A stretch of DNA of 64,000 nt, taken from NCBI GenBank assembly GCA_951799445.1, contig OX637297.1, positions 8,804,001 through 8,868,000 on the forward strand, written 5' to 3'. The notes under the pieces were generated by a model. It worked only from the letters and a program-made list of their open reading frames with translations, was not told the DNA's origin and did not search any database. The DNA is from Pseudisothecium myosuroides (Eukaryota; Streptophyta; Bryopsida; Hypnales; Lembophyllaceae). How positions within the stretch are numbered: position 1 is the first letter of the stretch; each line of letters begins with the position of its first letter. Positions 1 through 64,000 of this stretch are shown here, piece by piece. Both the position numbers and the translations under genes were made by a program.

Positions 1-2830
1 GCAGCCAAACTTTGCTTGATGATTTCAATTTGAGCAGGAGGAATCTTGATCTTGCAGTGTGCAGTATCTTTCTTGGTCCTACACTTCCACGCTGTCATAA
101 CAGCATCCGTGTGCTGCCAAAGTGGTAGTTCCTTTGCATCAATCTCCCAACGTAGACCTCTGCCGTTGTCCCATCCAGTGTAGAATTTTTGAATATCGTC
201 ATCTATAGCTGTTGGACGGAAGTACTGAATGCGCACAGAATTTGGATGTAGTGGATCAACAAAAGGATCAGACAACGCCCTTGCAATCCACACTGGGTTC
301 AACTCATTTTCCGCGGGAGTAATCGCAACAAAATAGCCTTCGAAGAGATCTCGAGCCACCCTGAAGGACGGTTGTGGGCGACCACTCAATGGCCCGATGT
401 ACACATCATCTTCCCCAAACTCTTCACGATCCTCTCCATCGCTGTCTAATTGATCAACCCGAGTCGCCTGAACACGAGTAGTCGGCCAGAAGCCATCCTT
501 CAAAACAGTAGAGTCAGGTAGTGGTTCTTCAAGTGCTACCTTCACACCACGCCAATAGTGCACTATATGCTCCAGTCGTCTTCGGCATTCCCCGGTGCGG
601 TCTTGGTTGCACAAGTTCTCCCAGTACTTAATAAACGCGGATATACCCTTCACAATGTCTGCCTCAGCTTTCATTGGGACTGGCAGAACTGCCTGTGGTA
701 CTCCACGGGGCCATAAACTTTGCCCCTCCGAATCCTCATGCCATAATTTAATTCCGCCACCTGCGCCTGAGGGCAACCAATCTAGGTCAGTGCACAACAA
801 TTTGTACTTCATGACAGGACAACCCGTTGAATCAAGGTAGAACTTCACTTGCTGGGGCTTTGTGTGCCCAATCATGATATGACTGCCGGCCAAAAATTTG
901 CCTGCAATGAAAGCCTTGAAATCAGGCACTTCTTCTATAAGATGGGGGATAGTAGGAATGGTTTCTACATCCATGAACGACTTCATAAGCGCAGGAATTG
1001 TCAGGAAATTTTCCTTCTTCAACAACATGCTCCATCTTCCAAAGAGCGCATCAATGTCGTCATGAGTATGACCCACAATCATGAAGTTCACATACACTTC
1101 ACGAAAAATCTTGTTTGCAACCAGTAGAGACCAGTAGCAAAAAACGTATCTGTTCTTGTTGTCCCTAGCGGCATTGTCCATTTGCACATTCAAAATGGGC
1201 AGCAAAGGCGTTGCTGGAACTAAGGTCTCCGGTGGCGGGGGGAGTGAGGCTTCACACATTTCCGCGCCCTTCAGAAGCGCCTTTGACAAATTTGTCGACC
1301 TTGCCCCCACAAACAATTGTCGAGAAGAAGACTTTGGCGGCAATTCCAAATCTCGCAATAACTTTGCCATGGAGCCAACGGTGTAGTTCGAATCTTTAGG
1401 AAACATTTCCAAGCCATAATGCGCGTACCGAACATCACCATGACCATGCGCAATCATGCCGGTGACAGCAACAGGCAATTTCGTGAGCCCGTCCAGTTCT
1501 TTAGTCTTGTGAGAGAAGACCGGGGATGCAGTTTTAGATTGGTCCATCTTGTCATGCATGATTGTCAAACACTCATGTGGAAAACTGTGCAACTGGTAAC
1601 GGTTTGCATAATACAGCTCCCTATGCGCCTGAGCAATAGCCAAGTGTCTATCTAGCCTCCTTGTCCATTTAAGAGCGCTTTCAGATCCGACAAAACAACT
1701 CTTCCGTATCTCTTGTAATCTGTCACACTCCAAACACCGAGCAAAGTTATCTCCAGGCTTCTTAACCTTGTACTCCGGGAACTTTGAGGACCTAATCTTG
1801 CTCAAGTTTGAAGTTGAAACGTCCGGCAATCCGAAGGCCGCATTTACTTCGTTGATTTCTTTCATTTTACCCTTCCATTGAAAGGTAGTGGGGAGACACA
1901 TGGAGACGACTTTGTCCCCTGACTTCAGAGTTCGGGTACGATGTGGCATGTGATCCGCCTCCTTGTCGAGGATGCACTTCAATGTTGCCGTGGCTTGTTC
2001 AGTATGCTTCCTTGGCTTCGACAAGCCCGTATTACCGTGTGCACGCGCCTCTCGATCGTCCTTCCAGTATTTCAGGTAACGATAAAATGTTGCCTCCGGG
2101 ACAGCAGCAATATGCATCCATGCTCGCAAGTACACACTAATGCTTTCAATGGTCACCATCTTCCTCCCACGTGCATCAAGATGAACTGATCTGTGCACAT
2201 CAGTCTTCATGTGGGACCTGAACTTAAATGATGAGTTGTGGTACATGCGTTCTCTGAAGGCTCGAATTTTCTCTCTTGGAAACGGCTGAACACAGTTTTT
2301 GCTGCAGCAGATTTTGCTGGAAACGAGGTTGATGGACTCTTGAGTGAGGAGCTCTTTAGACTTGAAGGCCGTCACGCGAGGTGGATTTCGAAGTAGACTT
2401 GAATAAGGCCGGGCAGAAGTTTTGTAGGAAGATTCAGAAGAAGGGCCTGCTGAGTTCTGAAATTATCCCGTAGTTCATGGTCGCGAAGACTTGCCCCAGA
2501 GCAGTGGACTCTGTCAATGGGCCAAGCCATCAAATAGTAGATTCTCTCCTCCGGGATGTCCACTTCAGAATGAGTCCTCGTAATGTGCACAGCGACGTGG
2601 GTATCCCCGAGAGGTCCATTCGCACCGAGCACGAGGTCCGAATTGACGCTATGGCAAGTACCTTCGCCAACGAGTAGACCGCCATCGTTGTACAAAGTCA
2701 CGGTTCTAGTATTCTAGAGACGACGTGGAATTCCTTCGCATTCCGGAATTTCGACATTCACGCTTTCAACCGCAGGATTTTCCTCGTCTGAATACTGCAT
2801 AGGGTCAGCTGCAATGTCAGAGGAACTCAT
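1..2830 (-). pseudogene. DUF7869-type transposase-like protein (3' end beyond the window)
   Basis: Reading the minus strand from ATG 2830-2828 gives a long protein that runs off the left edge. An acidic N-terminus is followed by a Cys-rich start (SKICCSKNC, near 2300) and then by motifs typical of DUF7869/DDE-like proteins: MHDKMDQSK near 1530-1560, QMDNAARDNKNRY near 1160-1195 and GHTHDDIDALF near 1045-1078. These Asp/Asn residues are the expected catalytic core of an RNase-H-fold transposase (family knowledge; the DNA-cutting role is inferred). The frame from about 2400 down to 1 is open for roughly 790 codons. Upstream it is damaged: a TAG at 2716-2714 and a frame change near 2400-2460. 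It is divergent from the gene at 16205, and both are flanked by the same 15-bp palindrome, which suggests one large element. An intron could explain the frame change instead of a frameshift. Confidence 0.75.
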
Positions 2831-2927
2831 GACAGATATCTGCAGAACAGGAAGCCAACATTTTGTAAGTGCTCGTCATAACGTTCATCATTTCTCTATT
2901 CAGCTCGAATCGAGCTGAATGGGATAA

Positions 2928-5900
2928 CCAATTGTCGTACGCGTAATCTAGGTGTAAGTATCTTTAACCACAAAAACGTGCTAAGATGACACAAGTTATC
3001 GTCCCAGGAGATTCCAGACGTTGCTTCAAAATTAGTTTCTCGAGACCTCTAAGTTTCCGGACTTTGACCACCTTGAGAGGGGTCCTTTCAACACACAAAC
3101 ACTTTTCCGGAACTACTTCCTTTCCGGATTTTCTTCCGGATCTGGCCCTATCCAATATTCCGGTTCTGTCTTTCTAACAAGTTGGTTTTCGATACCTCTG
3201 TTTTATCCTCAGAGGGTTCCTCACTTGCTCTTTCCGAGGGGTAGGGAACTGCACCACTCCGTATTTGACATAAACTCTAGTAACATAAAACAAAACACAA
3301 CCCAAGAATAAATCTAGTTGAGTAAACAGGGTGGCCTCCTCACAACATTCCGGATGGCCTATCCGGAAAGCTGGTCACACAGGGTAGCGTTAGGTCCTCC
3401 TTACTACAACGACGGATACCGGACTTCCGGAACTAAGGGAATGACTTCCTAGCTCTCGACCGCTCATGAGGTTGACTAGCCTTCCGGACGGGTGGAAATA
3501 TTCCTCTGGCGGTTGCCTATCTCCGCACGGAACCGCCCCTGCGAATTCCGGACTAGCTTCCGGACCACTCCTTGGTCTCCACCGGATTACCGTACCAGCG
3601 TTTTAAAGGCGCCACTTTCTCACTGCGCAAGTCTAAAAACTCATCTGCAAGACACACTTAGCCTAATCCGGCAGTCCACGAATCCGGACTCCTCCCCCTT
3701 GCACACTCTCACTTACACATCCACACAAGTGACTATAGACGCGATACGCAAGAGAATAATCCAACGAGTGCTTTCCTGAATGCTTTAGATTAAATGAACA
3801 AGGAAAAAGGAATGACAGGCCAACAAACCGGCCTGCCCTTAAAAACCCACAAAAAGGCAGCCCAAACAGTCACCAGAAAACCGGCCAACGGCCAACTAAA
3901 AAGCAAAAAGGCAACGGCCCACAAGACCGTTCCGGGAAAACTGCAAAACCGTTTAACTCCTAAAAGTCCGGAACTACTGGACCTACATCCGGAAAATCCG
4001 GTTCCGGAACTACCATCCTGGTAAGAATCCTAACTACAATTACTGCTACTGCTACCCTAGATAGTCATTTATTTCTCTTAGCCTTCTTTACAGACGTGCC
4101 ACCCTGAGCTGGCGATCCACCTGTCTTCTGGGGTGGGGTGTTCTTCGTCTTCGACCTGGTCCGAGGAGGCTGCAACTCTTCCTCCTCCGATTGAGTCGTA
4201 TCCCCCTCTTCCGATTCCGGGTCCGTCTCGCTCAGTAGCCGTCGTCCCCTTGGTTTCGGAACAGTAAGATCGATGAGCTGGGACGGTGGCGGTGTCTGGA
4301 GAAAGGACTGGAGCATGTGGGTGAAACTCACCGGATCCGTCCGGGCTGGATTCAACACCGTTCCGAGTAAAGCTGGTTCCCAGAAAGTAGAATTCACCGG
4401 TCTGTCGGGGAACAGATTTGCTACGGACGCAGTTCTTCCGACTGGGACGCCTAAGACAACATCTTTTACTGGAGTGGAGGCCGCAAACTGCTTCACCAGC
4501 GACCTCCTCTTCTGTGCCGATGCTGTTCCGGCTTGCGACGTTCCGGCGATTGTCTTGCTCTTTGCCGGAGAAGGCTGGTTCTGTGCCCCTCCTTCTTGGA
4601 GATCCTGACCTAGGTCAAAAAGGCCTTGGTCTAACCCCTCAAGCGGATCCAAGTTTCCCAACAGTTGCCGGACTTCCTTGAGCATTCCCTCAATCCGGAC
4701 TTCAAAATCCACAAGGATGCTCACCACCTTCGATCCCGCCACGTGACCATCCTTCACCATGTGATTATTCCAGAGTGTAGCTCTGGCAAGAATATCCGCC
4801 GGAGTGTCAAACAGACTTCTGACATTCCGGACCAGATCGAGGGCTTCTCCCTCTTTTGTTTCAGCGGCCATCCTCTCCTTCTCCGACCACGCAGCTTGTT
4901 CTCGAAACCGGTCCCGTTCTTGCTCCAAGGTCAGAATCCGGTCCTCCAGCTGCTTCACCGCTTCCGGATCTGGCCTTTCCGCCAACGCCACCAGGATTTG
5001 GGTTTCTTCCTTCACACCCAATTTCTCGCACATTTGCCGGATCAGCGCCGACATCCGCTCATTCTGTGCCCGGGTAGCTAACAGCCATTTGATGGTGGCC
5101 TCTAGCTGATCTGTTTCCGGAAGTGGTTCTCGGGGCTTCTCTTCCTCCTCGGCTTCTTGCTTCCCCCGCGCACCCCGATCAGTCGATTTCCGGCGCGTCC
5201 CTCCAACGTTTGGTGATGTCTGCTCCGGTTCTGGTTCCTCTTCTTCCGGCTCGAGCTCATCCGGTTCATCTTCTGCGGGAAGTCCATACCTCAACAAATT
5301 CTCGCCCTTCCGGTATATGGTCATTTCCGGTCCGGCCAGTGCATCCTCGAAGTGATACAGATGAAAAAGATAGGGGCTAATCGGACTTGACTTCTTGTTC
5401 GCGATATTGACCGCTAACTTTTCCACTACGGAGTAAATGATCACTCCCCAGCTGACCGGCCTGGGAGCCGGATTCTCTCTATCTCCCAGCGCTCCGAAAA
5501 TGGTGTTTGCCACGGTCATTGTAATCCGGGTGGGCTTTTCCGGATACAAGATAGGGATGAGGAATGCTAACAACTGCCCATCCCGGGGACTCTTACAATC
5601 ACTCGCGGTGTTTCCCTCCTTGGAATCCGCATGACTTCGGAATACCTCCACGGCGTAAGTATCCGTCCGGGACGCCATTCCGGAACCCCTGCTCGGCGTA
5701 AAGTATGCCTTCGCCCACAACTCCGGAGTCCAGGCCCTAGATCGACCCCTAATCGTCAAATCGAACTGATTACCTACTCCGGAAACCAGCTCATCAATCA
5801 TCTCTTCACTCCGGACGTTCCATGGACGTTTTACCAATCCTAAACACCCCATGATTTCTAGGTCCTCTTCTAACTCCTTCAGGCGCTCCGGATCCGATGG

Positions 5901-6418
5901 GACAACCGGACGTACGCCCCGGGCTGTCACTACCGACCTCCGGGATCGACTCGCTTCCGCCATCTCACCGACTGCTAGGACAATCCGGTGCAATCGGCAC
6001 CTTCCTCCCTTTCTCTCCCTAACACGCCCTAACTCACCACTCTTTCTCTCTTCTAACGCACCGTGGAAAAACACGGGTAAAAGAGACAGAATGAGGCTGG
6101 CGATGGGGTTTAAGTACTTGTCGGAACCCTAAGTTCCCGCCGCCAAAAACGTTCCCGTAAGTTCCCTAGCCGGAACCTGGGCGGTAGGTCCCTACGATCC
6201 GGAACATTCCGGAACTTTCCGGCTTTCCGGCTACGGTTTCCGGCAGGCTGCGTAACCTATTTAGAGTTTTATCCTTTCTACCTAGAAACTAATTTCTATT
6301 TCTAATATCTAAGTCCTAACTTTGTATTTAAATGCAAAAATTGAAAAAGTTCTGCTACTTTTATCTCCACTAAATTGCTAATTGGGACTTTCCGGATGAT
6401 ACGTACTCCCACACCAAT
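2928..6418 (-). mobile_element. Family 1 gag-like element, copy 1a (with 5-bp TSD CCAAT)
   Basis: The element occupies 2933-6413 (3481 bp). On the plus strand it starts TGTCGTACGCG and ends TACTCCCACA, and it is flanked by CCAAT at 2928-2932 and again at 6414-6418. In its own orientation (minus) it starts TGTGGGAGTA and ends ACGACA. The same ends appear in the copies at 42502 and 56319. No internal direct repeat of the ends was found by eye, so it is not a conventional full LTR retrotransposon. It has one large ORF near the 5' side and about 1.1 kb of non-coding sequence at the 3' side. TG..CA ends with a 5-bp TSD point to a retroviral-type integrase; a solo giant LTR or a Ginger-like DNA element are the alternatives. 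Confidence 0.88.
4065..5963 (-). CDS. Gag-like coiled-coil protein, intact copy (632 aa)
   Basis: This is the only uninterrupted gag-like ORF in the window. I start it at the ATG 5963-5961 (MAEASRSRR) because the same ATG is kept in the copies at 42943 and 56760; a longer frame would need a GTG start. Residues about 30-240 form a domain shared by all three families, with the signatures RPWNVRSEEMID, DGQLLAFLIPILYPEKPTRI, TVANTIFGAL and SPYLFHLYH. Next come an acidic stretch (LEPEEEEPEPEQ), a long heptad-rich coiled coil (about 330-470), a Ser/Pro-rich linker, a second acidic block and a Lys/Arg-rich tail ending KKAKRNK. The basic tail could bind nucleic acid. There is no zinc knuckle, protease, reverse transcriptase or integrase. 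'Gag-like' is an inference from architecture; I do not recognise a named family. Confidence 0.75.
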   Translation of the reverse strand: MAEASRSRRSVVTARGVRPVVPSDPERLKELEEDLEIMGCLGLVKRPWNVRSEEMIDELVSGVGNQFDLTIRGRSRAWTPELWAKAYFTPSRGSGMASRTDTYAVEVFRSHADSKEGNTASDCKSPRDGQLLAFLIPILYPEKPTRITMTVANTIFGALGDRENPAPRPVSWGVIIYSVVEKLAVNIANKKSSPISPYLFHLYHFEDALAGPEMTIYRKGENLLRYGLPAEDEPDELEPEEEEPEPEQTSPNVGGTRRKSTDRGARGKQEAEEEEKPREPLPETDQLEATIKWLLATRAQNERMSALIRQMCEKLGVKEETQILVALAERPDPEAVKQLEDRILTLEQERDRFREQAAWSEKERMAAETKEGEALDLVRNVRSLFDTPADILARATLWNNHMVKDGHVAGSKVVSILVDFEVRIEGMLKEVRQLLGNLDPLEGLDQGLFDLGQDLQEGGAQNQPSPAKSKTIAGTSQAGTASAQKRRSLVKQFAASTPVKDVVLGVPVGRTASVANLFPDRPVNSTFWEPALLGTVLNPARTDPVSFTHMLQSFLQTPPPSQLIDLTVPKPRGRRLLSETDPESEEGDTTQSEEEELQPPRTRSKTKNTPPQKTGGSPAQGGTSVKKAKRNK

Positions 6419-7640
6419 AGATATCAGAAGTCAACATAAAATGTTCACATACTCTTTTAAGGTGGGGTCCCTGTTCAACTGCGTAAATACTACTCGTTCA
6501 GGGGATCTGTAATAGATTGACCCTTAATGTAAAGGAGAGAAAATACTATTTTATATTGTAGAATGGTCAGAACCACAACTGTTGACATGAAAATATTTTG
6601 CGAAATCATTCTGAACAACTGCAGAAATGAGAATAATATGGTCAACCCCTAAAACTGACAAGATCAGATCAGCTCGATTCGAGCTAAACGACAGCCTCTG
6701 AAGAAGTCATAGAGTCTATTACATTTCTCTGTATTATAATGAGCTCAATTCAAGCTCCTTGCACCTGACAGTCTTTTTGTCTTTATATATACTAAATTCA
6801 TTACTTTTGCTAAAACAAGAAGAACTATAGATTTCTATTTTTCATAAATCATGTTACGCAAGCTTCTAGAATCAGCTCGAATCGAGCTGACCCACAGATG
6901 TGAGCTCGTGATGTACTCTTAATTCTGTGAATTCAGAATAAGTCATTGGAAGTATATTAAGCTCGAATCGAGCTAAATCGCATTCAAAAATTTCCAGAGG
7001 TTCATGATTATGTGATCGTCATTAAATTATAGTAGTTTCACTAGGACACATTCAGCTCGATTCGAGCTGCCTCCTCAAGTACAAGAATTTAGAGTGGTCA
7101 GTCAATCAGCTCGATTCAAGCTGATTAATCCCGTAAATTGCGGGACATTAAAATTATGTTCACGATTCCGTAATTTCCAGCGCCAACATCGGAGGAACCA
7201 TCACCTCCACTTCCACAAACAATTCCAGAGACGGGGAAATGAGATGCAGGATGTCTCATTCAATTGTACACCATACTGTACAACACAAACTACAATCTCT
7301 ATGGCACTCTCTCCACAGTGGACCCGTTTCTTGAACACAATCTTCTCTCAGGACTGCACGCAGAGTCAAACGTAATCTGCAATCAATTCAAAAACAGAAA
7401 TGGAGCCCGCAATGTGATGACAATAACTACATATGTTTACCGCGAGCGCTTGTGCAAATCGGAGATCCTCCTTCCAGGATTCGCCGGCCACGATATCTAT
7501 CAATGACAAATACACTCAATAATTGGACTACACCTGCAACTCAAATTGATCTACTCGACCACAGAAAGGAAGAAGCCGACGCGCACACGAGTTGATCCAG
7601 ACAACAAGAAAGAGTGAAGAAGAATTTCAAAATAGTGGAT
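6419..7640. other. Unit A intergenic flank
   Basis: This is the continuation of the upstream flank of the transposase-like gene beyond the family 1 insertion. It holds six of the palindrome A copies. A short open stretch on the plus strand at 7264-7506 (ending GFAGHDIYQ) looks mildly coding but matches nothing I know and has a stop just upstream, so I do not call it a gene. Confidence 0.5.
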
Positions 7641-7666
7641 GACGGCGTACAACCGGCTCACTCGCG

Positions 7667-7736
7667 GGAACTCGTGGGCAGGAACTCGTGGGCAGGAACT
7701 CGTGGGCAGGAACTCGTGGGCGGGAACTCGTGGGCG
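7667..7736. repeat. 14-bp tandem minisatellite, 5 units
   Basis: The unit GGAACTCGTGGGCA is repeated five times, head to tail, with A/G variation in the last base, and is followed by a partial unit. Both strands are open across it only because 14 bp units lack stops in some frames; it is not a gene. Confidence 0.9.
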
Positions 7737-8029
7737 GGAACTGCATTGGAGTAATTTAATTTTGAACGCTTATATTCTGATGGCGGTAGAAAATAGAAAA
7801 TCACCGGATTCAAGGATGACTTTGTAGCTGCACAGCCAAAAAAAAGGAATCCAATGCCGTAGGTTGTAATTATGTCACTGACATTTTTGGGTAATATTAG
7901 TTGGACACATTCCCCTCGCTTTTTCCTCAGAAAGGGTGATAACAACAGTTTCGGATTATATTTCAAACATGAATTTCGGATTTACAGGAGTTCGAAAATC
8001 ATGACATTTAGTTCCGATTTTGTACGGTC

Positions 8030-8056
8030 TTAGGGTTTAGGGTTTAGGGTTTAGGG
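8030..8056 (+). repeat. Interstitial telomere-type repeat (TTTAGGG)n
   Basis: Nearly four uninterrupted units of TTTAGGG, the Arabidopsis-type plant telomere repeat. It is isolated inside intergenic DNA, so it is an interstitial block rather than a chromosome end. It supports a plant-lineage (streptophyte or other green) origin. Confidence 0.85.
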
Positions 8057-8110
8057 TACCAAGCACACCCTCACGGGATGCACGGTCCAAGAGATCTGAA
8101 CGTGACATAC

Positions 8111-8152
8111 AAACAAAACAAAACAAACAAACAAACAAACAAACAAACAAAA
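8111..8152 (+). repeat. (AAAC)n microsatellite
   Basis: About ten units of the tetranucleotide AAAC/CAAA in a row, slightly irregular at the left end. Confidence 0.9.
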
Positions 8153-9831
8153 GGTATGGATTGTAAAATACAGTACCTCTATATCCCCTTAATGCCCAAG
8201 GCCTCTATGTAGCTTCTTGAAGTTTGCTCTGAATTGAACAAAAAGTCAACATTTCATAAGTTGTACCAATTTCTTCTGAATTGTAACCTTACATATTGAA
8301 ACTAGACATGTTACAGATCACATAGGGGGAAAAAACATAACAATATCACGTACAAATTGAAAGATTATAATGTTTGATCATGAGGGTGTTAAAACTAAGA
8401 AAAATTTTCAATTCTATTTTTGCATGTCAACTCTAAAAAGATCGTCACTCCAAAAATATGAGGTTGAAGTGCGTAGCTTGCACAACCACAATCAATTCAT
8501 GGTTTTTCAAAATGTAGTCTACAATTTTTTTAAATGAATTTCGAAGGTCATTTTTCCTCAAACATCTACTGTATTTGAGGCTCATTTCGAAGAGCCTTCA
8601 ACACTACGGGAAGTCAATATTGCAACGGGTATGCTTGCACAAAATCTTGAATAGCAAAATCATAATCCTTCATTAATTTTTAGGATCAGCTCCTTGATCC
8701 TAAAACTAGATTTCAAAAAGAGTAATTTTAAAATTTTAAACTACTAAAAATAGCAACTTCATTGGATTTCACTTGACTTCAAACTTCTCGAAATACCAGA
8801 AACTGGTGACTCGGGCATGTAGGGGATGAAAAAAAATCTATCATGTACATTAAATAAATCCAATCCCATTAGTCACTATTGTGTCCTGCGATGTCACCAC
8901 AACCAAATAAAGGGGGACAAGTCAATTTTAAAACAAAAAAAGGCCTCAAAAGTCTATAACTTCTCTAGTATGATAAGACTACGCACTACGAAACAAAGCC
9001 CGTGCTCCCCTCCTTGTCAAGGGCTTTCAAATGGTATTCTTTATGTGAAAAAAAAATATTTTGTCTAACTTCGGCCTTATTAATGTGACCCAAACATACG
9101 GTATGTGTATAAAATAATATAACTCATATTCTATTGAAGGTGATGTCTTTGATCTTCTTTGACAATATTGTTAAAAAAATTTACCGCTGTGAAAAGAAAA
9201 TGTATACAATTTAAATGAAAGATAAGCAAGTTCAAAATTCATGTGAAAAATGACATGTTCAGGATCACTACGTGAGAGATGAGATGTAGCTGATGAGTAA
9301 AAGGGGTGATCCTCATTGAAGGCTTGTGTGAAATGAAATCCTTCGGCATACAACTACAAGGACTTCCCAAACAAACTCATGAAGTGAGTGACATTTGCTT
9401 AAATGTAGTGACATTCTAATAATTATAGAGACATTTTTATAAATGTAAAGACATTCCCATAAATGTGAAGACATTGACATGAATGACTTTGGCAATTTAC
9501 TAGGACCTCTGAAATCAAGGGTTAACGTAATTGCAGTCAATTTTTTATTGTTTCTTATGTATTGCACGAATACATTCAATTGGTACGAGTTCGAAATTTG
9601 CTACACATTTGACATAACCAAGGGGTCATTCTTCCTAATCCATACCTACTTCCAAATTTAAAAAATAATACTATAGGCACATGACTTTGTTCAACTGTAG
9701 TAAGCTTTGAATAACAATGGAACATCTTAGACATTCAAATAAGATTAAACAGACTGCAATGCGATCGAGCCTCGGCCAGCCAAACAGCTTGGCTGTACCT
9801 GGCGCTCTTGCATGCAACGACAGCCCATCCA

Positions 9832-10090
9832 CTTCACTATAGGAAACTGACGTTTTATGTGACGAGCCCTAATTTTTTATGACGGATTCTAGGTGATTGA
9901 TGTCAATGTTGACAACCACAATTTTCTATGTCAATAAAAATGTACAATGTAACATCAATGTTGACATAAAAACATTGGATTGGACATTTTTGTTGACATA
10001 AAAAATTTTGGTTGTCAACATTGACATCACCTACAATCCGTCATAAAAATTAGGGTTTATCACCTAAAATGCGGGTTTCTTATAGTGCTT
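9832..10090. mobile_element. CACTA-type MITE, 253 bp, with TSD CTT
   Basis: The element is 9835-10087. It starts CACTATAGGAAAC and ends as the inverted form (GTTTCTTATAGTG), and is flanked by CTT at 9832-9834 and 10088-10090. The terminal inverted repeats extend about 85 bp with small differences and include TTTATGACGGATT and TGTCAATGTTGACAACCA. A CACTA terminus with a 3-bp duplication is diagnostic of the CACTA (En/Spm) superfamily. It is too short to code for a transposase. Confidence 0.9.
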
Positions 10091-11050
10091 GTTGACCCTT
10101 TCATTGGACTGACAAAAGCGGAATTAGTTAGCAGTGAGCTCCTGCAGTGTCCCCGTTGCTGGTCTTCTAAGCCGTACGATACCATCTCCCTTTCAATACT
10201 ATAGGACATTGAAAAGCTTACTCCGAGACAAGAGTGGTATCCGAAGCATCTGCAATGTATGTAGAAAGTGACTCCGCCAGTTAGTAGGACTTTCTTCGTC
10301 GATAGCGTTTCATACTTTTCATATTATCGTGGAGAAGTTCATTGAAGGGAGCAATCACTTAAGTGTTCTATTCCCTAGTTCAGAAAAGGCTCTCCCCCCT
10401 TTACCTACGGAGGCTTCAGATTTGCGGTACAAATCATACTGGCGGTCCCATAGTTTTGGAGGACAGAAGGCATTAATGAGCTCGAAAGTTGAAGGCGATC
10501 CTCTAGAATGATGTTTTCTTTTCATCAAAAATGAACTTGTTTGTGGGAGAGGGCAACAACTGAGAAGAACATAAAGCATTGTGGGTCTTGCCTACCTGAA
10601 ATTGGATTCCAGTGGACAGAGGAGTGTCCAATACAGAGCTTGTCCGAAGCTTCATGCATATGGAGATCACCTCCTTTCAACATTATTTAAGCACCATTCG
10701 TTCATCGGAGCCATTGAGGAACACATTTTCTGGTCCAAAGTACTAATATGAGAACATGGCAAAAACTCGCTACGGGGAAGGATTTTGCTGATCATTGGAT
10801 GAATTTTTATCGTTTGGCAAGACAAACCGTCAGTATGAAGGATCGTCAATTGGAGTTTACTTTTCGTCTCACACTTCTAACTTTTTGTGATGTGAACTAT
10901 CGGCTTCTATTTCTGCTACTGTGTGTTGCTGTGCATGCACGCGACTTCCAAAGCACAGTCAACCACCCTACGAAAGTTATAAGCTTACGAACGAGGCGGA
11001 ATTTAAATGTTCATCCCAATTGCTTATAGAATTCAAATGGGTTACACATT
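10091..11050. other. Intergenic DNA, possible decayed coding remnants
   Basis: Short open stretches on the plus strand (10329-10511 and 10748-11029) have coding-like composition, but I recognise no domain and no splice structure. They may be remains of an old element; no function is proposed. Confidence 0.35.
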
Positions 11051-11064
11051 TGGGCTCTCTCCTC

Positions 11065-12135
11065 TAAAATTACAAGGAGAACATCACATGAACACCCCCT
11101 TGTCCTTTGTTGTACTTCAATTTTAAAAAACTATAAAGCCATAATAAAAAATAGAACAAGGAGGATATTAACAGAAATATGTACAAGTTGCAATTGTTGG
11201 AAACATTTGAAACCCATGAGCTCCTCCAATTTGGACCTCCACTTCTAAAATTAAAAAGGAAAACAAAAAACAAATACCGGTCATCCTTTGCTGTACTTTA
11301 AATTAAATAAAAGTTTAAAGTCATGAAATTGGACCGAGGAGGAAATATAAATATATGTAGAAGTTGCAAATGTGGGAAACATTTGAAACCCATGAGCTCC
11401 TCCAATTTGGACCTCCACTTCTAAAATTAAAAAGGAAAACAAAAAACAAATACCAGTCATCCTTTGCTGTACTTTAAATTAAATAGAACTCTAAAGTCAA
11501 GAAATTGGAACGAGGAGGAAATATAAAATATGTAGAAGTTGCAAATGTGGGAAACATTTGAAACCCATGAGCTCCTCCAATTTGGACCTCCACTTCTAAA
11601 ATTAAAAAGGAAAACAAAAAACAAATACCCATCCGACTTCGCTGTACTTTAAATTAAATAGAACTCTAAAGTCAAGAAATTGGAATGAGGAGGAAATATA
11701 AAAATATGTAGAAGTTGCAAATGTGGGAAACATTTGAAACCCATGAGCTCCTCCAATTTGGACCTCCACTTCTAAAATTAAAAAGGAAAACAAAAAACAA
11801 ATATCCATCTGGCTTCGCTGTACTTTAAATTAAATAGAACTCTAAAGTCAAGAAATTGGAACGAGGAGGAAATATAAAAATATGTAGAAGTTGCAAATGT
11901 GGGAAACATTTGAAACCCATGAGCTCCTCCAATTTGGACCTCCACTTCTAAAATTAAAAAGGAAAACAAAAAACAAATATCCATCTGGCTTCGCTGTACT
12001 TTAAATTAAATAGAACTCTAAAGTCAAGAAATTGGAACGAGGAGGAAATATAAAAATATGTAGAAGTTGCAAATGTGGGAAACTTTTGAAACCCATGAGC
12101 TCCTCGAATTTGGACCTCCACTTCAAAAATTGGAA
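11065..12135. repeat. Satellite-like tandem array, ~176-bp unit, ~6 copies
   Basis: A unit of about 176 bp repeats head to tail; a conserved block CATGAGCTCCTCCAATTTGG recurs near 11215, 11392, 11568, 11744, 11920 and 12096. The first and last units are diverged and the middle ones nearly identical, as expected if unequal crossing-over homogenises the centre. Identical 68-codon open frames recur on the minus strand at exact 176-bp steps; they are a by-product of the repeat. Confidence 0.92.
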
Positions 12136-13680
12136 CGAGGAGCAAAAAAAAATACCGCTAAGTAAAGACATCCGCTGCTGTAGGTTGAATAACTAAAAAC
12201 TGTAGAGCCATTAAACATGAAATATGACAACTCTTATGCTATGAAATATAATATTTTCCTTTTGAATCCATTTGAACTTCTTCTGTCCGCAAAAAAAAAT
12301 TGGGAATGAAATGTGTCCTATATTTTAGTCACCTTGAATATGAGTTGTCATGGATTCGTTTATGTGAATGCTTTATTTTTATTTTGAAGGAAATTTTACC
12401 CAATCATTAGAACTTTTGTAAATTAAAAAATAAAGACCATGATATATTACTATGTTCATGAATCCTACATGAATGTTTATATCATTTTGAACTTCTATAT
12501 TTTTTCCTTACACAACCCTATATCAAATTTATCACTTCTTGCTCTTAAATTTTTTGAAATACAACAGAAGGTCAATTGTTTATTAGACTCTTTTTGTAAA
12601 TTAAGAAATGTAGCCAATGATTATAGTGTGCTTTTACAACTACACTCAATCTATGAATAGTTTCCAACTTCTATATTCTATTTTGAACACTGAAGCCTAC
12701 AAACTTAATGATTTGTTTTTCAATTCTTTCAAATACAACACTTTCATTAGATTAAATTTATTTTTGCTTCCTCTTATAAATGAAAAAAACTAATACCATG
12801 CACATACTACATATAATAAAAATGTTTATTCATGGTTGTTTTTATAATTGGAACGCCTCGGTACTATACAAGTAACTCTAGGAATTACCAATTGGGTCTC
12901 CTTTTGCATGTATTATGGAAGACAAACAATTTTAAATTTAGGCCAATGTTGTTATTCAATGTGTATTCTTGCAATTCTATCCCAAATGTGTTTAATGTGC
13001 AAAGTACTTTTACATCAAATAAATTAGCATTAGTTGTTTTCAAGAAATTAGTGGATAGTGTCACTCATTATCAGTAAACAAACTTTCCACGGTCAACAAG
13101 TAGGTATTCAAGGGTGACAGATTGACATTCGGATCCCTATCAAATTTACTAGGGATTTGAATGTGCTCCATACAATACATTGTTAAATTAGATTCAATAA
13201 GTCATGAGAATTAGGGTGCCTTATACCAAGAAATATATACTTTTCCAAGCCATTGACGTGAATACAGAATACTGTAGATACTTCAATTTCTGTGGCTGCA
13301 GGTTTATGATACAATTACATCAATATTTAATTCAAAAGTACTTATATATAATAATATTGACCTATTTATGGAATGTCAATTTCAAGAAGAAAAACTAGCT
13401 CGCTCGTGTAGGATGAACTACACAAAATAGTGAAACTAAATTGCCTTGACGATTAGGTTGCCGTACTTCCAGAAAATTACTTTACAAGAAATTAGAGTCA
13501 ACAAATCTTTCTACAAATCTTTTTGTTTGTATATTATATGGAGGTTCATCAGTTCCAATTACAACAATACTTAATTCCGAAGTAATCTATTCTTGTAGAG
13601 GAACAATAAATGTTTATATAGTGTAGACGGTCAAGAAATTTGTAATGGGCAACCTAATTTCACTATTTTGTATAGTAGGG
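12136..13680. other. AT-rich intergenic DNA
   Basis: Strongly AT-rich with only short, low-complexity open frames. I see no conserved domain, inverted terminal repeats or promoter that I could defend. Confidence 0.5.
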
Positions 13681-15290
13681 TGAAGGTACTAGAGTTTAGG
13701 GCAACGTTTGGGCTTGGTGTGGTTCAGGGCCGGTTATCAATTATGGAGAAGGCGGGTATTTAGAACCGGTTACAAGTAGGGGATCAATCGTGGTCGGGCG
13801 GGTATCAACCGGATATCTGGTGTGAATCGGGAAGAGGGCTAGGGTTTTGTAGATTCATGGTTAGGGTTTGGCGCTCACTTTCTTCAGCGTAATTTTCTCC
13901 AGTCTGTGCTTAGCGTTTCTTCAGATTCTGTTTTTGTTTGTTGTTTCTCCCTGTTTGCGCGCGCGCCTGAGATATTGAGGAGCGTGGATTCCGTTCGATT
14001 TTGGAAACCTGCAGCGCTAGTGACGACGGAGGTTTAGGCGCGATTTAAGCTTCTCAGCTGACGACGGAGCTTCTTCCTCGCGTTGACAGCCTGGTGCGTG
14101 GAAGCTTCTTCCTCGTGTTGATAGACTTGTGCGTCGAATTTGCAGTGGGACGACGGAGGTTCTTCCTCGCGGTGACAGCTTGGTGAGGGGCTTCCCATCT
14201 TCATTTTTTCCTCTTGTTTCCTCTGTTATTCTTCTATCCAGTACTTGCTATTTTGTATTAGAGTTTGTTTTGGGTAAAGGTTGTGGTGGCGGGAGGTTGA
14301 GCATGCATTCAACAAGTTATGAGTGGGGACGTGTTTCTAGGGTTAAGTGCGATCTTCTTTATTTTGCTTTTTCAGTCGTTGCAATTGTAAAATGGAGGGG
14401 TCTGATTGAGCCCAGCAACATGTTCCAGTGAGCCTTCATCTGGCTGAGGTTTGCTTACCCTGAATGTGGGAGTTCCCTGTCAGTCACAACTTTAGAGCCG
14501 TGTTGATGACCTCATTAGAAGCGGTGTATTTTGGTTCCATTTTGCGATGACTAACTTTTTGTTTGGTGTTGTAGCGTGCAGTGACGACTACTGGATTTGT
14601 ATCCGACCTTGGATCTCGTGAAGCTGTCTCATGAAGCCAGGTCGAGGGAAGAAGTATTATGGAGTTCACGGTGAGTTTGTTCTCATCAATTGTGAATTGC
14701 TCTTGAATTGTGCTTTGCTTGGTTGGCTTCTTGAAGATTGTTTGTCATTGTCTGTTGGAAATGCATTTACAAGTTCCAGAGTTTGTAGTTGGCTAAGTTT
14801 GTTGTTGAAAAGTATACGACTCTTAGGGTTTCCACAGTTTCATGTTGCTGGAATTGCTTGCAATTAGTAGGCTTCATAAGGAATGTAGGTGATTAGGGCT
14901 TGAGGGCTTAGTAAAGGCTGCATTCGAAGACATTTCAGTTCTCATGTGTGATAATGCCATAGATCTGTGTGATTGTAGGTTCTATTAGTACCTAAATCTT
15001 TGAATTTGAGTTCTTTAGATCCAAATGAAAACGTGAATGTAATAGTGGTGGTGCTATGATTTTAAATTTTCGCCTACAGAAGGATTTGGGCATGTGCTTA
15101 GATTACACAAGTTGTGGTTAGGATTCACAGTGAGGATTGTGCAAGGATTCTGGTTTGTCATGTCTGTAGGGTCTGGTTAGGGTTGGGGTTAATTGTGCTT
15201 CAAGTCTGTAGGGTCTGTGCAGGGTCTGTGTAGGGTTTGTGTCGATACCCCTGTTCTAGGACCCCCCCTGCTTCAAAGAGTGTAGCTCAA
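13681..15290 (+). other. Possible leader/promoter region of the unit A plus-strand gene
   Basis: The composition changes to GC-richer DNA. An imperfect repeat, TGACGACGGAG followed by CTTCTTCCTCG and TTGAYAGCYTGGTG, occurs three to four times between 14018 and 14180. A candidate exon end is visible: ATG 14631 and then a good donor, CACG|GTGAGTTTG, at 14671. If spliced to the AG at 16202-16203 this ATG would be out of frame with the main ORF, so at best it would be a leader exon. G-rich repeats of GTCTGTAGGG follow at 15170-15240. Confidence 0.35.
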
Positions 15291-15299
15291 AGCACATTT

Positions 15300-16162
15300 A
15301 GCTCGAGCCGAGCTAAATTTCAGTAACCTAATTTATGAAATTAGCTCGACTCGAGCTAAAATCAACAAAACCTGGCATGAAAACACAGAACACGCCCATA
15401 TAAAAGCCAGGACACCCTGAAAATCAGCTCGAATCGAGCTAATTTGAAGCAAAGATATAAGAAACCACCCATTTAGCTCGACTCGAGCTAAAAGAAAAAA
15501 AGATTATAAATAATAAACAATAAAAGAACCAAAATAAGTAAGCTTGAACCGAGCTAGGAGTACAACACTGTAAAATATTAACAAAATATAAATTGGGGAG
15601 AGGAAGTCAGCAGAGTGCTGAACATAAAATGAAGCAAAAAAAGAGCCAAACGGACAAATGCACGCAGAGGGACACGGAGAGATTTACCTCGACTCGAGCT
15701 GAAGAGGAAAATAACTCGAGTTAAGAGTTAAACAGAAAAAAATCAATTAAAGAGAATGAAGAACTGACTAAACAAGAAGTAAGAAGGTGGCTATGAACCT
15801 CGACTAGCGGTTAAATCAAAAGAGCCCACCCTGTCAGCTCGATTCGAGCTAAATACATGAAACGGGAAGAACATGAAAACAAAAGAAGAGTTGAACACGG
15901 AAGCTCGAATTGAGCTGAAAACTCATATTCTCAGAAAAAAAGATACAGAATAAAGGTCAAATCCGTAACAAGCTAAATGACAAGGCGAATGCAAAAGATA
16001 GACATGAATAGGGCAGCTAGAAAGAAGTCAGCTCGATTCGAGCTAACGAGACGGCAGGTAGAAGCAAGTGCAGAACGAGGGGTCTGGCATTCAAGGAACT
16101 GGAAATTTATGAGGAACAATGTGTGGCAACTGTGAGGTTGAATATTCAGCTTGATTTGAGCT
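15300..16162. repeat. Palindrome A cluster, right group (12 copies)
   Basis: Full or near-full copies of AGCTCGANTCGAGCT lie at 15300, 15343, 15426, 15475, 15541, 15686, 15836, 15902, 16030 and 16148 (15 bp each). Weaker half-palindromes are at 15711 and 15798. The middle base pair varies (A, T, C or G) and arms carry occasional transitions, while the outer AGCT and the TCGA core are kept. The cluster lies immediately upstream of ATG 16205, mirroring the left cluster upstream of the transposase-like gene. Confidence 0.9.
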
Positions 16163-17650
16163 AGCATCGTCTTGAAAGCTAAGCAATGGTTGTCATGCTA
16201 CAGGATGGAGAGTCAGGTCGAGAAACTCACGCACTACTACAAGAAGTCCGAGGTCCAGCGAGTGGAAGACGAAGGGAAAGGAGATGACTTTCTCAATGAC
16301 GGAGAATACTGGGAGTTCGTGTATCTAGAGAAGGTGGATAGCTGGACTCTCCTGATGATCCCATGCTCTGAGCAAATTTGCTTCGCCGTGAAATATAAAG
16401 GGATGGACACCTACCTCCCTCTCTCATATGACAAACGAATAAAAGACATTGTGGAGGACGTCTTTCCCACCATCAAGGTCCACTGTATAACAACCCAGAA
16501 CGACCTTCCAGCAGACAAGCAATACAACTTCACGCTGCATTTCGACTCTCGTCTGATTCCGTTCCACGTGACCCATTTCATAGAGTCCCTGTCGACAACG
16601 TTGTTCCAGGATAAGATTAAGGAATTGGAGGAGAAGGTGAACGAGAAGTACTTCCAGAAACCTAATGGAGAGCCTCTCACTAGTCGGAGGCTATGTGCAA
16701 AAATCCGAGGTCTCTTCCAGGACTTTGCGGTGCTCAGAACGAAAATCCAGCTCGACCGTCAGAGCAAGGCTGCTAGGAGCGTCTCACTGAATGCCAGAAG
16801 CCAGGGGCCCAGTCAGGTGTCTATTGACAACCAGACCCAAGGGCAGACATCTCGAAGGGGCACGCGGAACAAGCAGCCAACGGAAACTCCGAACGTTCCA
16901 GTTGCAAAGAGCAATTTGGCTAGCACATTAGCGGCAAAAACAGCTGAGAAAACTGGAGAGCACTATGCTGCGGACGATATAAGCCAAGACATGAGTATCG
17001 TCCCAGAGTCACTGCAGACAAACCGGAACCCGGACTACGAGGAGTCGAACGAGGCGTATAAGAATTTCTGGAAGACCTGCGCAGATGTGTTTCTCTACAA
17101 GATGGAGAAGAAGGAGCTCACAATTGACAAGCTGATCCAGGCTCCGGCGTCATTAAATATCCAGAGCAAGGAACAGACGATCATTGAGGGCTTGATGCAC
17201 TACCTATGCAATATGCCCAACCACAGTCACCGGCAAACGCTCTGCGTCATGCTGACGAAGAAGCCAACCAGGGAAGGAGACGACTCGTGGTCCGAGATCA
17301 AGGACGGGGAATTCTACATCATCAACGGCCAACACAGTGTCTGGGCCAGCAAGCTAATGGAGGACCCAAAGTTCAACATTGACCTGGCCACGATCAAAGA
17401 CTTCAAAACCTAGAATTGCTACATTGCATGGACGGAGGACAAGGAGACACTCCGTTCTATTTCGGCCTACTTCAACAAAGTGAACCATTTCCAAGCGATT
17501 CAGCCGTCGTGGGCCACTAACATACTGGGCGCCCGAAATGTCTGGGAGGAGATGGGGTCACCGCACAACCCGAAAGAAAACATAGAAGCCGGAGCTGTCA
17601 GCAACGCAAGGCGCACTAAAGTTGCATTTGAGAACAAGAAGAAGTGGACG

Positions 17651-17796
17651 GTAAGTGATTCAGCTCGAGTCGAGCAGAACTACGCTATGCTGGCTACTGT
17701 GAATTAGTTGTTGACTGCATGGTCATTACCTTGTTGCAGATCAGCTCGAATCGAGCTAACAAGGATCCTGACGTTGGTTTCCCGTTCTATATGCAG
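17651..17796 (+). other. Intron 1 of unit A gene, with two palindromes
   Basis: Donor GTAAGTG and acceptor TATATGCAG join ACG to GAA in phase 0. The intron holds palindrome A at 17662-17675 (last base altered) and 17743-17757. The paralogue at 23324 begins with the corresponding exon (AFHPSMATTF against EFTTAMQMRF), which supports the acceptor. Confidence 0.75.
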
Positions 17797-19149
17797 GAAT
17801 TCACTACGGCCATGCAGATGCGTTTCTCTATGATTGACGTTACGAAATCGCATCAGAAGTCCAAAGCCAAGGACTCAAAAGGCAACACCTCCATCACGAA
17901 TGAGATTAGGCTCATCACCGCTCCTGCAGAGGTGTTCAATCTCTGGAGCGAGGTCATCTCCAGTGCTGCGCATGGCGAGCTCATTGACGCGGACTCCTTG
18001 AAGAAATTCAATGTCAGATCGTCCTGGAAAACCGAGAACGGGATGCTAAACAAGGAATTCTTCAAGTTCTTCGGAAATCTCACGAACGAAGACCTCATTG
18101 TGCTGGCCAACCACATTTTGTTTAGAGATGGTGATAAGAGGATGTATCCTCACCCGAAGGTGACGATTAAGCAGTCATCGTCAGTTCTCGAAAGCTGTTA
18201 CGCTTCGAAGGATTGGATTGAGAGGCGCAAACGAAAGGCGTTCGTGAAGAAGGAGTTGAACAAGATTGATCCGACATTGGGTCTGCTGAACGCGGTGGGG
18301 GAGCCTGTCCAGGACAAGTGGAAGGACTTCAAGAAGAAGTACAACATCACCTCCGCCACGCTGAATGTACTCTTGGAGCGGCCTGGGGAGGCCTTCTTCT
18401 CCGAAGTGAAGCAGAAGAAATCGAAGAACAAGTCCACGGAACAAATTTCGGACCAGGCAGCCGAGTTCTTCAAAGTCTTCTTAAGTCAACGGAAGAATTT
18501 CGTCCCGCCATCGGCTGTGGCGCACTACGCACCATACGACATCGCAAAAGACCACCACGCTTAGTGGCCAAGGGGTGCGTGGACAGTTGACAGCCCTGCA
18601 GATCTCGGGCTCGGTGTTATCGATTTTCGGTACATTCCGGGGGTGCTTTCGAAGAAGGACGGGACAATCGCAATTCCGTACTTCAGCACCGTCAGTGTGT
18701 CTTTGAGAGGGAAGCAGCAGCCGAAATTTGAGGACGTCCCGGCCTAGCTTTTTATGTGCGCGGACATGCAGGAGCAGACGCAAGTGATTGCCTTCGTAGA
18801 GAACAATGATGTCCTCAAGACGTACAAGTGCACGTTCGCGGACTACATACCGGGACAGTACAAGCGGATGGGGGACATTGCCTCCGCCAAGGCGAAGTTG
18901 CATGACAAAGTGCTGTTGACGTTTTTGACGAGTCCTGCGTGTACGAGGGGTGGCAACATTCCGGAGTTGTTTCTGGCTCCGGACAATGATACTTTCAATA
19001 AGCCCCGGGGGTACAACGAGTTGGAATTCCGTCTCTACAACACGGAGCTTCACATGGAATTTTATCTGTGGGTGATAAAGAAGTTCTGCTCTCCCGGAAT
19101 GAGCGTGTTCTTTGTCTTTGCAAGAGGAAAAGTGACCTGTGCAGTAGTG

Positions 19150-19371
19150 GTAAGTTCCCTATAGCTCAATCAGCTCGAATCGAGCTGATGTATCACATCC
19201 GGTTGTAGTGTTTCCTTTTGTTGCGATATGTGTGACTCCTGCATGATCCGATTTGTTATGGAACGAATTAGCTGGACTCGTCTTGAATCACCGAGGGGTT
19301 TAGCTCGAATCGAGCTGAAGCCACTCTGTATTCTCAATACTGACGTCCTGTGATAATTTCTTAACGTACAG
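19150..19371 (+). other. Intron 2 of unit A gene, with two palindromes
   Basis: Donor GTAAGTT and acceptor CGTACAG join GTG to ATG in phase 0. Palindrome A is present at 19172-19186 and 19302-19316. The paralogue has an intron at the equivalent place (24689-24788). Confidence 0.75.
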
Positions 19372-20332
19372 ATGAGTTCTGTGAATGTTTGGGCGGTTGG
19401 AGTTGCCAACGATACGGGGTTCTGGAATGATATTTCCCAGGCGGCCATGAAACTAGACAGGGCCGACTTCCTGGAGGGGGGATATAAGGTGCCGACGCCT
19501 TCGCGCAAGAAGCCTCCGGTGTCTCAAACGACTCCATCGTCGTCGCGGAAGAGGAAACACTCACCCTGGGATTCACCATCCACTAGGCGGCGCAAGAAGG
19601 CGCCAGCTGCAGAGCCCGAAGTCCTCTCTGACGACGAAGGCGACGAGCAAGACTACTATGTCCAGCAGGTGCTGGACGAGCAACTTGTGGTGGACGCCAG
19701 CACTCCGGTTCCTCCCACTCCGATCGAACATCGGGGGTCGTCGGCCTCGAGCGGTCACGTGCAAGAGGAGCAGCCCTCAAGCACGCCTTCGTCTACCGTC
19801 ACTCCGAAGAAAAGGAAGTTGTCGAAGCGGGACGAATACTTGGAATTCAGGTTCGCGGAGCTGGAGCGGAGACAACTGGAGGATCACGCGGCGAATCTAC
19901 AATTCTAGTACCAGCAGAACACGAGGATGGATAAAATGCAGACGTACATGTTGGTGGATTCTGCAAACAACACCGACAAGCTGGACTCGATTATCAATCA
20001 CTTGAGGGAGGCGAGACCACTCTCCTCATTTGAGCCCTCGACGCCGAGGCCGCAGCTGCTGCTTGAAGGTCTGCCTTCCTTATCAGGCGATGTGGCTCCA
20101 TTGGAACCTCTGGGTCTCCCTGGGTTTGCTATTCCGGCACTTCCTTTGCACCCACCTCCTATTCCCCCTCCGCCCCCGCCATCATCAGCTGACGCAGAGG
20201 CGGCTCCTGCCGACGCACAGGCGGCTCCAATCCTTCCAGTCGCGGGAGGTGCTGACGAGCAGCTTCCGGTCGAACAGCCAACGCAGTTAGATCTGCAAAG
20301 TCCCGCGGTGCCTAGCCAGAACTTGGGCGCAG

Positions 20333-20592
20333 GTGCTCCTCAATAATCACTCGATGTCACTTGTACAGTTTAGCTCGACTCGAGCTGATTTTTGCCATAG
20401 GTTGTATGTAGTTGTATGTAGTTGTAGTCGTTTTGGAGAGACTACAATCATTTTGCTCAAACGGAACTTCCAGTGGACTGAACCATGGAGTTCACACATT
20501 TTGCAGTTCATTCATTTATTTATATCTCATTTTATGAGGCTCTAATATACGGATTTCTCACGAATATTTCCTTGTACATTTTTGGCATGCAG
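20333..20592 (+). other. Intron 3 of unit A gene, with one palindrome
   Basis: Donor CAG|GTGCTC and acceptor GCATGCAG join in phase 1 (G|GC) and keep the frame open into ANIIDSVSPP. Palindrome A lies at 20372-20386. Without this intron the frame would end at a TAA at 20344. Confidence 0.65.
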
Positions 20593-20870
20593 GCACTGCA
20601 AATATTATAGATTCTGTTTCTCCTCCCGTCCCTGATCCTGTGAATACTACTGCTCAGCCTGTGCTTGGTCCGGTGGAAAGTGATCAGACTAATCCCATTG
20701 AATGCAATGTCCTCGTGGCCGTCCTTGAGCTTGGACCGTCCATATCTCTTACACCGGTCGCAGATGACGTTGTCATCTCAGATGCGAACCTGCTGGAGAT
20801 TCGCATTCCAGAGCCGGCCGTCGTGGCGACAGACGCTTCCGTGGAGACTACAGAGGCGTCGCAGCAGAAG

Positions 20871-21045
20871 GTATAAATCATGCTGTTCATTTGGAACCTT
20901 TTGGGGTACTCTTTTTCTATGTTCATTTTTGTTTTAAGAATGATTTAGTCAACTCGAAAATGAGCGTCCCCGTCATTATGTGTGAAGTTCCAAATGTGCC
21001 AGTACAGGGTAATAACTGGCTGCACATTTGTCTATTGTCTAGCAG
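20871..21045 (+). other. Intron 4 of unit A gene
   Basis: Donor AAG|GTATAA and acceptor GTCTAGCAG join in phase 0, leading into the HAD-phosphatase exon. I see no complete palindrome here. Confidence 0.65.
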
Positions 21046-21910
21046 GAATCCGGTCCTTCTTGTGATGTAGGAGGAACTTCGGAGGCAGTCGATCGTCCAT
21101 TGACGTCCAGGGTCGTGGAGAAGTGGATCAACGTCGTCCTGGACCTCAATGGGATATTATGTGTCTGCGAAGATTTGAAGTTTAAGGGTTGGTCAAAACG
21201 CATCCCCGATGCCGTTCAGCCGCACTCGGCTATCAATCCCGCCGTAGTGGGACCCAAGCTAGTTTACGTTCGCCCGGGATGTTCCGAGTTCCTACGTCAA
21301 TTAGGCAAGATTGCATCCATTTCTGTGTGGAGCTCGATGAAGAAGTCCACCACCAAAGAGGTGGCGAAGTATCTCTTCGACGGACTGGATAGGCCTTTGC
21401 TGATTCTCGGACAAGACTCCTGTAAGACGCTTAAGTGCAGAGATAGGACGGGTAGACCGTCGACATACAGGGAGCCAGGCACGGAAAAGGAGTTGTTTCT
21501 TAAGAACCTAAATAACCTGTTCACTGGCATCTGGGGTAGATTCAGTGCTGAGAACACAATCATCGTGGACGATAGTCCAAATAAACACATTCTCAACAGC
21601 TCTGAGAACGTCGTTTTGCCTGAAACGTGGACGAATAGCGGACATGGTCCAAAGGACACGTTTCTCCTGGAAGTCCTGCTGCCTTGGTTTCAGGGCCTGC
21701 ACCCAGCTCGAGAGGAAGGACTGAAGGCGTTTAGGGGAACGGCGGTTGCTAGAATTGGTCGCCGGATGCTCTGCGACGAGAGAAACCATCGGGAATACGA
21801 TAAGCTGATGGAGATCGTCACAGCGTCGACATTTATTCGCTAGAACTAGAGTGAGGGGTTTGTAGCTTAGGACGTACGGATCTGCGGGTATTTAGATTCT
21901 TATGTAATTC

Positions 21911-22043
21911 AGCTCGAATCGACCTGATTTGCACATTTTGGAACTACCTGATGGGTTGCTTTCTCCTTAATCCAGAAAATAAAAATATTATTCTAAAGTT
22001 TTGCGTCGTGAACTTTGTGCCTCGACTTAGCTCGGATCGAGCT
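21911..22043. repeat. Palindrome A, two copies downstream of the HAD exon
   Basis: AGCTCGAATCGACCT at 21911-21925 (one mismatch) and AGCTCGGATCGAGCT at 22029-22043. These are the last copies of palindrome A in the window; everything to the right has palindrome B instead. Confidence 0.85.
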
Positions 22044-22157
22044 GATTTGTTTGTTGTTTTTCACTACGTGATTTCTGCTTGTACGGATGGCTGCTGCTTA
22101 GAATTTATGGCGTTACCTGTGCTTTGTTAATTTGTTTTACCTGATACTTGATTCTAG

Positions 22158-22793
22158 ATTGTGCGCACATCAATTTCGCATGATGAGGATGCTCATCTGC
22201 CATGCGCCGCGTCCGTGGACTCCATAATGGACTACGGGCAATACAAAATCTTGAGCAGAGGAAACTTCCTCTGCTCGGCGGCCACGGCAAACTCCACTAT
22301 GGACTTCTCTTCTAGGCCCTTAGAAGATGGAGTGGTTGACAGCCCGCCAAGTGGAGTTTCGCGTCAACTGGCCTCTTGATCCCCTTCTCCGCCGAGGACC
22401 CAGGGACCCCTTGCTTCTCGATTGTCGCCGACTGTCTCGGACAAGGCGACACAGAGAAGGCTCTACCAAGACGCTGCAGATACGTTACCCGCGCCGGTGT
22501 TGATGGCCACATTTCCGGCTGGGTCGCCTGCCTTACAAGGAGGGACTCCGTATCGTCGGAGAGTACTTCCTCGTCAAAGTGTCTCGTCTGGAGGTGTGCA
22601 AAAGTTCAAAGCACCTCATAGAGTCCAGCCAAGTGGATGCATTCCTCCAGTGCATGATATGTGGGACCAAAAGTTCCTAGAATTGCAGAGGCTTCAGAGC
22701 AGGCGGGAGTACAATGGGACTAATACTAGGTACAGTCGGGGACCCGAGATCCTGAAAGCGATGGAGATACAAAAGTGTAAATCGCACATGTAG
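22158..22793 (+). pseudogene. Candidate 3' exon of unit A (unknown product)
   Basis: After a good acceptor (TTGATTCTAG) the plus strand stays open, apart from one TGA at 22377-22379, to TAG 22791-22793. The product is Ser/Pro/Arg-rich in the middle and ends with a charged segment (HDMWDQKFLELQRLQSRRE). It may be a further exon of the unit A gene or a separate gene; the HAD exon ends in stops just before a possible donor, so the join is unclear. I recognise no domain. Confidence 0.4.
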
Positions 22794-23174
22794 GGTCTGT
22801 TCATATTGTAGATTGAGTGTCTATAGGTACATGCATAATAGCATTGTGTAGATATTATGTAGAACTCAAGTGCTAGAGTGAATCACACTCATGACAATTA
22901 TATACGTTTCTCTGGTCTTTTAAGGATCAAAAAGGAATTGCCCTACAATTTTATATTGATCCAAAAATTTACTATAAATAGATGACCTTTTCATAATGAA
23001 TGTTGTACTCTTGTCCATGTTTCAGCAAACACTCCTTGTTGTTGGTATTCTTCTCTTCTATTCTGATAGTTTTGATACGGTATTTGTCCATTATTTCTCT
23101 AAAAGTTAGTTCTCGCAACTCTCATTTCACTGGAAAACCCTCATTTTAATGAATATAATGTTAGATAGTGGCTC

Positions 23175-23249
23175 ATCGTGATATCTCACGATTTCCTGTT
23201 GCCTAAACGGCTTTCTTGTGGTAACTGAGTGATCGTGGGATCGCACGAC
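23175..23249. repeat. Palindrome B, two copies upstream of unit B gene
   Basis: ATCGTGATATCTCACGAT at 23175-23192 and ATCGTGGGATCGCACGAC at 23232-23249. This is the first appearance of palindrome B, 75-150 bp before the first recognisable unit B exon. Confidence 0.85.
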
Positions 23250-24688
23250 TGTATATTGGACTTCTTGGGTTCACTTGGTCTGTCTATGGAACGCGTACTA
23301 ACTGTTACTCCTTTGTTGGGCAGGCGTTTCATCCGTCCATGGCAACAACATTTGCGGGAGCAAAGGCAAAAGACATCGCCAAACTGAGAATCCCTCTACT
23401 CTTCCTGGAGAACGGCGCTGATGTTTAGAGATGGATCAAGATAGAGGAGAAATTCATGGAAGGTCTCCTTCCCGACGCGGCGCGCCTGGTCGATGTATTC
23501 GGGAGTACGGATCGCAAACCGTTGGCGGCAAACGACTTCAAGCCCCTTTACAGACTTAGACCGGAGGACATCAATTTCCTTGCGGATCAAGTCGAAGCCC
23601 AAGTTATCAATATGAAGACCTCCGTCACGAAGTCGAAATCACAGAGAGGTGGAAAACGCATTATCTCTCTTGTTGACGCGGGCACCAAAATTCGGTTGGT
23701 TAGGGCGATGAAGAACAAACTCCTGTCACATTACAAGGGTCATCTGCTGCCTGCAAGGAGGGTGGAGTACGAGCCTTACTTGGACTCTTTGTGGGTCGAG
23801 TGACTCTTTGCGATGGAAAAGAACATTCATCACGAGGATGTGGATATGTGGGTGAACAAGGCATTGGAAACCCCTGCTAGAAAAAAGTGGTTGCAGGACC
23901 GGACGAGAAATCTCAACAAGACGTTCGACCCAGCTGACCTTCCGCAGTCGGTGATCCATATGTGGGAGTCGTATCTCAAGCTGATGGTGGAGGATGAATC
24001 GATGCAGGCGAATGCACGTGGTTTTTCAGAGCACTATCTTTGTTAAACCATGGACAAAAGCAGTTGGGACATCAACGCCACCTTGGCGGCAGGGGACGTC
24101 AAAGCATGGAGGGGAAAGAAGAAGCAGCACTTGTACATTTGGTTCATGTACGAGGCAACGTCCTGCGGGTGTCGCGCCAAAATTCTTGAAGAGCGGAAGT
24201 TGAAGAGACTCTTTGACGCTCTGGAGTACTACGATCCGCAGGACCAGACAGTCGTAGCCCGCTTTGCCGCCGTTCTCCTCACAAATGCCGAAGGGTTCCA
24301 CATGATTGTGGCTCACCTAGAGAAACGAAGGATGGAAGTCAAAGCTAGGTCGTGGGACTGGCACGTTGTGAACTACATGGTAGGGCCCGAAGACTTCTTC
24401 CCTCAAGCTCCGGCCGGAGACGAGTACATTGTATTTGTTGTTTTCATTTTTGGGCACAGTGAAGAGCACAACCGGCGGACTTGCTTCAAAAGCTTCTTCC
24501 CGGGATTGGACTGCCTCGCTCAAGTGTACAAGGCGGAAAATATGTCGGACGACTACCCTTACTGGCGTCGGCAGCAGATGCCGTATCTGAAGATCAGCAG
24601 TGCATTGATTCTATTCGAAGGACTAGCTTGCACCGACTATGTCTTTGTCAATGTCAACAGGGGTCCGGAGTTCACATATCTAGGCTTG

Positions 24689-24788
24689 GTATGCACTACA
24701 ATGATTGTTTTTTCTTTTGTTCTTCTGATAATCTCAATTTTGATTTCGGGGATTTGAATGTTACTAATTTCCAGTTGTTGTATTTCAG
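24689..24788 (+). other. Intron in unit B gene
   Basis: Donor TTG|GTATGC and acceptor TATTTCAG, phase 0. It sits at the same point of the methyltransferase-like module as intron 2 of unit A and as the intron in the unit C copy (about 63040-63150 on the minus strand), which argues for common descent of the three genes. Confidence 0.7.
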
Positions 24789-25022
24789 TATTTGGAAGGT
24801 GTTAAAGTGCTGGAAGTTGTAGATTCAGCGGAAGCGAAGACGTTAAGTCAGGTCTTCGCCAAGCAAATTTGGGACGACAAACATGCGCAGGCGGCACTCC
24901 TTCCTCTTACGGAGGCTGAACACAAGGACGAGGAAGTTGAGAGTGATGATGAAGATGCTGTAGTTGAAGACATCACCCAACACAGACCGGGTTTAGGAAC
25001 AAGGTTGGTTGAGCACCCTAAG

Positions 25023-25147
25023 GTTAGTGTGCATTATTTGCTGAACCATCGTGATATCTCCGGATGTTGGGCAGCGTATATTCGTGATATGCGATTCAAG
25101 GACGGCAAACTCACCTCAAATGTGGTGGGATATTACCTTTCTCGCAG
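25023..25147 (+). other. Intron in unit B gene, with palindrome B
   Basis: Donor AAG|GTTAGTG and acceptor TTTCTCGCAG, phase 0, joining EHPK to AKSLTP. A copy of palindrome B, ATCGTGATATCTCCGGAT, is at 25048-25065. Confidence 0.65.
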
Positions 25148-25751
25148 GCGAAATCTCTGACTCCCTCCCCCCGGCGAGAGCAGCTGATTGATCCGCCAAG
25201 TACAGCAGAGGATGCTGACGAAGTTCCCAAAGTTCATTCGGCACAGGCGGAGCTGGCAAAACTGACAGAGCAACATGAGAGTATTCCAGAGCCGTTACTA
25301 GCCAAAAAAATTATAATTCCAATATCGAGCGGGTCTTCAAGCAAAGTGAATTCAGGGATTCCATTGGCGGACCCAAGGATATCCAAGAAGAAGCCGCGTA
25401 AGAAGCCGGTCAAGAAACCTGACACTGCAAAAGATATCGGGAGCACAAAGGCGGCCAAGCAAGCGCGGAAGACAGCTAGCAAAAATCAGAAGGGGGGGAC
25501 CTCGAAGAGGACTCCATGTAAGTCGTTGGTAGAGCGCAAACAGTCGCCAGCGAAGCCGACTGGGAGTCCGAATCCCGAAGCATCAGTCGCAGCAGACACG
25601 CTTCTGACTTGTGCCTCAGGTCGTTTCCGTTGAAGTCTGACAAGTTGACTCAGCCGCAACAGGAGGATGCGCAGGCACCTCGTGCTTCAGGAGCTAACAG
25701 ACAGCTGCTGGGCTTTGTCGTACCAACCCATGGGGACACTCATCGACCAGC

Positions 25752-27465
25752 ATCAGGGGATCCCTCGATGACAACAAAGTCACTGGTCAGGAGCGTGGAG
25801 GATGTGGCCGACCTTAGCGAGGAGAGGAAAGAGTCGAAGGGGGACGATGACCAACCTGGATCGGGGGATCCCACGATGACGTAGGAGTCTGATGTCGGAA
25901 GGCGGGAAAGTGACTCCGGACCTATCCTGGAGAGGGAACACGCGGAGGGGGACCCTGGAAGACCTACATCGGGAGATCCTACGATGAGCCATGCATTACC
26001 TGTCCAGACTGAGGGAGCTGTCCCTAGATTTAGCACAAGGAAGGATGACCGCAGCAGGACACAGGGACCTGAGGCATCAAGGGATCCCACGATCGCTGAA
26101 GAGTCAGTGGTGTTAATTCAACATGGCGTTCAGGCTGAGAGCGAGGGTGTCACGCCCCTATCTCCCCTTGGGGTGCCCGAAGTGTCTTGGTGAGCAAGGA
26201 GGACCTTGGGGTGACTCCCCAAGCCTTACAATAGACTAAAAAGGGAGTTTTGTGAGACTCCCGATCAAATAGGGCGCAATAGAGCCCTGGATTTGTAATG
26301 TGTGGTGGAGTGTCTTACATTCTTGAAAAGCCCTTGAGAATACGCATCCAACTGTCCTTAGAATGCGTGATTTGGAGTTGTGAGCTAGGAGTTATGGACG
26401 TTCAAAGTTGACTATGTTCCAGTGGCGACCGGGACACTTAAGGGCTAGGAGAAAGGGTTTTCAATGATTCCCTTAAGGAAGTATGGCATGTAGCATATCA
26501 TTGGAAAGCTACAAATACAAGGAAGCTAGAATGACTAGCATTACGAGGTTCTAATCTATGAGCCAAAAGTTATGGCCAAGAGAAGGGCCGTGGTGAAGGC
26601 GTGACGCCTCCCCCGGTGAACCCGAATCTTTGGAAGGCCATAACTTTGTGAGATCTTGTCCAAATGGGACGAGTGAAGAGTCCATTGGCATATACTTGTC
26701 GCGCAAATATCTAAAATGGGCTTGCATGTGGTATTTGGAGCTCTGACCGCAAAGTTAAGCCGTTTGGAAGTTCGGGAGTCCAAACAATGACGAAACTTGG
26801 CCATTTCGGGTGGGAAATGGGTGGTCTTCCAAAACCCAAGTGGGTTTGGGGTGTACCTTCGACCCACAAGGGAGGGGGGTCTGCCGAATGCCACAGAAAG
26901 TACTATAGGAGGGGTTGGTCTCCCTCCTCACTCCCTCTTGGAGCCTTGGTGAATCTTGGTGAACTCAAGGTTGGTGATGTGACTTCACCACCGGTCCAAG
27001 GCACCATGGGACACTTGTGTATGTGTCCCGGGGCACCGGTTGGGTGGAGTCTCGCTCCTTGCTAGGCCACACTCGATGTGTCCCGAGTTGTGAGTCCCGG
27101 TTAGCCATGTTGGAAAAGTAGCAAATGCAAGATGGGCTAGCATGGAGTGGGGTGACACTCAAGGGCGGTTAGGACCGTGGTGAGTAGTGCCACCATGAGT
27201 CCTTATACATTGAGATGGAAGTTCCGCCCCATGTTACCAAGTGACATGCCGGGTGCCACGAGTGCAGTGTGTGTTAGTAGTCCCGGTGACTGGGACTTAA
27301 CAAAATGAGTTGGAAATGAAGACTAACTTTGTATGTACTTGGCATGTGCAGTGTTAGGCAGTTTGTGACCCAAGTGAAGTTGTGAAGTGTCATTTGGGTC
27401 GCGACAGAGGGGGTTGAACACCAGGAGGGAGTGGTTGCATTGTCTTCGTCGGGGAATCCCACGAC
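25752..27465 (+). repeat. Five palindrome B sites in coding DNA, 108-bp period
   Basis: Sites start at 25752, 25860, 25968 and 26076: exactly 108 bp apart. A fifth at 27448 is also 108 bp from the fourth once the insertion 26148-27406 and one TSD are removed. Each encodes S(G/R)(D/N)P(T/S); the sequence between sites is not conserved. The centre GGATCC or GAGATC with flanking ATCG and CGAT matches the intergenic palindrome. Confidence 0.88.
26143..27411. mobile_element. Solo-LTR-like element, 1259 bp, with TSD GAGGG
   Basis: The element is 26148-27406. It starts TGTCACGCCCC, ends GGGTCGCGACA and is flanked by GAGGG at 26143-26147 and 27407-27411. It has TG..CA ends, a 4-bp terminal inversion, no substantial ORF and no internal repeat, as expected of a solo LTR. 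It lies inside the linker-coding exon of the unit B gene; taking it out with one TSD rejoins the frame (SEG to VEHQEG). Confidence 0.88.
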
Positions 27466-28193
27466 GGTGCCAAAGCGATTGCTCCTGCCGATGGACATCA
27501 CTGTTGATGTACAGAACGACACCCTTGTTGACTTGGTCCCCCTGAGTCCCACACCTATTCCTGGAAGGAAGAGTATACATACTATAGGGCCGCCGAGGAT
27601 TGTCGACATTGCTTCACTGGCCTCCAGTGTTCCACTAGAGGTTGCAAGAGAGGTCGTTCCTGATGACGGTGAGTGCAACTCTGATGAAGTGCTGGAGGCC
27701 TTACCTTACGAGGCTAAAGAAATAATGAAGTTCTGTCTTGTCGATTGTATGAGAGCATTTGGTCAATTATCGAGTCTAAACCACTATGGAAAGATGCGTC
27801 TGGATACCAAGAAGAAAATTAATTTGGAATCCATAAGGCGAGCGAACCCTTTCCTATACAAGCCCGTCCTTAAATGGATATTTTAGGATGGTCCGCATGC
27901 AGAATTCAAAAGAGGGGATCCACCTGATGCAGAGGAAGAGTGGGAGGTAGTGCAATTCGGCATTAGAGAGAGGAGGGAAGGGCCTTTGAGCGACGACGAG
28001 CTTGAGACGGGATCTGTGAGTGGTGACGAGGGGGAAAGAGGACCAGTGGGCGGCGACGAGAGAGGAAAGGGGCAAATGATCGTGGAGAGGAGAGGGGAAG
28101 GATCAGTGAGCGGTGGCGAGATGGAAAGAAGGCCGTTGGGCGACGAAAGAAGGGGGGAAGGGTTGCTAGCTTGTAGCGTCCGAGCTCCTGCAA

Positions 28194-28285
28194 GTAACAT
28201 GCCTAGATTTTTGTCAATGTACATACAAGATAATGAATTGTGAAGTGGCCAGTCTCTTACTCAGTGCTTCTCTTGTATTCTGCAG
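28194..28285 (+). other. Intron before unit B HAD exon
   Basis: Donor GCAA|GTAACA and acceptor TATTCTGCAG, phase 1 (A|GT), joining APAS to FRVPTEP. It precedes the HAD domain as intron 4 does in unit A, although the phase differs. Confidence 0.6.
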
Positions 28286-30006
28286 GTTTTCGAGTACCTA
28301 CTGAACCGGTGGCGAAGTCGTTGAATAAGGTAGAAAGGCGGCGGTATTATGTGGTCCTTGACCTTAATGGAGTTCTTGTTCACAGGTCATTCAATGAGTT
28401 GAACAGACGCATCGTAACGCTTCGACCAAATGTTGGTCAGCTCCTTGATTATGTGCACAAACATGCAAACATTGATTTCTGGAGCAGTATGACACTGGCA
28501 AATGTGACAAAGGTATTGAATAAAATGGTGCCGGGGACGTCTGTTAAGGCAAAAGACGTGCCTGTTCTCAAGCAAAAAGACTGCACAAAGTCGTCCTACA
28601 GAGACCCCAGACACCCGGAAAGGCCCTACTTCCTCAAAGATCTAAATCATTTTGCCACTAAGCTGGGTTTGAGGTCAAACGAGAATGTTCTCCTCATTGA
28701 TGACGATCCACTTAAAAACCTCCTGAAAGATTGTCATAGCGCCATTTTCCCCCGCAGATTTGAAGGGGATTGGAAAGAGTAGTACCTTGCGGGGGTGGTC
28801 ATTCCTTGTGTCGCAGCATAGAGTAAGTAAATTCCCTGTTATACTCCAAAAATCACTCTAAAGCATAACAAAATGACTCTAAAGATCGAATCCACGAGAT
28901 TCTGTGAAGTGTCTAGCTCTATTTCCAACTTAAGCTCAGTCAGTGTCCAAATTCCACTTTTTGGTCCTACTTCTAAAACCGGAAACACCAGAACACAGAA
29001 AACTATGACCAGACCTCTCTCTATCTCTTCTTGTCTATCCAGCTATCCGGTCCTGTAAAACTACCACAATACAGGATCTTCTAACTTCCAATCCTGGCAC
29101 TTCTTTGGACCAATCCGTTCCGGTCCTCTCACACGTACTCTTACTCTAATCTGGTTTGATTTAGCCTCTGTTTCACCATCAGAGGGATCGCCTCTTGCAT
29201 TTGAAAGTGGTAGGCCCACCACTCCTTCTGTAACTTATAGTGGCTGAAGACCCACTATCTTACCCCTAATCTCCTAAGCTACTCTGGATCCGGTTTGATC
29301 TCTCACAGCCACCCGGATAGCAATCCGGATTGCAGGTCACACAAAGACCCTCCGTGCGACCCTCTCATACTACAACGACCTTGACGCCAAGTTCCCTCCG
29401 TACGGAGTTAGGCGGTTACAAGTACATCCGTCCGTTCCAACATCAACTAAAGTTCTTCCGTTTACCAACTAGGATAGCAAGACCTCACAGGAGATCGGAC
29501 ACTCAACCGGATTTCCCACCCAGGAGCTCTAGCGCGACTAAGGATTCCCTCCCTATCCGCCTAGCCTAACAACGGCTTTCTCACCCGGAATCTTGAACAT
29601 TAGAAGTGCTGAGGAACTGAAATCTACTCCCAACTCTTTCAATACCCACTCACTTGCACATAAGAGCAAAACAGTAACACCAAGGGAAGAAATCACTCCC
29701 AAAACAACTTGTGCCCTCCTAACTCCTCACCATACAACTCTGCCACGCTCGGGAAAGATGCACAACAAGAAACAAATAAAATACGCAAGAAGATTTAGAT
29801 GAAAAAACTCCCAGCCTCCCTCGCAGAGATTGACTTATATACATTTTAAAATACAAAGTCAACAAAAAGGGCCCCCAAAGTCCGCGCGGAACTTTCGGTC
29901 CCATCCGATCCGGTCAGATCGGATAAACATCTGATTTGAACCAGACAGACCGGATCAACATCCGGTCCGGTCCATCCTAACATATATTTACAAAACTAAT
30001 TCCTAC

Positions 30007-32296
30007 CTATTCTATCATACCCTGATCCCGGGTACGCAACTCATATATTATACACAGGGGTCATCGGCATTAAAACGGCTCAGAGGACGGCTTTTGTAAA
30101 AATTATATCAAATTAAAAAGACCAAAAAGTTGGGTGAAGACCAAATTAAAAAAAATTAAATGTAAAAAATGTTCAATTGCATACATATGAGAAAAAAACT
30201 AATAATATATATGAAGAATTGAAACACCTATGCATAGTTTTAAAAATTCTTTACAAAAAGTTCCCTCCAATTAAAATTAAAATTTTATTAAAAAGCCCAA
30301 AAAGTTGGGTAGCTTGTCCCATGATACATGTATTAAAAAAACTCATATAATTACTTTTTTAATGCTATTATTGTCCCCAAAGAAATATCATTTCATATAT
30401 ATAATTACGTTTTTGGATTCCTTGTTAAAAGGGCTACAAGAGTTTTCTACATTTAAACAAATTGTATCCCTTGAAATTAGACTAAAATGCATTATAAGTG
30501 ATTATAATCAGGGCCATATAATATGGGAGTTGCGTACCCGGGACCCTGATCTACTCCTTGATCTGTATCTGGGTCCATATCCTGGTCCAGAACTTGGTCA
30601 ACTCTCTGATCCAAACCTTGATCTGTACCCTGATCCGGGGCTTGATCCATACTTTGATCTTGACCCTGGTTCAGTGTAGGACTCTTGGGCTCCATTCCCA
30701 ACTGATCAAAAACTTCCGCCAAGTTCCGGTTCCGCTCCCCTTGTTCATGTTCAGGAACATCAGACCTTGGCAATGAATCTAAGTTAATGGGTGCCGTGAA
30801 TTTATGTCCACTCTTCTTCGACTGGGGAGTCCGATCCTTACCCTCCCTTTGGCCGCCACCAACCGGAAAAGATTCCGGTAGTGAGAGGTCCAAAAGATGG
30901 ATCTCCCTGGAAAACACGGATCCGATCAGCTTCTGGCTGCTCACCTCCATCCGGTTTGTTGCATCTCGTGCTTCCACCATCACCTTCTCTACCTGCTCGG
31001 TGAAGTCAGATAGGATCCGAACCATCCGGGTTCCAGATAGCTTCTTATCTTTGAGCACCCCCTCGTCAAATAACTTTGCCTTGGTGACAGCTTCTCTGGT
31101 CTCCTCAAAAGTGGCCTTCACTTGCTCCGCTACCTTCCGTGTTACTTCCGCCATCTCCCTAGTGGCGGTTACGTCTTCTTTGAAGGCGAAAAGTTATGCC
31201 TTCAACGAATCGACTTCCTCCTGAAGTCAACGAATCTCCGCTTCTTGCCTCCGGATCTCATACTGGAGATGTATTCTGCCACTACTGCCGGAAGTTTGCT
31301 GCTTACTGGCGCATTCACCAACTCTCCGATTTGGGTCAAAATTATTTTCTTGATCTCCCAATCCGCTCGTACGCTACAGAGGATGGCGATCAACTGATTG
31401 AACGAATCACTCGGATCCGTTTCGGATAGACCTGGCCCCTCAACTTCCGGTCCCTTCCTTAGAGCGGAAGTCTCACCTGGAGGTGTTCTTCTCCTGTGAG
31501 GAGGCGTCGTCTTCTGCCGCTTGTTCGGTGGCTTGTGTAGCTCCTCCTCCTCTTCTTCTTCTTTCTCGAAACCGGATCCGTCTTCCTGCTCGTCATCCGT
31601 TTCCGATTCCCCATACTTCAGGAGCACCTCCTGAGTCTTCTACTCCTTTTCCTCTGTGTCAGTGAGAAGTTGGTGGTGTTTGTAGAGATGGAAGATGTAG
31701 GGATACAGCGGCGTGGCCCTACTCCTCCCAATCTTGGTAACCAGCTGGGACACCAGATCGAAAAAGATCTGGGCCCAGTCCACTTTCCGTTCCCCGCTCA
31801 GGGCTCCGAAAATCAAGTTACCGAGGGCTAGCGTCACCCTCGTCGATTTCTCCGGGTGGATGATTGGAACCAAAAACTAGAGAAGGTTGCGATGCCGGTC
31901 GTCTAAACAATCCAAGACCGCATGCCCGTCCTTCGAGTCTACGGTACTTCGAAACTTCCCGCGGACGTATTCGTCCTTCCGGCTGGCCATCCCTAAGCCT
32001 CCCACCCGGAAGTCGTATACTGACCTCCACATCTCTTCCGTCCAAGTGCCCGGAAGTCCACGGATGGTATTGTCGAACTAGTTCGACAAATTTCCTAACA
32101 GCTCCCTCACCATCCTTTCCTCTCTAAAACCCCAGGGTTTATCTAACAACCCTTGACAACCCATCACAACAAGATCCTCCATGAGGTTGGCCTGCTCTTC
32201 CTCCGTGGAGGGAATGACCGAACTCACCTTCCAGAGTTTCACTACTGCTGCAGAGGAGCTCAACGGTCCTGTTCTGCACTTGCGGAGCTGAGGCAT
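30007..32296 (-). pseudogene. Gag-like protein of family 2, copy 2a
   Basis: Reading from ATG 32296 (MPQLRK, also present in copy 2b). It shows the shared N-terminal domain (VPIIHPEKSTRVT, GNLIFGALSG, YIFHLYKHH), an acidic Glu-rich stretch, a coiled coil and a C-terminal DQG-repeat tail (DQAPDQGTDQGLDQ). Stops relative to copy 2b: Gln to TAG near 32077 (LSN*FDN), Gln to TAG near 31877 (RNLL*FLV), Trp to TAG at about 31638 and Arg to TGA near 31225. A MITE with TSD ACCCTGAT splits the last few codons; without it the ORF ends GMIE at TAG 30009-30007. Confidence 0.75.
30019..30550. mobile_element. MITE, 516 bp, with 8-bp TSD ACCCTGAT
   Basis: The element is 30027-30542. Its ends are inverted: CCCGGGTACGCAACTC on both sides, with further similarity (ATATTATA) inside. 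The flanks ACCCTGAT at 30019-30026 and 30543-30550 are identical. An 8-bp duplication suggests the hAT superfamily, though the termini are not the classical CAGGG. The inside is AT-rich and has AAAAAGTTGGGT twice in an imperfect direct repeat. Confidence 0.88.
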
Positions 32297-32570
32297 GGAC
32301 ATGAGCTAAGCTAAACGGGTTCTCCTCGAGACTACCTTACTCTCTCCTAGCCGCACGTCCCGTTCCTCACCTTCTCTCTTCTGATCTCAATCGGAAAATC
32401 ACTAAGCCTGCAGCACATACTAACACGCTGCGCACGCCTATATACTAACACGCTCACACACTCACAAAAACAGAGAAAGCAAAGTGCTGGGGAGTAAAGC
32501 TAAGTACGCGCACAGAAACGCTTTCAGCAAACAGAGTTTGAAAAAGAGTGGCAACTGGACTGATCAACCT

Positions 32571-32577
32571 TTTTATA
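32571..32577 (-). promoter_or_regulatory. TATA box of family 2 copy 2a
   Basis: TATAAAA on the minus strand, about 275 bp upstream of ATG 32296 and at the same place in the element as the TATA box of copy 2b. Promoter activity is inferred. Confidence 0.6.
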
Positions 32578-32644
32578 GTTTAATGTGTCATCATGACCTA
32601 ATCCGTTCCTGATCTGATATGTTCCAAATCTGATCCGTTCCTAC

Positions 32645-32977
32645 CACTATAACAAAACTTGGTAAAAAAAAACCGCGTAGAGATTCGACTACGGTTTTTT
32701 TATCCACGCTTTTGTGCGCGTGCGCGTAGTGGATAGATAGTGTTTTTTGCAGTTTCCCACTGCAATTTTCGGAATTTGGAAGCATGTAATATACCAATGG
32801 AAAGGTATTAAAAATACCTTTCCAATGGTATATTACATGCTTCCAAATTCCAAAAATTGCAGTGGGAAACTGCAAAAAATACTATTTGTCCACTACGCGC
32901 ACGCGCACAAAAGCGTGGATAAAAAAACCGTAGTCGAATCTCTGTACAGTTTTTTTTTAACAAGTTTTGTTATAGTT
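32645..32977. mobile_element. Foldback MITE, ~333 bp near-perfect hairpin
   Basis: The left arm starts CACTATAACAAAACTTG and the right arm ends with its inverse (final base T instead of G). The two ~165-bp arms are almost perfectly complementary around a centre near 32813, and each includes CCGTAGTCGAATCTC-like, CGCGCACGCGCAC-like and TTGCAGTGGGAAACTGC-like blocks. The terminus suggests CACTA affinity, but a clean TSD is not visible (TAC on the left, AAC on the right). It lies upstream of the family 2 TATA box. Confidence 0.85.
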
Positions 32978-33306
32978 AACCCTATCCGAGTTAGCTTCCG
33001 ATCGAATCCGGATTGTCCACTACTTCCGTTCCGTAGCTAATTTTTAGTTTTTTGTTACCTCCTGCTCGAATCCGGATCCCTGGTTACGGTTTCCGTTCCA
33101 AATTTTAGATAACTTAGAAAAAAAAAAAATTCACACTGCGACACCTTGGCTCGCAGGTCTGTTTAAGTCACAGGAAGCTGTGCCGGCGCATGTCAAGAAG
33201 CATCCGATCCACAATGGTCTGACATCGGCGGTCTTGTTGACTAGACCGGGGTTTGACATTTTGAGGGCAGTAGTTTAGTTTTGGTTTTTCTTCCTTGAAG
33301 AACTTC

Positions 33307-35373
33307 ATCATGATATCTCACGATCTCTTTTTGGCGTGCATATTATTGCTTGTAGCTTAAAACTCTTGAACATACTGTAAATATTGTAAATGCATTTTCC
33401 AAATTACAGGACATTCTTTGTTTGTAGGAGGCATTGATTCAGCCTCGTAGTAAATGTGAAAATAATTTTTTTTCCTAAATGCCTTTGATTAAGATAATTA
33501 TGAGTTCAAAGGGATCACCTCGACCTTGACTATTAATCCGCGTGCCTGAACATCCAGAGATGTAATGGTACACCATGGAAGTAGATTCTGTCGGTAGATC
33601 GGACTGTTCTAGGCATTTATCCTTGTCTTTTAAATTTAATATAAATGCATTTTCGGTGCATGAACCTCACTTAGAATTGTTTTCTTACTCTTGGTTTGCA
33701 GCTTTAATCTAAATTTGGTTTTGAAATTGTTTATCATATTACTCAGAAGAGTGGAATTTTTTGAACACTTCATTAGATTTTAACATTGTGGGCGTCATCA
33801 TCCTATGCGGCAAGCTTCATCAGGAGATCGCACAATACGACGTGACGTGTGAACATTGAAATTTCATTTCTGTCCTTGTATTGTCCCATAATATTGTTTT
33901 TGTACTTGCGGATGACAGTGAAGTGCTACTTGTGCTTCTACTGTTTGTTTGGGAGTTTTCCTTCAGTTCCGGTTTGCTGAAGTATGGATTTGAAATTGAT
34001 AATTTTGTCCTCTCTCTTTGGCTTGATTGGAAGATCTCACAATCATTTTACCTTGCATCGAATTATTAGTCTTAGGCGGATTATATAATGTCCATTTTTG
34101 TTGCTTCAATCGAATGCAATTGAATTTCTGCTGCGTAACTTCCTTTGCTTGAGTATTGTCGGTCTTCTAGTATGTCACCCTAATCCTTTTTTTTGTATTT
34201 GACGGAATCCTAAATCTACATCCTTTGTTAGTGCTATATTGTGGACTGCAGTGACACCTTAGAAGTATTGCTAAATTCCTTGTACTATGCAGCAAATAAG
34301 ACATTCAGTCGCTGTTCTTGAAATAACTACCCAGTGCGTGTTTTCAATTTTGCGGTTCTGTTGTATTGCATATTGGTTGGGGGATCTCACGATCAATTGA
34401 TGTCGTTTTTTGTATATACATGTCTGCGTGCTGAGGCTTACTTGGTCTTTGCAGAAGGCAATGCTCTTAGTACTAACAGGGGATCTCTGCGTAAAGGGCG
34501 GTGTGGCGGATCTCCCACAGAATATCAAAATTCGGCTCGGCTTCCGTGGTCTTCTCTGACATTTCGTTGATGAAACTCACTGTGGCTTGTGGTCCACAAT
34601 GCAACCTTCAACATTGGCCACTCTTCTTCGACGTATTCTACCACCGGAAATTCTGTCAAGGTTTTTATTTTTTGCTGGGTTTGACAATCCACGGAAGAAC
34701 CAAGTGTACCCGCATCGTCGTGCAATACTGAAGACTGTCTTGAACATTCCTCGGACGCGCAGGGTACTCTTGAATCACAGTGTTGTAATGCTTGTCCTAG
34801 ATCCTCTTGATTGGGCACGTCCGCACTTGCTTCGACCGGCGTTGCATGTGAGGGATGATGTAGATCCTATAGAGTTAGGTCGTCCGCACGTTATAGCGCT
34901 GCCTTTTGATTGGTCTTGGGCCCCAAAAAACATGTAGTTGGAAGTGGATCAGCTGGGTTATTTATCATAGTGCCTATAAGGCACCTATTCATTGCATCCA
35001 AATGATTATATAAGTGGAGAATCCACCTTTTCTATCTGACTGTGATTACACCTTACCAAGTGTCCGTAATTGCATTATGTTGCTTCATCCATTCTTTTGT
35101 GTTATGTGATACTTTGGGAAGTATCTTGTGAGCTCTCCCAATTTGTAATGTCGCATTTTAATCCAACCCCGGATACAAATGTACCACTTACAACAAATGT
35201 CGGAGTTGACATCATTCCAAATTCATTGATTTGTTTGAACACTCTCTATCCCGAAGGAGTATATTTCCTTGCATTGGGAAATCTCCAAACCACTTAGCAT
35301 CCCAAAGCAATTTAAGTCTCCTTTGAAAGGCATTATGGACTCATTGTACATACCATCGGGAAGATCTCCCGAT
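33307..35373. repeat. Palindrome B sites downstream of unit B HAD exon
   Basis: Copies at 33307-33324 (ATCATGATATCTCACGAT), 33819-33836 (ATCAGGAGATCGCACAAT), about 34028-34044, about 34377-34393 and 35355-35373 (ATCGGGAAGATCTCCCGAT). The half-sites drift but the GATATC/GAGATC/AGATCT centre is kept. They mark how far unit B extends to the right. Confidence 0.7.
34455..34937 (+). pseudogene. Possible 3' exon remnants of unit B
   Basis: An acceptor-like sequence (GGTCTTTGCAG) is followed by an open stretch to TGA at 34568-34570 (Ser/Arg-rich, RKGRCGGSPTEYQ), and an overlapping frame from ATG 34599 to TAG 34935-34937 encodes an Arg/Leu-rich peptide (RRILPPEILSRFLFF). The position after the HAD domain parallels the 22158-22793 exon of unit A, but there is no clear sequence match. 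Function unknown. Confidence 0.3.
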
Positions 35374-35483
35374 GGACAGGACCTTCACAAAGTCCAGAAT
35401 TCCCCGTAAATTCTAGAAGTAGTTAAATATGGCATAAATGTGGCACTGCTTATTTCCTGTGCTTGATGGTTTTCTGTTAGAAA

Positions 35484-35707
35484 GTGCATTTGCCTAATGT
35501 GGGCAATTTTATTAAAATGGCAATGTTATTTTAAAATAGCCTGAAATCATTTCAGAACGCTTGTTCAAAATCTATATTTGTCCTAGATAGTTCAGAACGC
35601 CCATTCTATAATCTGTACATATTCTAGAATGTAGATAGTGAAGATGGCACACCGACAAAGTGGCACATGGAATACCGCCAATTTTATGAAATTGCCCACT
35701 AATGCAT
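35484..35707. mobile_element. MITE-like inverted repeat, ~224 bp
   Basis: The left end TGCATTTGCCTAATGTGGGC and the right end read in reverse (AATGCATTAGTGGGCAATTT) are inverted copies over about 35 bp, including GGGCAATTTYATWAAAATKGC. The target duplication is not clear, so the exact ends are uncertain. The interior carries TTCAGAACGC twice. Confidence 0.6.
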
Positions 35708-36395
35708 TTGAGCAATCATTTGTCTGCGCACAACATTGTCTTGGGAGCCATCTTTAGGGACCATGTATTGTCTTTTCTGTACTTCATGCGGTTAAAATGA
35801 TTGACTAATGAGGTTATATATGCTTATGAGAGATATTGGGCTGGGATGAGCTCTGGCAAAGCTGCAGTAGAGAATGAAACATGTGTGTGATCGTGATTGG
35901 TTTGAAATTTGCATTCAAGATTATTGATCTAGGAATTCATGTGAGGGTTGTTGAGAGCTCATGTCAAGATACTGAGATAGTTTATCTTGAATGTCTGTTT
36001 TTCAAAAAAAGTCAGTGGATATTCTTTTTTGGAGGTTGTTTGTTGTATTCAAGGTCCTGGTAGAATAACAGTACATTGAGAAGGGAATTTTAGACACTGA
36101 GATAATTTCTATCAGAAGTGGCAGATTCTATGTAGGAGTTGGGTGATATTTATGTTGCCTGTGTATGGTCAATGTTTGTATGACTTCATGTGATTACTTT
36201 GAGAATTCATTGAAATGAAGTATTGTGGTTGTGGTGTTTGCTCAATTTTGGCAATCCTTGTGGCAGTGAGGAGGACTTTGGTACTTCTAGCAATTTGATA
36301 TATGAAGACTAGCTCGAAGTTAGCTTCCATGCAGGTGGAGGTTGTCATAGCACAAGAAAGCAAAAATCCTCCCTTTAGATGTTAAATTAGTGTAA
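35708..36395. other. Intergenic DNA
   Basis: No supported gene. Open stretches at 35881-36063 (plus) and 36169-36363 (minus) are short and without recognisable domains. Confidence 0.4.
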
Positions 36396-36402
36396 AACAC
36401 CT

Positions 36403-39400
36403 TAGATGACTCGTGTATTGTTCCCAAAGGATTTAACTCGTACTTTCCTCAAAACTACCGGAATTAATATACAAAAAACCAAACCCAAGGCAAAAAGATT
36501 CCAGAACTGAAAACTAGGAACTACACTTCCTTATCCGTATTCCTTCAACCTTCTCATCTTTCAACTCCTACAATTTACCATATTACAAACCAACATGGAA
36601 CAGGTTTGTATTTCTATCCAACAATAGTTGTAACTTAGTATCCTACTTAACTAAATGCGGAACCAGAAAGAGTGTCGTGATCATGTACCTTTCCCGGATC
36701 CGGATCCAGTAAGCAAAATAAACAATATTATAGTTTAACCTCTATATCAGAGGGGTTTGCTCTTGGATTTAAGGAAGGGAACGTATACCCTACCCTTCAA
36801 AGGATTAGAATGAATGAAGGTTCACTAAAGGAAACATAAAACACACACAAACCCAGATGTAAAATTCTTCCTCACAACTGATCCAGAGGTCAATCTGGAC
36901 TAGTAGGTCACTTAGGAAGCCCCTACAATCCTCTCTTACTACAACAACAAACCCACTTAGAATCAATCCGATAAGCCAGAACCGACAACTCGATAACTAA
37001 GAGTTTCTAGCTACTTTTCCGTTTTTCTCTCCCGGATGCAGTGGAACCTCATCAGAAATTCAATCAGCTTGTACTCCACACCTCTGTAGAACACAACTAA
37101 TCTAAGAATGGCTTTCCCACTCAGAAGACACTCAAGAAACAGGTGCAGGTAGAATTTCCTCCTAGTACACAAATCTTTGTAACCAATTCACTATACTCAC
37201 AAAACTGAATCCAAGCAGAATCCGGGGGAATTCTTCCTTTGCTCCAACACCGGCAAACTAGCTACCCGCACAAAATAATGGTTCAAGTATTACAGGCATA
37301 CCAACCCAGAGTCAAGACTTTGCAGACCAACTCTTAGGAAGTGGAAATCTGAATGGAATTTACTAAATGTTGAAAATCACAAGCAAAGAACACCCGGGGC
37401 TTCAAACTAACTTCAGCCCCTAAATACAAACCCAAGGAATCCTAAAAGGCCCCAGGGAACAAAACCAGAGGATAGGAGAATGATAGCTATCATTCCTTAT
37501 CCTCCTGCGTTGACTTCCTACTACCCCATCTGATCCGCAAAATGTGGATCTGAGATCCTAAAAACACGAAAAGTACAGTCCAAGTGCATCCAATTTAAAA
37601 GTAGCTAGATAGTAGCTTCCTACCTACCAAAAACTTGGGTTTTAGCCCTCTTGTCTTAGGTCTACACTAGGATACTTCCTGTTTACTTCTTAGGCCGCTT
37701 CGGAGAAGGTTCCTTATGCTTGGCGGCTCCTTTCTGGGGCAGCTGTTTCTTGCTAGGAGACGGCTTTGCTGCTTTTGCTATCTTCCCCTTTGATGGCGTT
37801 GGAGACTTACCCTTGAATTGCGAAGGAGAAATGGCCTCTGGTTCTGAATCCTCTTCACATTCTGTGCCTAGATGTGACTCGGATTGGGATCCGGATCCCG
37901 ACTGGCTGTCTTCATTTACAGAATTACTTGGCGATTCATCCTCCTCTGAATGGTAACTCACTAGGAACACGTCCCTAGCTCATTTCACTGTAGTCTTCTT
38001 CTTCGTCGTGCTAGGCACCTTTGGAGAGGGCTTTGAATCCTTATTCTACGGTGTCCCGAGTTTGTATCCGGTCTTTCGGGCCTTCTCTTTGGATCAGGAT
38101 CCATGTGTGGATCCTTCTCCACTTTCTGACTTCCGCTTAGAAGTGTCTTTGGCGGGTGTCTTCTCATCCTTAGACTTGTCCTTTGGCTTCACATTTGTGG
38201 GAGGCGACATGGATACCTTCTTGGAACCCGGAAACTGTCCTGACTGCCGAAGAACATCCCGGATCTCATACATCAGTTTCTCCATCACTTCTGAATACTC
38301 AGCTAGAACCATCACTGACTTGACCGCTGCTTCTGATCTGGCTTTGTGGATTTCTTTGTCAAACAATTTGGCCTTACTAATCACATTCTCCAAATGTGAT
38401 ACAAAACCCCGGATCCTATGGAGTGTTTCCTCAGCTTTTGAGGAAAGTTTCCAAACTTCCTTACTCCCCTCCAAGCTCTTCTCTAGTTTCCGGTTCAGTT
38501 CCTGATTCTTTTCGGTCAATTCTCTAACCTAGGTTTCCCACTTCCGGGACTCCTTATCCCGAAGTAAACCCTCTACTTTTTCTGCAAGTACAGACACCTC
38601 GATCCCTCCAAGTAGCCCACATACGTTCTTGACTACACCTCTCTCAACATCTATCTCTTCTCGGACCCTTCCCAGATCCTCAATGATCCACCCCAGTGAA
38701 TCATCCCTTGAAACTTCCGGTTCCGGGGATTCCCTACTTTCACTCTTGGGTCCTTTCTTTTTGAGAGAGGCTAGGATTTTCTCTGAGGACTCTACCCTCC
38801 TCTTTGATGAACCTCTCCCTGACTCCTCATCCTTTCTTCTCTCTTGCTCTCTAGAGGAGAGATATTTAGTTTCAAGAGGGTGGCTGCGGCCTTATAGACT
38901 GTCCTCTCCTGACTTCTAAGCGTCCCTAGATAGTCGTATAAATGAAAGAGAAAGGGACCTATTGGAGTTGTCTTGGTATTTCCCAGCGAAGAGACCATTT
39001 TTGCTATTACATCCCTCACAATTCCACCCCAGAACACTTTCCTCTCTCTGCTCAGTGCCCCGAAGATCGTATTTGCCCAAGTCACTGTGATCTGGTTCAG
39101 TCGCTCCGGATACAGGATCGGAACTAAGAATTCTAACAATCTCCTCTCCCTTGCGTTCTTGCAGTCTGGGACTGGGTAGCCATCCTTGTGGTGAGGAGCA
39201 TTGGAAAACTTACCGTCAACAAACTTGTGTGTTCGGGAGCTAACCCTTCCCCTAGGTGCGGAAAATCGTAAACCCGTTTCCAAGTTTCAATGGTCCACCC
39301 GCTGGGAAGCGACTGGGAAGTCTTGTCCCACTCGTTTGACTGATCCATTGTTAGCTCCCGGATCATCTCCTCATCCTTCAAACTCCAAGGTTGATGCAAG

Positions 39401-40192
39401 AATCCAACGCACCCGATCTGGCCCAAGTCTTCCTCCAACTGCTTCCGTTCTCCCTCATCTCTTGGGATAACTAGGTGGATGGTTTTGAACTTCAACGCGA
39501 CAGCTCCACTACCTTCCCCCTTCACCATCGCTTTCCAGGGTTCTACCACTCTCTCTAAATCAAAAACCTCACACAGTCCCTCAAAATGACAAGCTACAGA
39601 TTCCTCCGGCTGAGCGTCAGTCCTATTCCTCTCTGTCGGGTCCAGAAACTCAGATCTCTCTCTCTCTTCACGACCTGACTTACTACCCAATTACTTTGAA
39701 CGCTCCAAAGATGCTCCAATCTCCACAATGAGAAATGAAAATGGAAGATCCGACCCCTAGGTCATCTCCCATCTAGATGTTTCCAGTAGTTTAGGATTAC
39801 CGTTTCCGCTGCAATCTCGGAAGATTGTGACCGTTAAACGGTCATCCCTAATTCCCGGCAGAGCCATTGGATCAATATTGCCTTATTGGCTTCCGGTAGG
39901 TTCGTTAGTAACCTCCGGTATGTGTCTGCATCCAAACCCGATATTTCCAGCAATTTTCGAGTGGTTTCCCGGCTCCGTATCTGGTTTCGGTTTTTGGTAA
40001 AAATAGGATACTCTGATTTCCTTCATTAACCTATTTATCTATTTATCACTACTCCCATAATAAAGGAATCATAATTTTGGTAAAACTCGTACTTTACTCT
40101 TTTCCAAAGCTAAAAATTTTACCAATCCCAACTACTTCCTCTAAATTCCTAAGTAACTTGACCTATCCTCATTTTCCTGGTTCCCACAAAGG
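36403..40192 (-). mobile_element. Family 3 gag-like element, copy 3a
   Basis: In its own (minus) orientation it begins TGTGGGAACC (at 40192) and the last block shared with copy 3b is TTTGGGAACRATACACGAGTCA (ending about 36403). Layout matches families 1 and 2: short 5' region, gag-like ORF, long 3' non-coding part with ACTACTACAA-type blocks shared with family 2. The right flank starts AAGGT, but I cannot find a matching duplication on the left, so the left boundary is approximate. Confidence 0.7.
37683..39690 (-). pseudogene. Gag-like protein of family 3, copy 3a (frameshifted)
   Basis: Segments in successive frames: 39690-39133, 39283-38792, 38519-38094 and 37970-37683. The shared domain is present (LHQPWSLKDEEMIREL, FLVPILYPERLNQITV, ANTIFGALSRERKV, GPFLFHLYDY). 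It is followed by a Ser/Glu-rich region, a coiled coil (HLENVISKAKLFDKEI) and a Ser/Lys-rich basic tail ending EPSPKRPKK. The first frame can be extended only to a TTG at 39690; the original ATG is not obvious. At least three frame changes and some stops make it inactive. Confidence 0.7.
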
Positions 40193-42496
40193 TACTTCAG
40201 GCGCAGGTGTCGTTTGAAGTACATGCTTGGACTGCAATGTCTTTCAAATGACCTTCTTTTATTGATTGATGCAGCAGTGATAAGCTTTAGCACACTTGAA
40301 GTATCATCGTTGGCTAGCTCATGATATCGGAAGGGAACTTCAGTCCTTTGATTCAGGTTTGGCTTATGCTCCGTGTTGTGCATTGTTTTCCTACCTCGAT
40401 ATATGCAGATCCATATTAATAAAACTACACTTCCTAGATTGTCCATTAATGAAGACATTGCACTAGACTTGAGGTATGCAAAAGGGGCTCAAAGAACTAG
40501 GTGGAATTCATTAGGGAGCCAAGGGGAGGCCCTTATTTTTTAGGGCGTGGACATGTAACTGTGTTGGTGCAAGAGTGAAAGAATAAATGACTTGTCAGCA
40601 TTGTCTGAGAGGTATGAATGTGAGGGTCCAATAGTAAAAAGAGAGAGATTCTGTGAAGCGAGATGTAATTGGTTGAAATTGAAGTACTCAAAGAACTAGA
40701 CAAGTTAAATTTGGAAGGAACTGGAAGCAGTAGAAAAGACGACGTCTGTTGGTCTGAATCTTGGAGAACATGAAGCTATGCGAATCCTCAAGTGATTTGG
40801 TGAAATTGCAAAAACATGACTTGTAGTTGAATGCCTTAGTTAATTAATTGAACGCCCATTTTGGCTCTAGTGTACATGATACACAGTATAGGAAATATAC
40901 TTTGTGGATTCTAAGAAGCAGTGCTCAATGTTTGAAATGTAGAAGGTGGTCTGTGTTTTGAACAAACTCGGGTTCTTGAAGCTGATAATTTTGGAGTGGG
41001 CGTGACTCCATCGTGCTGGTGAGTGTCTTGCTTGGTGGCTGTCAATGTGAGAAGACATTGTGAAGTGGTAGTTTCTATTTCTTATTTTTGGTCAAAAGAC
41101 ATTTATTGGAGTAGAGTCTAAATTAGAATGGAAAGTGTTGCTTTGAAATTAAATAACAAAAAAAGGATGATACTGGTTCTCCTGAGATTACTGAATTAAA
41201 TTATAAGTTGTGGCGGACCTAGAATTTTGGGACGATAGTGAAGTGTATTGCTTGTTGACCGAAAGTTGTTTATAAGTTGTCCAAAGGTTGAATTTCAGAG
41301 TGAATTGTATAATGTTGATTCCGCACGTCCACTACATTTCTGAATATATAATTTTCAAAATGTTGCTCCATGATTTTTTGGAAGAGACAAAGAATAGTGG
41401 ATCTGGAACTCGGAATGTGAACTGGTATACGCAAAAATGTAGGAGTTATCTATCACTGACAATGATGGAAGAAAGTGACGTACAAGAATCATAATTGTGG
41501 AAGTATGTAAGCTTTTCTCAAATTTTTGTTTTGTACATTGTATCTTTCTGTCATTATAGTGGACGATTTGTATTAGCCTTTGTGACAGGCATGCTTTGTG
41601 TGCACATAATGCAGTGAAGTGAAAAACATGTTGACATGGAATGCAATTGGTAGATGATGTCCTTTTTAATGTTCCATGATGTACAAAATTGTAGGCTTGT
41701 TGTGTGTAGTCCAAAGTAGATGTGCAAGGAATGCAGAAGATGCAAAGAAGTTTGAAATTAGACTTAATGATGAACAAGTGGGTTGAGAAGTGGAAGACTG
41801 AGACTCTGAATAAGAATGCAGAGACTTCAGGACCTGTAGTACTTGAAGAGGTGGACCACCTTAAAGACAATTTTGTAAAAGCACTATGGAGCACAAGAAA
41901 GGGGCTTTGTCATGTATGTGCCACATTATCACGTACAGTTTCCCAGTACGCGATAAGCACTTGGTAAGTATTTGAAGCTGAAATTCATAGAGGTAACAGT
42001 TGAAGTTGACAAGAAGTTGTGAAGAGAGGTCTTGTAAAGGGCAAAGAATTCAAGTAGTGGCACGTGGCATTGTTTTTGAACGGGTTTTCTCTGGCTTCTT
42101 CATTGTGGAGAGATTTTTGAGAGCAATGTAAGTGAGCTGTGTGAATACATGATTTTAACACTAAAATGGATTCGTATTGTAGGCGATAAGAGGCCCGTAT
42201 AATGGATTTGTCAAAGTAGTATGTGGAAGAATATGGCGCAGTGCATGTTTGCTTAGAAGAAGAAGATATTATTTTGAACCCAAGGAATCCATTTTACAGT
42301 GTGGCCATTATTTGTCTAGGACATTGAATAAAAGATGAAGAATGTGAAGTTTGTAACTATACTCCAAAGAATGTAGAGTAGTGTGTGAAGTAGAGGAAGT
42401 ACCTAAGCGGGAGTCATTAGAGACGTAGACTGTGGTATTCATCAAAGAGATGTTGTGGGCACATGTGCCATTCATATTGGGTTTTTTGTTGTTGTG
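40193..42496. other. Intergenic DNA between family 3 and family 1 copies
   Basis: No supported gene. The largest open frame is 41355-41894 on the minus strand, but its composition is non-coding-like (His/Ser/Phe-rich) and I see no domain. The plus strand has a short Lys-rich frame at 41722-41967. Confidence 0.45.
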
Positions 42497-42942
42497 ATGA
42501 GTGTGGGAGTACGTAACATCCGGAAACTCCCAAATAGCAAACAAGTAAAGATAAAAGTAGCAGAACTTTTTCAATTTTTGCATTAGAATACGGAATTAGG
42601 ACCTAGATGTTAGAATTAGAAATTAATCCTTTCCTAGGAAAGATAAAACTCTAATTAGGTTACGCAGTCATCCGGAACTAGTCGCCAGAAAGCCGGAAAG
42701 TTCCGGATCGTAGGGACCTACCACCTAGGTTCCGGCTAGGGAACTTACGGGAACTTTTAGCTGGTCGGGAACTTAGGGTTCCGACAGGGATTTAAACCCC
42801 ACCGCCAGCCTCATTCTGCCTCTTTTCCCCGTGCTTCCCCACGGTGCGTTAGAAGAGAGAAAGAGTGGTGAGTTAGGGCGTGATTAGGGAGAGAAAGGGA
42901 GGAAGGTGCCGATTGCACCGGATTGTCTTAACCGTCGGTGAG

Positions 42943-44871
42943 ATGGCGGAAATGAGCAAAGTCCAGAGGCCGGTAGTATCAACCCGAGGTGTACGCCCGG
43001 TGATTCCTACTAATCCGGAGCGCCTCAAGGAATTAGAGAAGGACTTAGAGATCATGGGGTGCCTAGGGTTCATAAAACGGCCGTGGAACGTCTGGAGTGA
43101 AGGAATGATTGACAAACTCGTTTTCGGAGTTGGCAATCAGTTCGATTTGACTCTTAGGGGTCGTTCTAGGGCCTGGACTCTGGAGTTGTGGGCGAAGGCA
43201 TACTTTACGCCAACTAGGGGATCCGGGATAGTAGCCCGGATAGATAGGTACGCCACTAACGTCTTCCGGACTCATGCGGATTCGAAGGAGGGGAATGCTA
43301 CAAGTGACTATAGGAGTTCTCGGGATGGGCAGTTGTTGGCCTTCCTCATCCCGATTTTGTATCCGGAAAAGCCCACCCGGATTACACTAACTGTGGCAAA
43401 TACAATTTTTGGGGCGCTAGGAGATAGAGAGAATCCGGCTCCTAGACCGGTCAGTTGGGGAGTGATCATTCACTCCGTAGTGGTAAAGTTAGCGGTTAAT
43501 ATCGCTAATAAGAAGTCCAGCCTGATTAGCCCCTACCTTTTCCATCTATATCACTCAGAGGATGCGCTGACCGGACCGGAAATGACCATGTCTTGGAAGG
43601 GAGAAAATCTTCTGAAGTACGGACTCCCCTCGGAAGATGAACTGGATGAGATCGACCCGGAAGAAGATGAACCAAAAACGGAGCACACGTCACCCAACGT
43701 TCCAGGGACATGCCGGAAGTCTACGGATCCAGCTGCTCGAGGGAAGCAAGAAGCCGAAGAGATGGAGCAGCCCCAGGATCCACTTCTGAAATCGGATCAG
43801 TTCGAAGCCACCATCAACTGGCTAAGGGCCACCAAGGGGCAGAACAAGAGGATGACGGCCCTGATCCGGAACGTATGTGGGAAATTAGGAGTGACGGAAG
43901 AAGCTCAGATCCTGGGGGCTTTGATGGAAAGGCCGAATCCGGAAGTAGTGAAGCAGTTGGAAGACCGGATCTTGACCTTGGAGCAAGAACTGGACCGGTT
44001 CCAAGAGCAAGCTGCATGGGCGGACAGAGAAAAGATTGCCGCCAAAGCGAAAGAGGGAGAAGCCATGGATCTGGTCCGGAATGTCCGGGACTTGTTTGAC
44101 AATCCGGCAGATATTCTTGCCAGAGCCACGCTCTAGAATTCCAAGATGGTGGCGGACGGTCACGTGGTCGGATCAAAGGTGGTCAACATTCTGGTGGACT
44201 TTGAAGTCCGAATTGAGAGAATGCTGAAAGAAGTCCGAAAATTATTGGGCAACCTCGATCCGCTTGAGGGATTGGACCAAGGGCTTTTCGACCTGATGCA
44301 AGAAGGAGGAGCGCAGAACCAACCCTCTCCAACCAAGAGCAGATCAGTCGCCGGAACATCAGCAGCCGGAACACCATCGTCCATGAAGAGGCATTCGCTG
44401 GTGAAGTAGTTTACGAAATCTTGACCGGATCCGGAATCGACCCCGGGTACGACTCTGGTGAAGGACGTGGTTCCAATCGTACTAGCCAAAAGAACTGCAT
44501 CAGTGGCCAAACTCTTTCCGGATCAACCGATTTCTTCCACTTTCCAGGAACCAATCTTACCTGGAACGGTGCTGAATCTGGCACGGACGGATCCGGTGAG
44601 TTTTACTCACATGCTCCAGCCCATGCTCCAGACACCAGCGCCGTCCCAGCTCAAAGATCTTATTGTTTCGAAACCAAGGGGACGGCGGCTACTGAACGAG
44701 ATGGATCCGGAATCGGAAGGAGAAGAGGACGAGGAAACGACTCAATCGGAGGAAGAGGAGTTGCGTCATCCCCGGACCCGGTCGAAGACGAAGACCACCC
44801 CGCCCAAGAAGTCAGGTGGATTGCCATCACAGGGTGGCACTTCAGTAAAGAAAGCTAGGAGGGTGAGGTGA
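42943..44871 (+). pseudogene. Gag-like protein of family 1, copy 1b
   Basis: Starts at ATG 42943 (MAEMSKVQRP) and stays in one frame to TGA 44869-44871, with the same domain order as the intact copy at 4065-5963. The stops inside are TAG 44134 (Trp in the intact copy: ATLWNN), TAG 44407 (Gln: LVKQFAA) and a TGA about 30 bp later. The tail ends KKARRVR. It is recently decayed: no frameshift is needed. Confidence 0.8.
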
Positions 44872-45805
44872 CTAGTTAGGGCAGTAGTAATGATAGTTAG
44901 GATTTTAACCGGATAGTAGTTTCGAAACCGGGTTGCCCGGATGTGGTGCTCGTAGTTCCGAGCTTTTAGGAGTTTAACGGTTTCCTGATATTCCCGAAAC
45001 GGTCCTCAGGGCCGTTGCCTTTTTGCTTTTTGCTTTTTGTTTGGCCGTTGGCCGGTTTTCTGGTGGCTGTTTGGGTCGCCTTTTTGTGGGTTTTTAAGGG
45101 CAGGCCGGCTTGTTGGCATGTCATTCCTTTCCCTGTATATTTAATCTGAGGCATTCAGGAAAGCACTTGTGGATTATTCTCTTGCGTATCGCGTCTATAG
45201 TCACTTGTGTGGATGTGTAAATGAGAGTATGTATGGGGAGGAATCTGGATTCTTGGGCTGCCGGATTAGGCTAAGTGTGTTTTACAGATGAGTTTTAGAC
45301 TTGCGCAGTGAGAAAGTGGCGCCTTTAAATCGCTGGTACGGTAATCCGGTGGAGACCAAGTAGTGGTCCGGAAGCTAGTCCGAAATTCGCAGGGGCGATT
45401 CCGTGCGGAGAAAGGCAACCGCCAGAGGAACATTTCCACCCGACCGGAAGGCTAGTCAACCTCATGAGCGGTCAAGAGCTAGGAAGTCATCCCCTTAGTT
45501 CCGGAAGTCCGGTATCCGTCGTTGTAGTAAGGAGGACCTAACGCTACCCTGTGTGACCAACTTTCCAGATAGGCTGTCGCAGTGTGAATTTTTGGTTTTT
45601 TGTAAGTTATCTAAATCTTGGAACGAAAACCGTGATTTGGTATCCGGAATTGAGCAAGAGATAATGGAAAACCGGAAATTAACTACGGAACGGAATAGGT
45701 GACAATCCGGATTTGATCTGAATCTAAACCGGATTAGAGTTGGAGCGGATCTGAGTAGGAACGGATTGGGTCAGGAACGGATTTGGTCATGATGACAGAT
45801 CAGAC

Positions 45806-45814
45806 TATAAATAG
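45806..45814 (+). promoter_or_regulatory. TATA box of family 2 copy 2b
   Basis: TATAAATAG, 231 bp inside the element and about 280 bp upstream of ATG 46086. The equivalent TATAAAA is conserved in copy 2a. Repeats of GGAACGGATT just upstream (45750-45785) may be promoter elements. Confidence 0.65.
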
Positions 45815-46085
45815 GCTGACCAATCCAGTTGCCACTCTTTTTCAAACTTTGTTTGCTGAAATCGCTCTCCAGCTTGTACTTAGCTTTCCTCCCAGCGCTT
45901 TGCTTTTTTATTGTGTGAGTTTGTGTGTGCGTGTTAGTGTGTTAGAGCGCGCAGCGCTTTAGTGTGTGTTGCAGGTTTAGAGGTATTCCGGTTGAGATCG
46001 GAAGAGCGAAGGTGAGAAACGGGACGTGCGGCTAGGAGAGAGGAAGGTAGCCTCAGTAAGAATCCGGTTAGCACAACTCGTGTCC

Positions 46086-47858
46086 ATGCCTCAGCTCCGC
46101 AAGAAAGGAGCAGGACCGTCTAGTTCCTCCGCAGTAGAAGTTAAACTCCGGAAGGTGTGTCCGATTATTCCAGCAGAAGAGAAGGAAAAGGACAACCTCA
46201 TAGAGGATCTTGCCAAGATGGGTTGCGGGGGACTGATAGATAAACCCTGGGGGTTTAGAGAGGAACGGATGATTCGAGAGCTGTTGGGAAAACTCTCGAA
46301 TCAGTTCGATAAGACCATCCGCGGAATTCCGGGCAGTTGGACGGAAGAAATGTGGAGGTCCGTATACGACTTCCGATCGGGAGGTGGCGGGATGGCCACC
46401 TCAAAGGAAGGATACACTTGGGGGAAGTTCCGGAGCAACGTGGACTCGAAGGATGGGCATGCGGTCGCGGATTGTTTGGACGACCGGCATCGCAATCTTT
46501 TGCAGTTCCTGGTTCCGATCATCCACCCGGAGAAGCCGACGAGGGTGACAATAGCCATCGGGAACCTGATTTTCGGAGCCCTGAGCGGGGAACAGAAAGT
46601 GGACTAGGCCAGGATCTTTTCCGATCTGGTCAGCCGTCTGGTTCCAAAGATCGGAGGAAGTAGGCCGACACCGCTGAGTCCCTACATCTTCCATCTTTAC
46701 AAGCATAACTAGCTCCTCACGGATACGGAGGAGAAGGAGTGGAAGACTCAGGAGACACTCCTGAAGTATGGGGAATCGGAATCGGAGAAAGAGCAGGAGG
46801 AAGTATCCGGTTCCTATGAAGAAGAAGAAGAAGAGGAGGAACAACACCGGCCGCAACACAAGCGGCAGAAGACGACGCCTCCTCATCGGAAAGGAAGCCC
46901 AACCCCTCCGGGTGAGACATCCAACCCTGGGAAGAAACCGGTTTTTGAAGGACCGGGTCCTTCCGGATCGGATCCGACGGATCCGTTCAACCAACTGATC
47001 AACATCTTAAGCGGTGTGCGAGCAGAGTGGGCGGTGAAGAAGCTGGTTCTGACCCAGATCAGTGAACTGGTGGGAGCACCAACTGATAGCAACCTCGCGG
47101 GAGTGGTTGCAGAATACATCTCCAGCCCGGATGAGATCCGGAAGCAAGAAGCGGAGATACGACGACTTCAGGAGGAAGTCGATGCGTTGAAGACAGAACT
47201 TTTACTCCTCAAGGAGGACATGGCCACCACTCGTGAGATGGCGGAGGCTACCCGGAAAGTAGCTGAGGACGTGAAGGCCACTTTTGGGGCAACTGGAGAG
47301 GCCGTCACCAAGTCAAAGCTGTTTGACGAGGGAGCACTCAAGGACAAGAAGATATCCGGAACCAGGTTGGTCCGGATCTTGACGGACTACTCCGAGAAGG
47401 TAGAATTGGTGATGGTGGAAGCACGAGAAGCAGCAAATCGGATGGAGGAGAGCAGTCGAAAGCTGAACGGAGTGACGTTGTCACGGTCGTTCCATTTTTC
47501 CGACCTTTCGATGCCAGGGTCTTTTCCGAACGTAGGCATTCAGACGGAGGGAAAGGATCGGACTCCCCAGTCAAAGAAGAGTGGGAGGAAACTCGCGAAC
47601 ACCATCAACTTAGATTCGTCACCGGATCTCCCAGATCGTGAAATCGGGGAGCGGAACCGGAATTTGACGGACATCTTTGAACAGCTTGGAACGGAAACAC
47701 CCAGGAGTCCCACACTGAACCAGGGACAGGATCAAAGTATGGATTTGACCCTTTATCAGGGTGCGGATCAAGGTCTAGATCAGAGCGTGGACCAAGGTGT
47801 GGACCAAGTTATCGACGAAGGAACGGATCAAGGAGTAGATCCGGTTGTGATAGGATAG
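46086..47858 (+). pseudogene. Gag-like protein of family 2, copy 2b
   Basis: From ATG 46086 (MPQLRKK) to TAG 47856-47858, one frame with two stops: TAG 46605 (Trp in copy 2a, KVDWAQ) and TAG 46710 (Gln in 2a, HHQLL). Domain order: the shared domain (PWGFREERMIREL, VPIIHPEKPTRVTI, GNLIFGALSG), an acidic Glu tract, a basic patch, a coiled coil (about 47130-47470) and a tail of DQG/DQS repeats (near 47720-47840). No enzyme motif is visible. Confidence 0.78.
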
Positions 47859-48438
47859 ATAGGCTTTAGTTTTGTAAATATTTGTTAGTTAGGACCGGAC
47901 TAGATTTGATCCGATGTGTCTGGTCTGGATCGGATGTTTTCCGGTCTGGCCGGCTCGGCAGGGACCAAAAGTTCCGCGCGGACTTTCTGGGGCCCTTTTT
48001 GTTGACTTTGAGTTTTAAAATGTATATTAGTCAGTCTCTGCGAAGGAGACTAGGAGTCTTTTCTCTTGAGTTTTTGTGCGTTTTCTATTGACTTCTTGTT
48101 TTACATCTCTCCCGCGCGTGGCAGGACTGTTTGGTGAGTTAGGAAGATGTATGCAGATTCTAGAGAGATTTCTCCCCTTAGTGTGTTTGTTTTGCTCTTA
48201 TGTGCATGTGAGTGGGTATTCTAAGTGTTGGGAGTGGATTTCAGTTCCTCAGCACCTCTACAGTTCACGATTCCAGGCGAGAAAACCGTTGTTAGGCTAG
48301 GCAGATAGGGAAGGAGTCCTTAGTCGCGCTAGAACTCCTGGATAGGAAATCCGGTTGAGTATCCGATCTCCCGTGAGGTCTCGCTGCCCTAGTTGGTAAA
48401 CGGAAGAACTTTAGTTGATGTTGGAACGGACGGATTCA

Positions 48439-49019
48439 CTTGTAACCTCGGGGGGGTCACTTAGAGTGTCCATTAGAAAACACGTGCGAACAAAACTTTG
48501 GACCCCCTATATTATATCCTAAAATTTAAATAAAATGAAATAAAAAAAATATGACTAGATTTTCCTACTTCAAAAGTTTATGTTTTGAATTATTGATATT
48601 TTTATTTGTTAATGATAATTAGTTACAAATTTTTGAAGTAATTAGATACACTGTACAATTGAAAAATAACTTTCACACCCCTATATTATATCCTAAAAAA
48701 TTGTCTAAAAAATGAACAAAAAATTCCTAAAAATAGCTCTCTATTGAAAGTTCATTTTGAGTTGAGTATTGATGCAATGGTCATCTAAATGTGATCTCTA
48801 TAAATATTTGAGTTGAAAAACATGCCGTTTTAGGCCATTTTCAACCTCTTGTACAAATCATTTCAACTATTATTTTAGTTTGAAATTTTGGCAATAGAAA
48901 CCTATAGTCATTATTAAGCAACCCTCAAAATTTTAAGTTGAAATTATAGTTCATTAGAAACCACTTGTTCGCACGTGGTTTGTAGTAAAATACTAGGTGC
49001 CCCCCCTGAGCTTGTAACC
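48439..49019. mobile_element. MITE, 563 bp, with 9-bp TSD CTTGTAACC
   Basis: The element is 48448-49010, flanked by CTTGTAACC at 48439-48447 and 49011-49019. Inverted ends: CTCGGGGGGGTCACTTAG against CTCAGGGGGGCACCTAG, with a second matching block (CACGTGCGAACAA) about 35 bp in. Copy 2a has the empty site (CTTGTAACCGCC). If the first C belongs to the element the TSD is 8 bp, so hAT and Mutator-like origins are both possible. TATATTATATCCTAAAA occurs twice inside. Confidence 0.9.
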
Positions 49020-50053
49020 ACCTAACTTCGCACGGAGGGAACTTGGCATCAAGGTCGTTGTAGTATGGGAGGATTGTACAGGGGGTCTTTGTGTGACCTG
49101 CAAACCGGATCGCTATCCGGGTGGCTGTGAGAGATCAAACCGGATCCGAGCTAGTGTAGGAAGTAGTAGATTAGAGAAGTGGGTCTTCAGCCACTATAAG
49201 TCACGGAAGGAGTGGCGGGCCTGCCACTCTCAAAAGCAAGCGGCGAACCCTCTGATGGTGAAACAGAGGCAAAACTAAACCGGAGTGGAGTGAGAGTACG
49301 TGTGAGAGGACCGGATCGGATCGGTCCAGAGGAGTTCCAGGATTGGAAGTTGTAGGATCCTGGGTTGTGGAAGTTTTACAGGACCGAATAGCTTGATGGG
49401 CCGGAAGAGATAGAGAGAGGTCTGGTCGTTGTTTTCGGTGTGTTGTTGTTTCCGGTTTTAGATCTAGGACCGGAAAGTAGAAATTAGAGACTGACAGGAA
49501 CTTAAGTTAGGAATAGAGCTAGACACTTCACAGAATCTCGTGGGTTTGATCTTTAGAGTCATTTTGTTATGCTTTAGAGTGGTTTTTGGGAGTATAACAG
49601 GGAATTCACTTACTCTGTGCTGCGACATAGGCCATCCGGGATGTTGTGAGGATGCCACCCTGTTTACTCGACTAGATCTATTCTTGGGTTGTGTTTTGTT
49701 TGTAGAGTTTATATCAGATACAGAGTGGTGCAGTTCCCTACCCCTCGGAAAGAGCAAGTGAGGAACCCTCTGAGGATAAAAGAGAGGTATAGAAAACCAA
49801 TTTGTCAGAGGGTCGAAACCAGAAAATCAAATAGAGCTGGATCCGAGAGTGAATCCGGAAGGGAAGAAGTTCTGGAAGAGAGTTTGTGAGTTGGACGGAC
49901 CCCTCTGGAGGCGGTCAAAATCCGGAAACTTAGAGGTCTAGAAAAACTAATTTTGAGATAACGTCTGGAATCTCCTACGACAATAACTTGTGTCATCTTA
50001 ACATATTTTGTTGTTAAGAATACTTACGCCTAGATTACGCACTAGACAATGAG

Positions 50054-52200
50054 AGCAATGCACTGAAGTTGATGTGGCATGCGGTACATAGCAACCAATT
50101 GGCACGCTTATGAGTTGAAAAAGTTTCAATCTTGTCTTCCAAAAATAATTTAGTACATTCGTGTATGCACGGAGTGGAATTTGCGAGGACTTAATTCATG
50201 TTGCAGTATTTGCAATTTTGCATGCTTTGATTGACTGTTATGACATTTAGAATATAGAAGTGGAGTGGGAAGTGTGTGTTATTGGGTTAGAATCAAGAAT
50301 GTGTGCATGTGTAGGCAAAAATGTCGACTAATGTTGTTTGCATTCAACAAAGATAATGTCAGTTGAATTACGTGGACAACTTTGACATCCTTGCAGAGAG
50401 ATTTTGAAAATGGCAAGTCGAAGGAATTTTGCATGTTCCACTCATGTGAAAGAGAAAGAGAAGTTCAGCTCCATTGACGACCTGAGGGGAAAGAGTAGGC
50501 TATTCACTTTCATGATCAATTTTTTTTTTGCAGGTTGAACTTTGATGAGAAGTGCCAGAGATGTAAAACTTGCAGGTACTATATGGAAGGCTGTATTGGT
50601 TGGACAGGTCCGTGTAGGAGAGAGTCATGTACCTATGAGAAAGAAATTTGTGTTTGCAAGAACATGAAAGCGTAATTGTATATGGGTTTCGTTTTTTGAA
50701 TCTTATATGCATTATTCTGAATGTTTTATTTTCATTAGTCTTTGCTGATACTCTTGACATACAAAGGGACATTTTGTGCAAGGAAACTTTCCATCTAAAA
50801 TAAAATTTTCATTTTGTACATTGCATAGATTTTCCTAGCTCCAATAGAAGAGTTGTTTAGAAAGTGGAGTTGCCATTGCCTCAGGAAGAGGTGGTATTGG
50901 ACTTCAAGCGGAAATGGAGTGGATAGGATTTTAGGCTTCTGAAAATGGAATCAAAATTTTGGAAGCATTTGAGAAAGTGTAGATCAATGAGGTTTGTCAA
51001 AGTTTGAAATCTTGAATTCATGTGGTGCAAAAAATGACCTTAATTGCAAGAGTATTTGTGTGAAGGAATGTCGAGATTGTTAGAGGTAAGGGAACTAGTA
51101 CATACCATTGTTAGCAGGAATGTATTTCTATGCATGGCAAAAATGCAGAAGGTGGAGGAAAGATGAAATAATGCAAAGGCATTGCAGCTGCTGTGAAGTT
51201 TTCATAGGTCTCACGAGGTAGTAGTAATAGTAATGGAAATTTAAATGAAGAGTAGTTATGGTCGTTTATGGAATAGTGGCAGTGGCAGTGGAATAGTATC
51301 TATCTATATAGAGATTTCAAGTTGTCATGCTCTGGAAGTCATGAAAGATTCAGTGGTCTTAAGTGTTGTAGGTGGTTTGACACTATATGAAGTGTCTCTG
51401 CATCCATTAAGTGGTCTACAGTTCTGAAGGATGCCTCCCTGTGCAGATTGCTTAGAAGAAAGGAAGATTGCAGCTACCGGTAGCATATGCAAAATGGATG
51501 CAGACAGGGCACACAGATGTACAATGGATATTATACAGCTGGGTGGCCAGGAATAGCATACATTAGAAAAGATTTGGTGTGTATGATAGAAATGTATTGA
51601 TTTATGTGTTTGCATTAGGTGTTGATTTCTTTGTGTACACTAGTAGAAAACACAGGAATTTTGACAGAATTTTGTTGATTTGGTCGCGTTGTCTCGGTCA
51701 CTGTTATGTTGATTTCAACAGAATTCTATTAAAATTCCTACTTTTTCTACTAGTGGTACAAAGAAATTGACATATATAAATTTTGAGGTTGAACAACTTC
51801 TGAAGTGAAGAAATGTTCACTGTTTTATTTGAGTAGTACAGACTTTGTGCATTTGCATGGTCATAGGCAGAGGTGATGAATTACAAAATTGACCATTATC
51901 TATGGAAATTATGATTTGCTGTGTGGTTTAGAGTGAATGGGTATGCCAGAACCGACTAAGAAGACCAATCATATGAGTGGCAAATGAACAAGGAAGTCAA
52001 CAATACATTGTGCTAAATGAACAAAATATGAGTAGATTTTTGTAACGAAGGAGCACTAAATCAACATATGTTTATGCAAAATCAACACTAAATCAACAAT
52101 TTTTGGTTCCATATTGTCCAAATCAACACGTCAAAATCAGCATATGACTAACTCTAAAAATCAACACTTCTATGTTTACTTTTTCTGACCTGGTCAGAAT
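50054..52200. other. Intergenic DNA
   Basis: No supported gene; only short open frames. It contains the small MITE at 51625-51767. A TCAACA-rich stretch at 52050-52190 ends ATTCTAGTAGTG, which resembles the MITE terminus and may be a relic of a related element. Confidence 0.45.
51625..51767. mobile_element. Small MITE with CACTAGTAGAAAA ends
   Basis: Inverted ends of about 25-28 bp: ATTTCTTTGT then TACACTAGTAGAAAA on the left, with the inverse on the right (TTTTTCTACTAGTGGTAC then AAAGAAAT). The interior has GGAATTTT and AAAATTCC arms. Because the inversion continues past the CACTA core, the true ends and TSD are uncertain. Confidence 0.7.
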
Positions 52201-52369
52201 TATTCTAGTAGTGATACCAAATGATAGGGATGACAGGGGTTCATACCAACCGCGGTCCATTTGCTAACCTACTACACTTGCATATCACAACCTGATAGTA
52301 TACAAAGACAAGAGCTCTTTCCCCTTGCTCTTATACTAGGGCGTGAAGGACTCGGTACAAAAATCCCTA

Positions 52370-52625
52370 CTAGTCGTCTTTTTAGCATCTAGGCATATAT
52401 TACAACAATCTAGCAAAATTTTAGTGATGACTCAAACCACCTATCTTTTTAGCACCCAGTCATACATTATAACAGTCTAATGAGTTTAGTGCTCCCTCAA
52501 ACTAGCTGCCTTTTCAACATCCATGCATATATTATGACAGTCAAATAGCAAGCATAAAAGGATCCCCCCAACTCACTGTCTTTTTAGCTCTGCGGTGTAT
52601 ATTACAACCGTCTAGTGGTAATGGA
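52370..52625 (+). repeat. Degenerate ~66-bp tandem repeat, 4 units
   Basis: Units starting near 52376, 52443, 52508 and 52572 each contain TCTTTTTAGCATC-like and CATATATTACAACAGTCTA-like blocks. They are 60-80% similar by eye. Confidence 0.65.
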
Positions 52626-53049
52626 TCTAAAATTGAAAACAAAATCTAGCTTTCTCTTGACACAGCCTTCTGACAAGTGAGTGAGGCATGAGGAACTTGC
52701 CATCATCCATCTACTCTGACTTGACATCCTGAAAAGGCACAAGGCTAAAAACAAGTCAAAACAAGTGTTGGCTAACCTAGGGGCCTTTCTTTTTACATTA
52801 GATGTAAATTTTTTTGTAAGTCTTAATAATTACGTAGAGATCTAAGAACTAACAACCAATTGGCTGTATGTGGTTGTTTTTGGATAGAGGTTTTTTATGG
52901 TTTTTATTTGTTTTATCTAGCTATTCTTTTAACAATCCAAAATTGGTAATGCTAACAAGATGATAGCTATAGCTCTTACACCTTTTTCTAAGGAATACTT
53001 CTAGGGAAAGATAACCGATTCTAACCTCTATAAGGATTTATTGGGTATT

Positions 53050-54618
53050 CACATGCTGTGATACCATTGGAAGAGAGTATTAAAGAGTATGGTTGAAGAA
53101 AATGTGAATACCTGGCTTGTTGATGACCAGGACTCGTTCGCAGATGTTGGTCCAGGAATGATTTTCACTAGTTCCTCCATGGCATACTGTATTTGTGTCT
53201 CGTGCTCCAAGGTATTAGGGGCATTGTATAGCCCGTTGGGAACAACGTTGTATGGGATTGGTGTCGCTTCCCCTAATATTGCCACAATTATGCTTGCCTT
53301 CTCTTCATTGATTGGTGTCAAGATGATTCCCCATTTGCCATGGGCACCTAGAACCCAACCTGCAGGGAGATGGCATCCAACAGAGAAATCTAGAATGGCA
53401 ACAAGAACATTTGGTCATGGGTAAGTAATTGCCCTTGGGGCGGGGTCAAGGCCTCCGTAGATTTAGTCTCCATATACCACTTGGTAGCAATGTCCGCCAT
53501 GTTGAGCTTCCATGATTAGCATGACAGAGATGTCTTCATTGGTAGGTTCTTGACCATTGATAATCAATGGGAATGGTCTTGATTGGCCCGGCTGAGCATC
53601 ATAAGGAGTATGGCACTTTGGGCAGGGGATCTTCCTGATGTGGGGCTCCCTAGCTAGATTAGTCTTAGTGGAAAGATGGGAAGTGATGTTATGTCTTCTA
53701 GGACAACCACATACCTAGGGCTCGTCCGATGACTCGGAGTCGTAGATTGACTTGGGACTATTGACTGGAGTTTGAGTCATGTTGAAAAAGTATTTGTTTT
53801 TCTCCTCAATAATTTGACTTGCTGTACTGCTGTCGCTAGCTGCAAGGATTGGCATAGACTTGAAGAAAAGGTCCAACCCATCATTGGAGAGCTCAAGTGG
53901 GGAAGTTGCCATTTCCTCGTCTTCCTAGTCCAAAGGTGCTTCCGTGATGACAAATGCGTTGTTGCTGAAGCAAGGGTGCTTCTAGAGTCAACGTTCTAAG
54001 GATCCATTGTCCTTAAATCCATAAAGCCCGAGACCCATGCATTTAATTTGGCCCAGTTTGGTGGACGGTTCTGCTCAGATAGCCTAGAGTAGTGGCAATC
54101 CCAACCTTTGGTCTTGGGATGGGTTGTTAGAAACGATTGCAATCATGGTCCTAGCATTTTGAGGTCTGTATGTAAATGTGGGACGCCTCTCTGCCCAATT
54201 TATAATTCCACCACACTTGCGGAGGAACCCTCATCCAAGAAGTAGAGGATAAGGGGTGGTAGCCTCTTCCTCAAGTTGCTAGACCTCAAAGATGAGGATG
54301 TAATCCACTACCTCTGTTTGGATCTTAAGGTCCTTGATCCGTCCCAAAGTTGGGATCAATTGCTGGTCTGCGCATTTTATGTTTACCAAAGAAGGAGGGA
54401 TAATCTCCAGACCCAACTTAGGCATGGTGAAAGCGGACATGATGTTGACTCCACTCTCATTATCTACCAATGTCTTTGGGATGGTTTTGTCCACTATCTT
54501 GATGTCAATCTTGACCGGCTCAAAGATCTCCATCAACCCCCAGAGATCCATTTCAGGTTTCCTTACCAATGTATTGGATTCCTTGGTGTCGGAGTCAAGA
54601 TTCTCAAGGCTAGGAGAC
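53050..54618 (-). pseudogene. Ty3/gypsy-type aspartic protease relic
   Basis: On the minus strand 54618-54150 encodes a retropepsin-like fold: DIKIVDKTIPKTLVD, then SGVNIMSAFTMPKLGL, then a beta-rich stretch and YPLLLG*GFLRK followed by IINW. The usual DTG/DGG catalytic triad is changed to DNE. Stops and frame breaks follow between 54280 and 53900. Downstream fragments (53912-53715 and 53321-53049) retain CPKCHTPYDAQPG and MEAQHGGHCYQVV, of unknown role. Reverse transcriptase and integrase are not seen. The upstream part is cut off by the family 3 copy starting at 54619. Confidence 0.65.
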
Positions 54619-56313
54619 TGTGGGAACCTATAAAACAGGATTGGAGGGATTTCAAGTAGAATTAGAATTAAGGAATCCATTCTTGTTAATTTTTTTTGGT
54701 TCTATGAGTTAGAAATAGAGAAATTACTGGGTTAATGGATTAGCAAAATATAGGATACCTTAGTGTGATAAAATGGTTAAGGACAAAAATTCAATTTCCC
54801 ATCCTAACCAAAAAATAGAATCCAAGATAGTGGTTCAGCAAGATTTCAAAACTCTCGATGATATTGGAAACGGAATTGGAACCACACCGAAAGATAACGG
54901 ACCCCAATGAAAGCAAGAAAGGAACATTGAACGGATAGAAAATTTGCTATAAACCAGTAACGGTAACCTTAACGGCTACGGAACCGGAATGTGGGTGACT
55001 GAGTGGAGGCCTTCTCTTACCTCCTTCATTTTTCTGCTTGGATTCCATTGAGTCTGAGAAGTTGTGGTGTGTGTTCTTGGTTTGGCGAAGGAGTTTTGAG
55101 CGTTTGAAAATCCGGTCCTGAGAGTGCGAATAGGCGACAAGAAGTTTTTGAGCGAGAGTTTCAAAATTCTGAATGTGTTTTTTGGACTGGAGAAAGGATT
55201 GTTTGAAGGATATCTTGGAGTGCTTTGAGAGCGATGTGAAGGTACAACCAAAGGAGGATCTGCATTTGATTAACCTCCGGTTAGTAGTTCCGGGTTTGCT
55301 AAAGGAGAAGAAGGAGCAAGAGCACTTGGAGGAGGACTTGTGCTAGATCGGCTATCAAGGGTTTCTGAAGCTGACCTGGAATCTGAGAGGCGAAGGGATG
55401 GTGCGTGAGCTCACGACGGAGTAGTCAAGTGAATAGGAGCGGACAGTAAGGGCGTAGCCATCCAAGTGGACATCCGAGCTGTAGGGGACGGTGTACAATT
55501 TTCCAATGGAAGGTGAAGGATTGGCTTCACGAACGGATAAATATGGGAATGGTAAGTTTGCCAACCGTGTAAACCCCAAGGATGGATATGCAGTCACAGA
55601 CTGCAAGAGCGTGAGAGCTAGGAAGGTCTTAGAGTTTCTAATTCCAATCCTGATGCCGGAACGACCTACCCGGATTATAGTTACACTAGCAAACACGATC
55701 TTTGGAGCATTATCCGGGGATAGAAAAGTGAATTGGGTGATAGTGATCTGAGATGTAGAAGCCAAAATGTGTGCGGTGGCCGGAAAGTCAAAACCTTCTG
55801 GTCTTAGTCTGTTCTTCTTCCACCTCTACCATTCCTTAGACTTGCTGAGAGATAAGGAGAGGTCAATGTATAAGGCTTCGGCGGTTATACTCCAATATAA
55901 CATTATTCCGGAACTGGAAATTGAAGCAGCAAAAGAGGGATCACGAGAGGGATCTTCGAATCCAGAAAAAGAGAAGGAAGCCCCTCGAGAGAAAGGAAAG
56001 GGATTAGCTGAGGGGTCAGGAATGAAAGATCTTATTTGGGCACTAGAGGGGAAGGATGATCCCATAAATAAGGTCATAGAGGAACTTAAGGGGATCCGAG
56101 ATTGCATATCTGGGGAAAGAGAGGTGACTCAAAAAATTTGTAAGTTGCTGGGTAAGGCAAACCCAGCAGACCTCTATGAAGAAGTGGAGATTTTTCTCTA
56201 TGGCAAGTTAGAGGATTGGGTAGGGGAATTGACTGATCAGGTGAAAGCCCTCCAAACCAAGCAAAAACAGAAGTCTGAAGAGGCTACTAGGGAGAGGAAA
56301 CTTTTGAATGATT

Positions 56314-59300
56314 CCACATGTGGGAGTATGCAACATCCGGAAATCCATAAATATATATAAATAGGAGTAAAATAGGGGGGAGTTTTTCAAATTTTTGCAT
56401 AAGCATAGGGAATTAGAAGCTAAAAACTATAATTAGAAAAAATGATTTACTAAGAACACTAAAATTCTAATTAGGGTTCTGGAACTAGCCGGAACCAGTA
56501 GCCGAAACCCAGAAGGTTCCGGATCATAGGGAATCACCGCCTAGTTCCGGCTAGGGAACATATGGGAACTAGGTCGGGTTGGGGGAACTTGGAATCCCCA
56601 GCAATACTTAAACCTTACAGCCATCCTCATTTCTCCTTTCTCTTCCGTGTTTTACCATGCCGCGCTTAGTGAGTGAAAGAGTGGTGAGCTAGGATCGCGT
56701 TAGGGAGAGAAAGGGAGGTCGGTGCCGTATGCACCGAATTGTTTTATGTGGCGGTAGTCATGGCCGAGGCCATTCAACCCCGGAGGGCGGCAGTGACAGC
56801 CCAAATGATCAGTCCGGGTATTCCTTCCAATCTGGATCGCCTTTGTTAGTTGGAAGACGATCTGGAGAGCTTGGGATGTCTCTAATTTCTGCACATGCCA
56901 TGGAACATCCAGAGTGAGGAAATGATTGAGGAACTCATTTTCGGAGTTCTCAATCAGTACCAGTTAACCGTTAGAAGTCATCCTAGGGCTTGGACCCTAG
57001 AGTTGTGGGCCAAGGTGTACTTTACCCCAAACCAAGGATCCGGATGGGCCACCCGGATAAGTTTGCGGCAGAGAAATTCCAGAACCAGACTGATCCAAAG
57101 GAGGGTTATGCCGCAAGTGATTGTAGGAGTCCCCGGAACCAACAGCTACTCGAGTTTCTTAGCCCAATCATGTATCTGGAAAAGCCCACCCGAATCACAG
57201 TCACTGTGGCAAATACGATATTTGGAGCTCTAGGGAATAGGGAAAATCCGGCTCCTAGACTTGTCAGTTGGGGAGTGATCATTCACTCCATAATGGATAA
57301 GTTAGTGAGCAACGTTGCTAGTAAGAGGTCTAGTCCAATTAGCCCCTACCTCTTCCACCTTTATCATTTGGAGGAGATGCTTAGCAATTCAGAAATGGTT
57401 GCGTACCGAAAGGGGGAAAGCCTCCGGAAGTACAGGCTCTCCTCGGAAGGAAAACTGGATCATTCCGAGTCAGAGGAAGAGGAACTGGAACAAGAGCACG
57501 GATCGCCGAGTCATCCCAGAAAGTGCTGGAAGTCCACTGATCCGGGTGCTCAAGGGAAACAAGAAGCCGGAGAGTTGGAGCAACTCCAGAACCCACTACC
57601 GGATCAGTACAAGGCCACCATCAACTAGTTAAGGGCCACCAAGGGGCAGAACGAGAAGATGACCACTCTGATCTGAGATATGTGCGGGAGATTGGGTGTG
57701 ACGAAAGAAGCCCAAATTCTGGATGCACTGACCCGAAGGCCGGATCCGGAAGAGGTACGTCAGCTGGAAGGACAGATCCTGGCCTTGGAGCAAGAACGGG
57801 ACCACTTCTAGGAGCATGTTGGCTGGTCAGAAAGGGAGATGAATGCCGCCAACAAGAGAGTGACAGAAGCCACGGACCTTGTCCGCAATGTGAGGGAGCT
57901 GATTGATCAGTCGGCGGATATGCTCACAAGGGCCACTTTCTGGAATTTCCAGATGGTGAAGGAGGGCCACATTGCCAAAACAAAGGTGGTCACCATCTTG
58001 GTTGACTTTGAAGTCTGGATTGAGACAATGCTGAAGGAGGTACTCCAGCTATTAGGTAATCTCAATCCACTCTTCGAATTGCACCAAACAATATTTGATC
58101 TGCCGGGTACAAAGTTTCTCGACGGAGGGGCACAACCACATCCCTCCCCGTAGTCAGTAGCCAAGACCAGATCTGTGGCTAGAACATCATTCTCTGTGAA
58201 GAAAAGTTCGCAAGTCAAGCAGGTTCTGAAATCCAGGCCGGATCCGAAAACGACCCTGCGGACCACTCCAGTGAAGAACATGTTTCCAGCTGCGCCAACC
58301 GGAAGACAAGCCTCTGTGAATCTCTTCCCTCCCATTCCAATTTCATCCAGCTTGGTTACGGCAGGACTCCCCGGAAGTGTGCAGAATCCGGCTCGGACCG
58401 ATCCGGGAAGATTTAGCCACATGCAACAACCTTCTCTCCGTCATGAAGCTCCACCCGCACCGGCCGACTTTGTGGACCTCACATAGTAGAAGACAAGGAG
58501 ATGGCGGTTCCTTAAGAACAAAATGGAAGAGGAAGAGGAGTCTAAAGAGGAGGAGGTGGAAGCAACTGCGCAATCTCAGTCGGAGGAAGATCTTCCCCCT
58601 CCTCGGACCCAATCGAAAACAAAGAATACCCTGCCCGAGTAACTAGTCGCGTCGACGCCCAAGGGCAGAACTTCAGTAAAGAAGCCTCGGAAGGGCAGAT
58701 GACTAGTTAGGGCTATAGTTTTGATGGTTAGGATTTTAGCTGGATAGTTAAGTTCCGGACTGGGTTTCTTGGAATGTGGGGCTTGGAGTGATAGTCTTTT
58801 GTTTGGTGTTAACGGCTTCCTGGTTTTTCCGGAATGGTCAGCAGGACCGTTAGCCAGGGTTTTAGTTGGATTGTTAGGTCGCTTCTTGTTGGTTTTTAAG
58901 GGCAGGCCGGCTTGCTGGCCTGCCATTCCTTTCCTTGTCATTCAATCTGAGCATTCAAGAGATCACCTTGTGGATTATTCTCTTGCGTATTGCATCTATG
59001 GTCACTTGTGTGTGGATGTGCAAGTGAGGGTGTGCAAGGGAGGAGTCCAGATTTTTTGGCAGCCGGATTCGGCTAAGTGTGTTTTGTAGAAGAGTTTAGA
59101 TTTGCAAGTGAAGAGCTGTGCGTGGTGCCTTTAAATTGCTGGAACGGTGATCTGGTGAGGGTCCGAAAGTGGCCCGAAAGCTAGTCCAGAATTTAAAGAG
59201 CGGTTCCGTGCGGAGGTCAGTAGCCGCCAGAGGAGTATTTCCACCCACCGGAAGGTCTGCCAACCTCAGGAGCAGTCGAAAGCTAGTAAGTCATTCCCTT

Positions 59301-59808
59301 AGTTCCAGAGGTCCAAAATCCGTCGTTGTAGTAAGAAAGAATTGAAGCAGTCCTGCGTGACCTACTTTCCGGAATAGCTACCCGGAAGTTGTGAGGGTGC
59401 CAAACATCCCCCAAACTCGACTAGTTATTTTTGGGTTGTGTTTTGTTTGTTTTTGAGAGAAGATAGTGTTGTGAGATCAAGAGTGGTGAAGTTCCCTACC
59501 CCTCGGAAAGAGAAAATGCAGACCCTCTGAGGGTAAAACAGAGGTATCAAAAACCCGCTTGTCAAATAGTCGGAACCTGAAAATCGGATAGAGCCGGATC
59601 TGGGTTAGAATCCGGAAAGAAAGTATTTCCGGAAGAGAGTTGTGAGTTGCGCAGACCATCCACCGAATGGTCAACTTTTGGTTGTTGACATTTCCGGAAA
59701 CTTAAGATTGAGATAACATCCGGAATCTCCTGGGTCGATAACTTGAGTCATCTTACCGCCTTTTTGCAATAAGAATACGTATGCCTAGATTGCGCGTATG
59801 ACACCACA
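56314..59808 (+). mobile_element. Family 1 gag-like element, copy 1c, nested in copy 3b (TSD CCACA)
   Basis: The element is 56319-59803 (3485 bp), flanked by CCACA at 56314-56318 and 59804-59808. It starts TGTGGGAGTATG and ends GCGCGTATGACA. It lies in the gag-like ORF of copy 3b, so family 1 was active after that copy had settled. Confidence 0.93.
56760..58701 (+). pseudogene. Gag-like protein of family 1, copy 1c
   Basis: From ATG 56760 (MAEAIQPRR) to TGA 58699-58701, aligned with the intact copy. It has a frame change near 57060, and stops that correspond to Trp (ATIN*LRATK), Arg (TTLI*DMCG) and Gln (RDHF*EHV) in copies 1a and 1b, plus others in the N-terminal part. The acidic regions, coiled coil and basic tail (KKPRKGR) remain readable. 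It is the most decayed of the three family 1 genes. Confidence 0.78.
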
Positions 59809-61537
59809 GAAACGCTTATCCAGATTTGGAACTTCATCGGGAATTTGGGTGACGTAGTAAACAAGGTAAAGGCCGGGGTTCTCAAGGAGGGATTGCAGTT
59901 AGGGCCCAAAATTGTATCAGTACTGGTGGATTATGCAGAAAAGATGGAGTGCACGTTGGCCGAGATTAGGCTAGTCATGATGGAGGTTGCCCCAGAACTG
60001 GAAACAATAAAGGGAATTGGCTGATTATCGGAAGCAACTCCTTCCAAGGCGACTCCCTCATTTTCTTCGCTTGGTTTTGCTAAGCGGAAGGACAAGAGCG
60101 GATTGAAGGACAAGACCCTGCAGTCTACCCAACCCTGTAGCCGGGTTGGTTTTGGAACCGGAAAAGGGTCAACACCCGGATCCCAGACCAAAAATCACTT
60201 GAAGACTGTGGAAAAAGACCTGGAGACCCCGAAGAGTAAGAGTTCCGGTCTTCCCCCGAAGACCACAAGCGCGGTGAAACGGAAGACAACCACAAAACGA
60301 GCAAGGGAGTCGACTCTACCCATTGAGTTCAAATCTGATGAAGAGGAGTTGCCCGAGACATTGGAGAATGAAGGCAGCATGGTTGAGTCGAAAGAAGACT
60401 CGGAACCGGAGTCTCCTTTGCGCGGAAAGGAAAAAGGAAAAACTCAGACCCCAGCCAAGGGCAAGGTGACGCGTGGTATTCAACCCTCAGGCAATAGGAA
60501 GCAGCCAGTAAGGAAGGGAGCCACCAAGCAAACGGATTTGCCTCCAAAGCGGTTCAAGAAGACTTAGGATCAATTATTTTTAGGAGTAGAAGTAGGTAGG
60601 CAAAAAAAAAAAGTTTTTGACTTAGGAAGCAGCTTACGAGTTAGTTTTGATGATGATGAACCTGGACTTCCCGGATCCGGATTTGTTGGATCTGAGATCC
60701 ATTTTTTGTGGGTGGGGCCAAATGGTAGGAAGTCAACGTATTCTGGATTAGGAGAATGTAACGTGTCATTCTTTGGTCTGTTAGTTTGATTCCTTGAGGG
60801 CTTTTAGGGTTCCCCGGGTGTTAGTTATTTAGGGGCTGAAGTGGGTTGATGCCCCGGGTGTTTTTGTGCTTTTGTTTTCTTTCTTTAAGCAAATATTTAC
60901 AAATTTCCACTTCATGGTGTTGAGTTTATCACTTTGCACTGAGTTGGTATGCCAACAATGCTAGAACCATTGTTTAGTGCGGGTATCTGGTTTTGCTGAA
61001 TTAGGAAGGGAGAGTAATCCCCAAATTCTTTCGGGATCTGGTTCCGAGCACTAAAGGGAGTTGGTCAGAAAACTGTGGGGTACTAGATTTATCTCTGTGT
61101 TCTTGTTTGCCATCAAGGAACTTCTGTGTGGGATAGCCGTTTTTAGATTGGGTATAATCCGTATCCGGGTGTATGCTAGTCAACGTGTCAATGAGGTCCT
61201 ACTACAACCGGGAGTGGTGATGAATAAGGGGATAGGGAACATTTAGTTATCCTGCTACCATTCCCTGCCAAAGGGATACGGATAAGATAGGTCTGTCATT
61301 GTCGCAAGTGGGGATTGTGGCGGTTTCTTGAGTAACCTGCTAGTCCAGATTGACTTCCGGATTAATTGTCAGGAAGAACTTGCATCCTAGTTTTGAATCC
61401 TTTGTATTTTCTTTGAGTGGAACTTCAATCACTTTAATCCTTTGAAGGGTAGGATTCAACGCATCCTCCCTCAACTCCAATAGCGGAACCCTCTGATATA
61501 GAGGCTAAACTTCTTATACTGGTTACTTAAAAATTTG

Positions 61538-61987
61538 ATTAGGGTCAAAACGAGGTAATAGGAGCCACTCGCGACATGCTTTGTAGTGCTTATTGGACTG
61601 CTTTGGTTGAATTTTGAATTTTTATTTTTGTTCATTTAGCTTTTGGAATGCCTAAACATTCATGTATGGCTTCATTTATCTATTTATTGTCCATGAACGT
61701 CATTAAAGTGGTTATTTTAAATCAAATTGAGTATGATTTTCATCTTTTTTATTTTCATTAAGCATTGGTTACATGCTTAATTTGGAGGGATTTTGTACTT
61801 AATTTAGATGAAATAATGATATCAAAGACTATACATAATTCAAATGTGTCACTATAACAATTATGATTATTGAGGTATGTTTTTTTTGGACAAATCCAAA
61901 CAAAATTGAGCTACACAATCAATAATAACTTCAAAAAAGTAGTGGTTACGTCGAAGTTGGCTCCTATTACCTCGTTTTGACCCATTA
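61538..61987. mobile_element. MITE, 442 bp, with TSD ATTA
   Basis: The element is 61542-61983. Its terminal inverted repeats are perfect over 26 bp (GGGTCAAAACGAGGTAATAG and then GAGCCA). Flanks are ATTA at 61538-61541 and 61984-61987. A GGG terminus and a TTA-containing target suggest PIF/Harbinger (Tourist-like), but a 4-bp duplication would fit other groups. Copy 3a lacks it, giving the empty site. Confidence 0.88.
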
Positions 61988-62399
61988 GGAAGTAGATCCG
62001 GAATAGGCACAGGATTAGACACTCTTTCCAGTTCCGCATCCGTCTAGTCCGATTGATGTTGTCTTTTCTCAAATAGAGAAAGGTACAAGTATAGGACACT
62101 CCTCCTCGTTTGGGTGAATGTGCCAGATATGTGTGGTATGAGAAAAAGAATATTTAAGAGAATAATGGAATGAGGAGACATTATCCGGTTCTGCCAGACG
62201 TGGGTTGTTTTCTGCATCCCGTTTCGGTTATTTTCTAAGAAACTATAAACTAAATTCTTTGGGAACGATACACGAGTCACTTGAATGGTATTTTAATCAT
62301 TTTGAACACTTTCAAGAGTAATTGTGCTTCCTTGTGCCAACACCCACTACAAGAGAGTCTAATATGGCTGCAGCATCCCTAGCATTTGGAATCTGCATA

Positions 62400-64000
62400 T
62401 GCACCCTACCATATGCACCAGTTCAGAATTAGGAGGGTTAAGAGATGTGCTAGACTGCTAGGGGATGAGTCCAAAACATCCACCGTTGGCTTTGTTATCT
62501 CTTCATCTTGAAGGTTTGGCATTGACCAATCTCGCGCTCACCTGATGGTGAATCCCTTTTCTCATCTTTTTAGCCAACTTCTTAGCCAACTTTTCTCTCC
62601 TAGATTGCTTTACCAATGTAAGATTGTGACAACATTGTTTGGTGGTGGGATTCTTTAACTTTTTGGTCTGCTTCCGTGACTCTAGAGCCTTTTTGTGACG
62701 ATTTACAGAAGCCACTAAGTTAGAAATGATGTTGTAAAAACAAGAAAGATATAGTCTAGCTAAATTGTGAGATCTCACGGTGTCAATAAAAGTTAACCAA
62801 CCTTTTTCACGACGGAGGGAGTCATTGGTTCTTTGTTGTGCAAGGAGTACTACTAATCCACATCATCTTCAGTCTCCTCAGAAGTTGCGCTAAGGTTCTC
62901 AATGTTATTGTCAAGAGGTTCTTGGTCCACGTTGTCATCGGATTGGGGTGCTGGATGATACGAGTCCCAAATCAATCTGGCTGCCAAGAGAACTGACTCA
63001 CTGGCATTCAATGAATCCACCACTCCAGTACCTTTGCTCCAGCCCACTGATGAAATGAGAAATAAGCACAAGTGAGAATAGCTCATAAAGATTGCAATCT
63101 AAATTCTTGGAATTCAAGAAAAGAACAATGATAAAAGAACTTACCTCTCCCAAGAACGTGAACTCCGGACCGCCATTAACATTCACGACCACCATGTTAT
63201 CAATCATATAATCACTGAATATTACTAGAGTAGTGGACCGAGATCATTAGCCAAGGCATTGGACGTCACCTATAGAAAGCATTGTCATTGTCCAAGTCTT
63301 TGGCCCTGTAGACTGCTTCCATGGGTGCGGTTTGGCCGGTGAAAAAACTGGTGAAGCAGCTCTATGCATCCTGGCCCATGTTGTACCCAAATAAGAAGAC
63401 GAGGAACACATTGTATGCATTTCCAGTAGCAGAGGCCGGGAAGCCGTCGCCAGGTTCCAAAATATAGGTAATGACGTACCAATCCCAGACCCGAGCCTTA
63501 CTGTCCTCCACTCGCTTTTGCAAATGACAGAGAATGTCATCGAATCCTTGAGCTTTGATGATGAGAATTGCTAGAGATTGGGCCCTCAGGATACTCCTAA
63601 TTGTGTCCTTGTATTTGATAGCATCGAATAGTCTCTTCAACTTATAATTCTCCAACAACTTTGCCCGAGGCCCAACAGTCGTGACCTCGAATAGAAACCA
63701 AAAATAAATATGCAATTTGTCCTTGCCCCGCCATGTTTTGACGGTAGGGTCTACAAGGATAGTGCTGATATTCTAGCTCCTCTCGTCCATAACCACGTAG
63801 AAGTAATTGTCTACAAATTGATTTTCAATGACCACCTCCACAACTACTTCAGCATGGGCATTGAAGAAAGACGTCCACATCACCTTCACCAAAGGTGGGT
63901 ACTCGTCTGGGTCGGTCGACTTATTTAGATTTCTTGTTCGCAGCGTTAACCGGTCCCTTCCAAGTTCTGAGGCCATAATTTTGTCCACCCATAATTCAAA
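62400..64000 (-). pseudogene. Unit C paralogue of the methyltransferase-like module (5' part beyond the window)
   Basis: On the minus strand from the right edge: a segment matching unit B (RTRNLNKSTDPDEYPPLV against RTRNLNKTFDPADLPQSV), then YKLKRLFDAIKY, ARVWDWYVITYILEPG and NVNGGPEFTFLG, all with clear counterparts at 23900-24690. The intron near 63040-63150 (GTAAGTTC .. TTTCATCAG) is at the conserved position. After it: GVVDSLNASES, an acidic stretch, and a further intron or break with palindrome B. A Lys-rich exon follows (about 62750-62520, KLAKKLAKKMRKG) and fades out before 62400. Several stops and frame changes show decay. Confidence 0.65.
62764..62781. repeat. Palindrome B in unit C
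   Basis: ATTGTGAGATCTCACGGT, 16 of 18 positions symmetric. It lies between the acidic and the Lys-rich coding blocks of unit C, equivalent to the intron at 25023-25147 of unit B that also holds a copy. Confidence 0.8.

Follow-up and report, generated by a model that had tools for sequence, protein, structure and literature searches.

The window analysed here, a 64-kb stretch (C11:8804001-8868000) of a 388-Mb moss genome, contains a DNA transposon of about 20 kb, which we call family A. A sequence-only reading of this DNA had described a 19-kb unit; the element is larger, running from -552 to 23162 in window coordinates (1-23162 inside the window), with its left end and left terminal inverted repeat (TIR) beyond the window at C11:8803448 and its right TIR on the minus strand at 23138-23162, next to the 4-bp duplication AGAT. 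The TIR measures approximately 25 bp, and 143 such ends were found genome-wide at ≤1 mismatch. Target duplications of 4 bp (AGAT, TGAC and TTTA, by eye) flanked all three copies in which both ends were read, giving family A the combination of TIR and fixed-length target-site duplication that is typical of cut-and-paste transposons. A 4-bp target-site duplication is also a trait of the Sola superfamily, and family A shares it.

Two divergent genes are carried by the element. The open reading frame beside the left group of palindromes, on the minus strand at 4065-6074, was ruled out as the divergent partner because it is part of a later insertion of 3.48 kb (2933-6412; TG...CA ends and a 5-bp duplication CCAAT, by eye) that lies outside the system. 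This insertion was missing at this place in all three copies compared, one of which, c2, contains it twice at other positions. The actual left gene, at <1-2830 on the minus strand, is broken into two frames here and open over 946 aa in copy c1; its product, a DUF7869 protein whose RNase H-like core is weak, is probably the transposase. No paper on DUF7869 was found in a literature search.

The right gene, on the plus strand, begins with exon 1 (16172-17650), which has a stop at 17411 in this copy and includes the box YIINGQHSVWAS. Intron 1 (17651-17796) and intron 2 (19150-19371), with splice sites read by eye, separate it from exon 2 (17797-19149) and a proline-rich exon 3 (19372-20346, end by eye), both of which are interrupted here, and an NIF/HAD (CTD-phosphatase-like) exon follows at 21043-21843. 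The fold of exon 1, predicted from the open copy c3, matched ParB N-domains (Foldseek best E 1.3e-3) in a partial model (mean pLDDT 61.3, with 191 of 515 residues under 50), and the gene is thus predicted to encode a ParB-type fold. The bacterial ParB box is GERR. Because the box of exon 1 reads GQHS and not GERR, nucleotide binding by the ParB-type protein is uncertain. PDB sequence searches gave nothing significant, ParA did not appear in the Pfam results for the element proteins scanned, and a Pfam search of the ParB-type exon gave no significant match, one of 24 members matching DUF6551 at E 0.063. DUF6551 is named among ParB-fold fusions in the accessible text of PMC12704722.

The end of exon 2 is similar to the part of N4/N6 DNA methyltransferases that holds the SAM motif. 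A profile built from the open copy c1 and homologues matched the N4/N6 methyltransferase profile with a probability of 82% (E 1e-5 for one pair) over 48 of 542 columns, stopping short of the catalytic motif, and the moss family consensus reads S.F.G.K in place of DPFAGSGT, so that the DPFxGSG form of SAM motif I is not present. Pfam and PDB profile searches with exon 2 returned nothing significant; two PDB rows were arginine methyltransferases aligned to the same stretch (E 0.43 and 0.51). The best Pfam entry, Tugs (E 0.0013), matched only 3 of 32 members and was taken as chance.

The palindrome AGCTCGANTCGAGCT occurred 24 times in the window at ≤2 mismatches, all within 2902-22043, compared to a mean of 0.16 and a maximum of 2 in 100 shuffles of the window; the earlier estimates of about 24 copies, seven of them at 2902-7122, and of none to the right of 22043 were thus correct. 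In copy c1, the distance to the first ATG of the left gene, which lies downstream, is 72 bp for the counterpart of the site at 2902-2916 and 356-793 bp for those of the six sites at 6671-7122. The right cluster at 15300-16162, estimated earlier at about twelve copies, holds ten, within approximately 0.9 kb upstream of the right gene, which brings the number upstream of one or the other gene to 17 of 24. The sequence-only reading had placed further copies in introns 1, 2 and 3 and after the last HAD exon; introns 1 and 2 contain two sites each, one directly after the donor (17662-17676 and 19172-19186) and one farther on (17743-17757 and 19302-19316), and two more lie past the NIF/HAD exon at 21911 and 22029 (21911-22043); the remaining site (20372-20386) lies past the exon-3 frame. 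The first ~3.4 kb and the last ~1.1 kb of the element have no sites.

This layout bears on two explanations of the palindromes. Subterminal transposase sites, as suggested earlier, found no support in the positions, with both ends of the element bare and the clusters lying upstream of genes and in introns. Binding by a transposase or helper for synapsis or excision, in the manner of the subterminal TNPA sites of En/Spm, is improbable on the same grounds, even though such a system might be expected to show, as here, numerous short sites repeated within a large transposon. It is more improbable still that the palindrome acts in introns as an RNA hairpin and not as a DNA site. AGCUC-GANUC-GAGCU could give a 5-bp stem and sites do stand at the donor of two introns, but most of the sites are located upstream of the genes, and the GANTC that would form the loop shows conservation and symmetry of its own (93 sites in 4 copies).

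The extended consensus of the family-A palindrome is approximately TYAGCTCGANTCGAGCTRA, and arm bases 3 and 13 were C/G in 23 of the 24 sites. Among the same 93 sites, 24 of the 44 arm mismatches were C>T or G>A changes at the two CpGs, a pattern suggestive of cytosine methylation in copies that are decaying. Family-A sites are mostly dispersed dyads and overlap none of the tandem arrays found, in agreement with the earlier statement that this is not an ordinary tandem repeat; the 176-bp tandem repeat of 5.4 copies in mid-element (11175-12131) is without a palindrome site.

Genome-wide, the exact palindrome occurred 688 times and the reversed pattern 0 times. The sequence-only reading implied that the motif should be scarce in unrelated regions and present around other copies of the genes, and both expectations were borne out in the sites examined: 49 of 50 exact sites, all on contig C1, fell within family-A element copies (three large, one diverged at 75-90% identity and one truncated). 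The other was located in an apparent intron of a host gene, an intron that holds five palindrome sites; judging from its peptide, this gene may encode a Deg-type protease.

Exon 1 had at least 85 matches in the genome (84 of 488 candidates were scored); 64 of them were 69-100% identical to it, and the other 21 were 43-46% identical. In two of these 21 relatives (46% and 44% protein identity, one locus each), places corresponding to those of family A, upstream of exon 1 and twice in intron 1, were occupied by a different palindrome, AGGTCGANTCGACCT, in which arm bases 3/13 were G/C in 8 of 9 sites in each relative (≤2 mismatches elsewhere in the word). Both arms had changed together, site after site, and the dyad was kept, which is the trace that would be expected from a co-evolving dimeric DNA-binding protein. 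Homologues from other genomes include predicted proteins that run past the splice donor, and their tails were also compatible with the palindrome: allowing one differing base, the site was matched by 7 of 13 usable sequences for exon 1 (24 aligned) and 20 of 45 for exon 2 (75 aligned), counts that each include the query and represent fewer independent cases, as 7 of the 20 exon-2 tails were near-identical. Body pieces and shuffles, which served as a control, matched at 0.4-1.7%. Some of the homologous proteins with tails may derive from the same or a close species.

Family A sits inserted in a related outer element, with left-gene proteins approximately 33% identical. The part of this outer element at 23163-28782 (plus strand) carries another palindrome, TCGTGGGATCCCACGA, with sites at 23176, 23233 and 25753-27449, and an NIF open reading frame at 28240-28782 (plus strand). 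Its ParB-like exon, to the left of the window at -1683 to -838, has the box YYVISGQHTVQAF and was recognized by a profile match that is weak (18.9 bits, E 5e-5 among 1601 frames). At ≤2 mismatches, TCGTGGGATCCCACGA occurred 16 times in 22 kb of the outer element, whereas 40 first-order resamples gave a mean of 0.0; this comparison concerns one copy and is not blind, since the counts come from the very stretch that had supplied the palindrome. At ≤3 mismatches, seven sites adjoin the left-gene frames on the 5' side, six precede the ParB-like exon and three follow it closely, a layout similar to that of family A; no family-A sites were found in the outer element at ≤3 mismatches. The sites at 25753-26077 are spaced exactly 108 bp apart. 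For the outer element, an inverted-match scan revealed no TIRs, and a search for frames resembling exon 2 had no match at E ≤ 1. The earlier suggestion of a binding site under selection is strengthened by these comparisons, in which both place and dyad were kept at 44-46% identity, the arms changed in pairs, and the outer element has a palindrome of its own.

The same observations help in weighing two further explanations. If the element exploited sites for a host transcription factor, sites in a host-gene intron might be expected, and five were found in the apparent intron described above. Nearly all of the exact sites examined were nevertheless inside the element, and a single host factor would not explain three palindromes in different families within one genome, making this explanation improbable as well. 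Less improbable, though still unlikely, is that an active DNA methyltransferase in the right-hand protein targets the palindrome, so that the element would carry 6mA or 4mC as a mark of its own making. Both GANTC, found in the site centers of family A and its two relatives, and GATC, found in those of the outer element, are classic sites of adenine methylation. Exon 2 has its methyltransferase-like profile match, and algal ParB-methyltransferase proteins have been proposed, in the accessible text of PMC12477816, to bind and modify their own element. Against this explanation, the moss family has a degraded SAM motif and the match stops before the catalytic motif. A methyltransferase that kept its activity in spite of this degradation could methylate the sites.

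We favor the reading, at a probability of about 0.68, that the palindromes serve as cognate sites at which the element is recognized by its own accessory protein, the ParB-type product of the rightward gene. This reading is based on the enrichment of the sites, their specificity among those examined, their layout, the paired arm changes, the predicted ParB fold and the methyltransferase similarity. Binding of the dyad AGCTCGANTCGAGCT by a dimer of the ParB-type protein, at both divergent promoters, in the introns and downstream, would enable the element to recognize its own DNA and regulate both genes. Such self-recognition would probably counter host silencing or divert it, and the NIF/HAD phosphatase encoded at the end of the unit may assist by acting on the transcription machinery. 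Sites and protein would then co-evolve, giving each transposon family a private palindrome. We infer the ParB-type protein as the binder, its action as a dimer, and its regulatory or anti-silencing role; alternatively, binding could be due to the protein of the left gene or to a host factor. The sequence-only reading had also raised a partition-type site, and the predicted ParB-type fold of the right gene agrees with that part of it, but partition itself found no support. A more elaborate scheme, in which the element runs a ParB-parS-like clamp that loads at the palindromes, closes in a nucleotide-dependent manner, spreads and shuts out silencing, while families diverge into mutually exclusive protein-palindrome pairs, appears doubtful.

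The element shares features with several known systems and differs from each. En/Spm has many short CpG-containing subterminal sites that are bound by the element protein TNPA; the moss sites are likewise many, short and CpG-containing, but they are dyads, are not subterminal, and belong with different proteins. The moss element resembles ParB-parS in its predicted ParB N-domain fold and palindromic DNA site, and differs in being a eukaryotic transposon with GQHS for GERR, many dispersed sites and no ParA among the scanned proteins. Like Sola1-1_Ec32 of Ectocarpus, it is a DNA transposon of approximately 20 kb in which a single large protein combines a ParB-like domain with a region of N4/N6 methyltransferase type, and its 4-bp duplication would fit the Sola superfamily, by the general trait noted above. 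It is set apart by its moss host, DUF7869 putative transposase, degraded methyltransferase motif and NIF/HAD exon. ParB-methyltransferase accessory proteins are thus known in algal giant transposons, of which Sola1-1_Ec32 is an example, and the accessible text of PMC12477816 mentions neither palindromic sites nor covariation for the algal element and names no DNA site for these proteins; the moss sites supply candidates. ParB-fold proteins fused to N6_N4 methyltransferases are described in phages in the accessible text of PMC12704722, where the term "transpos" does not occur, and no such ParB-type transposon element was found in that of PMC7466625. Literature searches did not find these sites, their covariation or a moss case, nor a domesticated ParB, and none of the matches listed for ParB, transposon and moss was relevant.

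Motif co-evolution is known for the VANC anti-silencing proteins of Arabidopsis VANDAL elements: according to the accessible text of PMC5735166, VANC21 binds YAGTATTAY in noncoding VANDAL21 DNA and VANC6 uses other motifs. As in that system, the moss element combines an element-encoded protein with short element-specific motifs that lie in noncoding parts and introns and differ by family. VANDAL motifs, however, spread by tandem repeats, and the word palindrome is absent from the accessible text of PMC5735166, whereas the moss sites are mostly dispersed dyads and the moss protein has a predicted ParB-type fold. The moss element resembles the ParB-accessory transposons, and by its sites it looks like a VANC-type self-recognition system. 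Together with its relatives, it offers candidate protein-site pairs in one genome, including a natural specificity switch from C/G to G/C at positions 3/13, and because of these pairs, recognition of its own transposon by an accessory protein is now directly testable. The comparison is also suggestive of an arms race of the VANC type, the second such case, in which a bryophyte element uses a ParB-type protein.

The copies of the family A element, an approximately 20-kb moss DNA transposon with palindrome sites, show signs of decay. Internal stops in the frames of exon 1 (the first exon of the right gene, which encodes a predicted ParB-fold domain) were frequently TAG or TGA in the G000 moss genome, and 24 of the 44 arm mismatches of the palindrome sites fell at CpG, a pattern of decay consistent with cytosine methylation. 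Among the exon-1 matches scored in G000, 26 of the 28 with 69-88% identity were located on contig C11 (16.9 Mb), as were many of the element ends listed; this contig could represent a sex chromosome or one rich in repeats.

The family A copy in the window contains a 3.48-kb insertion (window 2933-6412); by eye, its ends read TG...CA and the 5-bp duplication is CCAAT. This insertion, possibly a non-autonomous LTR-type element, carries a 669-aa ORF with several further relatives within and around the window, and is present in two near-identical copies in copy c2.

Five consecutive palindrome sites, a mix of the AGGTCGAATCGACCT and AGCTCGAATCGAGCT types, were observed at L024:4602-4932, in an apparent intron of what we take to be a Deg-type protease gene. 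Beyond these five sites, further similarity between this intron and family A was not found; such an array might be either a relic or regulatory sequence that has been co-opted.

To the left of the outer element, the relative into which family A is inserted, lies another, more distant relative carrying DUF7869, the domain of the putative transposase (window -36497 to -35610; profile E 1.6e-16). Four sites of the outer element's own, different palindrome are spaced at exactly 108 bp (window 25753-26092), so this array may have grown partly through tandem duplication. Spread by tandem repeats is described for the target motifs of the VANC anti-silencing proteins of Arabidopsis VANDAL elements (PMC5735166).
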